A stretch of 64,000 bases of DNA. Origin: Sialis fuliginosa. Lineage: Eukaryota; Arthropoda; Insecta; Megaloptera; Sialidae. Position numbers and translations under genes: made by a program. Below the pieces are notes generated by a model. The model saw only the letters and a program-made list of their open reading frames with translations. It was not told the DNA's origin and did not search any database. Every line of letters starts with the position of its first letter. The stretch's first letter is position 1. The stretch is taken from positions 16,742,501-16,806,500 of the forward strand of contig OY540822.1 in NCBI GenBank assembly GCA_961205875.1, written 5' to 3'. This document shows, piece after piece, positions 1 to 64,000 of the stretch.

Positions 1-351
1 CGATGTAAGAATATGCATTTGAAGATTTTGATACGACATAAATCTCATAGTACACAAGTTACAAGAAAGTTGAGACGAGACTGACAATGACGACTGACTT
101 GGCGACGACGCGGACGTTGTTGCAAAAGGCTTTTGTAAAGTTGGAGAAGAAGATGTCTGTATATCGCCATTTATTATAGCTTTGTGATTCGATTCCACGT
201 GATTCTGCAATTCTTCCATCGTATTGAAAGTATCTTGTGCGCAATATATACAGGCCAACTTCGGTGTTATGGACTCGGTTTCAGATCGTGTAAATATTTC
301 CACTTGTTTGTCGCTGTCACTCTCTGGCACGTGACTATTTGTTTCATGTTT
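1..351 (-). CDS. Oaz: Oaz exon 8 (partial): zinc fingers 5 (end), 6 and start of 7
   Basis: After acceptor ATTGTAG the frame is open for 117 codons to the window edge. It completes finger 5 (H287, H292), then has finger 6 starting ACIYC, with 13 instead of the usual 12 residues between second Cys and first His, a long Ser-rich linker, and finger 7 starting SCNLC that is cut by the edge. The exon continues outside the window. Confidence 0.88.
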
Positions 352-3300
352 CTACAATATAAATAATGGTGAATCGATTGTACATACTTCTCGTATTGTA
401 TTGTATTTTATTTTATTTCATACCTCTAGTTCCTGAAGACTGGTAAATATTTTAGAACAGTGCAAACATTCGTGTTTGGTATCTTCGTGAAATTGCGAAT
501 CTCCGTTACCAGCATTACTTGTACTGGTAATGGTTTCAGATGGCTGTGGCTGTGGCTGTGGCTGTGCCTGTTGCTTCTTGTGATTCTGTATGTGTGAAGT
601 AAGTGCTGCAGCTGTGTTATATCCACGATTACAAACAACACATTGGAACGGTTTACCATTGTCATGGGTGCGTAGATGTATCTTCAAATGATCACTAGAA
701 AAATACACATTAATGTGTGTGCAATAATAATGTTATATGTACATAGATATAACATACCTTCTTGAAAAAGCAGCTTCACAATGAGCGCACCTGTATTTTT
801 TATCACCGGTGTGAAGTTTAACATGTCTATCTCGTGATCTCTTGTGTTTGAAAAGTCTAGAACACCATTCGCATCTAAAGGGCATTTGGTCGCTATGAGA
901 CTGAAACATATTTAATTTTACATAGATTTACCTATGTATGTTATATAATATCTAGTAATATTCCATTACCTGTTCATGTTTCTTTAAATAATTAAGTCTA
1001 GAAAAAGCTTTGTTACAGAAATGACAAGCATAAGGAGTTGATTCTGTAGCTCCTACTGTAAATGTTAAGTCTTCTTCAGTTAGCTCTACACCGGAACCCG
1101 TAGTTGCCGGAGTCGGTGGTGTTTCTGACCGCCAACTGCTGCTCCCATCCGTACCCAATACATCTATATGTTACAATACATAACATATGTACAATATAAT
1201 AAATAACTACATATGTGCCGGTACTAATTTTACTTGAAATAGTAAAAAGCACGATACATACACACCACGTACATTATAAATAATATAATATATAAGCATT
1301 TTCAGTAGGTACCGAATACTAAACAGAAATACATAGTTGCTTATCAAAGATTAACACATAACATACATATGTAGACATGCACCTTTACGAGTGCAAATGC
1401 GGGCGTGTGTGTTATGACCCCTGAAAGAGGTGGGCAGATTTCAGTCGACACGTATAAAAATACAATCCTCTGATGGACTTCAAGATATGACACATTGCAC
1501 TTTCCAAATTACCTAAAAACTAGCTTTTATGTCGGCTTCACAACTAAAGAAACACACAAAAGATCTCACGTGATAACATATGAATTATACAAATTGATAT
1601 TACAAGTTTCCCTTTGCGAGATATTTCCTAGGAACCTAACTAACTTTGCAATGCACGAATTGTTATTTGTTATTTTATTTTATTTTATTTCAATGCGTTC
1701 AAATATTCTATTGTTTCCATAGGATGTTTATTAAATTACTTAATCTATGATTGACACACGAGACAAAATATTGATATGTAATCATGTAACATAAACACAT
1801 GTTAGTGTAAATATAAAAATATATACCAACGTGTATTGATCGAAAAGAATCCTTATTGAAATATGCGAGCTATTATATTGTACAATATCATATCAATATC
1901 TTATCAATCACAATTTACAACAATACCAATCTATAGGAGTAGACATTTGTCACCGTATTTCATTATTTAAAAGAAAAACTCTACTTAAAAAATGCGCTAG
2001 ATTTATATTTATATACATATATTACATAACATGAATGATGTATGTTATACAATACATACGTATGAAAATTAAGATAAATTACATATGCGATCAATCAATA
2101 TATTACAGTTAAAAATCTGAATAAGAAGCGACAAAAATGAATATTTCTTTAGACACTTATTAGTTTTTATAAATAAGTGTAATATAAACAATTCGTTGTT
2201 AGTTAGGTATTGTGATTTCTGAATTAGAAGAAACAAAATTGATACTTTAAATCGTTAGGTATTATTATTTTTTTCGTTATCATGGCATTGGTAAAACAAT
2301 CATAAAATAAATATACAAACTAATTTGTTTATAGCATCATTTTGTTTCACACAAAAATTTGATAAGATTAAATTTGATTATTATTCTGAATATTTCTTTA
2401 GCCATAACAATGATTGCAGAAGCATTTTATTATAAACAAATGTTATTAATTATATTATCAGTAGGTACCTGTATATAATGTTTGATTGAAATTTAAATAA
2501 ACAATCAAATACATTTAGATATGGTTCGTGTGAAATATGTTATGTATATTAGTCAGTTAAGTAATTATTTCAATTCGTTTGCAATTAAATAATTGATTTG
2601 AAACAAGTTTTGGTTTTTTGTTGATAATTGAATCCATTTAGGTACAATACAATTTTCATTGAAATCAAACAATTATCTTTACGAGTACGTACGAAAGAAA
2701 TTTTCACCCCATATGCCATATGCTATTATTTAAAATAAAATTCAAAATCAATTCAGATCATATAAAATCAATTTCGATAATAAAATAATTTGCAAGGAAC
2801 TTGGACAACATAATATAAGTAATATATGTATTATTAATCGATTGATCAGGTCTAAATAAAATACCTATTAATATCCAGGCTGACAGAAAAGGTTGATTTC
2901 AGCTTAAATATTATTTGCCAAAACTATTTTTACGATGTGCTTGTTTTCAAACTACCATGTTAGTTATTGATTGTTATTATCTTAACATCACAGATTTTGA
3001 CAAAAAGATGTATTTTTAAAATGGCAATGCAATATTTTCCAAACAAACAGTAACAATTAACACATTGTTAAAATCATTTTTTAAATTTTACGTGAAGGGA
3101 ATCCCTAACTAATAATATAATAAAAATAAAATAAAAAAATAATATAACGCCTAATCAATATTAATAAGTATAATACTAAAGAAAAACATATTATAACAAA
3201 AATCAAAATTGACAGTTTTCATGAAAATATCGATAAGTACAAATATATTAAAATTATAACGCACCTCTTTTTTTTGTAAGTAAATAATTCTCCCTAGATG

Positions 3301-6300
3301 CTTGTATTCTATTTATTAATAGTTCCAGTCTGTGACTATGTCCCTTAAAGAGCATCATTTAGTAAACCAAAATTTATTTAAATTCACCGCCAAAATTTTT
3401 TTATCAATACTGAAAAAAATCACCAACTCAAACCACCACTTTGATTAAAATCATAATTAAAATGTACAATATTTAATTTATTTAGAATTTAAAAAGACAC
3501 TTGTACTTGTGTCTACTGCATTTCAAGAAACCGCTCATACTGAGAATCACCAATAGAATATTACAACTACGCTAAGTTACCCCCCTCCCCCCCCCCTGCC
3601 TACTTCTACCTTAAATCAGTGATACAGTGATAAAGTATTGTCGACCTTACTGCATTTCATTCATACAAAATCATAAGTACATTTAAACAGGATTCAATTT
3701 TATATATGTTATAATATAATATATGTATGTATATCGCTCATTTGCTACAACAATGACAAAATGACTATTTTTGAGTTAATTATACAAGAAAAACCGTTCG
3801 TTACTTTGTACTTTCTATAACGAGAACGGCATATCTGAGCTTCTTTAATTTAACTACGAGAGAGCATAAATATATTTGATAATTATCATATATTGTACAT
3901 TTACACTATACGTGTTTCCTGAAAAATCACTATTTTTAAGTTATGTGAATGTTGTAGCAAATGAGCGATTCGATAATACCCATGTAGGTAACATATATTA
4001 AAAATACTGTTTTTCACTTTGTATACGGACATTATAACAAAGATAATAATGAAATGAGTTATATGTACCTACGTACATATATGCTAGAAGAAACGTTGGA
4101 CATGTTGTTTCACAACAATGGCAGCGAGTTGCGTGAGACCTTGTCCGGAAGAAGCCTAAGTGAACTCCGGTAGTAAATACTCGTTTCCGGAGATTCATCC
4201 CGCCCCTTAAACACTTGGCCAATCGCAAGTAATTCTCGAAAACACGTGGCGGTTCCCCAATCAAATAATTAAAATGATATTTATTTATGATAGGACACAA
4301 TGTAGACAATTTTCGGATTTAAAAATCTATTAATATTGCATGAAACAAACGAAAATCGAATGATTAAATAAAACAATTACATAACTGACTAACTTAAAAA
4401 CAAACTGTGTACAAAGTTAAAAGTGGTTCTTATCAAATTACTGAATCTAATTCTTGATTGATGCGTTTAAAGCATTAACAATTTTATCAAAAATGATTTA
4501 AATAACCGCGTTATTTTAAAATTAGTTATACTTTCGTCCGGTAAGCGATCTATATAGTTTGCATTATTCACCTTTAACAGTGTTGACAGTACCTGACCTT
4601 ATTAGGTCCGTGAGAACGACTAGTGGTCTCTTAATAGAATAAAAAATATCACCTCTTCCTTGCAATAATGCTTATCGATATATACATTGCATAATACGAC
4701 AAGTTTTTTCTCCTGTACATTACATTACATATAGAAGACACATATATGTATATATACAGTAGGTATATGTTACATGTACTTACACATGCAATACATGTAG
4801 GTGCTGTACTGCATCGTTTACAAAAGCTTGACAAGTTGTTTTATTTAATTTCATATTAATTGTTATTTGTTTGTAACCGAAGATTTTTGCAGGTGATTTT
4901 ATTTTATAGTTGAATGAGCACACCTTACTTATTTCGTTACACCTATTGGTTTTTAGTTAATGCTGCACCAGGCCTTATAAAAAACAGGCCCTAGAAATAA
5001 TATAATACGTATGTATATATAGCTAAACACGAATCGGAAATAAATGTATTTAGTAATACAAGCAGCATAAACATGGGTTTGACTACATAAAAGTGATTTG
5101 GGGCTTTTAAATAGGCCACCCCGCCGAGTTAGGAACACATTATATGTTAAGTATAGGGAGTGATTTCTATTGCACTCTGTATGTACATATCACATATGTA
5201 TAATATGTATTATATGTACAATACATTCATTTATTTTCGTAACTTAATTTAATTTTAGTTATTATTGTTTATTTAATTACATATACTTGATATACGAGTA
5301 AGTCTTTAAAATTGACGCTAAATAAATCTCTCACTTACAATTAGAAATGTATCCATTTGCAATTTTTCTTTAATCGTGTACTAATTGTCCCTATGTTAAA
5401 TTTCCTATGTCTTAATCAACTTGGAATACATATTATTTTAGCGAAACAATAAAATGAAATATCGGTACATTTTAATAATTAAAAAGTATTATAATGATTA
5501 CATTATCTAATACAATTTGTACTGTAGGTACGTACGAGTATTTTAATTTCAACAAAAGGGTTTTTTCCTGAAATTCACCTTTATAATTTAAGAAGATAAA
5601 CGTATCAAAATAAAATAATGTTTTTTTAATGGGCGGCTTGGGGTATAAAAAGAATAGACCCAAAAAAACAAGTAAAAACTAATTTTGTTATAAATAATGA
5701 AGAGTGGAATATTTAGAATAGTTGTTGTTATGAATTTAAAAAAGTGCAATGTTTATAAAAATATCACGAAAATACGCTACTTTTTGAAATGCTGTATAGA
5801 ATAATATAAATAGTTTTGTTTTTGTTTGTTCAGAGTGCATACTGCATATACATATATGTATATTGTAGGTACATATGGTATATATGTACATATAATGGTT
5901 AAAATTCTGGTAATTTTTTCATGATTTAGGAAGCACCAAGAGTTCAAAGCCGGCATTCGGTTTATCTGCACAATCTCTGGTAGTTGCAGTTATTTTCTGC
6001 ACTCCCGTGAATTTTTAATTGCTGGTTTTCTTGCGAGTACATAAAAACCGGTGTTACAATTTTTTGTGTACAATGTACAACATTTTTATAGTGTGATACT
6101 TGCAATAATTTACACTTGTTCTGCTTTTGTAATTGTTTCCTCTCTTTTATCTTCGAACTTTTTGCAATTAATTGTATTTTAATAAAAAAAAAATCATTTT
6201 TCATATAAGTTTATCTAAAAAAAATATTTGTGTCTGTCAATTTGGAAGAAAACACCGAAATTTATATTAGATAAAAAAAATTAAGTTAAAGTTGTAGAAA

Positions 6301-9300
6301 ATGTATTTTTTTATAATTTATATTACATTCATTATTGCATGTTTTATCAATTAATCAGTTAAAATACACATCTTTTGTGAAATTTTAATATCTATCTACA
6401 GATTTTGATTAGACTAATTCATCAATTAAAGGTAATGGCAATATATAATTTATTATAGTCTTAGATATGACCTCAGTAATCGCTATTTTTGAATTAAATG
6501 TACTGAATTAGAAATATTTGTTGATATTCGATTACTACCATTTCTGTAACATACATTAATGTAAGTATATACATTTAACTGTGCGTACTTTGGTAATTAA
6601 ATAAAGAGTTAGTTGTTTTATTAGAATTACAAAAACAGTAAACATTGGTCTTATAGCGGCCATAACTAGTGCCAGTACAAACTACCTACATAGGATAGGA
6701 TAGGATAGGATAGGATATATTTAAAATAATTTAGCAATATTATTATTTGAATGCGATGTATAGACAGGATGCGGACAGAAGTGACAGATTACACTTAACA
6801 TGAACCAGTGGTACTCAAGAGAATTAACGTAGTTTCGCATCTGTAACAGGGCTGATGAATTATGTTAAATGTGCGATATATTTTATGTAACATACACTGT
6901 AGATACGTTTCACATCAAATAGTTTTTAATTAACAAATAAATATTAGAAATTTAATATTTAAAAACGTTAGACATTCTAAAATTAGGAATACGTTTGAAA
7001 ATTTGAAAATTCACGACAGTAACAAGAGTTTTGAAAATCTGAAAGAGATTCATGTAAAACTTAAAATAAAATAAGTTTGTTTTTGAATTTTATTGTGAAA
7101 TCTTATTAAACGAATATTTAAATAATAACAAAACGTTTGCATATTTAGCTTTCATTTTGCCCTGAATTTGCATAAAAATCATACCGCGTAAAAAGAGACC
7201 CTACTCTATACTATAGTGTATATTTAGTGATTTGCACTATTTAATTAAATTATTTACAATAGATATTATATTAAAAATACATCACAAAATATTCAATCTA
7301 AATTATCTAATTTTTAATTGTCTTAACCACTGTCTTTTTTTATCAAAATTTTTCGTAACATACATAGCTAATAATAATAATAATAATTTACTTTAACATG
7401 ATAGTTATGTACACGTGACCAAAAGTTGTGTGGGTAATATGTATAGTAGTCATATCAATTATTATACAAATACATATACATATATTATACCTATGTACAT
7501 ATATATGTGCAATGTAAATATTGTGGAAAAGTACTGAACCGATTTTGATGGAACTTTAACTGTCACTGATTTCATAAATGCTATAATTTAATAAAAAGCT
7601 TAATGTTTTGGAATAACGAATAGTTAATTGTTACGATTGACCTTTATATTTGGACACTCTTTGCTATACACTATGTTACATACGTCCAGCTGTTTAATAC
7701 CTACATATGTACATACATACATATGTCATGCTTCATTAATAGGTACATAAGTAACGCCTAGTTTGATTTAACGTAACTGCACTCACAATCAGCTGCTAGT
7801 TCCATTAACATTAAATCAAAAATATCTGTAACAATGAAAATATACCTACTTTTTTACTAACAATAAGTATATCCATTTAAACATAGTACAATTATGTCTA
7901 ATAGTGGCGTCTATGGAATGAATATAATTTAAGTGTATAATTTAATTTTGGGGTCCATTTAGACGGCACACTTTGATGATACATATATAGGAAATATTAA
8001 CCCACACATATGTACTTGTCACTAGAATATTACGTAGCGGACATTTAAAAACCGGAAACAAACTATATACAATATAGCGGTACCGGAAGTCGACTATATG
8101 TACTACGCGCCAATTTTAAATTATTTAACCTGCATATATTTATATTCGTATTATATTAGTATTAAATTATACTCTTATAATTAATTGTTATTTAACAACG
8201 TATTTCAAATGATATATAGTACATACAAAATAATATCAATAATACAAAATTACCAAAACTTGTGATCGTTCTTAAAAATACATAAGGTAATGGCACCAAT
8301 CTTGGATCATACCCCAATGTTGGACTCTTGTTTAATTACATGTACATTAACTGTAAAATAGCTTTATTTGATGGCAATCGGCCAATGGGTGTTAAAATGG
8401 TAGACATTTAAATTAATTATTAGTGTAATCTATTTATTAATTATTATTTTATCATTGCGTCTGCAACACATTGTTTACAATTTTATAACTTTTGTGTCGT
8501 AGTACTTATTATTACTGGAGAAAAAACGGAAACAAAATAAAAGGCTGTAATTAAAAAAAAACTACATATGTATAATTGCGGACTTTGTTAATTACATTGA
8601 TTTAATAAAGAGGTTCTTGTTATTAGTAACATGAGTTGATGAGAATTACAAAAAAACAAGTGTACGTTGCTCTTAAAGCGTCCAAGACTGGCGTCAGTAC
8701 CGTATGTCTAAGTTGTTTAGATTTTTTTTATTAAGGTTGATTAAAAAATCTTAAATAAGTAATTCAATACTTAATCGTTCTTTGAAACAGATCACCTTTT
8801 CATTTCCAAAAAGGCGGTCTATTTATATACTTAAATATCATACTCAAGATTTAAAGTAATGCATAATAATAGATACTTATTTCCTGTGTTTTTGTAAGAC
8901 AAAATAAATGCACCCTTTCAAAATAAAACTATAATAGAACGAAAATGAGAGAGAGATTATATACGTATATACGAGTATATATATATATATATATATTAGA
9001 AAAAACGATGATATGTATTATTGAACCGATTTTAGCGAAATTTTCATTGTTAAGATATGAAATTAGTGAGTTTATAGAGCAGCCGATCGCGCGGGCATTC
9101 GCCGGTTGTCAATTAGGTAAAGAAAAAGAAAATGAACATATTGATATTTATTTGGGGTTGAGGTGTGGGTACGAGGTGGGCCCCTTGCGGACCCCAGCTA
9201 ACGGTAGCGGGGGTTTGGTCTCAGCACGCACCACTTCCATCACATGCATATCATCTTAAAGTTTAATTGAGTCTTGGCGCGTTGGGACCCAAGGACTGAG

Positions 9301-12300
9301 ATTGCGTTGCAACCCCCTTGGGAGGGGGGGGGGATCCCGTACCTCAATCTGTCCCGTCACCTTCACCCCATTCCACTACTTAGCTGCTAGCTGCTACTGA
9401 TCAAACAAATTATAAAAAGACGAACCATCTTATCTGCCTGCCTCCTTATTCTTCATCTTCTTCTTCTTCTTCTTCTTCTTCTTCTTCTTGTTCAAGTCCT
9501 TCTTATTCTTATTCTAGCCCCACTGCCCCACCCACCCATACACACGTACAGATATGAATATCTGCTGGAAATTACATTTTCTGATTTTGTTTGCCTGTAT
9601 GTCTTATTGCTATTTTAAATTTCTCCGTGTTTGTGTTGGGTACTGCTTTTTATATAAAACAGTTATCAACATTTTTTTACTCTTGTATCTTTACGTTTTC
9701 TATGGTCTTAAAGGAGTATTTGGCAACGATATATGTCACGCTTTGAAAGCTTACATCTTCGGAACTAATAATAATCGTAGATCAATAAATAGATAGTTTA
9801 TATGTAATATATACATAGTCCTATTTATAATAAAACTAGATGTGCCCGCGGCTTACTACATTATATTGTTAAATATTTAACGTAACGTAACAAAATATAG
9901 CCTATAACCTGGCCAGAGAATGTACCTATGAATTATAAAAGAAACCATGTAAATCGGATGTGTTTTATAATACATATACGGTATGTACGATATTAATAAT
10001 ATATGTAGATGAGTTGAAATTGAAGTTAATTTGAATGAAAAGCTGATAGTTTGGATTTGTAATATCGCGCGCGGTTGTACAATATATGATAAATACGAGT
10101 ACAGCCCTGTGCGTAGAAGTACGAGTAACGACTCACACACCCATGTGAAGCAATAGGCGACTGGGGACCAGTTAGAGAGCACCAGTAATGCATTGAATTA
10201 GACAGTAATACAACATTGAACCGATTGTTCCCAGCGGTTTGTGCGCTAGCACCGCGAAGGGACTTCAATCCGGACGAGCCGTAACGCTTTCTTGGCTTCT
10301 AGGTATCAACCGCAAGTTCGACTCTTTATAAATGTAATTAATATTAGGGTTACGCGGTTTTAAAGGATTATCAATCGGACGTTTCTCTGTTACGCGCAAA
10401 CGCGCGCACACAAACCACTTTATGAATAAACAAAAGCCTCAGTATGATAGCGTTGGCAAGTTATTATTATATTCAAGTTGTCTACAGGCGCTCGCTAGGT
10501 GACAGAAGCTTCCTAAGTGCTGTTGTGTTGCCTGATTATGATCATCTAAGGGGTCGTTTTGCCAGCACATTGTTCTCTATACAGAGTGTATTTGATTTGG
10601 CTAGCACCTATAACGGTTTGCCGCTAAGAAAACATACCCTCCGCCCCCTCCCAACAACTCTACCCACAAGGTGGGTGTGTGTGCGATACTATCTTTTTTA
10701 ACATCCGTCAAACATGGGACAAATTTAATTCTGGTTATCATTTTTCAGGGAATAAATATTGGTTTGCTTATTTATTTTTATTGTATGTGTGTCAAATTAC
10801 TTTTTTTCATTATTGATATTGTAAAAAATGATTATTTTTTATTTGAAAAAGATATAGGATAAAATATCAAATCAAGAATATTAAATTGAATGTTTGTAAA
10901 TAGTTTTAATGAGGAATTTAAAAAATACATAAAATAGGATTTCTAGTTTTTTGCTCCCTACATTCAGGAACTCGTATGTTGGGAACAAATACGACCGACA
11001 CACACGCACTCGTAAAGCGGGAAGTACCTCTATTTTATTTACACAATCAATTTTAATATTACATTGCAACAATACAGCATAAAAATCAAATCGATTTTTA
11101 TTAATTTCATTTATAAGTTTATAAAAATATAGTATTTAGAAATAATAATCCACGAACTATTTCTAAAATTCGCAAGGACGCCTATCAAAGTAACCTATAA
11201 TGGGGCTTACAAGACTCTAATTTGGAGTACAGGAGTTATGGGCCCGTGATAGAATTGTAATAATCGTAAAGTTGCTGTACAAAAGGGCGATGTTCTGTTG
11301 GTGTATTTTACTGTTATAGAATGTTTGTAAACTACTATTAATGTAAATAATAGCTATATTAAGTTATTATTTGGTTTTACCAACCCTGAGTATAAATTAA
11401 TCTACTATATACAAAAACGGACGAATAAAAGAATTGCGTTGACTAATTACAAGAGTTGGCACCCCTGAAGTTAATTCCGTAGGTTGGTAGTATTAGCAGC
11501 GGTATTATGGGCCCTAGGAGGGCCATTCTGGGGTCACTTTATGTAACCCTGAGGGCCAGACGGTCAGCCTAAGCAATCAAAAACACCAACAGATTAGAGA
11601 AAAAAACCTTATTGTACTCTAGCTGCAAGGAGGGGCTGTTACAGAACTGTATCACTAACAATATTTCACACAAAAATCGAGCCTTTTTCTTTTGTTGGTC
11701 ACTTCTAAACTATTATGTTATACCTACACATACATATATTCTTATTATACAATACAATACAATACAATAGATAGGTATTAGATCTTATTATAAATAATTA
11801 AAAATCAAACGTTGAAATAATATAAAAGTTATAAATTTTATAACCATATAATAGGTGTTTTTTATTATACCTATATATTATACTAAATTTAAATTTACTG
11901 TCTTTATTTAAACTAATTAATTGAATGTTTCCAAATTCTTTAAAAATGTTTTCGTATGCCTATTCATTAAATAATATGTAATTCATTAATAAAAAAACTC
12001 ACAATAAAATACCAGATGATTTTGTTATTTAATATTTATAATTTGTATTTTAATATTTGTTAATAGGTATTAAACAAAATAGGTAAAAAAAAAAACTATA
12101 TTTTAAAATATTCCTTTTTCCTGTGAATGTTTAAAAATGCGCGAATTTTTGCATATGCGAATTTGAATATTTAATATACCTACAATTAAAAGCATTTTCA
12201 TCACCTAATTTTAAAGAAAAAAACCAAATATCAACATTCTTTCAATTTTTATAAAAAATATCGTTTTTAACAAAGCCGTATTAAAATAACATATCTCGTA

Positions 12301-15300
12301 ATTTTTCATCGGGACAACGAATGAAACAAACTTATCATTATATTATTCAGTATGTATTTATGTATGTATTGTAAACTGCAATATAAATACAATCAATCAC
12401 AATAAGTTGCCTACATTATAAAATATAAATCTACCTATTACAACACTGTTGTTATTGTGACTGTTATACAAGGAAATGTATAAAATGAAATAATTATATA
12501 TTTAGGATATTTAAATGTATCAATTATTATTGTCTTATCAAATAGTTTAAAAAATGAATAGACATTTATTTTGTTTGCTTTATTAAAAATGAAAATGGTT
12601 ACAAGTTGTTATAGGGTTAATTAATAATGTGGAAAAGGTAAACTGCATACCGACATTTTAAGTGTAAAATGTTGTACCATTTTCAGATTTGAAAACGTCA
12701 AGCTAAATAGATTAAATTGTAAACTTCCTGATAGCCATTTGCTGTTAAGCTTTTCGTTTTCCCAATGTCATTATAAATTTGTAATGCGGACTTTACTTTA
12801 CCTTCATCATAATTAATGAAATATGTACATACGAAATTTCGTCAATATCGGTAAATATATGTTACACTAACCTGAATCGATGCTGTCATTTGTATCAGAT
12901 AAAGATGGAGATCTGCAAAGTTCCATACGAGCAGCAGCCACAGCTTCTGAAAGGAAATACATATATTTTATAGTTATATGGACAGATTTGAATTGATCTA
13001 ATTGTTGCAGGTATGTGTAAAATACATATATGATAGGTAAGGGGTTATACATAACATATAATAGATTTTGCAGGCGTTGGCGTTTGCGATTGCGATTAAA
13101 CATAATTATTATGTTCGCAAAAGGGCGAACAAAATCTGTATATGTTAGAATGGATTAAGTCGATCCTCGGATCAATACGGATCTACGAGTAGAACAGCGT
13201 GGTCGAGAGTAGCAAGAGAGAGTTATATGGGTTCCGAGTTGTAATACAAAGAATAAATTATTACAACCCTTCCCAAGGGACATAAGAGCTCGGTATGGGA
13301 TATAGCTAGCAGGCTACACGATCCCCCTGAGTACACTATGCGCATGGCGGCAGAAAATTAACAGAACCCCCAGGGAAATCTGGTGATCTCTCCAGCGGCC
13401 TTCCCGCCGCCTCCCTGACGGGGCCGCCTCGCATTCCACCTTCTATGTTACCCGCACTCCCGCGCACCCTCGTCCCATCTAGAACCGCCACAAACAGTGG
13501 CGTACCAACAATAATAATAGCAAATATTTACATTACATAATACCACTTACCATCGTTTTCTTCTATTTTTACTTGTGTTTCATTTAATACATTCGATTCA
13601 TCGATCAAAGATGAAACTGCAAAAAAATAACATATCATTTATAAAAATACAAATTATATATGTATATTATACGTGTATACATATATAGTATACCTTCATT
13701 TTCTTCAGACTTCATTTGCAAATCTTCTGATGCTTTACTTTCTTCTAAAAGTGATGTAACTGTAAAAAAAATTAAATACTCAAAATCACTTTTAATATAT
13801 GTACATTTGGCACAATTTAAACCTTGTAGAGTAGAAGGTTAGTAGAAATTCAAATTGAAATTATTGGCAATCTCTTAAAACCGAGACTTGTAATACGATA
13901 TCGTTTACCTACTGTAAAACTTGTATCCAGAAGCGTAATAATAACACATTTGAAAAAGTATCTAATTTGGAAGGAGGGGTCTACACGTACGTAGTAAATA
14001 AAATATCTAAAACTGCTTTACAAAACTAACAATAAGCCACATTTGTTATATTTGTTATATGTTAACATTAAATTGTTAATATATGTATGTTATGTATTAA
14101 ACATACATACTGTATATTATACACTAGGGGTCCTATACGATAAATAATAATATAAATAGTGAAATAATATATAAATATCAACTGTATCCGTAGATTAAGC
14201 AGCTCACAATCAGCTTAAAGCATTAATTAAATGGGTCTAATTAATTCTAAGTACATAATACCTTATTATCAGTAAAGACAAACGGTACCTATATTGAGTG
14301 AAACCTCCATTAAATTAATGTTTTTAATCGATCATAAATGAAATTACATTAAATTTTACTTTGATTCGATTTGCTCTAGTTTGACTAGAACAATTTATAT
14401 ATATACTATATATAAAATAATTTGAATAAAATTATGAATACAGATTTCAACAATTATAATTCGATAAACATATTAAATCGAAAAATGTTTTATTGAATAC
14501 CTATGCACGTTGATATTATTAACTTGTAAACGGTGCGATTTATTTTCCTTTGAATCATTTTGTCTACTAATATTCGTTGTTTTAGGTATTCAGATCCTGA
14601 CGGCGTTATTTATTTAAAAAAATTATATTCTTTTACCTTATTATGGTATACATTAGGTATAAATAAATGATTAAAAAATCAAATCGGCAAACTCGATTTT
14701 CAATTGAAAGATACTTTGTATAGGTATATAACATAATATGTTATGTTAGGTAGGTATTTATTTAGAAAAACGTATACAAGTTTATGTTAATGTAAAAATG
14801 ATGTTAGTAGTATGTTACGTATATTATGTTATGTTATATCGATGTTTGTTATATGTTAATGACAAAGCGAGGTCCGGCCGTAGAAGAAGACATCCAAGTC
14901 CTACTCTGTAAGCACACGCTTGTCTCTTGGGATTCACCACCAAGCTAAAGGCGACAGCGATGGGGCGGCAAAACCCGGTACGGGTATTCTGGTCCCCGGG
15001 GAGGCGGCCTCGAGCCCCCCATCTCCCCCACCACTGCTTTATCTCGCTAACACCCCCGTTCATACAGCCACGTATCCAAATACAAACTCATAGAATTCAA
15101 ATCAGTTATTAACATAGATTGTTTAAATTCAGTGACCAATATTCCCAACTGAATTTTTATTCGATATTACCTATATATTTTATTATGACATAGGTATGAG
15201 ATTTCCAGCACCACATTAATGTAATTTGACTTGTATTTTACTTGAATTTCAGTTAAAGTGTAAATGAAATGAATTAAGTTAAGATGCTTGCCTAATATGA

Positions 15301-15937
15301 AATATGTATGTTATGTTATGTTATGTTAGAAGCGCCTCGGTCAGGTAACTGAAATGAAACTGTATTAAATTAAGTAAAGGGGGTGGTCATTTTAAAGTCG
15401 GTAGTCGTGGGGATGGGGATGGGGATGGGGATGGGGTGTTACCACGCTCGGGGAAGGTGCCCTCTCCCAAGAGAGCGGCCCTGTATGAAGCAAGCGTGTC
15501 CCGTGGGATAAAACGGGTGCAACACCACCTCTGAATAGATGTGATGGAAATCTACAATTCTCGAGAAACTTACTCACAAGTACTTTTTATTTAATATTAT
15601 TTTGTGTATGATAGAAACAATGTTTGACTTCTGGATATAAGTTAAGTCTTAATGCAACAATTATTTGACTGATGTCAATATTGTTGTAAGGTACATAACA
15701 TATTAGGGAAGTTTACTTTATACGCAGCAAGTTTAAAACTTAAAAATGCTCTTCGTAGATCGTTTATATGTATGTTATAAGATTAAGTGCTATGATACTA
15801 TGATACCTCTATGTGATATGTGATTTTATACATGTTAGGTAACATATATTTTTCATTACGATTCATGACAATTTGTAATTTTGTTTATTTGACTTACTTT
15901 TCAATGATCTTGGGTTGGCTTGTTTTCTCCTAGACAT
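1..15937 (-). CDS. Oaz: ZNF423/ZNF521-family (Oaz) multi-C2H2 zinc-finger transcription factor, 5' part, eight exons, runs off window
   Basis: Joined exons (minus strand order): 15937-15898, 13759-13694, 13616-13551, 12946-12872, 1163-970, 900-758, 694-424, 351-1. All junctions are GT-AG and the frame stays open for 402 codons. The start reads [13 protein letters not shown], the N-terminal motif shared by ZNF423/521, FOG, SALL and BCL11 proteins, which in that family recruits the NuRD complex through RBBP4. C2H2 fingers follow at about residues 129-149, 157-177, 185-205, 213-233, 271-292 and 319-341, and a seventh begins near the left edge. Finger text such as [25 protein letters not shown] and [15 protein letters not shown] matches the first fingers of ZNF423/521, whose fly homologue is Oaz, a nuclear DNA-binding regulator. 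Vertebrate family members have about 30 fingers, so most of the gene lies left of the window. Family assignment is strong from recalled motifs; the one-to-one orthologue is inferred. Confidence 0.9.
424..694 (-). CDS. Oaz: Oaz exon 7: zinc fingers 3 (end), 4 and 5 (part), Gln-Pro linker
   Basis: This exon completes finger 3 (H201, H205), carries finger 4 (C213, C216, H229, H233), then a QPQPQPQP linker encoded by a GGCTGT-type DNA repeat near 542-565, and the cysteine half of finger 5 (C271, C274). It ends in phase 0 before GTATGA. A longer left extension would read into the intron. Confidence 0.92.
758..900 (-). CDS. Oaz: Oaz exon 6: zinc fingers 2 and 3 (part)
   Basis: Between a TTTCAG acceptor and a GTATGT donor, 143 nt encode the end of finger 1, finger 2 (C157, C160, H173, H177) and the cysteine half of finger 3 (C185, C188). 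[20 protein letters not shown] is nearly the vertebrate family sequence. The exon ends in phase 2 inside the serine of the SRSDH motif. Confidence 0.93.
970..1163 (-). CDS. Oaz: Oaz exon 5: linker and zinc finger 1
   Basis: The exon starts after a CATATAG acceptor in phase 1 (DVLGTDG...) and ends in phase 0 at HEQ before GTAATG. It holds a Ser/Thr/Pro-rich linker and finger 1 (C129, C132, H145, H149 in the assembled numbering; the last His is in exon 6). The segment [12 protein letters not shown] is close to the first finger of vertebrate ZNF423/521. Confidence 0.92.
6691..6717. repeat. (TAGGA)n microsatellite
   Basis: About five perfect tandem copies of a GGATA pentamer in the long Oaz intron. 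Confidence 0.9.
8975..8997. repeat. (TA)n microsatellite
   Basis: About eleven TA dinucleotides just left of an AT-to-GC composition change. Confidence 0.9.
9150..9400. other. GC-rich intronic insert, unclassified
   Basis: A GC-rich block (GGTGGGCCCC, GCGGACCCCAG, a G run near 9325) stands out in an AT-rich intron and is followed by a CTT microsatellite. It resembles retrotransposon-derived sequence in composition only; I see no terminal repeats, reverse transcriptase motif or target duplication. An open frame at 8945-9259 runs into it but looks fortuitous. Confidence 0.35.
9451..9489. repeat. (CTT)n microsatellite
   Basis: Roughly twelve TTC/CTT units with one CAT interruption near the left end. 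Confidence 0.93.
9836..9960 (-). mobile_element. Helitron relic related to the Helitrons at 31844 and 37192
   Basis: Read on the minus strand, the segment ends with a GC palindrome (GCCGCGGGC) a few bases before CTAG and then T, the classic Helitron 3' end. Inside, the minus strand contains TTCATAGGTAC, CTCTGGCCAGGTTATAGGC and TACGTTA, which are shared with 31955-32010. It is much shorter between these blocks and its 3' end than the full-length copies. I could not place its 5' end. Confidence 0.65.
10040..10340. other. Mid-GC intronic insert, unclassified
   Basis: The composition rises sharply (GCGCGCGGTTG, CACCGCGAAGGG, CGGACGAGCCG). A stretch near 10308-10322 resembles a tRNA B box, but no convincing A box or cloverleaf is found, so a SINE is only a guess. 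Confidence 0.25.
11440..11660. other. GC-richer intronic insert, unclassified
   Basis: A block with TATGGGCCCTAGGAGGGCC and CTGGGGTCAC-type sequence lies in AT-rich intron. No terminal repeats or coding motif were recognised. It is probably a fragment of a transposable element. Confidence 0.25.
11748..11769. repeat. (ACAAT)n microsatellite
   Basis: About four tandem ACAAT pentamers. Confidence 0.85.
12872..12946 (-). CDS. Oaz: Oaz exon 4: 75-nt phase 1-1 linker exon
   Basis: Acceptor CCTTTCAG and donor GTTAGT bound a 75-nt exon reading [14 protein letters not shown] followed by a Ser/Asp-rich tail that ends DSIDSG. Phase 1 at both ends keeps the frame from exon 3 and into exon 5. No known domain is visible; it probably lies in the disordered region before the fingers. 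The 11.7 kb intron follows. Confidence 0.78.
13150..13500. other. GC-rich insert in Oaz intron 3
   Basis: The 604-bp intron between exons 4 and 3 contains a GC-rich run (CAGCGGCCTTCCCGCCGCC, GACGGGGCCGCC) unlike its surroundings, so it is probably an inserted element. No termini were recognised. Just left of it, at about 13114-13131, GTTCGC and GCGAAC form a small hairpin. Confidence 0.35.
13551..13616 (-). CDS. Oaz: Oaz exon 3: 66-nt phase 1-1 acidic exon (duplicate of exon 2)
   Basis: Acceptor TTTTGCAG and donor GTAAGT bound a 66-nt exon, again phase 1 at both ends. It encodes VSSLIDES through QVKIEENDG. About 10 of 23 residues are identical to exon 2 and most other differences are conservative. 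VKIE fits the SUMO-acceptor consensus (hydrophobic-K-x-E), and exon 2 has MKSE at the same place; modification is only a possibility. Confidence 0.82.
13694..13759 (-). CDS. Oaz: Oaz exon 2: 66-nt phase 1-1 acidic exon (duplicate of exon 3)
   Basis: Acceptor TTTACAG and donor GTATAC bound a 66-nt exon with phase 1 at both ends. The peptide is acidic and serine-rich, beginning ITSLLEES and ending QMKSEENEG. It aligns without gaps to exon 3, which has the same length and phase and is separated from it by a 77-bp intron. Its phase symmetry means that skipping it would keep the frame. Confidence 0.82.
13760..15897 (-). other. Oaz intron 1 (2.1 kb) with two GC-rich inserts
   Basis: The intron lies between the start-codon exon and exon 2. 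It holds GC-rich unclassified blocks at about 14860-15070 and 15370-15560, the second containing a GGGATG hexamer repeat (15408-15436), and a TTATG pentamer run near 15307-15329. No third copy of the exon 2/3 type was recognised in it. Confidence 0.6.
15408..15436. repeat. (GGGATG)n hexamer repeat
   Basis: About four and a half tandem copies of GGGGAT; G-rich on the plus strand. Confidence 0.9.
15898..15937 (-). CDS. Oaz: Oaz exon 1: start codon and NuRD-recruitment motif
   Basis: Forty nucleotides encode 13 residues, [13 protein letters not shown], plus the first base of a phase-1 codon, followed by a strong GTAAGT donor. The RRKQ N-terminus is the signature that made the family recognisable. 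The start is fixed by the motif, which must be N-terminal. A 2138-bp intron follows, so the NuRD-binding peptide is an exon of its own. Confidence 0.92.
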
Positions 15938-16330
15938 TTTTCAATAAAAACTTAACACATTTTAACATAAAATGAATTTCAACAGAGGATCCTGTTTCCC
16001 AAATGTAATATTTTTAACAGGATAACAAAACGAAAACTATAAATAACAAACAACTGCACACACTTTTATATTATATATGTATGTTACAATAAAGTATCAC
16101 ACATCACATATGTTAATATTATTGTTGAAGGATTATTGCACAAGGATTTTTGAAAGCACATGTAGTTTCCCGCGGTTTTTTTATTTTGAAATTTAGCGAC
16201 AGATTGTGAAAGTGAACAGTGCTGTATCCGGTCACATGCCCAGTCGGACACGTTGTGAGTCGGAAAACTGGAAACTACCCCGCATGTCTCATCCCCTATT
16301 TAAAATCCCACCGTATGCGCAGAATCCGCT
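15938..16330 (-). promoter_or_regulatory. Probable 5'UTR/promoter region of Oaz
   Basis: The sequence immediately upstream of the Oaz start codon. GC content rises between about 16165 and 16320, as is common around insect promoters, and TTTCCCGC (16166-16173) matches the E2F consensus. No TATA box or initiator can be assigned with confidence, and a non-coding upstream exon cannot be excluded. Confidence 0.35.
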
Positions 16331-16671
16331 GTATTTTATATCCCTTCTCTTCTATTGTATCATACTAACATACAATATATATTGTGTTGACATACTGTTA
16401 ACTTTAAACTTTTCAATATTTTCCTTATTTTATAATTAAATCAAATACCCATAGTACAGTACAACACTATACAATACATAAGTAAATATTATATTTATTA
16501 TGTAGGTAATAATATTATTATTGTGTCTTACATACATGTTTATATTAAGTGAAATTATGCATAACATATATGATGAGAAAATAATGTTTAATTTGTGCAA
16601 CTTGTTTGCGTTTACTCTTAAAAAACTATTAAATCGTAGCCGATATTCGTGCATTGAAATGTAGATACTTG

Positions 16672-17875
16672 CATGGGCGTAGCCAGGATTTTGTTTAGGG
16701 GGGGGCAAAAATTTTTTTTTTGAAACCGATTGGTCGGCGTGTTTTGCCTAGGACCCCGAGGTAATGAGAGAGGGGTGAGCAAAAAAGCTCTCACATTATT
16801 ATGGTAACCTTACCTAAAAAGTTTTATAAAAATTATTTTTAATAAAAATATTTCAATGGGCCTCAAATTTTTGACGTCTGGGACCTCAAAATGTGTAAGA
16901 ACGGCTCTGACAAATGGCCATTAATGTAAACAAAATTTGGTAAATCCTTTTTTTCTTAAATTAAATTCTATCGTTTCGTTGCAACTTGGAACTTTGGCTC
17001 GTGAAAATCCGTGATTTTTATTAACTTAATTTTTTGGTGTGTTCTTGATTATTATCAAGGAATTGTAAAAGATAGGTGCGCAAAAATTAACAATGAAAAG
17101 TCATTATTTTTTTCATTTCTTCTTTTATTTTCGCCACATGTTTTTCAATCAATTAAATTTATATGTACATTGTACATATGTGCATATCTTTTTGAAGTCA
17201 AAATCCTCTACAAAAATGTACTCTACGTTGCTATTTTGGTGTTTTTTTTTATTTATAATTTTTTTATTTAATGTAAAAAACCGATCTAATTTGAATTGAT
17301 AATATACATGTATAGTTGAAATATCAAAAAAACTTTTTTTTTGTATAAAAAGGATAAAAAGGCAATGACATGAATAGTTTACCCGCTATAACAAGAGATT
17401 GCAATAAAAAAAAACAATGATATTTAAATTTTCGAATCTAAAAATGTCAATATTTAGCCAATGAATTGATTCATTTGTTACTCTTAGTTCACGAGCTAGG
17501 GGGAGGGGCAAGCGTCCCCGGTTGCCCATGCCTGACTACGACCATGCTTTTGTGGGTAGTTATTTTAACACAAAACACAGTTTTCACTGTTGTCAATACT
17601 GCGACCTTTTGCCTTTAGGTATTTTTATTTTATTTTTAATTTTCCCTGATATTTTAGTTTACATGTAAAAATAAAAGATTGTGATTAAAAAAACTTTGAT
17701 ATTTGATTTTCTGGATCCAAAATATAAATTTACGTTCTAAAATCCAATAAACATCATAGAAGTTTAGAAATATCCCTGTTTGGATAATAATACTGATTTA
17801 CTTATTACTTTTTGTCCACAAGCTAGGGGGGGGCAAGCGCCCCCCCCCCCCTGCCCCACCCTGGCTACGCCCATG
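16672..17875. mobile_element. Non-autonomous hAT-type element, 1204 bp, perfect 8-bp TSD
   Basis: The element begins CATGGGCGTAGCCAGG and ends with its reverse complement CCTGGCTACGCCCATG. GATACTTG stands directly on both sides (16664-16671 and 17876-17883), an exact 8-bp target-site duplication, as made by hAT transposases. There is no transposase frame, so it is non-autonomous. A second, diverged copy of the right terminal region lies inside at about 17490-17550 (AGCTAGGGGGAGGGGC, then TGCCCATGCCTGACTACG), so the 3' part appears duplicated. Long G or C runs lie inside both ends. Confidence 0.88.
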
Positions 17876-17883
17876 GATACTTG

Positions 17884-19725
17884 TTACTGTACCTACGAGT
17901 ACAAAACTATACAAAACTGTATTATGTATTTAATATTAACGTAAATATTTGTTATTTTCTATATAATATATTGATTGATATTATGTATCACGCAATTTTC
18001 TATAAATACATATATAATAATAATAATATTCTTTATTTAAGAAATTCTACAAAGTACATTCAACAAGTATCTACAACAAAATTCAGCTATATTATAGTGT
18101 GGATTTTCTTCCAAGTATTCTTTTAGTTTCTTTTTCAATATTTCAACTGGTATATATGTAAATACTTTTGACATAATCGAAAACACACGATAGAAATATT
18201 AACAAAGATAAGAAAATAACTTATTATATAAAAAATTAATGTTAATTATTATTAATATAATTTTTAATCACTTCACTTCATGGATACACTACACGTACAT
18301 GTATAAGAAAGTTGTGTAAATATTTTTATTTTAATATGATATAGGTAATTGTTTATACATTTGATATTGCGATATATAAACATTTACAAAAAAATTCTTA
18401 GTTATTGCGAAAGTTTAAAACAAAATGTTTTGATTTTTTTCGAAAACAAAAAAATCATTAGCGTAGCATTTTTCCATCAACCTCACCTTAACCTAATTGT
18501 AATTAAAAATACATATACTCTGCTATCATAACTATTGTAGTAAGTAAGTACATATTAGACAGAAATAGAAAGTTTTGTGATATTCTTTCATTTCTTTTTA
18601 TTTTATATAAATGACATTAACATGCATGTTGCATTTTTTTTCAACGAAGTGATGTCACATACAGAGTTTTATTGTTTACCCCTTCTTTAATCATATTTGA
18701 CGGACGGAATGAAAACTTAGATACTACTGAAAATTAATTCAGTTTTAGTTGATTTTTTATAGTGTGCAGTGATCATAATTCTTGTGAGAATTTTGAAAAT
18801 TATATAGATAAGTAAGTATTATTTAGGTTTATTATTTTTGTAAACAACAAAAAACAGTGTTTATTTATTTTAATTAAAAATATAATATTAAGGATAATAG
18901 AAAATTGAATTTTCATGATTGTAATCGGATTTATGATTTCCATCGAAACTGATTGTTGAAATAACATGAATGAAAGGTGAAAATGGTTATCCCCGTCATA
19001 ATTGTTGATAATAATAATAATTATTATAGTATTGACAAAAGAAAATGCAAAACAGTTGAATTGTTTATAATACATATTAGATGTTATTTGATATTTGAAC
19101 TTATTTATTGACTGAAATAAATGACTAATCTTAATTGAATTAATCTATTTTTTTTATAAACGGATATTATTGTTTTGATATAGCATTATTTATTTAAGCT
19201 AAATGATGAAATACTTTCTCTGAAAATGACTTTTATTACATAGGATTGAGTATATGTATATGTTATGTGTATGTAGGTATTTATTCCGTAACTAACAACT
19301 ATTTGGGAGTGTTCCTAAATAGTATTGCAAATATTTGTATGTATGTATAATTAATGACATTTATATTATAAAACGAAGTGATTTAAACTATGAACCTGCC
19401 ATGTTTTTGGGTATCTTTCGTAATATAATAAATACCTACAATACAATACATTACATATTACCTATATAACCTTTTGAATTAAGTATTTTTATTTCCGGGT
19501 ATATCTGTGTTATATTTTTTTTGTCAACGCTAGAAACATTTGAATAAATAAACAATGTTTTTTTTTTATATATTATATAAATAAGAGTGCGATTATTTAT
19601 ATATGTATATTATGTATGTACCTATGTTATGTTAATAATGATTTTGATGTTGACTGTGTCAAACTAGTCTTAGAAAGTAGTTTTATTTAATTTGTAATTT
19701 ACACTTATCTACAGAACGACTGGTA
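17884..19725. other. AT-rich intergenic region, nothing recognised
   Basis: Between the hAT-type element and the CRAL-TRIO gene I see AT-rich DNA with simple-sequence tracts (AAT, TATG) and fortuitous open frames at 17881-18126, 18349-18531 and 18800-19075. A CTACAG acceptor just before 19709 suggests that a non-coding 5' exon of the CRAL-TRIO gene may lie here. Confidence 0.5.
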
Positions 19726-19936
19726 ATGACATCAAGCTGCGTAATAATGACTTACCCAAAAATAAATAACGACAAACAGAAGGACATAGAAGATGAAGAT
19801 TCGAAAAAAGTACAAGATATTGCTAAAAAAGTAGCTAAAATAGAACTCAGGGAAGACCAAATGACTAAAGAACAGATGCTAGTGCAGTTTAAACAATGGC
19901 TAAAACAAAATAGAGACGTTGAAAATTGTAGAACAG
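19726..19936 (+). CDS. CRAL-TRIO gene exon 1
   Basis: Starts MTSSCVIMTYPK and ends in phase 1 at the GTAATA donor (CRT|). A second in-frame ATG lies seven codons on. CTACAG immediately upstream could be an acceptor for a preceding non-coding exon. Confidence 0.8.
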
Positions 19937-22000
19937 GTAATAATTATACCTGCTCAGCATTTACAATTAATACAATACAAAACACTGACAATTTACATAA
20001 AAATAATTTATGTGGTATATAAATTGTCAACAATAATAAAAATATATTTATTAAACCAGTATTTGGATTTTATATGTAGTTACCTATAATATATCCTGTA
20101 TAATATATCGTACCTATATGTTACTATACCTACTCAAAATAATATAATAAATATATTAACTTGTTATTTTAATTATTACTACTTACTACTTCTCACTGTT
20201 ATAAATAATTATTTTAGATGACAGTTTCCTGCTAAGATTTCTTCGTGTAAAAAAATTCAGTTTACCAATGGCCCAACAAATGTTACTAAAATATTTAAAT
20301 TTAAGGAAAACATTCATGCATATGTCTTTTAAACTTGATTTCCTTGATTCAAGAATGATGGAGCTTATTAACGATGGGTAAGAATTACATACACATAACA
20401 TATGATAATACATACATACATAATTGAATTGTTAATTCTTATTTTATACTTAATATCATTAACATTTAACACAAAGAAATACCTTTCATTTCGTTTTATG
20501 TTTTGTTATATACATATGTAGGTACATACACAAGGTTTTTAATAATAGGTATTATATTATTTATTGTTTCAATATCATTAATTACTTGCATCTAACGATC
20601 AAAATTGATAAAAGTGGGATTTATTATTGTAGTATAAAATACGTATCTAATTAAAAATAAAAAATAAATTGAAAATGTACATGTAAATAATCGAATATGC
20701 ATAGTGAATTGAACGTAATTTATTTATTTAGACAACATTATTAAGTACAATATTTACAAACATACATAATAACCTTTAAACGGTTATTATACATATGTAT
20801 GTATGTATGTTTGTTACATACTGTAGTGAAGGTCGTTTAAAGACTACTTAAACTTAAACTTAAATACAATACTATACTATACTATACTATACTATTGATA
20901 ATTGTGTGTACCTGACCTACCTAACATATATTCTATTTGATTTAAAACATACATTACATATCATTACAGGTACATGTTCACATCTCCAATTAGAGATTCA
21001 AATGGACGAAGAGTCGTTATAGCCATTGCAAGTAAGTATGTTACACATATTCGATATACCTAACTTTTTATATATTGTACATATGTATATATATGTATAT
21101 GTACAATATATAGGTATATTTTATTTTTAGAAAACTTCAATCCGCAGCGTTTCACATGTGACGACATGGCCAGAATTCATATGATCACATATGAAACATT
21201 ATTAGATGACGAATCTACGCAAATTCTTGGTTTCACGCATATCGGCGATGTTTCTCAGGCACCTACTTCTCTAATTACCTTGTGGAGCCCTACGGAATTT
21301 GCGACACTGTTAAAATGGGGAGAGGTAACATACTGACAATCAGTACTGACTACAAAAAGAAATGATTGTATTTTTAGCTACACAAATTAAACTGTTTATA
21401 TTTTATTTTTAGCAATCGTACCCAATGAGACATAAAGAAATACATATTTTAAATTTACCATCGGCAGTACGATATGTATTTGATTTTGCATTATCGAGAT
21501 TCAGTGAAAAAATGAAAGATAGAATAATTGTAAGTATAATAATTGTAATGTGTTATAATATATGTACATAACATATGTACATACTCGAGACGTAGCTAGC
21601 GCCTCCTTACAAATAATAAATTCAAGACAAGTCATGTCAATTTTCGAGTTAGTCAATACTTTTTTAGCCTCACTTTTTATTAATGAAAATAGCATGTATT
21701 ATGATAATGATTATGTTATAAATTAATTGAATGCTTTCACAGCTTCATAGTGAACTAAATGAACTTCATAAGAGAGTAGACCCCCAAGTATTACCAAAAG
21801 AATATGGGGGGAAAATACCAATGTCAGAAATGCTGGAAGCTTGGAAAAAAGAGCTTGTAACTAAAAGAGAGAAGCTTCTAGCTCTAGATGAAATGAAGTT
21901 ATTGAGTGACAGAGGAATTATTCGCAGACGGTCACCTCATGCAGCTCAAAATGGCGTATTGGATATCCCAGGCAGTTTTAGAAAATTACAAGTAGATTAA
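19726..22000 (+). CDS. CRAL-TRIO domain lipid-binding/transfer protein (clavesin / alpha-TTP-like), six exons, 333 aa
   Basis: Exons 19726-19936, 20218-20377, 20970-21031, 21131-21324, 21413-21529 and 21743-22000 join through GT-AG introns into 333 codons plus TAA. Residues about 71-100 (DDSFLLRFLRVKKFSL) form the CRAL-TRIO N-terminal helical region. The SEC14-like lipid pocket covers about 125-285, including NGRRVVIAIA, the segment HILNLPSAVRYVFDF and the family ending LHKRVDPQVLPKEYGG. Such proteins carry hydrophobic ligands (retinoids, tocopherol, phosphoinositides) between membranes in the cytosol; the ligand here cannot be read from sequence. The first 70 residues are charged and contain a KxxxxLxxFKQWL-type helix typical of the family. 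An ATG at 19747 is an alternative start. It is convergent with nothing obvious and unrelated to Oaz. Confidence 0.92.
20218..20377 (+). CDS. CRAL-TRIO gene exon 2 (CRAL-TRIO-N)
   Basis: ATTTTAG acceptor to GTAAGA donor, phase 1 to phase 2. It encodes DDSFLLRFLRVKKFSLPMAQ and the following helix, the diagnostic N-terminal part of the fold. Confidence 0.93.
20868..20895. repeat. (ACTAT)n microsatellite
   Basis: Five tandem ACTAT pentamers in the intron before CRAL-TRIO exon 3. Confidence 0.9.
20970..21031 (+). CDS. CRAL-TRIO gene exon 3
   Basis: A 62-nt exon (ATTACAG acceptor, GTAAGT donor), phase 2 to phase 1, encoding GYMFTSPIRDSNGRRVVIAIA, the first strand of the SEC14-like sheet. Confidence 0.9.
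21071..21110. repeat. Intronic inverted repeat
   Basis: Arms TATATTGTACATAT (21071-21084) and ATATGTACAATATA (21097-21110) are exact reverse complements with a 12-base loop, in the 99-bp intron between exons 3 and 4. Confidence 0.8.
21131..21324 (+). CDS. CRAL-TRIO gene exon 4
   Basis: TTTTTAG acceptor to GTAACA donor, phase 1 to phase 0. It encodes KNFNPQRFTCDD through LLKWGE, the centre of the lipid pocket including the segment ILGFTHIGDVS, where many relatives have a D-x-x-G motif. Confidence 0.92.
21413..21529 (+). CDS. CRAL-TRIO gene exon 5
   Basis: A 117-nt exon in phase 0 at both ends encoding QSYPMRHKEIHILNLPSAVR through MKDRII, the strand and helix forming the gate of the pocket. 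Confidence 0.92.
21743..22000 (+). CDS. CRAL-TRIO gene exon 6 and stop
   Basis: TTTCACAG acceptor. It encodes LHSELNELHKRVDPQVLPKE, the YGG family ending and a charged C-terminal tail of about 55 residues, ending at TAA. The stop is followed by an AATTT pentamer run. Confidence 0.93.
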   Translation, partial: LHSELNELHKRVDPQVLPKEYGGKIPMSEMLEAWKKELVTKREKLLALDEMKLLSDRGIIRRRSPHAAQNGVLDIPGSFRKLQVD

Positions 22001-22022
22001 TTTAATTTAATTTAATTTAAAT
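21996..22022. repeat. (AATTT)n run across the CRAL-TRIO stop codon
   Basis: TTAAT/TTAATTT pentamers begin at the stop codon and continue into the 3'UTR. Confidence 0.8.
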
Positions 22023-22062
22023 TAATTTGTATGTGTGCAGATGTTTTTGTGGGTTTTTCTCT

Positions 22063-22068
22063 AATAAA
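22063..22068 (+). promoter_or_regulatory. Polyadenylation signal of the CRAL-TRIO gene
   Basis: A canonical AATAAA lies 63 bases after the stop codon, followed within 30 bases by a TG/T-rich stretch. Confidence 0.75.
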
Positions 22069-22542
22069 CGTATTTACATTGTATGTTTACCTAATTGTTA
22101 ATTTTAAGTACCTATAATAAATACCTACTAATAAATATACCCTAATAACATGCACAATATTAATAAATTAAAACTAATTGTAAGCCAACAGTTACCTATG
22201 TACCTAAACTAGTTTTATAATTTTCACAGGTAAATGTCTATTTTTCCTCGACTATTAGGTTTAATCAAGGATTATTTAATCCAATCGGGTTTTAAGAATA
22301 GGTATTACATTTGATTTATTTAATTCAAATGAAAATAATACTTTGCTATTTAAAATTGAGACATTATTATAAACGTTTTATTGGCTTCCTCCAAATACAC
22401 GCTGTATACCGGGCGTTTATTATTACACATGTGTAGGTTTTTATGCGCACTTTACGCGGTTTGACCGATTCCATTTCAGTTAAACATCCAAATTACATAC
22501 CATACATATATGTTATATGTTATATGTTAGGTAATTGAAAAT

Positions 22543-22852
22543 CTAACCGGCAAATGTCCAGAGTCTCGCTGTATCAACAGATTTTACATCAAACGCAGTT
22601 AGAGATTGACAACTCTCACTCACGGACGACATATTATTATGTATGATAGCCCACTTGACTTGCTCACTACATAGTAGAATGATGATATTATATCGAGACA
22701 ACACTGAAACAAAACTAGAACAGAGCGTAAACAACTTATTACAATCGCAACAAAAAAATGTATTTACCTTGGGTGTTTTCTTCACGCGGGCGCGGGTGTA
22801 TTCTTTCGTACGGTTCCACAGTTGCGTTTAAAAGCCGGTCATTCTCGTAGTC
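22543..22852 (-). other. Exon-like sequence, unassigned
   Basis: On the minus strand, 22852-22768 has a TGTTTTCAG acceptor, an 85-nt open frame (DYENDRLLNATVEPYERIHP...) and a GTAAAT donor. Further along, 22632-22545 reads MSSVSESCQSLTAF and ends TFAG before TAG, with a possible CG|GTTAGA donor. The translations look more protein-like than the surrounding DNA and GC content is raised. I do not recognise a family and cannot join the pieces into a gene. They may be exons of a broken host gene or part of a transposon. Confidence 0.3.
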
Positions 22853-23061
22853 CTGAAAACAGCAGAACAATTTTTTGCATGCTTGTCAAACGTTAAAAAA
22901 ATATTATCTATAAAATAAATGTGAATACTAATTGAATTACTTTAGAGTTAAGTCAAAAATCGTATTAAAATATATTTATCAAAGATGATGAAACACTAAT
23001 TGAGTAATTAATTGTTAATTGAAATGAAATAGATTAGTAAATTTTAAAATACGCGCCCTAG

Positions 23062-23133
23062 TGTCGCCATCTAGTGTATGTTGTATCAACTATAAGTACA
23101 TATAGTTCATACAATATACACTAGATGGCGCCA
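23062..23133. repeat. Palindrome with 33-bp arms carrying two CTCF-like motifs
   Basis: Arms 23062-23094 and 23101-23133 match at 30 of 33 positions with a 6-base loop. The right arm contains CACTAGATGGCGCC and the left arm its mirror GTCGCCATCTAGTG, close to the CTCF core consensus (CCASYAGRKGGCRC). The motifs point away from each other. The palindrome could be the remains of a terminal-inverted-repeat element instead. Confidence 0.75.
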
Positions 23134-23159
23134 AGATAGCCGAGACGTCAGAACAATAT

Positions 23160-23220
23160 CGCGAATATGGCTGACGACGCTATGCTTGGACACAGAATAA
23201 TAAATGTGACGTTCTATTAA
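23160..23220 (+). other. Short open frame just right of the palindrome, unassigned
   Basis: ATGGCTGACGACGCTATG at 23167 opens a 17-codon frame, MADDAMLGHRIINVTFY, then stop. MADDA is a plausible protein start, but no donor site or continuation is evident. It could be the first exon of a broken gene or chance. Confidence 0.15.
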
Positions 23221-23308
23221 ATTTATATTGAATACACTTGAACTGAGGATTAATAGACATTTGTAGTGCTTGTGTTATAAACTAGTGTTTGTGATTAAAT
23301 GTATTTTA

Positions 23309-23367
23309 TGTTGTCCAGTGCAAAATCTCTCTGCGGGCCGCCGTTTACGTGTTAATGGGCCTTTAAT
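23309..23367 (+). repeat. Single 59-bp fragment of the 121-bp satellite
   Basis: TGTTGTCCAGTGCAAAATCT and the following bases through TTAATGGGC match the satellite of 44353-64000 with one mismatch near the right end. It is in the same orientation as the array and about 21 kb from it. The rest of the monomer is absent on both sides. Confidence 0.93.
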
Positions 23368-23628
23368 CATTATTTTCAACAGGATGTTCTTTAATATAGC
23401 GCACAAGAATATTCCTAACACATCCAGCAGAATCAGTAATTTTTATATTATCAATTCTACATATTGGGAGCATTCAGCAAATCTACCCCCACCAACTCTG
23501 GTTAACCAAAATGGTGGAAATAGGGAAGAACAGCTGTGAGAACTGTCACTTTGGATATTTTGTATTAGCAAAATGAGTATTGAAATGATTTTTGGTAAAC
23601 TGTGTTATTTATGTCACAAATATTTTAG

Positions 23629-24255
23629 CCATCAGAAAATCCTGTGGATTATTAGAATAGAAAAGGATTTCATTCTATTATATTACAAGGTATTCTATTA
23701 TTTTATGTAACTTTATATGTATAACATATTAATAAAATCGTTTTATTGTAGGTGTTTGTGATCATCGAGCACGTTTTATCGATGTTTTTGTTGGAATGCC
23801 AGGGCGAATGCATGACGCAAAGGTTTTTCGGAATAGTCCCATTTTTCATCGACTGAACAATGAAGAAATTCCACTCTTGCCGGGGAACATGCACATAATT
23901 GGTGACTCTGCGTATCCACTACAGAAAAATGTAGGTAATGACACCATTTCGTGATAATGGCCATCTAACACCTGCACAAAGGCTATATAATAGAAAATTC
24001 AACTCTATTAGATCAATTATTGAAAGGGCATTTGGTCTTTTGAAAGTCAAATTTCGTAGACTGAAGTACCTCTATATTACTGATTTTCAACTAGGCAATA
24101 AGATAACAGCTTGTTGCATCTTGCATAGTTTTATAATAAACCGAAATGACGTTAATTTTGAAGATGAAGAATTCAACATTGATGAGGCAGATAATGTTGT
24201 AGAAAAAGAATTCAATCAGGAAGCTAATGAAAAAAGAAATATCATATCTTTTTGA
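23629..24255 (+). pseudogene. PIF/Harbinger (HARBI1-like) transposase remnant with intron, stop and frameshift
   Basis: An exon at 23629-23689 (acceptor TTTTAG, donor GTATTC) encodes PSENPVDY, a TAG stop, then NRKGFHSIILQ. The next exon starts at 23752 (acceptor TTGTAG) with GVCDHRARFIDVFVGMPGRM, HDAKVFRNS and GDSAYPL. At about 23935 the frame shifts, then MTPFRDNGHLTPAQRLYNRK and IERAFGLLK run on to a stop at 24255. These are the DDE_Tnp_4 blocks, with the catalytic GDS aspartate and the ERAFG glutamate region still present. The N-terminal third, including the AIDGTH block, is missing; upstream is satellite-like and unrelated DNA. The family normally excises and integrates DNA at TA-rich 3-bp targets. 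This copy cannot encode an active protein as it stands. Confidence 0.85.
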
Positions 24256-24414
24256 AGAGTTTGATTCTACCGCATTTATATAAAAAAAGAGTTTTACATA
24301 GCACTAAACAAATACCACAACAAATGCTTACCTGAAACCTTGCACCATTTAAAACATTTAACATCATTGGATCTTAAATTTCATATAATTCTTAGATTTC
24401 CTACAGTAGCAAAA
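24256..24414. other. AT-rich spacer after the Harbinger remnant
   Basis: No gene was recognised. It may include the 3' end of the Harbinger element, but no terminal inverted repeat could be paired. Confidence 0.4.
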
Positions 24415-25147
24415 TGGTTCTGATGTATATATGATGTGTGCCTGGTATAAGGTTTTCTCTACATGGTTCTGATGAATATATGACGTTCTGTGACTGGCGT
24501 AAATTATAATTGTGTACTTACATTTTGTGTATGAGTGTATTCGTTTGATTTTTACTTCCATGTTCTGAAATAAATGGAAGTATTGTAATACCATCGAAAA
24601 AAAGGTCTTCAGTTGTTTTTCAATAGAATGACTTTTTTTTAGTAATTATGAGTAAACTAATTACAGTTTATATAATTATATGATCAAAAAAAAAGTTATT
24701 CAGTTCAAAATTATAATAATTTTTTCAAATTTTACATATTTTGGGGCCCCCCGAGCTACTAGTTGTGGCCCTGATCATATCCCCCCCCCCAAACCCATCG
24801 CAAAAAGCTATCTACGCTACTGATCTGTTCTTGATATAACATTATGTCTAATCGACTGTATTTACTGGGATTTTTTAGTAAAATGTGAAAAACTCGAGTT
24901 GTAACGAACACCAACACGTATATGAGTGTTTTAACTTACGATCAAACTATACTACTAATTCATGTTTAATTTATTTTAATATGTAAAACTGAGTATAGTG
25001 TTCGAACTGTTACTTATTTTTAAACATTATATTTTATAATTTGCATTTAGAAAAATAAACAGTATGTCAATGATGAGATCCAAAAAACGATTTCTAGAAA
25101 CGGCTGTTTTCTCTACAGGTTCTGATGAATATATGATGTGTGCCTGG

Positions 25148-25800
25148 CAGACTTTTGTAGTTCACGAACGAACTAGTTCAAAAGAGCGCTCCCACACGAG
25201 AACTAGAGGAACTAGTTCGTATGCGCTCCGTTCTTTTAGTTCAATAGTTCCCGATACACTTCAAATACACTGTTCTAAAAATGAGATTGTACGATTTTTA
25301 TGTTTAATAATTTATGTTTTCAATACTTTATTACTAATTTGGATTTATTTTACTAAAGATATATTATATTAAATTTTTTTGGTTCACATGAATGCAATAT
25401 GTCTTTCAAAAGGACGTGATTTTTATACTATTTTATGACAATCATCAAAAAGGAATGTCACAGATTTTAATGAAATTTAAATATATTGCTTATATTACTC
25501 TACAGTAAATAATGTTTCAAAATATTCATATATATCGAGGGTTCGATTTAGAAAAAAGAAGATTATTGCAAATATATACATTTAAAAATATCGATCTTGT
25601 CTATAAATTAATAACGAATTCAAAATTGCAGCAGTTTGCATTTCTATCCAATCCAATATATCTAAATCAATAAATTTTGTCATCGTATAGTTCGGAAAAA
25701 AATTCTATGAACTAAAAGAACTAGAAGAACGAACTAGTTCATTAAAGATTACTGAACTATAGGGAGCGCTCTCTGTCATGAACTAAAATGCCCAACTCTA
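25148..25800 (+). mobile_element. hAT-like MITE copy at the left inversion junction
   Basis: A 653-bp element starting CAGACTTTTGTAGTTC and ending GCCCAACTCTA. The left flank is GTGCCTGG (minus-orientation minisatellite) and the right flank is ATTATAAT, so its two sides do not match. The matching GTGCCTGG is found next to the hAT end at 41888. This copy is therefore a recombinant. Confidence 0.88.
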
Positions 25801-25827
25801 ATTATAATTTACGCCAGTCACAGAACG

Positions 25828-26099
25828 TCATATATTCATCAGAACCATGTAGAGAAAACCTTATACCAGGCACTTATGATATATTCATCAGAACCTGTAG
25901 AGAAAACATTATACCAGGCACATATGATATATTCATCAGAACCTGTAGAGAAAACATTATACCAGGCACATATGATATATTCATCAGAACCTGTAGAGAA
26001 AACATTATACCTGGCACATATTATATATTCATCAGAACCTGTAGAGAAAACCTTATACCTGGCACACATCATATATTCATCAGAACCTGTAGAGAAAAC
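25828..26099 (+). repeat. 48-bp minisatellite, long type
   Basis: Between five and six tandem copies of a 48-bp repeat built on ATATTCATCAGAACCTGTAG, GAGAAAACMTTATACC and WGGCACA. Because 48 is divisible by three, open frames of 100-107 codons appear on both strands; they lack any coding evidence. Other arrays of this repeat: 27388-27513, 30343-30471, 31750-31843, 32728-32854, 35688-35812, 37096-37191, 38076-38203, 40998-41171, 41803-41887 and 42165-42345. Confidence 0.93.
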
Positions 26100-26702
26100 A
26101 GCCGTTTCTAGAAATCGTTTTTTGGATCTCATCATCGACATACTGTTTATTTTTCTAATTGCAAATTATAAAATATAATGTTTAAAAATAAGTAACAGTT
26201 TGAACACTATACTCAGTTTTACATATTAAAATAAATTAAACATGAATTAGTAGTATGGTTTGATCGTAAGTTAAAACACTCATATACGTGTTGGTGTTCG
26301 TTACAACTCTAGTTATTCACATTTTACTAAAAAATCCCAGTAAATACAGTCGATTAGACATAATGTTATATCAAGAACAGATCAGTAGCGTAGATAGCTT
26401 TTTGCGATGGGCTGGGGGGGGGGGATATGACCAGGGCCACAACTAGAAGCTTGGGGGGCCCCAAAATATGTAAAATTAAAAAAAATTATTATAATTTTGA
26501 ACTGAATAACCTTTTTTTTGATCATATAATTATATAAACTGTAATTAGTTTACTCATTATTACTAAAAAAAAGTCATTCTATTGAAAAACAACTGAAGAC
26601 CTTTTTTTCGATGGTATTACAATACTTCCATTTATTTCAGAACATGGAAGTAAAAATCAAACGAATACACTCATACACAAAATGTAAGTACACAATTATA
26701 AT

Positions 26703-27355
26703 TAGACTTGTGTAGTTCACGAACGAACTAGTTCAAAAGAGCGCTCCCACACGAGAACTAGAGGAACTAGTTCGTATGCGCTCCGTTCTTTTAGTTCAAT
26801 AGTTCCCGATACACTTCAAATACACTGTTCTAAAAATGAGATTGTACGATTTTTATGTTTAATAATTTATGTTTTCAATACTTTATTACTAATTTGGATT
26901 TATTTTACTAAAGATATATTATATTAAATTTTTTTGGTTCACATGAATGCAATATGTCTTTCAAAAGGACGTGATTTTTATACTATTTTATGACAATCAT
27001 CAAAAAGGAATGTCACAGATTTTAATGAAATTTAAATATATTGCTTATATTACTCTACAGTAAATAATGTTTCAAAATATTCATATATATCGAGGGTTCG
27101 ATTTAGAAAAAAGAAGATTATTGCAAATATATACATTTAAAAATATCGATCTTGTCTATAAATTAATAACGAATTCAAAATTGCAGCAGTTTGCATTTCT
27201 ATCCAATCCAATATATCTAAATCAATAAATTTTGTCATCGTATAGTTCGGAAAAAAATTCTATGAACTAAAAGAACTAGAAGAACGAACTAGTTCATTAA
27301 AGATTACTGAACTATAGGGAGCGCTCTCTGTCATGAACTAAAATGCCCAACTCTA
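26703..27355 (+). mobile_element. hAT-like MITE, 653 bp, TSD ATTATAAT
   Basis: Termini TAGACTTGTGTAGTTC and GCCCAACTCTA (reverse complement TAGAGTTGGGC) share TAGASTTG. ATTATAAT flanks both ends exactly (26695-26702 and 27356-27363). The empty site is seen at 41765-41780. The interior is rich in GAACTAGTTC palindromes and AGCGCTC near both ends; there is no transposase. The 8-bp duplication and termini indicate hAT. Confidence 0.9.
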
Positions 27356-28113
27356 ATTATAATTTACGCAAGTCACAGAACGTCATATATTCATCAGAAC
27401 CATGTAGAGAAAACCTTATACCAGGCACACATCATATATTCATCAGAACCTGTAGAGAAAACCTTATACCTGGCACACATCATATATTCATCAGAACCTG
27501 TAGAGAAAACAGCCGTTTCTAGAAATCGTTTTTTGGATCTCATCATCGACATACTGTTTATTTTTCTAATTGCAAATTATAAAATATAATGTTTAAAAAT
27601 AAGTAACAGTTTGAACACTATACTCAGTTTTACATATTAAAATAAATTAAACATGAATTAGTAGTATAGTTTGATCGTAAGTTAAAACACTCATATACGT
27701 GTTGGTGTTCGTTACAACTCTAGTTATTCACATTTTACTAAAAAATCCCAGTAAATACAGTCGATTAGACATAATGTTATATCAAGAACAGATCAGTAGC
27801 GTAGATAGCTTTTTGCGATGGGCTGGGGGGGGGGGATATGACCAGGGCCACAACTAGAAGCTTGGGGGGCCCCAAAATATGTAAAATTAAAAAAAATTAT
27901 TATAATTTTGAACTGAATAACCTTTTTTTTGATCATATAATTATATAAACTGTAATTAGTTTACTCATTATTACTAAAAAAAAGTCATTCTATTGAAAAA
28001 CAACTGAAGACCTTTTTTTCGATGGTATTACAATACTTCCATTTATTTCAGAACATGGAAGTAAAAATCAAACGAATACACTCATACACAAAATGTAAGT
28101 ACACAATTATAAT

Positions 28114-28766
28114 TAGACTTGTGTAGTTCACGAACGAACTAGTTCAAAAGAGCGCTCCCACACGAGAACTAGAGGAACTAGTTCGTATGCGCTCCGTTCT
28201 TTTAGTTCAATAGTTCCCGATACACTTCAAATACACTGTTCTAAAAATGAGATTGTACGATTTTTATGTTTAATAATTTATGTTTTCAATACTTTATTAC
28301 TAATTTGGATTTATTTTACTAAAGATATATTATATTAAATTTTTTTGGTTCACATGAATGCAATATGTCTTTCAAAAGGACGTGATTTTTATACTATTTT
28401 ATGACAATCATCAAAAAGGAATGTCACAGATTTTAATGAAATTTAAATATATTGCTTATATTACTCTACAGTAAATAATGTTTCAAAATATTCATATATA
28501 TCGAGGGTTCGATTTAGAAAAAAGAAGATTATTGCAAATATATACATTTAAAAATATCGATCTTGTCTATAAATTAATAACGAATTCAAAATTGCAGCAG
28601 TTTGCATTTCTATCCAATCCAATATATCTAAATCAATAAATTTTGTCATCGTATAGTTCGGAAAAAAATTCTATGAACTAAAAGAACTAGAAGAACGAAC
28701 TAGTTCATTAAAGATTACTGAACAATAGGGAGCGCTCTCTGTCATGAACTAAAATGCCCAACTCTA
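28114..28766 (+). mobile_element. hAT-like MITE copy
   Basis: 653 bp, same termini and ATTATAAT flanks as the copy at 26703. It was amplified with its unit, not inserted separately, since every plus-strand copy sits at the same base of the spacer. Confidence 0.9.
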
Positions 28767-28793
28767 ATTATAATTTACGCCAGTCACAGAACG

Positions 28794-29065
28794 TCATATA
28801 TTCATCAGAACCATGTAGAGAAAACCTTATACCAGGCACTTATGATATATTCATCAGAACCTGTAGAGAAAACATTATACCAGGCACATATGATATATTC
28901 ATCAGAACCTGTAGAGAAAACATTATACCAGGCACATATGATATATTCATCAGAACCTGTAGAGAAAACATTATACCTGGCACATATTATATATTCATCA
29001 GAACCTGTAGAGAAAACCTTATACCTGGCACACATCATATATTCATCAGAACCTGTAGAGAAAAC
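28794..29065 (+). repeat. 48-bp minisatellite, long type
   Basis: Same variant order as the array at 25828-26099 (CTTATG, CATATG, CATATG, CATATT, CACATC), showing that the two were copied as blocks. Confidence 0.92.
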
Positions 29066-29657
29066 AGCCGTTTCTAGAAATCGTTTTTTGGATCTCATCA
29101 TCGACATACTGTTTATTTTTCTAATTGCAAATTATAAAATATAATGTTTAAAAATAAGTAACAGTTTGAACACTATACTCAGTTTTACATATTAAAATAA
29201 ATTAAACATGAATTAGTAGTATGGTTTGATCGTAAGTTAAAACACTTCGTTACAACTCTAGTTATTCACATTTTACTAAAAAATCCCAGTAAATACAGTC
29301 GATTAGACATAATGTTATATCAAGAACAGATCAGTAGCGTAGATAGCTTTTTGCGATGGGCTGGGGGGGGGGGGGGGGGGATATGACCAGGGCCACAACT
29401 AGAAGCTTGGGGGGCCCCAAAATATGTAAAATTAAAAAAAATTATTATAATTTTGAACTGAATAACCTTTTTTTGATCATATAATTATATAAACTGTAAT
29501 TAGTTTACTCATTATTACTAAAAAAAAGTCATTCTATTGAAAAACAACTGAAGACCTTTTTTTCGATGGTATTACAATACTTCCATTTATTTCAGAACAT
29601 GGAAGTAAAAATCAAACGAATACACTCATACACAAAATGTAAGTACACAATTATAAT

Positions 29658-30310
29658 TAGACTTGTGTAGTTCACGAACGAACTAGTTCAAAAGAGCGCT
29701 CCCACACGAGAACTAGAGGAACTAGTTCGTATGCGCTCCGTTCTTTTAGTTCAATAGTTCCCGATACACTTCAAATACACTGTTCTAAAAATGAGATTGT
29801 ACGATTTTTATGTTTAATAATTTATGTTTTCAATACTTTATTACTAATTTGGATTTATTTTACTAAAGATATATTATATTAAATTTTTTTGGTTCACATG
29901 AATGCAATATGTCTTTCAAAAGGACGTGATTTTTATACTATTTTATGACAATCATCAAAAAGGAATGTCACAGATTTTAATGAAATTTAAATATATTGCT
30001 TATATTACTCTACAGTAAATAATGTTTCAAAATATTCATATATATCGAGGGTTCGATTTAGAAAAAAGAAGATTATTGCAAATATATACATTTAAAAATA
30101 TCGATCTTGTCTATAAATTAATAACGAATTCAAAATTGCAGCAGTTTGCATTTCTATCCAATCCAATATATCTAAATCAATAAATTTTGTCATCGTATAG
30201 TTCGGAAAAAAATTCTATGAACTAAAAGAACTAGAAGAACGAACTAGTTCATTAAAGATTACTGAACTATAGGGAGCGCTCTCTGTCATGAACTAAAATG
30301 CCCAACTCTA
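29658..30310 (+). mobile_element. hAT-like MITE copy
   Basis: 653 bp at the same unit position; near-identical to its neighbours. Confidence 0.9.
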
Positions 30311-31068
30311 ATTATAATTTACGCAAGTCACAGAACGTCATATATTCATCAGAACCATGTAGAGAAAACCTTATACCAGGCACACATCATATATTCATCA
30401 GAACCTGTAGAGAAAACCTTATACCTGGCACACATCATATATTCATCAGAACCTGTAGAGAAAACAGCCGTTTCTAGAAATCGTTTTTTGGATCTCATCA
30501 TCGACATACTGTTTATTTTTCTAATTGCAAATTATAAAATATAATGTTTAAAAATAAGTAACAGTTTGAACACTATACTCAGTTTTACATATTAAAATAA
30601 ATTAAACATGAATTAGTAGTATAGTTTGATCGTAAGTTAAAACACTCATATACGTGTTGGTGTTCGTTACCACTCTAGTTATTCACATTTTACTAAAAAA
30701 TCCCAGTAAATACAGTCGATTAGACATAATGTTATATCAAGAACAGATCAGTAGCGTAGATAGCTTTTTGCGATGGGCTGGGGGGGGGGGATATGACCAG
30801 GGCCACAACTAGAAGCTTGGGGGGCCCCAAAATATGTAAAATTAAAAAAAATTATTATAATTTTGAACTGAATAACCTTTTTTTTGATCATATAATTATA
30901 TAAACTGTAATTAGTTTACTCATTATTACTAAAAAAAAGTCATTCTATTGAAAAACAACTGAAGACCTTTTTTTCGATGGTATTACAATACTTCCATTTA
31001 TTTCAGAACATGGAAGTAAAAATCAAACGAATACACTCATACACAAAATGTAAGTACACAATTATAAT

Positions 31069-31721
31069 TAGACTTGTGTAGTTCACGAACGAACTAGTTC
31101 AAAAGAGCGCTCCCACACGAGAACTAGAGGAACTAGTTCGTATGCGCTCCGTTCTTTTAGTTCAATAGTTCCCGATACACTTCAAATACACTGTTCTAAA
31201 AATGAGATTGTACGATTTTTATGTTTAATAATTTATGTTTTCAATACTTTATTACTAATTTGGATTTATTTTACTAAAGATATATTATATTAAATTTTTT
31301 TGGTTCACATGAATGCAATATGTCTTTCAAAAGGACGTGATTTTTATACTATTTTATGACAATCATCAAAAAGGAATGTCACAGATTTTAATGAAATTTA
31401 AATATATTGCTTATATTACTCTACAGTAAATAATGTTTCAAAATATTCATATATATCGAGGGTTCGATTTAGAAAAAAGAAGATTATTGCAAATATATAC
31501 ATTTAAAAATATCGATCTTGTCTATAAATTAATAACGAATTCAAAATTGCAGCAGTTTGCATTTCTATCCAATCCAATATATCTAAATCAATAAATTTTG
31601 TCATCGTATAGTTCGGAAAAAAATTCTATGAACTAAAAGAACTAGAAGAACGAACTAGTTCATTAAAGATTACTGAACTATAGGGAGCGCTCTCTGTCAT
31701 GAACTAAAATGCCCAACTCTA
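31069..31721 (+). mobile_element. hAT-like MITE copy, unit with Helitron
   Basis: 653 bp; followed by the two-copy minisatellite that the Helitron at 31844 interrupts. Confidence 0.9.
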
Positions 31722-31843
31722 ATTATAATTTACGCAAGTCACAGAACGTTATATATTCATCAGAACCATGTAGAGAAAACCTTATACCAGGCACACATCA
31801 TATATTCATCAGAACCTGTAGAGAAAACCTTATACCAGGCACA

Positions 31844-31867
31844 TCCTTAATATATATAAAGCTCAAC

Positions 31868-31898
<31 letters not shown>

Positions 31899-32727
31899 CG
31901 TTAGTTACCTTATCACTCGAGAACCACTTATCCGATTTACGAGTTTTTTTTTTTAATTCATAGGTACGTTCTCTGGCCAGGTTATAGGCTATATTTTTTT
32001 ACGTTAGGTAACATAACAACAAAGCAGTGATGATAATAGTAAATCAAGTCGGAAAAAATTTTGCCGTCGGCGCGCTGTTTTGTAATACGCTGCCTAAACC
32101 GTTCAATATAGAACAAAATAATGTATTAAAGAATTGTGTAGAATCAAAAGTTCTACAATTAAGTCAGCGACACGATATGTCTAACTTTTATATTTAAGCC
32201 ACAATGACTGCTTTTATGTTACAAAAAAAACATAAAATATTTGGATTTTGTTTACATGGACTTATGACCTGCAAAACATTAATCCTTATCGAAATAAATG
32301 ATTTCATCGTCATAAGTACTTAATGTAGATATAGTTTGCCATTTACAGCATCCAATTTGGTCGTATAGTTTAGAAAATATCTTAAAATATATTTATAAAG
32401 GTAACATTTTAAATGTATGGTGTCGTGCCGCATCGAAGCGATGTACATCAGACTGGATTCGCTTACGTTCGGTAGATATTCGGAGTCCCTCGGCTGACGT
32501 TTGAGTTAATTTTGTTTTCAATAATTAACATTTAAATTTAAACAGAACACAAATTATTTGTACTTTTTTCTTCTGATTCGTTTTTGTTAGGTAATTTAGG
32601 TATTGATAAATTATTATTACAATAATAACTAATCGTGTTTGTACTTAATTAATTAAACTATATTTTTCAAAAATCCTAAACAATAATTCCGTAGTCTACG
32701 CGAGCGAAGCCGCGTGGGCCCAGCTAG
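31844..32727 (+). mobile_element. Non-autonomous Helitron, 884 bp
   Basis: Starts TCCTTAATATATATAAAGC and ends with a hairpin (ACGCG...CGCGT) about ten bases before CTAG. It interrupts the minisatellite exactly between A and T: CCAGGCACA on the left and TATGATATATT on the right recreate the uninterrupted repeat with no duplication, as expected for Helitrons. A CTGT tetranucleotide run lies near the 5' end. No Rep/helicase coding is present. Confidence 0.9.
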
Positions 32728-33463
32728 TATGATATATTGATCAGAACCTGTAGAGAAAACATTATACCAGGCACATATCATATATTCATCAGAACCTGTA
32801 GAGAAAACCTTATACCAGGCACATATCATATATTCATCAGAACCTGTAGAGAAAACAGCCGTTTCTAGAAATCGTTTTTTTGATCTCATCATCGACATAC
32901 TGTTTATTTTTCTAATTGCAAATTATAAAATATAATGTTTAAAAATAAGTAACAGTTTGAACACTATACTCAGTTTTACATATTAAAATAAATTAAACAT
33001 GAATTAGTAGTATAGTTTGATCGTAAGTTAAAACACTCATATACGTGTTGGTGTTCGTTACAACTCGAGTTTTTCACATTTTACTAAAAAATCCCAGTAA
33101 ATACAGTCGATTAGACATAATGTTATATCAAGAACAGATCAGTAGCGTAGATAGCTTTTTGCGATGGGCTGGGGGGGGGGGGGGGATATGACCAGGGCCA
33201 CAACTAGAAGCTTGGGGGGCCCCAAAATATGTAAAATTAAAAAAAATTATTATAATTTTGAACTGAATAACCTTTTTTTTGATCATATAATTATATAAAC
33301 TGTAATTAGTTTACTCATTATTACTAAAAAAAAGTCATTCTATTGAAAAACAACTGAAGACCTTTTTTTCGATGGTATTACAATACTTCCATTTATTTCA
33401 GAACATGGAAGTAAAAATCAAACGAATACACTCATACACAAAATGTAAGTACACAATTATAAT

Positions 33464-34116
33464 TAGACTTGTGTAGTTCACGAACGAACTAGTTCAAAAG
33501 AGCGCTCCCACACGAGAACTAGAGGAACTAGTTCGTATGCGCTCCGTTCTTTTAGTTCAATAGTTCCCGATACACTTCAAATACACTGTTCTAAAAATGA
33601 GATTGTACGATTTTTATGTTTAATAATTTATGTTTTCAATACTTTATTACTAATTTGGATTTATTTTACTAAAGATATATTATATAAAATTTTTTTGGTT
33701 CACATGAATGCAATATGTCTTTCAAAAGGACGTGATTTTTATACTATTTTATGACAATCATCAAAAAGGAATGTCACAGATTTTAATGAAATTTAAATAT
33801 ATTGCTTATATTACTCTACAGTAAATAATGTTTCAAAATATTCATATATATCGAGGGTTCGATTTAGAAAAAAGAAGATTATTGCAAATATATACATTTA
33901 AAAATATCGATCTTGTCTATAAATTAATAACGAATTCAAAATTGCAGCAGTTTGCATTTCTATCCAATCCAATATATCTAAATCAATAAATTTTGTCATC
34001 GTATAGTTCGGAAAAAAATTCTATGAACTAAAAGAACTAGAAGAACGAACTAGTTCATTAAAGATTACTGAACAATAGGGAGCGCTCTCTGTCATGAACT
34101 AAAATGCCCAACTCTA
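33464..34116 (+). mobile_element. hAT-like MITE copy
   Basis: 653 bp. It carries TATATAAAATTTTTTTGG where most copies have TATATTAAA, a variant shared with the copies at 38811 and 40317. Confidence 0.9.
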
Positions 34117-34143
34117 ATTATAATTTACGCCAGTCACAGAACG

Positions 34144-34413
34144 TCATATATTCATCAGAACCATGTAGAGAAAACCTTATACCAGGCACTTATGAGATAT
34201 TCATCAGAACCTGTAGAGAAAACATTATACCAGGCACATATGATATATTCATCAGAACCTGTAGAGAAAACATTATACCAGGCACATATGATATATTCAT
34301 CAGAACCTGTAGAGAAAACATTATACCTGGCACATATTATATATTCATCAGAACCTGTAGAGAAAACCTTATACCTGGCACATATCATATATTCATCAGA
34401 ACCTGTAGAGAAA
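34144..34413 (+). repeat. 48-bp minisatellite, long type
   Basis: As 28794-29065 but with CTTATGAGAT in the first full unit and CATATC in the last. Confidence 0.92.
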
Positions 34414-35005
34414 ACAGCCGTTTCTAGAAATCGTTTTTTGGATCTCATCATCGACATACTGTTTATTTTTCTAATTGCAAATTATAAAATATAATGTTTA
34501 AAAATAAGTAACAGTTTGAACACTATACTCAGTTTTACATATTAAAATAAATTAAACATGAATTAGTAGTATGGTTTGATCGTAAGTTAAAACACTTCGT
34601 TACAACTCTAGTTATTCACATTTTACTAAAAAATCCCAGTAAATACAGTCGATTAGACATAATGTTATATCAAGAACAGATCAGTAGCGTAGATAGCTTT
34701 TTGCGATGGGCTGGGGGGGGGGGGGGGGATATGACCAGGGCCACAACTAGAAGCTTGGGGGGCCCCAAAATATGTAAAATTAAAAAAAATTATTATAATT
34801 TTGAACTGAATAACCTTTTTTTGATCATATAATTATATAAACTGTAATTAGTTTACTCATTATTACTAAAAAAAAGTCATTCTATTGAAAAACAACTGAA
34901 GACCTTTTTTTCGATGGTATTACAATACTTCCATTTATTTCAGAACATGGAAGTAAAAATCAAACGAATACACTCATACACAAAATGTAAGTACACAATT
35001 ATAAT

Positions 35006-35658
35006 TAGACTTGTGTAGTTCACGAACGAACTAGTTCAAAAGAGCGCTCCCACACGAGAACTAGAGGAACTAGTTCGTATGCGCTCCGTTCTTTTAGTTC
35101 AATAGTTCCCGATACACTTCAAATACACTGTTCTAAAAATGAGATTGTACGATTTTTATGTTTAATAATTTATGTTTTCAATACTTTATTACTAATTTGG
35201 ATTTATTTTACTAAAGATATATTATATTAAATTTTTTTGGTTCACATGAATGCAATATGTCTTTCAAAAGGACGTGATTTTTATACTATTTTATGACAAT
35301 CATCAAAAAGGAATGTCACAGATTTTAATGAAATTTAAATATATTGCTTATATTACTCTACAGTAAATAATGTTTCAAAATATTCATATATATCGAGGGT
35401 TCGATTTAGAAAAAAGAAGATTATTGCAAATATATACATTTAAAAATATCGATCTTGTCTATAAATTAATAACGAATTCAAAATTGCAGCAGTTTGCATT
35501 TCTATCCAATCCAATATATCTAAATCAATAAATTTTGTCATCGTATAGTTCGGAAAAAAATTCTATGAACTAAAAGAACTAGAAGAACGAACTAGTTCAT
35601 TAAAGATTACTGAACTATAGGGAGCGCTCTCTGTCATGAACTAAAATGCCCAACTCTA
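35006..35658 (+). mobile_element. hAT-like MITE copy
   Basis: 653 bp; equivalent to 29658 in the previous 5.35-kb higher-order repeat. Confidence 0.9.
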
Positions 35659-36416
35659 ATTATAATTTACGCAAGTCACAGAACGTCATATATTCATCAG
35701 AACCATGTAGAGAAAACCTTATACCAGGCACACATCATATATTCATCAGAACCTGTAGAGAAAACCTTATACCTGGCACACATCATATATTCATCAGAAC
35801 CTGTAGAGAAAACAGCCGTTTCTAGAAATCGTTTTTTGGATCTCATCATCGACATACTGTTTATTTTTCTAATTGCAAATTATAAAATATAATGTTTAAA
35901 AATAAGTAACAGTTTGAACACTATACTCAGTTTTACATATTAAAATAAATTAAACATGAATTAGTAGTATAGTTTGATCGTAAGTTAAAACACTCATATA
36001 CGTGTTGGTGTTCGTTACCACTCTAGTTATTCACATTTTACTAAAAAATCCCAGTAAATACAGTCGATTAGACATAATGTTATATCAAGAACAGATCAGT
36101 AGCGTAGATAGCTTTTTGCGATGGGCTGGGGGGGGGGGATATGACCAGGGCCACAACTAGAAGCTTGGGGGGCCCCAAAATATGTAAAATTAAAAAAAAT
36201 TATTATAATTTTGAACTGAATAACCTTTTTTTTGATCATATAATTATATAAACTGTAATTAGTTTACTCATTATTACTAAAAAAAAGTCATTCTATTGAA
36301 AAACAACTGAAGACCTTTTTTTCGATGGTATTACAATACTTCCATTTATTTCAGAACATGGAAGTAAAAATCAAACGAATACACTCATACACAAAATGTA
36401 AGTACACAATTATAAT

Positions 36417-37069
36417 TAGACTTGTGTAGTTCACGAACGAACTAGTTCAAAAGAGCGCTCCCACACGAGAACTAGAGGAACTAGTTCGTATGCGCTCCGT
36501 TCTTTTAGTTCAATAGTTCCCGATACACTTCAAATACACTGTTCTAAAAATGAGATTGTACGATTTTTATGTTTAATAATTTATGTTTTCAATACTTTAT
36601 TACTAATTTGGATTTATTTTACTAAAGATATATTATATTAAATTTTTTTGGTTCACATGAATGCAATATGTCTTTCAAAAGGACGTGATTTTTATACTAT
36701 TTTATGACAATCATCAAAAAGGAATGTCACAGATTTTAATGAAATTTAAATATATTGCTTATATTACTCTACAGTAAATAATGTTTCAAAATATTCATAT
36801 ATATCGAGGGTTCGATTTAGAAAAAAGAAGATTATTGCAAATATATACATTTAAAAATATCGATCTTGTCTATAAATTAATAACGAATTCAAAATTGCAG
36901 CAGTTTGCATTTCTATCCAATCCAATATATCTAAATCAATAAATTTTGTCATCGTATAGTTCGGAAAAAAATTCTATGAACTAAAAGAACTAGAAGAACG
37001 AACTAGTTCATTAAAGATTACTGAACTATAGGGAGCGCTCTCTGTCATGAACTAAAATGCCCAACTCTA
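36417..37069 (+). mobile_element. hAT-like MITE copy, unit with second Helitron
   Basis: 653 bp; equivalent to 31069, offset 5348 bp. Confidence 0.9.
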
Positions 37070-37191
37070 ATTATAATTTACGCAAGTCACAGAACGTTAT
37101 ATATTCATCAGAACCATGTAGAGAAAACCTTATACCAGGCACACATCATATATTCATCAGAACCTGTAGAGAAAACCTTATACCAGGCACA

Positions 37192-37215
37192 TCCTTAATA
37201 TATATAAAGCTCAAC

Positions 37216-37246
<31 letters not shown>

Positions 37247-38075
37247 CGTTAGTTACCTTATCACTCGAGAACCACTTATCCGATTTACGAGTTTTTTTTT
37301 TTAATTCATAGGTACGTTCTCTGGCCAGGTTATAGGCTATATTTTTTTACGTTAGGTAACATAACAACAAAGCAGTGATGATAATAGTAAATCAAGTCGG
37401 AAAAAATTTTGCCGTCGGCGCGCTGTTTTGTAATACGCTGCCTAAACCGTTCAATATAGAACAAAATAATGTATTAAAGAATTGTGTAGAATCAAAAGTT
37501 CTACAATTAAGTCAGCGACACGATATGTCTAACTTTTATATTTAAGCCACAATGACTGCTTTTATGTTACAAAAAAAACATAAAATATTTGGATTTTGTT
37601 TACATGGACTTATGACCTGCAAAACATTAATCCTTATCGAAATAAATGATTTCATCGTCATAAGTACTTAATGTAGATATAGTTTGCCATTTACAGCATC
37701 CAATTTGGTCGTATAGTTTAGAAAATATCTTAAAATATATTTATAAAGGTAACATTTTAAATGTATGGTGTCGTGCCGCATCGAAGCGATGTACATCAGA
37801 CTGGATTCGCTTACGTTCGGTAGATATTCGGAGTCCCTCGGCTGACGTTTGAGTTAATTTTGTTTTCAATAATTAACATTTAAATTTAAACAGAACACAA
37901 ATTATTTGTACTTTTTTCTTCTGATTCGTTTTTGTTAGGTAATTTAGGTATTGATAAATTATTATTACAATAATAACTAATCGTGTTTGTACTTAATTAA
38001 TTAAACTATATTTTTCAAAAATCCTAAACAATAATTCCGTAGTCTACGCGAGCGAAGCCGCGTGGGCCCAGCTAG
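37192..38075 (+). mobile_element. Non-autonomous Helitron, second copy, 884 bp
   Basis: Same length, termini, insertion base and flanks as the copy 5348 bp upstream. It was duplicated with the array unit and is not a second insertion. Confidence 0.9.
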
Positions 38076-38810
38076 TATGATATATTGATCAGAACCTGTA
38101 GAGAAAACATTATACCAGGCACATATCATATATTCATCAGAACCTGTAGAGAAAACCTTATACCAGGCACATATCATATATTCATCAGAACCTGTAGAGA
38201 AAACAGCCGTTTCTAGAAATCGTTTTTTTGATCTCATCATCGACATACTGTTTATTTTTCTAATTGCAAATTATAAAATATAATGTTTAAAAATAAGTAA
38301 CAGTTTGAACACTATACTCAGTTTTACATATTAAAATAAATTAAACATGAATTAGTAGTATAGTTTGATCGTAAGTTAAAACACTCATATACGTGTTGGT
38401 GTTCGTTACAACTCGAGTTTTTCACATTTTACTAAAAAATCCCAGTAAATACAGTCGATTAGACATAATGTTATATCAAGAACAGATCAGTAGCGTAGAT
38501 AGCTTTTTGCGATGGGCTGGGGGGGGGGGGGGATATGACCAGGGCCACAACTAGAAGCTTGGGGGGCCCCAAAATATGTAAAATTAAAAAAAATTATTAT
38601 AATTTTGAACTGAATAACCTTTTTTTTGATCATATAATTATATAAACTGTAATTAGTTTACTCATTATTACTAAAAAAAAGTCATTCTATTGAAAAACAA
38701 CTGAAGACCTTTTTTTCGATGGTATTACAATACTTCCATTTATTTCAGAACATGGAAGTAAAAATCAAACGAATACACTCATACACAAAATGTAAGTACA
38801 CAATTATAAT

Positions 38811-39463
38811 TAGACTTGTGTAGTTCACGAACGAACTAGTTCAAAAGAGCGCTCCCACACGAGAACTAGAGGAACTAGTTCGTATGCGCTCCGTTCTTTT
38901 AGTTCAATAGTTCCCGATACACTTCAAATACACTGTTCTAAAAATGAGATTGTACGATTTTTATGTTTAATAATTTATGTTTTCAATACTTTATTACTAA
39001 TTTGGATTTATTTTACTAAAGATATATTATATAAAATTTTTTTGGTTCACATGAATGCAATATGTCTTTCAAAAGGACGTGATTTTTATACTATTTTATG
39101 ACAATCATCAAAAAGGAATGTCACAGATTTTAATGAAATTTAAATATATTGCTTATATTACTCTACAGTAAATAATGTTTCAAAATATTCATATATATCG
39201 AGGGTTCGATTTAGAAAAAAGAAGATTATTGCAAATATATACATTTAAAAATATCGATCTTGTCTATAAATTAATAACGAATTCAAAATTGCAGCAGTTT
39301 GCATTTCTATCCAATCCAATATATCTAAATCAATAAATTTTGTCATCGTATAGTTCGGAAAAAAATTCTATGAACTAAAAGAACTAGAAGAACGAACTAG
39401 TTCATTAAAGATTACTGAACAATAGGGAGCGCTCTCTGTCATGAACTAAAATGCCCAACTCTA
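38811..39463 (+). mobile_element. hAT-like MITE copy
   Basis: 653 bp; equivalent to 33464, offset 5347 bp, sharing its TATATAAAA variant. Confidence 0.9.
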
Positions 39464-39491
39464 ATTATAATTTACGCCAGTCACAGAACGT

Positions 39492-39713
39492 CATATATTC
39501 ATCAGAACCATGTAGAGAAAACCTTATACCAGGCACTTATGAGATATTCATCAGAACCTGTAGAGAAAACATTATACCAGGCACATATGATATATTCATC
39601 AGAACCTGTAGAGAAAACATTATACCTGGCACATATTATATATTCATCAGAACCTGTAGAGAAAACCTTATACCTGGCACATATCATATATTCATCAGAA
39701 CCTGTAGAGAAAA
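39492..39713 (+). repeat. 48-bp minisatellite, one unit shorter
   Basis: Equivalent to 34144-34413 (shares CTTATGAGAT) with exactly one 48-bp unit lost. Confidence 0.92.
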
Positions 39714-40316
39714 CAGCCGTTTCTAGAAATCGTTTTTTGGATCTCATCATCGACATACTGTTTATTTTTCTAATTGCAAATTATAAAATATAATGTTTAA
39801 AAATAAGTAACAGTTTGAACACTATACTCAGTTTTACATATTAAAATAAATTAAACATGAATTAGTAGTATGGTTTGATCGTAAGTTAAAACACTCATAT
39901 ACGTGTTGGTGTTCGTTACAACTCTAGTTATTCACATTTTACTAAAAAATCCCAGTAAATACAGTCGATTAGACATAATGTTATATCAAGAACAGATCAG
40001 TAGCGTAGATAGCTTTTTGCGATGGGCTGGGGGGGGGGGATATGACCAGGGCCACAACTAGAAGCTTGGGGGGCCCCAAAATATGTAAAATTAAAAAAAA
40101 TTATTATAATTTTGAACTGAATAACCTTTTTTTGATCATATAATTATATAAACTGTAATTAGTTTACTCATTATTACTAAAAAAAAGTCATTCTATTGAA
40201 AAACAACTGAAGACCTTTTTTTCGATGGTATTACAATACTTCCATTTATTTCAGAACATGGAAGTAAAAATCAAACGAATACACTCATACACAAAATGTA
40301 AGTACACAATTATAAT

Positions 40317-40969
40317 TAGACTTGTGTAGTTCACGAACGAACTAGTTCAAAAGAGCGCTCCCACACGAGAACTAGAGGAACTAGTTCGTATGCGCTCCGT
40401 TCTTTTAGTTCAATAGTTCCCGATACACTTCAAATACACTGTTCTAAAAATGAGATTGTACGATTTTTATGTTTAATAATTTATGTTTTCAATACTTTAT
40501 TACTAATTTGGATTTATTTTACTAAAGATATATTATATAAAATTTTTTTGGTTCACATGAATGCAATATGTCTTTCAAAAGGACGTGATTTTTATACTAT
40601 TTTATGACAATCATCAAAAAGGAATGTCACAGATTTTAATGAAATTTAAATATATTGCTTATATTACTCTACAGTAAATAATGTTTCAAAATATTCATAT
40701 ATATCGAGGGTTCGATTTAGAAAAAAGAAGATTATTGCAAATATATACATTTAAAAATATCGATCTTGTCTATAAATTAATAACGAAATCAAAATTGCAG
40801 CAGTTTGCATTTCTATCCAATCCAATATATCTAAATCAATAAATTTTGTCATCTTATAGTTCGGAAAAAAATTCTATGAACTAAAAGAACTAGAATAACG
40901 AACTAGTTCATTAAAGACTACTGAACTATAGGGAGCGCTCTCTGTCATGAACTAAAATGCCCAACTCTA
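40317..40969 (+). mobile_element. hAT-like MITE copy
   Basis: 653 bp; the most diverged plus-strand copy (for example ACGAAATC, ATCTTATAG and AGAATAACG variants), as expected for an array-edge unit. Confidence 0.9.
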
Positions 40970-41887
40970 ATTATAATTTACGCCAGTCACAGAACGTCAT
41001 ATATTCATCAGAACCTGTAGAGAAAACCTTATACCAGGCACATATGATATATTCATCAGAACCTGTAGAGAAAACATTATACCAGGCACATATGATATAT
41101 TCATCAGAACCTGTAGAGAAAACCTTATACCAGGCACATATCATATATTCATCAGAACCTGTAGAGAAAACAGCCGTTTCTAGAAATCGTTTTTTGGATC
41201 TCATCATCGACATACTGTTTATTTTTCTAATTGCAAATTATAAAATATAATGTTTAAAAATAAGTAACAGTTTGAACACTATACTCAGTTTTACATATTA
41301 AAATAAATTAAACATGAATTAGTAGTATAGTTTGATCGTAAGTTAAAACACTCATATACGTGTTGGTGTTCGTTACAACTCGAGTTTTTCACATTTTACT
41401 AAAAAATCCCAGTAAATACAGTCGATTAGACATAATGTTATATCAAGAACAGATCAGTAGCGTAGATAGCTTTTTGCGATGGGTTGGCGGGGGGGGATAT
41501 GACCAGGGCCACAACTAGAAGCTCGGGGGGCCCCAAAATATGTAAAATTAAAAAAAATTATTATAATTTTGAACTGAATAACCTTTTTTTTGATCATATA
41601 ATTATATAAACTGTAATTAGTTTACTCATTATTACTAAAAAAAAGTCATTCTATTGAAAAACAACTGAAGACCTTTTTTTCGATGGTATTACAATACTTC
41701 CATTTATTTCAGAACATGGAAGTAAAAATCAAACGAATACACTCATACACAAAATGTAAGTACACAATTATAATTTACGCCAGTCACAGAACGTCATATA
41801 TTCATCAGAACCATGTAGAGAAAACCTTATACCAGGCACACATCATATATTCATCAGAACCTGTAGAGAAAACCTTATACCAGGCAC

Positions 41888-42079
41888 TAGAGTTGGGCAT
41901 TTTAGTTCATGACAGAGAGCGCTCCCTATAGTTCAGTAATCTTTAATGAACTAGTTCGTTCTTCTAGTTCTTTTAGTTCATAGAATTTTTTTCCGAAATA
42001 TACGATGACAAAATTTATTGATTTAGATATATTGGATTGGATAGAAATGCAAACTGCTGCAATTTTGAATTCGTTATTA
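41888..42079 (-). mobile_element. Truncated hAT-like MITE at the right inversion junction
   Basis: Begins TAGAGTTGGGC directly after CCAGGCAC of the plus-orientation minisatellite (reverse complement GTGCCTGG) and stops after about 192 bp at TTATTA, where spacer sequence resumes. Its outer flank is the partner of the one at 25140-25147. Confidence 0.88.
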
Positions 42080-42371
42080 TTTTTAAACATTATATTTTAT
42101 AATTTGCAATTAGAAAAATAAACAGTATGTCGATGATGAGATCCAAAAAACGATTTCTAGAAACGGCTGTTTTCTCTACAGGTTCTGATGAATATATGAT
42201 GTGTGCCTGGTATAAGGTTTTCTCTACAGGTTCTGATGAATATATGATATGTTCCTGGTATAAGGTTTTCTCTACAGGTTCTGATGAATATATGATGTGT
42301 GCCTGGTATAAGGTTTTCTCTACATGGTTCTGATGAATATATGACGTTCTGTGACTGGCGTAAATTATAAT

Positions 42372-43016
42372 TAGAGTTGGGCATTTTAGTTCATGACAGA
42401 GAGCGCTCCCTATGGTTCAGTAATCTTTAATGAACTAGTTCGTTCTTCTAGTTCTTTTAGTTCATAGAATTTTTTTCCGAACTATACGATGACAAAATTT
42501 ATTGATTTAGATATATTGGATTGGATAGAAATGCAAACTGCTGCAATTTTGAATTCGTTATTAATTTATAGACAAGATCGATATTTTTAAATGTATATAT
42601 TTGCAATAATCTTCTTTTTTCTAAATCGAACCCTCGATATATATGAATATTTTGAAACATTATTTACTGTAGAGTAATATAAGCAATATATTTAAATTTC
42701 ATTAAAATCTGTGACATTCCTTTTTGATGATTGTCATAAAATAGTATAAAAATCACGTCCTTTTGAAAGACATATTGCATTCATGTGAACCAAAAAAATT
42801 TAATATAATATATCTTTAGTAAAATAAATCCAAATAAGTAATAAAGTATTGAAAACATAAATTATTAAACATAAAAATCGTACAATCTCATTTTTAGAAC
42901 AGTGTATTTGAAGTGTATCGGGAACTATTGAACTAAAAGAACGGAGCGCATACGAACTAGTTCCTCTAGTGGGAGCGCTCCTTTGAACTAGTTCGTTCGT
43001 GAACTACACAAGTCTA
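42372..43016 (-). mobile_element. hAT-like MITE copy, minus orientation
   Basis: 645 bp, with ATTATAAT on both sides. It has a small deletion near 42970 relative to the plus-strand copies (CACACGAGAACTAG region shortened). Confidence 0.9.
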
Positions 43017-43570
43017 ATTATAATTGTGTACTTACATTTTGTGTATGAGTGTATTGTAATACCATCGAAAAAAAGGTCTTCAGTTGTTTTTCAATAGAAT
43101 GACTTTTTTTTAGTAATAATGAGTAAACTAATTACAGTTTATATAATTATATGATCAAAAAAAAGGTTATTCAGTTCAAAATTATAATAATTTTTTTAAA
43201 TTTTATATATTTTGGGGTCCACCGAGCTTCTAGTTGTGGCCCTGGTCATATCCCCCCCCCCTCCCCATCCCATCGCAAAAAGCTATCTACGCCGCTGATC
43301 TGTTCTTGATATAACATTATGTCTAATCGACTGTATTTACTGGGATTTTTTAGTAAAATGTGAAAAACTCGAGTTGTAACGAACCAACACGTATATGAGT
43401 GTTTTAACTTACGATCAAACTATACTACTAATTCATGTTTAATTTATTTTAATATGTAAAACTGAGTATAGTGTTCAAACTGTTACTTATTTTTAAACAT
43501 TATATTTTATAATTTGCATTTAGAAAAATAAACAGTATGTCGATGATGAGATCCAAAAAACGATTTCTAG

Positions 43571-43950
43571 AAACGGCTGTTTTCTCTACAGGTTCTGATG
43601 AATATATGATGTGTGCCTGGTATAAGGTTTTCTCTACATGGTTCTGATGAATATATGATGTGTGCCTGGTATAAGGTTTTCTCTACAGGTTCTGATGAAT
43701 ATATGATGTGTGCCTGGTATAAGGTTTTCTCTACAGGTTCTGATGAATATATGATGTGTGCCTGGTATAAGGTTTTCTCTACATGGTTCTGATGAATATA
43801 TGATATGTGCCTGGTATAAGGTTTTCTCTACAGGTTCTGATGAATATATGATATGTGCCTGGTATAAGGTTTTCTCTACAGGTTCTAATGAATATATGAT
43901 GTGTGCCTGGTATAAGGTTTTCTCTACATGGTTCTGATGAATATATGACG
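43571..43950 (-). repeat. 48-bp minisatellite, longest array, minus orientation
   Basis: About eight units with internal ACATGG variants normally seen only at the outer end, at 43636-43642 and again near 43782. This suggests that two shorter arrays were joined. Confidence 0.88.
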
Positions 43951-43973
43951 TTCTGTGACTGGCGTAAATTATA

Positions 43974-44352
43974 ATTAGTGTTGGGCATTTTAGTTCATGA
44001 CAGAGATTGCTCCCTATAGTTCAGTAATCTTTAATGAACTAGTTCGTTCTTCTAGTTCTTTTAGTTCATAGAATTTTTTTCCGAACTATACGATGACAAG
44101 TTTTATTGATTTAGATATTATATTGGATTGGATAGAAATGCAAACTGCTGCAATTTTGAATTCGTTATTAATTTATAGACAAGATCGATATTTTTAAATG
44201 TATATATTTGCAATAATCTTCTTTTTTTTAAATCGAACCCTCGATATATATGAATATTTCGAAACATTATTTACTGTAGAGTAATATATGCAATATATTT
44301 AAATTTCATTAAAATCTGTGACATTCCTTTTTGTTGATTGTCATAAAATAGT
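43974..44352 (-). mobile_element. hAT-like MITE cut off by the satellite array
   Basis: Starts TAGTGTTGGGC after an ATTATAAT flank and runs in minus orientation to CATAAAATAGT, where the 121-bp satellite begins. The remaining 270 bp or so are missing. Confidence 0.88.
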
Positions 44353-47300
44353 TTGTGTTAATGGGCTTTTAATTTTATCGCTCCGAATCGCGAAATTAGG
44401 GTGTCTATCGTGTAGGAAATCGGCCGCCGGTCACTTGTTGTTCAGTGCAAAATCTCTCTGCGGGCCGCCGTTTACGTGTTAATGGGCTTTTAATTTTATC
44501 GCTCCGAATCGCGAAATTAGGGTGTCTATCGTGTAGGAAATCGGCCGCCGGTCACTTGTTGTCCAGTGCAAAATCTCTCTGCGGGCCGCCGTTTACGTGT
44601 TAATGGGCTTTTAATTTTATCGCTCCGAATCGCGAAATTAGGGTGTCTATCGTGTAGGAAATCGGCCGCCGGTCACTTGTTGTCCAGTGCAAAATCTCTC
44701 TGCGGGCCGCCGTTTACGTGTTAATGGGCTTTTAATTTTATCGCTCCGAATCGTAAAATTAGGGTGTCTATCGTGTAGGAAATCGGCCGCCGGTCACTTG
44801 TTGTCCAGTGCAAAATCTCTCTGCGGGCCGCCGTTTACGTGTTAATGGGCTTTTAATTTTATCGCTCCGAATCGCGAAATTAGGGTGTCTATCGTGTAGG
44901 AAATCGGCCGCCGGTCACTTGTTGTCCAGTGCAAAATCTCTCTGCGGGCCGCCGTTTACGTGTTAATGGGCTTTTAATTTTATCGCTCCGAATCGTAAAA
45001 TTAGGGTGTCTATCGTGTAGGAAATCGGCCGCCGGTCACTTGTTGTCCAGTGCAAAATCTATCTGCGGGCCGCCGTTTACGTGTTAATGGGCTTTTAATT
45101 TTATCGCTCCGAATCGCGAAATTAGGGTGTCTATCGTGTAGGAAATCGGCCGCCGGTCACTTGTTGTCCAGTGCAAAATCTCTCTGCGGGCCGCCGTTTA
45201 CGTGTTAATGGGCTTTTAATTTTATCGCTCCGAATCGTAAAATTAGGGTGTCTATCGTGTAGGAAATCGGCCGCCGGTCACTTGTTGTCCAGTGCAAAAT
45301 CTCTCTGCGGGCCGCCGTTTACGTGTTAATGGGCTTTTAATTTTATCGCTCCGAATCGTAAAATTAGGGTGTCTATCGTGTAGGAAATCGGCCGCCGGTC
45401 ACTTGTTGTCCAGTGCAAAATCTCTCTGCGGGCCGCCGTTTACGTGTTAATGGGCTTTTAATTTTATCGCTCCGAATCGTAAAATTAGGGTGTCTATCGT
45501 GTAGGAAATCGGCCGCCGGTCACTTGTTGTCCAGTGCAAAATCTCTCTGCGGGCCGCCGTTTACGTGTTAATGGGCTTTTAATTTTATCGCTCCGAATCG
45601 TAAAATTAGGGTGTCTATCGTGTAGGAAATCGACCGCCGGTCACTTGTTGTCCAGTGCAAAATCTCTCTGCGGGCCGCCGTTTACGTGTTAATGGGCTTT
45701 TAATTTTATCGCACCGAATCGTAAAATTAGGGTGTCTATCGTGTAGGAAATCGGCCGCCGGTCACTTGTTGTCCAGTGCAAAATCTCTCTGCGGGCCGCC
45801 GTTTACGTGTTAATGGGCTTTTAATTTTATCGCACCGAATCGTAAAATTAGGGTGTCTATCGTGTAGGAAATCGGCCGCCGGTCACTTGTTGTCCAGTGC
45901 AAAATCTCTCTGCGGGCCGCCGTTTACGTGTTAATGGGCTTTTAATTTTATCGCACCGAATCGTAAAATTAGGGTGTCTATCGTGTAGGAAATCGGCCGC
46001 CGGTCACTTGTTGTCCAGTGCAAAATCTCTCTGCGGGCCGCCGTTTACGTGTTAATGGGCTTTTAATTTTATCGCTCCGAATCGCAAAATTAGGGTGTCT
46101 ATCGTGTAGGAAATCGGCCGCCGGTCACTTGTTGTCCAGTGCAAAATCTCTCTGCGGGCCGCCGTTTACGTGTTAATGGGCTTTTAATTTTATCGCTCCG
46201 AATCGTAAAATTAGGGTGTCTATCGTGTAGGAAATCGGCCGCCGGTCACTTGTTGTCCAGTGCAAAATCTCTCTGCGGGCCGCCGTTTACGTGTTAATGG
46301 GCTTTTAATTTTATCGCTCCGAATCGTAAAATTAGGGTGTCTATCGTGTAGGAAATCGGCCGCCGGTCACTTGTTGTCCAGTGCAAAATCTCTCTGCGGG
46401 CCGCCGTTTACGTGTTAATGGGCTTTTAATTTTATCGCTCCGAATCGCAAAATTAGGGTGCCTATCGTGTAGGAAATCGACCGCCGGTCACTTGTTGTCC
46501 AGTGCAAAATCTCTCTGCGGGCCGCCGTTTACGTGTTAATGGGCTTTTAATTTTATCGCACCGAATCGTAAAATTAGGGTGTCTATCGTGTAGGAAATCG
46601 GCCGCCGGTCACTTGTTGTCCAGTGCAAAATCTCTCTGCGGGCCGCCGTTTACGTGTTAATGGGCTTTTAATTTTATCGCTCCGAATCGCAAAATTAGGG
46701 TGTCTATCGTGTAGGAAATCGGCCGCCGGTCACTTGTTGTCCAGTGCAAAATCTCTCTGCGGGCCGCCGTTTACGTGTTAATGGGCTTTTAATTTTATCG
46801 CACCGAATCGTAAAATTAGGGTGTCTATCGTGTAGGAAATCGGCCGCCGGTCACTTGTTGTCCAGTGCAAAATCTCTCTGCGGGCCGCCGTTTACGTGTT
46901 AATGGGCTTTTAATTTTATCGCTCCGAATCGCAAAATTAGGGTGTCTATCGTGTAGGAAATCGGCCGCCGGTCACTTGTTGTCCAGTGCAAAATCTCTCT
47001 GCGGGCCGCCGTTTACGTGTTAATGGGCTTTTAATTTTATCGCTCCGAATCGTAAAATTAGGGTGTCTATCGTGTAGGAAATCGGCCGCCGGTCACTTGT
47101 TGTCCAGTGCAAAATCTCTCTGCGGGCCGCCGTTTACGTGTTAATGGGCTTTTAATTTTATCGCTCCGAATCGTAAAATTAGGGTGTCTATCGTGTAGGA
47201 AATCGACCGCCGGTCACTTGTTGTCCAGTGCAAAATCTCTCTGCGGGCCGCCGTTTACGTGTTAATGGGCTTTTAATTTTATCGCACCGAATCGTAAAAT

Positions 47301-50300
47301 TAGGGTGTCTATCGTGTAGGAAATCGGCCGCCGGTCACTTGTTGTCCAGTGCAAAATCTCTCTGCGGGCCGCCGTTTACGTGTTAATGGGCTTTTAATTT
47401 TATCGCACCGAATCGTAAAATTAGGGTGTCTATCGTGTAGGAAATCGGCCGCCGGTCACTTGTTGTCCAGTGCAAAATCTCTCTGCGGGCCGCCGTTTAC
47501 GTGTTAATGGGCTTTTAATTTTATCGCACCGAATCGTAAAATTAGGGTGTCTATCGTGTAGGAAATCGGCCGCCGGTCACTTGTTGTCCAGTGCAAAATC
47601 TCTCTGCGGGCCGCCGTTTACGTGTTAATGGGCTTTTAATTTTATCGCTCCGAATCGCAAAATTAGGGTGTCTATCGTGTAGGAAATCGGCCGCCGGTCA
47701 CTTGTTGTCCAGTGCAAAATCTCTCTGCGGGCCGCCGTTTACGTGTTAATGGGCTTTTAATTTTATCGCACCGAATCGTAAAATTAGGGTGTCTATCGTG
47801 TAGGAAATCGGCCGCCGGTCACTTGTTGTCCAGTGCAAAATCTCTCTGCGGGCCGCCGTTTACGTGTTAATGGGCTTTTAATTTTATCGCTCCGAATCGC
47901 AAAATTAGGGTGTCTATCGTGTAGGAAATCGGCCGCCGGTCACTTGTTGTCCAGTGCAAAATCTCTCTGCGGGCCGCCGTTTACGTGTTAATGGGCTTTT
48001 AATTTTATCGCACCGAATCGTAAAATTAGGGTGTCTATCGTGTAGGAAATCGGCCGCCGGTCACTTGTTGTCCAGTGCAAAATCTCTCTGCGGGCCGCCG
48101 TTTACGTGTTAATGGGCTTTTAATTTTATCGCACCGAATCGTAAAATTAGGGTGTCTATCGTGTAGGAAATCGGCCGCCGGTCACTTGTTGTCCAGTGCA
48201 AAATCTCTCTGCGGGCCGCCGTTTACGTGTTAATGGGCTTTTAATTTTATCGCTCCGAATCGTAAAATTAGGGTGTCTATCGTGTAGGAAATCGGCCGCC
48301 GGTCACTTGTTGTTCAGTGCAAAATCTCTCTGCGGGCCGCCGTTTACGTGTTAATGGGCTTTTAATTTTATCGCTCCGAATCGCGAAATTAGGGTGTCTA
48401 TCGTGTAGGAAATCGGCCGCCGGTCACTTGTTGTCCAGTGCAAAATCTCTCTGCGGGCCGCCGTTTACGTGTTAATGGGCTTTTAATTTTATCGCACCGA
48501 ATCGTAAAATTAGGGTGTCTATCGTGTAGGAAATCGGCCGCCGGTCACTTGTTGTCCAGTGCAAAATCTCTCTGCGGGCCGCCGTTTACGTGTTAATGGG
48601 CTTTTAATTTTATCGCACCGAATCGTAAAATTAGGGTGTCTATCGTGTAGGAAATCGGCCGCCGGTCACTTGTTGTCCAGTGCAAAATCTCTCTGCGGGC
48701 CACCGTTTACGTGTTAATGGGCTTTTAATTTTATCGCTCCGAATTGCAAAATTAGGGTGTCTATCGTGTAGGAAATCGGCCGCCGGTCACTTGTTGTCCA
48801 GTGCAAAATCTCTCTGCGGGCCGCCGTTTACGTGTTAATGGGCTTTTAATTTTATCGCTCCGAATCGTAAAATTAGGGTGTCTATCGTGTAGGAAATCGG
48901 CCGCCGGTCACTTGTTGTCCAGTGCAAAATCTCTCTGCGGGCCGCCGTTTACGTGTTAATGGGCTTTTAATTTTATCGCTCCGAATCGTAAAATTAGGGT
49001 GTCTATCGTGTAGGAAATCGGCCGCCGGTCACTTGTTGTCCAGTGCAAAATCTCTCTGCGGGCCGCCGTTTACGTGTTAATGGGCTTTTAATTTTATCGC
49101 TCCGAATCGCAAAATTAGGGTGTCTATCGTGTAGGAAATCGGCCGCCGGTCACTTGTTGTCCAGTGCAAAATCTCTCTGCGGGCCGCCGTTTACGTGTTA
49201 ATGGGCTTTTAATTTTATCGCTCCGAATCGTAAAATTAGGGTGTCTATCGTGTAGGAAATCGGCCGCCGGTCACTTGTTGTCCAGTGCAAAATCTCTCTG
49301 CGGGCCGCCGTTTACGTGTTAATGGGCTTTTAATTTTATCGCTCCGAATCGCAAAATTAGGGTGTCTATCGTGTAGGAAATCGGCCGCCGGTCACTTGTT
49401 GTCCAGTGCAAAATCTCTCTGCGGGCCGCCGTTTACGTGTTAATGGGCTTTTAATTTTATCGCACCGAATCGTAAAATTAGGGTGTCTATCGTGTAGGAA
49501 ATCGGCCGCCGGTCACTTGTTGTCCAGTGCAAAATCTCTCTGCGGGCCGCCGTTTACGTGTTAATGGGCTTTTAATTTTATCGCTCCGAATCGTAAAATT
49601 AGGGTGTCTATCGTGTAGGAAATCGGCCGCCGGTCACTTGTTGTCCAGTGCAAAATCTCTCTGCGGGCCGCCGTTTACGTGTTAATGGGCTTTTAATTTT
49701 ATCGCTCCGAATCGTAAAATTAGGGTGTCTATCGTGTAGGAAATCGGCCGCCGGTCACTTGTTGTCCAGTGCAAAATCTCTCTGCGGGCCGCCGTTTACG
49801 TGTTAATGGGCTTTTAATTTTATCGCTCCGAATCGCAAAATTAGGGTGTCTATCGTGTAGGAAATCGGCCGCCGGTCACTTGTTGTCCAGTGCAAAATCT
49901 CTCTGCGGGCCGCCGTTTACGTGTTAATGGGCTTTTAATTTTATCGCACCGAATCGTAAAATTAGGGTGTCTATCGTGTAGGAAATCGGCCGCCGGTCAC
50001 TTGTTGTCCAGTGCAAAATCTATCTGCGGGCCGCCGTTTACGTGTTAATGGGCTTTTAATTTTATCGCTCCGAATCGCAAAATTAGGGTGTCTATCGTGT
50101 AGGAAATCGGCCGCCGGTCACTTGTTGTCCAGTGCAAAATCTCTCTGCGGGCCGCCGTTTACGTGTTAATGGGCTTTTAATTTTATCGCTCCGAATCGTA
50201 AAATTAGGGTGTCTATCGTGTAGGAAATCGGCCGCCGGTCACTTGTTGTTCAGTGCAAAATCTCTCTGCGGGCCGCCGTTTACGTGTTAATGGGCTTTTA

Positions 50301-53300
50301 ATTTTATCGCTCCGAATCGCAAAATTAGGGTGCCTATCGTGTAGGAAATCGACCGCCGGTCACTTGTTGTCCAGTGCAAAATCTCTCTGCGGGCCGCCGT
50401 TTACGTGTTAATGGGCTTTTAATTTTATCGCACCGAATCGTAAAATTAGGGTGTCTATCGTGTAGGAAATCGGCCGCCGGTCACTTGTTGTCCAGTGCAA
50501 AATCTCTCTGCGGGCCGCCGTTTACGTGTTAATGGGCTTTTAATTTTATCGCTCCGAATCGCAAAATTAGGGTGTCTATCGTGTAGGAAATCGGCCGCCG
50601 GTCACTTGTTGTCCAGTGCAAAATCTCTCTGCGGGCCGCCGTTTACGTGTTAATGGGCTTTTAATTTTATCGCACCGAATCGTAAAATTAGGGTGTCTAT
50701 CGTGTAGGAAATCGGCCGCCGGTCACTTGTTGTCCAGTGCAAAATCTCTCTGCGGGCCGCCGTTTACGTGTTAATGGGCTTTTAATTTTATCGCTCCGAA
50801 TCGCAAAATTAGGGTGTCTATCGTGTAGGAAATCGGCCGCCGGTCACTTGTTGTCCAGTGCAAAATCTCTCTGCGGGCCGCCGTTTACGTGTTAATGGGC
50901 TTTTAATTTTATCGCTCCGAATCGTAAAATTAGGGTGTCTATCGTGTAGGAAATCGGCCGCCGGTCACTTGTTGTCCAGTGCAAAATCTCTCTGCGGGCC
51001 GCCGTTTACGTGTTAATGGGCTTTTAATTTTATCGCTCCGAATCGTAAAATTAGGGTGTCTATCGTGTAGGAAATCGACCGCCGGTCACTTGTTGTCCAG
51101 TGCAAAATCTCTCTGCGGGCCGCCGTTTACGTGTTAATGGGCTTTTAATTTTATCGCACCGAATCGTAAAATTAGGGTGTCTATCGTGTAGGAAATCGGC
51201 CGCCGGTCACTTGTTGTTCAGTGCAAAATCTCTCTGCGGGCCGCCGTTTACGTGTTAATGGGCTTTTAATTTTATCGCTCCGAATCGTAAAATTAGGGTG
51301 TCTATCGTGTAGGAAATCGGCCGCCGGTCACTTGTTGTCCAGTGCAAAATCTCTCTGCGGGCCGCCGTTTACGTGTTAATGGGCTTTTAATTTTATCGCA
51401 CCGAATCGTAAAATTAGGGTGTCTATCGTGTAGGAAATCGGCCGCCGGTCACTTGTTGTCCAGTGCAAAATCTCTCTGCGGGCCGCCGTTTACGTGTTAA
51501 TGGGCTTTTAATTTTATCGCACCGAATCGTAAAATTAGGGTGTCTATCGTGTAGGAAATCGGCCGCCGGTCACTTGTTGTCCAGTGCAAAATCTCTCTGC
51601 GGGCCGCCGTTTACGTGTTAATGGGCTTTTAATTTTATCGCTCCGAATCGTAAAATTAGGGTGTCTATCGTGTAGGAAATCGGCCGCCGGTCACTTGTTG
51701 TCCAGTGCAAAATCTCTCTGCGGGCCGCCGTTTACGTGTTAATGGGCTTTTAATTTTATCGCTCCGAATCGTAAAATTAGGGTGTCTATCGTGTAGGAAA
51801 TCGACCGCCGGTCACTTGTTGTCCAGTGCAAAATCTCTCTGCGGGCCGCCGTTTACGAGTTAATGGGCTTTTAATTTTATCGCACCGAATCGTAAAATTA
51901 GGGTGTCTATCGTGTAGGAAATCGGCCGCCGGTCACTTGTTGTTCAGTGCAAAATCTCTCTGCGGGCCGCCGTTTACGTGTTAATGGGCTTTTAATTTTA
52001 TCGCTCCGAATCGCAAAATTAGGGTGTCTATCGTGTAGGAAATCGGCCGCCGGTCACTTGTTGTCTAGTGCAAAATCTCTCTGCGGGCCGTCGTTTACGT
52101 GTTAATGGGCTTTTAATTTTATCGCACCGAATCGTAAAATTAGGGTGTCTATCGTGTAGGAAATCGACCGCCGGTCACTTGTTGTCCAGTGCAAAATCTC
52201 TCTGCGGGCCGCCGTTTACGTGTTAATGGGCTTTTAATTTTATCACTCCGAATCGCAAAATTAGGGTGTCTATCGTGTAGGAAATCGGCCGCCGGTCACT
52301 TGTTGTCCAGTGCAAAATCTCTCTGCGGGCCGCCGTTTACGTGTTAATGGGCTTTTAATTTTATCGCTCCGAATCGCGAAATTAGGGTGTCTATCGTGTA
52401 GGAAATCGACCGCCGGTCACTTGTTGTCCAGTGCAAAATCTCTCTGCGGGCCGCCGTTTACGTGTTAATGGGCTTTTAATTTTATCGCTCCGAATCGCAA
52501 AATTAGGGTGTCTATCGTGTAGGAAATCGACCGCCGGTCACTTGTTGTCCAGTGCAAAATCTCTCTGCGGGCCGCCGTTTACGTGTTAATGGGCTTTTAA
52601 TTTTATCGCACCGAATCGTAAAATTAGGGTGTCTATCGTGTAGGAAATCGGCCGCCGGTCACTTGTTGTCCAGTGCAAAATCTCTCTGCGGGCCGCCGTT
52701 TACGTGTTAATGGGCTTTTAATTTTATCGCTCCGAATCGTAAAACTAGGGTGTCTATCGTGTAGGAAATCGGCCGCCGGTCACTTGTTGTCCAGTGCAAA
52801 ATCTCTCTGCGGGCCGCCGTTTACGTGTTAATGGGCTTTTAATTTTATCGCACCGAATCGTAAAATTAGGGTGTCTATCGTGTAGGAAATCGGCCGCCGG
52901 TCACTTGTTGTCCAGTGCAAAATCTCTCTGCGGGCCGCCGTTTACGTGTTAATGGGCTTTTAATTTTATCACTCCGAATCGCAAAATTAGGGTGTCTATC
53001 GTGTAGGAAATCGGCCGCCGGTCACTTGTTGTCCAGTGCAAAATCTCTCTGCGGGCCGCCGTTTACGTGTTAATGGGCTTTTAATTTTATCGCACCGAAT
53101 CGTAAAATTAGGGTGTCTATCGTGTAGGAAATCGGCCGCCGGTCACTTGTTGTCCAGTGCAAAATCTCTCTGCGGGCCGCCGTTTACGTGTTAATGGGCT
53201 TTTAATTTTATCGCTCCGAATCGTAAAATTAGGGTGTCTATCGTGTAGGAAATCGGCCGCCGGTCACTTGTTGTCCAGTGCAAAATCTCTCTGCGGGCCG

Positions 53301-56300
53301 CCGTTTACGTGTTAATGGGCTTTTAATTTTATCGCTCCGAATCGCAAAATTAGGGTGTCTATCGTGTAGGAAATCGACCGCCGGTCACTTGTTGTCCAGT
53401 GCAAAATCTCTCTGCGGGCCGCCGTTTACGTGTTAATGGGCTTTTAATTTTATCGCACCGAATCGTAAAATTAGGGTGTCTATCGTGTAGGAAATCGGCC
53501 GCCGGTCACTTGTTGTCTAGTGCAAAATCTCTCTGCGGGCCGCCGTTTACGTGTTAATGGGCTTTTAATTTTATCGCACCGAATCGTAAAATTAGGGTGT
53601 CTATCGTGTAGGAAATCGGCCGCCGGTCACTTGTTGTCCAGTGCAAAATCTCTCTGCGGGCCGCCGTTTACGTGTTAATGGGCTTTTAATTTTATCGCTC
53701 CGAATCGTAAAATTAGGGTGTCTATCGTGTAGGAAATCGGCCGCCGGTCACTTGTTGTCCAGTGCAAAATCTCTCTGCGGGCCGCCGTTTACGTGTTAAT
53801 GGGCTTTTAATTTTATCGCTCCGAATCGTAAAATTAGGGTGTCTATCGTGTAGGAAATCGACCGCCGGTCACTTGTTGTCCAGTGCAAAATCTCTCTGCG
53901 GGCCGCCGTTTACGTGTTAATGGGCTTTTAATTTTATCGCACCGAATCGTAAAATTAGGGTGTCTATCGTGTAGGAAATCGGCCGCCGGTCACTTGTTGT
54001 CTAGTGCAAAATCTCTCTGCGGGCCGCCGTTTACGTGTTAATGGGCTTTTAATTTTATCGCTCCGAATCGCAAAATTAGGGTGTCTATCGTGTAGGAAAT
54101 CGGCCGCCGGTCACTTGTTGTCCAGTGCAAAATCTATCTGCGGGCCGCCGTTTACGTGTTAATGGGCTTTTAATTTTATCGCTCCGAATCGCAAAATTAG
54201 GGTGTCTATCGTGTAGGAAATCGGCCGCCGGTCACTTGTTGTCTAGTGCAAAATCTCTCTGCAGGCCGTCGTTTACGTGTTAATGGGCTTTTAATTTTAT
54301 CGCACCGAATCGTAAAATTAGGGTGTCTATCGTGTAGGAAATCGACCGCCGGTCACTTGTTGTCCAGTGCAAAATCTCTCTGCGGGCCGCCGTTTACGTG
54401 TTAATGGGCTTTTAATTTTATCACTCCGAATCGCAAAATTAGGGTGTCTATCGTGTAGGAAATCGGCCGCCGGTCACTTGTTGTCCAGTGCAAAATCTCT
54501 CTGCGGGCCGCCGTTTACGTGTTAATGGGCTTTTAATTTTATCGCTCCGAATCGCGAAATTAGGGTGTCTATCGTGTAGGAAATCGACCGCCGGTCACTT
54601 GTTGTCCAGTGCAAAATCTCTCTGCGGGCCGCCGTTTACGTGTTAATGGGCTTTTAATTTTATCGCTCCGAATCGCAAAATTAGGGTGTCTATCGTGTAG
54701 GAAATCGACCGCCGGTCACTTGTTGTCCAGTGCAAAATCTCTCTGCGGGCCGCCGTTTACGTGTTAATGGGCTTTTAATTTTATCGCACCGAATCGTAAA
54801 ATTAGGGTGTCTATCGTGTAGGAAATCGGCCGCCGGTCACTTGTTGTCCAGTGCAAAATCTCTCTGCGGGCCGCCGTTTACGTGTTAATGGGCTTTTAAT
54901 TTTATCGCTCCGAATCGTAAAATTAGGGTGTCTATCGTGTAGGAAATCGGCCGCCGGTCACTTGTTGTCCAGTGCAAAATCTCTCTGCGGGCCGCCGTTT
55001 ACGTGTTAATGGGCTTTTAATTTTATCGCACCGAATCGTAAAATTAGGGTGTCTATCGTGTAGGAAATCGGCCGCCGGTCACTTGTTGTCCAGTGCAAAA
55101 TCTCTCTGCGGGCCGCCGTTTACGTGTTAATGGGCTTTTAATTTTATCACTCCGAATCGCAAAATTAGGGTGTCTATCGTGTAGGAAATCGGCCGCCGGT
55201 CACTTGTTGTCCAGTGCAAAATCTCTCTGCGGGCCGCCGTTTACGTGTTAATGGGCTTTTAATTTTATCGCACCGAATCGTAAAATTAGGGTGTCTATCG
55301 TGTAGGAAATCGGCCGCCGGTCACTTGTTGTCCAGTGCAAAATCTCTCTGCGGGCCGCCGTTTACGTGTTAATGGGCTTTTAATTTTATCGCTCCGAATC
55401 GTAAAATTAGGGTGTCTATCGTGTAGGAAATCGGCCGCCGGTCACTTGTTGTCCAGTGCAAAATCTCTCTGCGGGCCGCCGTTTACGTGTTAATGGGCTT
55501 TTAATTTTATCGCTCCGAATCGTAAAATTAGGGTGTCTATCGTGTAGGAAATCGACCGCCGGTCACTTGTTGTCCAGTGCAAAATCTCTCTGCGGGCCGC
55601 CGTTTACGTGTTAACGGGCTTTTAATTTTATCGCACCGAATCGTAAAATTAGGGTGTCTATCGTGTAGGAAATCGGCCGCCGGTCACTTGTTGTCTAGTG
55701 CAAAATCTCTCTGCGGGCCGCCGTTTACGTGTTAATGGGCTTTTAATTTTATCGCTCCGAATCGCAAAATTAGGGTGTCTATCGTGTAGGAAATCGGCCG
55801 CCGGTCACTTGTTGTCCAGTGCAAAATCTATCTGCGGGCCGCCGTTTACGTGTTAATGGGCTTTTAATTTTATCGCTCCGAATCGCGAAATTAGGGTGTC
55901 TATCGTGTAGGAAATCGGCCGCCGGTCATTTGTTGTCCAGTGCAAAATCTCTCTGCGGGCCGCCGTTTACGTGTTAATGGGCTTTTAATTTTATCGCTCC
56001 GAATCGTAAAATTAGGGTGTCTATCGTGTAGGAAATCGGCCGCCGGTCACTTGTTGTCCAGTGCAAAATCTCTCTGCGGGCCGCCGTTTACGTGTTAATG
56101 GGCTTTTAATTTTATCGCTCCGAATCGTAAAATTAGGGTGTCTATCGTGTAGGAAATCGGCCGCCGGTCACTTGTTGTCCAGTGCAAAATCTCTCTGCGG
56201 GCCGCCGTTTACGTGTTAATGGGCTTTTAATTTTATCGCTCCGAATCGTAAAATTAGGGTGTCTATCGTGTAGGAAATCGGCCGCCGGTCACTTGTTGTC

Positions 56301-59300
56301 CAGTGCAAAATCTCTCTGCGGGCCGCCGTTTACGTGTAAAGGGCTTTTAATTTTATCGCTCCGAATCGTAAAATTAGGGTGTCTATCGTGTAGGAAATCG
56401 GCCGCCGGTCACTTGTTGTCCAGTGCAAAATCTCTCTGCGGGCCGCCGTTTACGTGTTAATGGGCTTTTAATTTTATCGCACCGAATCGTAAAATTAGGG
56501 TATCTATCGTGTAGGAAATCGGCCGCCGGTCACTTGTTGTCCAGTGCAAAATCTCTCTGCGGGCCGCCGTTTACGTGTTAATGGGCTTTTAATTTTATCG
56601 CTCCGAATCGTAAAATTAGGGTGTCTATCGTGTAGGAAATCGGCCGCCGGTCACTTGTTGTCCAGTGCAAAATCTCTCTGCGGGCCGCCGTTTACGTGTT
56701 AATGGGCTTTTAATTTTATCGCACCGAATCGTAAAATTAGGGTGTCTATCGTGTAGGAAATCGGCCGCCGGTCACTTGTTGTCCAGTGCAAAATCTCTCT
56801 GCGGGCCGCCGTTTACGTGTTAATGGGCTTTTAATTTTATCTCTCCGAATCGCGAAATTAGGGTGTCTATCGTGTAGGAAATCGGCCGCCGGTCACTTGT
56901 TGTCCAGTGCAAAATCTCTCTGCGGGCCGCCGTTTACGTGTTAATGGGCTTTTAATTTTATCGCTCCGAATCGTAAAATTAGGGTGTCTATCGTGTAGGA
57001 AATCGGCCGCCGGTCACTTGTTGTCCAGTGCAAAATCTCTCTGCGGGCCGCCGTTTACGTGTTAATGGGCTTTTAATTTTATCGCTCCGAATCGTAAAAT
57101 TAGGGTGTCTATCGTGTAGGAAATCGGCCGCCGGTCACTTGTTGTCCAGTGCAAAATCTCTCTGCGGGCCGCCGTTTACGTGTTAATGGGCTTTTAATTT
57201 TATCGCTCCGAATCGTAAAATTAGGGTGTCTATCGTGTAGGAAATCGACCGCCGGTCACTTGTTGTCCAGTGCAAAATCTCTCTGCGGGCCGCCGTTTAC
57301 GTGTTAATGGGCTTTTAATTTTATCGCACCGAATCGTAAAATTAGGGTGTCTATCGTGTAGGAAATCGGCCGCCGGTCACTTGTTGTCTAGTGCAAAATC
57401 TCTCTGCGGGCCGCCGTTTACGTGTTAATGGGCTTTTAATTTTATCGCTCCGAATCGCAAAATTAGGGTGTCTATCGTGTAGGAAATCGGCCGCCGGTCA
57501 CTTGTTGTCCAGTGCAAAATCTCTCTGCGGGCCGCCGTTTACGTGTTAATGGGCTTTTAATTTTATCGCTCCGAATCGCAAAATTAGGGTGTCTATCGTG
57601 TAGGAAATCGACCGCCGGTCACTTGTTGTCCAGTGCAAAATCTCTCTGCGGGCCGCCGTTTACGTGTTAATGGGCTTTTAATTTTATCGCACCGAATCGT
57701 AAAATTAGGGTGTCTATCGTGTAGGAAATCGGCCGCCGGTCACTTGTTGTCCAGTGCAAAATCTCTCTGCGGGCCGCCGTTTACGTGTTAATGGGCTTTT
57801 AATTTTATCGCTCCGAATCGTAAAATTAGGGTGTCTATCGTGTAGGAAATCGGCCGCCGGTCACTTGTTGTCCAGTGCAAAATCTCTCTGCGGGCCGCCG
57901 TTTACGTGTTAATGGGCTTTTAATTTTATCGCTCCGAATCGTAAAATTAGGGTGTCTATCGTGTAGGAAATCGGCCGCCGGTCACTTGTTGTCCAGTGCA
58001 AAATCTCTCTGCGGGCCGCCGTTTACGTGTTAATGGGCTTTTAATTTTATCGCTCCGAATCGTAAAATTAGGGTGTCTATCGTGTAGGAAATCGACCGCC
58101 GGTCACTTGTTGTCCAGTGCAAAATCTCTCTGCGGGCCGCCGTTTACGTGTTAATGGGCTTTTAATTTTATCGCACCGAATCGTAAAATTAGGGTGTCTA
58201 TCGTGTAGGAAATCGGCCGCCGGTCACTTGTTGTCCAGTGCAAAATCTATCTGCGGGCCGCCGTTTACGTGTTAATGGGCTTTTAATTTTATCGCTCCGA
58301 ATCGCAAAATTAGGGTGTCTATCGTGTAGGAAATCGACCGCCGGTCACTTGTTGTCCAGTGCAAAATCTCTCTGCGGGCCGCCGTTTACGTGTTAATGGG
58401 CTTTTAATTTTATCGCACCGAATCGTAAAATTAGGGTGTCTATCGTGTAGGAAATCGGCCGCCGGTCACTTGTTGTCCAGTGCAAAATCTCTCTGCGGGC
58501 CGCCGTTTACGTGTTAATGGGCTTTTAATTTTATCGCTCCGAATCGTAAAATTAGGGTGTCTATCGTGTAGGAAATCGGCCGCCGGTCACTTGTTGTCCA
58601 GTGCAAAATCTCTCTGCGGGCCGCCGTTTACGTGTTAATGGGCTTTTAATTTTATCGCTCCGAATCGTAAAATTAGGGTGTCTATCGTGTAGGAAATCGG
58701 CCGCCGGTCACTTGTTGTCCAGTGCAAAATCTCTCTGCGGGCCGCCGTTTACGTGTTAATGGGCTTTTAATTTTATCGCTCCGAATCGTAAAATTAGGGT
58801 GTCTATCGTGTAGGAAATCGACCGCCGGTCACTTGTTGTCCAGTGCAAAATCTCTCTGCGGGCCGCCGTTTACGTGTTAATGGGCTTTTAATTTTATCGC
58901 ACCGAATCGTAAAATTAGGGTGTCTATCGTGTAGGAAATCGGCCGCCGGTCACTTGTTGTCTAGTGCAAAATCTCTCTGCGGGCCGCCGTTTACGTGTTA
59001 ATGGGCTTTTAATTTTATCGCTCCGAATCGCAAAATTAGGGTGTCTATCGTGTAGGAAATCGGCCGCCGGTCACTTGTTGTCCAGTGCAAAATCTCTCTG
59101 CGGGCCGCCGTTTACGTGTTAATGGGCTTTTAATTTTATCGCTCCGAATCGCAAAATTAGGGTGTCTATCGTGTAGGAAATCGACCGCCGGTCACTTGTT
59201 GTCCAGTGCAAAATCTCTCTGCGGGCCGCCGTTTACGTGTTAATGGGCTTTTAATTTTATCGCACCGAATCGTAAAATTAGGGTGTCTATCGTGTAGGAA

Positions 59301-62300
59301 ATCGGCCGCCGGTCACTTGTTGTCCAGTGCAAAATCTCTCTGCGGGCCGCCGTTTACGTGTTAATGGGCTTTTAATTTTATCGCTCCGAATCGTAAAATT
59401 AGGGTGTCTATCGTGTAGGAAATCGGCCGCCGGTCACTTGTTGTCCAGTGCAAAATCTCTCTGCGGGCCGCCGTTTACGTGTTAATGGGCTTTTAATTTT
59501 ATCGCTCCGAATCGTAAAATTAGGGTGTCTATCGTGTAGGAAATCGGCCGCCGGTCACTTGTTGTCCAGTGCAAAATCTCTCTGCGGGCCGCCGTTTACG
59601 TGTAAATGGGCTTTTAATTTTAACGCTCCGAATCGTAAAATTAGGGTGTCTATCGTGTAGGAAATCGGCCGCCGGTCACTTGTTGTCCAGTGCAAAATCT
59701 CTCTGCGGGCCGCCGTTTACGTGTTAATGGGCTTTTAATTTTATCGCACCGAATCGTAAAATTAGGGTGTCTATCGTGTAGGAAATCGGCCGCCGGTCAC
59801 TTGTTGTCCAGTGCAAAATCTATCTGCGGGCCGCCGTTTACGTGTTAATGGGCTTTTAATTTTATCGCTCCGAATCGCAAAATTAGGGTGTCTATCGTGT
59901 AGGAAATCGGCCGCCGGTCACTTGTTGTCCAGTGCAAAATCTCTCTGCGGGCCGCCGTTTACGTGTTAATGGGCTTTTAATTTTATCGCTCCGAATCGCA
60001 AAATTAGGGTGTCTATCGTGTAGGAAATCGGCCGCCGGTCACTTGTTGTCCAGTGCAAAATCTCTCTGCGGGCCGCCGTTTACGTGTTAATGGGCTTTTA
60101 ATTTTATCGCACCGAATCGTAAAATTAGGGTGTCTATCGTGTAGGAAATCGGCCGCCGGTCACTTGTTGTCCAGTGCAAAATCTCTCTGCGGGCCGCCGT
60201 TTACGTGTTAATGGGCTTTTAATTTTATCGCTCCGAATCGCAAAATTAGGGTGTCTATCGTGTAGGAAATCGGCCGCCGGTCACTTGTTGTCCAGTGCAA
60301 AATCTCTCTGCGGGCCGCCGTTTACGTGTTAATGGGCTTTTAATTTTATCGCTCCGAATCGTAAAATTAGGGTGTCTATCGTGTAGGAAATCGGCCGCCG
60401 GTCACTTGTTGTCCAGTGCAAAATCTCTCTGCGGGCCGCCGTTTACGTGTTAATGGGCTTTTAATTTTATCGCTCCGAATCGTAAAATTAGGGTGTCTAT
60501 CGTGTAGGAAATCGACCGCCGGTCACTTGTTGTCCAGTGCAAAATCTCTCTGCGGGCCGCCGTTTACGTGTTAATGGGCTTTTAATTTTATCGCACCGAA
60601 TCGTAAAATTAGGGTGTCTATCGTGTAGGAAATCGGCCGCCGGTCACTTGTTGTTCAGTGCAAAATCTCTCTGCGGGCCGCCGTTTACGTGTTAATGGGC
60701 TTTTAATTTTATCGCTCCGAATCGCAAAATTAGGGTGTCTATCGTGTAGGAAATCGGCCGCCGGTCACTTGTTGTCTAGTGCAAAATCTCTCTGCGGGCC
60801 GTCGTTTACGTGTTAATGGGCTTTTAATTTTATCGCACCGAATCGTAAAATTAGGGTGTCTATCGTGTAGGAAATCGACCGCCGGTCACTTGTTGTCCAG
60901 TGCAAAATCTCTCTGCGGGCCGCCGTTTACGTGTTAATGGGCTTTTAATTTTATCACTCCGAATCGCAAAATTAGGGTGTCTATCGTGTAGGAAATCGGC
61001 CGCCGGTCACTTGTTGTCCAGTGCAAAATCTCTCTGCGGGCCGCCGTTTACGTGTTAATGGGCTTTTAATTTTATCGCTCCGAATCGCGAAATTAGGGTG
61101 TCTATCGTGTAGGAAATCGACCGCCGGTCACTTGTTGTCCAGTGCAAAATCTCTCTGCGGGCCGCCGTTTACGTGTTAATGGGCTTTTAATTTTATCGCT
61201 CCGAATCGCAAAATTAGGGTGTCTATCGTGTAGGAAATCGACCGCCGGTCACTTGTTGTCCAGTGCAAAATCTCTCTGCGGGCCGCCGTTTACGTGTTAA
61301 TGGGCTTTTAATTTTATCGCACCGAATCGTAAAATTAGGGTGTCTATCGTGTAGGAAATCGGCCGCCGGTCACTTGTTGTCCAGTGCAAAATCTCTCTGC
61401 GGGCCGCCGTTTACGTGTTAATGGGCTTTTAATTTTATCGCTCCGAATCGTAAAACTAGGGTGTCTATCGTGTAGGAAATCGGCCGCCGGTCACTTGTTG
61501 TCCAGTGCAAAATCTCTCTGCGGGCCGCCGTTTACGTGTTAATGGGCTTTTAATTTTATCGCACCGAATCGTAAAATTAGGGTGTCTATCGTGTAGGAAA
61601 TCGGCCGCCGGTCACTTGTTGTCCAGTGCAAAATCTCTCTGCGGGCCGCCGTTTACGTGTTAATGGGCTTTTAATTTTATCACTCCGAATCGCAAAATTA
61701 GGGTGTCTATCGTGTAGGAAATCGGCCGCCGGTCACTTGTTGTCCAGTGCAAAATCTCTCTGCGGGCCGCCGTTTACGTGTTAATGGGCTTTTAATTTTA
61801 TCGCACCGAATCGTAAAATTAGGGTGTCTATCGTGTAGGAAATCGGCCGCCGGTCACTTGTTGTCCAGTGCAAAATCTCTCTGCGGGCCGCCGTTTACGT
61901 GTTAATGGGCTTTTAATTTTATCGCTCCGAATCGTAAAATTAGGGTGTCTATCGTGTAGGAAATCGGCCGCCGGTCACTTGTTGTCCAGTGCAAAATCTC
62001 TCTGCGGGCCGCCGTTTACGTGTTAATGGGCTTTTAATTTTATCGCTCCGAATCGCAAAATTAGGGTGTCTATCGTGTAGGAAATCGACCGCCGGTCACT
62101 TGTTGTCCAGTGCAAAATCTCTCTGCGGGCCGCCGTTTACGTGTTAATGGGCTTTTAATTTTATCGCACCGAATCGTAAAATTAGGGTGTCTATCGTGTA
62201 GGAAATCGGCCGCCGGTCACTTGTTGTCTAGTGCAAAATCTCTCTGCGGGCCGCCGTTTACGTGTTAATGGGCTTTTAATTTTATCGCACCGAATCGTAA

Positions 62301-64000
62301 AATTAGGGTGTCTATCGTGTAGGAAATCGGCCGCCGGTCACTTGTTGTCCAGTGCAAAATCTCTCTGCGGGCCGCCGTTTACGTGTTAATGGGCTTTTAA
62401 TTTTATCGCTCCGAATCGTAAAATTAGGGTGTCTATCGTGTAGGAAATCGGCCGCCGGTCACTTGTTGTCCAGTGCAAAATCTCTCTGCGGGCCGCCGTT
62501 TACGTGTTAATGGGCTTTTAATTTTATCGCTCCGAATCGTAAAATTAGGGTGTCTATCGTGTAGGAAATCGACCGCCGGTCACTTGTTGTCCAGTGCAAA
62601 ATCTCTCTGCGGGCCGCCGTTTACGTGTTAATGGGCTTTTAATTTTATCGCACCGAATCGTAAAATTAGGGTGTCTATCGTGTAGGAAATCGGCCGCCGG
62701 TCACTTGTTGTCTAGTGCAAAATCTCTCTGCGGGCCGCCGTTTACGTGTTAATGGGCTTTTAATTTTATCGCTCCGAATCGCAAAATTAGGGTGTCTATC
62801 GTGTAGGAAATCGGCCGCCGGTCACTTGTTGTCCAGTGCAAAATCTATCTGCGGGCCGCCGTTTACGTGTTAATGGGCTTTTAATTTTATCGCTCCGAAT
62901 CGCAAAATTAGGGTGTCTATCGTGTAGGAAATCGGCCGCCGGTCACTTGTTGTCTAGTGCAAAATCTCTCTGCAGGCCGTCGTTTACGTGTTAATGGGCT
63001 TTTAATTTTATCGCACCGAATCGTAAAATTAGGGTGTCTATCGTGTAGGAAATCGACCGCCGGTCACTTGTTGTCCAGTGCAAAATCTCTCTGCGGGCCG
63101 CCGTTTACGTGTTAATGGGCTTTTAATTTTATCACTCCGAATCGCAAAATTAGGGTGTCTATCGTGTAGGAAATCGGCCGCCGGTCACTTGTTGTCCAGT
63201 GCAAAATCTCTCTGCGGGCCGCCGTTTACGTGTTAATGGGCTTTTAATTTTATCGCTCCGAATCGCGAAATTAGGGTGTCTATCGTGTAGGAAATCGACC
63301 GCCGGTCACTTGTTGTCCAGTGCAAAATCTCTCTGCGGGCCGCCGTTTACGTGTTAATGGGCTTTTAATTTTATCGCTCCGAATCGCAAAATTAGGGTGT
63401 CTATCGTGTAGGAAATCGACCGCCGGTCACTTGTTGTCCAGTGCAAAATCTCTCTGCGGGCCGCCGTTTACGTGTTAATGGGCTTTTAATTTTATCGCAC
63501 CGAATCGTAAAATTAGGGTGTCTATCGTGTAGGAAATCGGCCGCCGGTCACTTGTTGTCCAGTGCAAAATCTCTCTGCGGGCCGCCGTTTACGTGTTAAT
63601 GGGCTTTTAATTTTATCGCTCCGAATCGTAAAATTAGGGTGTCTATCGTGTAGGAAATCGGCCGCCGGTCACTTGTTGTCCAGTGCAAAATCTCTCTGCG
63701 GGCCGCCGTTTACGTGTTAATGGGCTTTTAATTTTATCGCACCGAATCGTAAAATTAGGGTGTCTATCGTGTAGGAAATCGGCCGCCGGTCACTTGTTGT
63801 CCAGTGCAAAATCTCTCTGCGGGCCGCCGTTTACGTGTTAATGGGCTTTTAATTTTATCACTCCGAATCGCAAAATTAGGGTGTCTATCGTGTAGGAAAT
63901 CGGCCGCCGGTCACTTGTTGTCCAGTGCAAAATCTCTCTGCGGGCCGCCGTTTACGTGTTAATGGGCTTTTAATTTTATCGCACCGAATCGTAAAATTAG
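44353..64000. repeat. 121-bp satellite DNA array, about 162 copies, continues past window
   Basis: Period 121 bp holds throughout (one 1-bp loss near 56337), all in one orientation, with no foreign insertion. The monomer contains TGTTGTCCAGTGC, CTGCGGGCCGCCGTTTACG, GGGCTTTTAATTTTATCG, AAATTAGGGTGTCTATCG and CGGCCGCCGGTCAC; G+C is about 50% with about 12 CpG. Copies differ at a few recurrent sites (GCTCC/GCACC, CGCGAAA/CGCAAAA/CGTAAAA, ATCGG/ATCGA, GTCCA/GTTCA/GTCTA). Marker variants recur at 2178, 3872 and 8711 bp, so the array is organised in higher-order duplications. Open frames in it are chance products. Confidence 0.98.

Follow-up and report, generated by a model that had tools for sequence, protein, structure and literature searches.

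Inversions of Drosophila buzzatii such as 2z3 have been attributed to ectopic recombination between copies of the transposon Galileo and, in the sections of that paper cited here, the signs that tell recombination from transposition are chimeric copies and the presence of deletions or duplications (PMC2775673). In maize, reversed-ends (alternative) transposition of Ac/fAc elements yields inversions with one element inside the inverted segment, one just outside it and an 8-bp target duplication (TSD) at both breakpoints, and the part of the report drawn on here gives the newly made TSD as the main criterion against recombination (PMC8225341). For the hobo element of Drosophila melanogaster, the table of a review gives an autonomous element that can bring about recombination and inversions (PMC5977194).

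The locus described here carries a rearrangement of this known kind. It shares with Galileo the opposite-facing copies at both breakpoints, and its TSDs may have been exchanged as they are there; however, in the sections cited, Galileo is a P-superfamily transposon with 7-bp TSDs whose chimerism was shown by variants (PMC2775673), whereas the present element is an 8-bp-TSD hAT MITE in a tandem array, with one TSD half missing and too few variants for chimerism. With maize Ac/fAc it has in common the hAT superfamily, the placement of the elements, the 8-bp TSD and donor ends in direct repeat, but the maize inversions are reported as seen de novo with their progenitors known (PMC8225341, in part), whereas ours is reconstructed from one sequence, for non-autonomous copies in an animal-like genome. 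As with hobo a hAT element is tied to an inversion, although hobo, in the table mentioned, is autonomous rather than a MITE within a satellite-like array (PMC5977194). A literature search by title and abstract opening found no earlier description of a hAT MITE inversion within a tandem array. The locus would preserve, at base-pair resolution, the fossil remains of an inversion made by a transposon within a subtelomeric tandem array, a setting in which orientation changes are readily dismissed as assembly noise.

The window, that is the whole stretch of 64,000 nucleotides that was analysed (C14:16742501-16806500), belongs to a genome of 392 Mb in 20 contigs. Within the window the array spans 24.4-44.35 kb, and about 50-70 kb separate it from a contig end with a TTAGG telomere. 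From 44355 to 64000 it is followed by an array of a 121-bp satellite (no strand assigned), which runs on past the window towards the chromosome end. This satellite fills the next 10 kb past the window, with no N in those 10 kb, and in the contig's final 10 kb it is succeeded by degenerate repeats and then by clean TTAGG repeat, which takes up about 3.4 kb at the very end. These first and last 10 kb beyond the window were the parts examined, and they lie about 9.7 kb apart. Since the contig ends in TTAGG close by, the array is counted as subtelomeric. Telomere repeats of the TTAGG type point to an insect. Rfam at the gathering threshold gave no match in positions 1-46000 of the window, ARAGORN found no gene over the whole window, and searching the literature for a 121-bp satellite of aphids returned no papers.

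Each unit of the array is built of a short flank, a 48-bp minisatellite of varying copy number, a block of about 600 bp (block X) and, mostly, a 653-bp hAT-like MITE. In most units this element sits between X and the following flank with the TSD ATTATAAT, and we refer to this position as the canonical site. Long repeats inside the array are about 93-100% alike. Plus-strand hATs start at 25148, 26703, 28114, 29658, 31069, 33464, 35006, 36417, 38811 and 40317. On the minus strand there are a fragment at 41888-42079, a 645-bp copy at the canonical site (42372-43016), which is outside the inversion, and a copy at the canonical site (43976-44352) that is cut by the junction with the 121-bp satellite. 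Two units have no hAT and each carries a single ATTATAAT. One is the minus-strand unit at the left edge (24416-25147), made up of flank, X block and the start of the minisatellite, with the unoccupied site at 24503-24510; the other has its X block on the plus strand at 41172-41774, with the unoccupied site at 41767-41774.

The 653-bp element is best described as a putative non-autonomous hAT-like MITE. Its array copies show the 8-bp TSD of the hAT superfamily (ATTATAAT), and it has short terminal inverted repeats, the first 10 bp agreeing at 8 of 10 positions (TAGACTTGTG versus TAGAGTTGGG), as well as repeated subterminal motifs, with an 11-bp exact and a 35-bp, 83% inverted match near its ends. 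Exact 8-bp duplications were found at the aligned element ends in 16 of 19 dispersed loci (L011-L014 and L016-L030) and were absent at the aligned positions of L023, L027 and L028. Substitutions relative to the array copy at 26703 amount to 0.3-0.5% in five of the 15 aligned dispersed copies and to 0.3-0.8% in six. By its sequence the family is a real one and appears to have been mobile recently, which would make a separate, near-identical insertion into the array unremarkable.

The preliminary description had placed two changes of orientation in the array, and both are seen: the 43 minisatellite cores run as 2 minus, 34 plus and 7 minus, with flips at 25148 and 41888. At the left junction, and as had also been described, the left half of the split target duplication, GTGCCTGG (25140-25147, plus strand), is followed directly by the first base of a 653-bp plus-strand hAT (25148-25800). 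The 3' end of this copy adjoins ATTATAAT (25801-25808, plus strand), a canonical-site TSD half that is its own reverse complement. The inverted segment of 16,740 bp (25148-41887) holds ten plus units of types A, B, A, B, C, A, B, C, A and D, beyond which come an empty site and, after it, flank and minisatellite. At its right end lies CCAGGCAC (41880-41887, minus strand), the reverse complement of GTGCCTGG and the right half of the split duplication. It does abut the 3' end of a minus-strand hAT, as claimed, but that copy, just outside the breakpoint, consists of the 3'-terminal 192 bp only (41888-42079), the 5' 461 bp being missing. At 42080 the fragment passes directly into the interior of the repeat block that follows, a minus-strand X remnant (42080-42168), and the fusion shows a 3-bp overlap (TTA microhomology). 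Three of the four TSD halves fit an exchange between copies, and the fourth is absent because the copy at 41888 is a 192-bp fragment that has lost its 5' part. We also considered insertion of a composite element (macrotransposon), which was rejected as one target half is outside the segment and the other inside it.

Re-inversion was scripted in silico with three crossover points inside the hAT. At all three, a single hAT with an exact 8-bp duplication was restored (GTGCCTGG-[653 bp]-GTGCCTGG), and re-inversion set all units in one direction, the 10-mer cores passing from 46 plus and 14 minus to 0 plus and 60 minus; both outcomes had been foreseen. The proposal that the segment between the flips be turned back holds in that the ends join, but cutting exactly at 25148/41888 would fail to give back a single hAT. 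It follows that either the breakpoint lay inside the hAT, as in recombination, or a transposase joined the termini to the target. Re-inversion also leaves, at the right, a hAT end beside ATTATAAT. It sets the X block at 41172-41774 beside the empty left-edge unit, so that the two unoccupied canonical sites (24503 and 41774) become adjacent, and in the re-inverted array empty canonical sites give way to occupied ones at one point only. The rebuilt site minus the hAT and one GTGCCTGG is an ordinary 750-bp unit, 97.9% identical to 27364-28113 with 0 gaps. Among offsets 0-16, only 8 is in phase and the other 16 give 39-44% position-by-position identity. The observation is confirmed as real, and an inversion bounded by hAT ends with a shared, split target duplication is strongly supported.

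A split TSD inside a minisatellite is nevertheless weaker evidence than it appears. Because both junctions lie in the same minisatellite, the match is far likelier to arise by chance than 4^-8: among random plus/minus minisatellite 8-mer pairs (2016 x 618), 1.4% are reverse complements, and the 8-bp agreement is worth about 1 in 70 and not 1 in 65,536, which is modest taken alone. The ungapped restored unit is not an independent test, since it follows from the minisatellite register just as the TSD match does. What carries the case is that each flip coincides exactly with the terminus of a hAT, the two hATs facing opposite ways, together with the TSD register, and the unoccupied units becoming neighbours adds to it. 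That matches of this kind arise by register is what speaks for two unrelated hAT insertions or conversions having come by chance to the same minisatellite register in opposite orientations. Each hAT must then separately have lost its second TSD half, and neither the position of both flips exactly at hAT ends nor the joining of the empty sites on re-inversion would be explained, so we regard such a coincidence as extremely improbable. An assembler that mis-joined a real minisatellite hAT with an opposite array hAT could have produced the same junctions, since a flip between inverted repeats does so and the array repeats are so alike. However, the shared repeat is now 192 bp on the right and 653 bp on the left, lengths that long reads span, and a contig with a gap-free satellite stretch and 3.4 kb of telomere repeat is as expected of a long-read assembly; an artefact of this sort is improbable.

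Two mechanisms fit the inversion, homologous recombination and reversed-ends hAT transposition. To the first, in which a hAT inserted at GTGCCTGG and homologous recombination between opposite hATs then made the inversion, we assign an even chance; that recombination acted rather than a transposase joining ends, and the order of events, we infer. The starting point would have been a tandem array of units (X block plus 48-bp minisatellite), all minus. A non-autonomous hAT would have entered one site, with the TSD ATTATAAT, and the hAT-bearing unit would then have been amplified. Another hAT, in opposite orientation and with the TSD GTGCCTGG, would have come to lie in the minisatellite between two unoccupied left-edge units. 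Homologous recombination of this hAT with an opposite-facing array copy may then have flipped the intervening 16.7 kb. Of the two resulting hATs, with TSDs exchanged, the copy at 25148 would lie within the inverted segment and that at 41888 immediately beyond it, and the outer copy would have lost its 5' 461 bp through deletion. The preliminary description had proposed recombination between opposite hAT copies; opposite copies are indeed present at both breakpoints, but recombination itself is unproven, as reversed-ends transposition gives the same anatomy. In such a transposition the facing 5' and 3' ends of neighbouring hATs in direct repeat would have inserted into GTGCCTGG of a nearby unit, a single step that inverts the segment between target and donor, splits the TSD across the breakpoints and discards the piece between the two hATs. 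We consider this a serious possibility, though short of an even chance. It requires one event and not two, and the anatomy is that of the maize Ac inversions as given in the sections cited (PMC8225341), where one element lies within the inversion, another immediately beyond its far end, and the two breakpoints carry an 8-bp TSD. Here too the TSD is at both breakpoints, at the termini that would have been used, with one element inside and one outside. Moreover, the re-inverted array has many intact-ended hATs in direct orientation, about 0.76-1.74 kb apart. We tentatively suggest that an array of direct-orientation, intact-ended hAT MITEs is a built-in substrate for reversed-ends transposition, and that a single event of this sort, involving non-autonomous copies, turned 16.7 kb round in an animal-like subtelomere. 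A newly made TSD is no decider in this case, because recombination with a hAT at GTGCCTGG also leaves a TSD at both breakpoints. The shared TSD cannot separate the mechanisms either, since ATTATAAT is palindromic and common to array copies; among amplified array copies, a shared TSD cannot tell recombination from aberrant transposition.

Exchange of private variants between the two breakpoint copies had been put forward as a check. The copies are too alike for a switch point to be placed, the one at 25148 having two private changes, at positions 1 (C1) and 8 (T8), and the 192-bp fragment at 41888 having one, T543, with two other candidate differences falling in the fused X tail. The C1/T8 tip is shared by no other array copy among the ten that have a 5' tip, nor by any of the 15 dispersed copies, and reversed-ends transposition therefore needs two extra tip mutations. 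That C1 and T8 mark a different hAT subfamily was considered and rejected, given that the dispersed copies have T1 in 14 of 15 cases (the other has A) and G8 in all 15. T611 of the copy at 25148, as against A611 in three other type-A hATs, was likewise rejected as the mark of a chimera; neither product carries A611, because the copy at 41888 also has T611. Site 404 is the sole site that separates the inner array from every dispersed copy aligned. G404 is found in all nine other plus array copies, in the copy at 42372, in a hAT piece on C13 (see below) and in the copy at 25148, and A404 in all 14 dispersed copies with a letter there, plus the array copy at 43976. The left-breakpoint hAT is thereby of inner-array type at this site, so that recombination needs a crossover 5' of 404, or else the inserted hAT was array-derived. 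G404 in this copy is a prediction of reversed-ends transposition and speaks for it. Against the recombination history stand the few private variants, G404 at 25148, the absence of the fourth TSD half, the mosaic histories of the units and the lack of an uninverted allele among the matches listed.

These unit histories look mosaic when X blocks and hATs are compared, and the array has no simple serial history. In the X-block tree the block at 41172, next to an empty site, clusters with hAT-bearing plus units, and the occupied block X-43017 falls outside, at a support of 88/83 that falls short of what the tool counts as strong. The hAT at 43976 carries A298, the allele of 9 of the 15 dispersed copies, despite its canonical-site position, and its remaining differences are mostly private. 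Neither the tree nor A298 contradicts the inversion. T313, common to the X blocks at 24503 and 41172, was rejected as a sign of shared ancestry; it is probably ancestral, because the copy on chromosome C13 has it too.

The uninverted allele was not found among the matches listed, in which the only other full unit is C13:17833510-17835166; scoring covered 40 first-look candidates out of 756 and 40 out of 1587, and other copies may exist. One exact-pattern scan of viral_contigs and one of genome_contigs gave no match. The C13 locus is a single unit between hAT pieces 252-653 and 1-304, near a Helitron-like copy, and the preserved ends of both hAT fragments adjoin ATTATAAT. Part of X (about query 105-430) is 87-90% like a repeat family. 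For 25 of the 27 matches listed for this part of X, the distance to a contig end (C4, C5, C9, C13 and C14) is about 0.4 Mb or less; the other two, C14:1895089 and C10:1806317, are farther away.

Within the array, positions 27385-34367 and 32732-39714 form overlapping copies that are offset by 5,347 bp and share 99.67% identity; judged from this alignment, the pair is a three-unit higher-order block that was recently duplicated in tandem. Type C units, one class of plus-strand unit in the inverted segment, carry a Helitron-like insert at 31844-32728, with a second copy at about 37192-38076. The insert has a GTCT run close to its start and CTAGT at its end. A relative, 97.9% identical, lies on chromosome C13 (L034:2379-3269).

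The same C13 locus holds a single permuted array unit (L034:3510-5166, C13:17833510-17835166), with its parts in the order hAT(252-653)-flank-minisatellite-X-hAT(1-304). Its sequence looks like that of a piece of the array inserted on another chromosome, and the inserted piece perhaps came as a circle.

At the array edge, the hAT copy at 43976-44352, which occupies the canonical site between X block and flank, carries A298 and A404 (hAT positions), as seen in dispersed copies outside the array; T298 and G404 are the alleles of the inner array. These dispersed-type alleles of the edge copy may reflect conversion or replacement inside the array.

The left array edge is adjoined by a DDE_Tnp_4 transposase relic in two frames (23736-24255), presumably PIF/Harbinger-like. 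About 1 kb to the left of the array, a stretch of 121-bp satellite that is only 59 bp long (23309-23367, identity 96.6%) has the same orientation as the large satellite array starting at 44355, and about 20 bp of its unit occur at both edges. A C2H2 zinc-finger ORF lies on the minus strand at 418-729 (PF00096, E 2.7e-08). At 21064-21997, CRAL_TRIO gives weak matches that score under the curated cut-off.

In the last 10 kb of the contig, L032:2933-10000 is a telomere transition from degenerate repeats, CCTAA-containing and TCCGG-rich, to a clean AGGTT repeat of 3.4 kb at the contig end, to which the degenerate repeats are opposite in sense.
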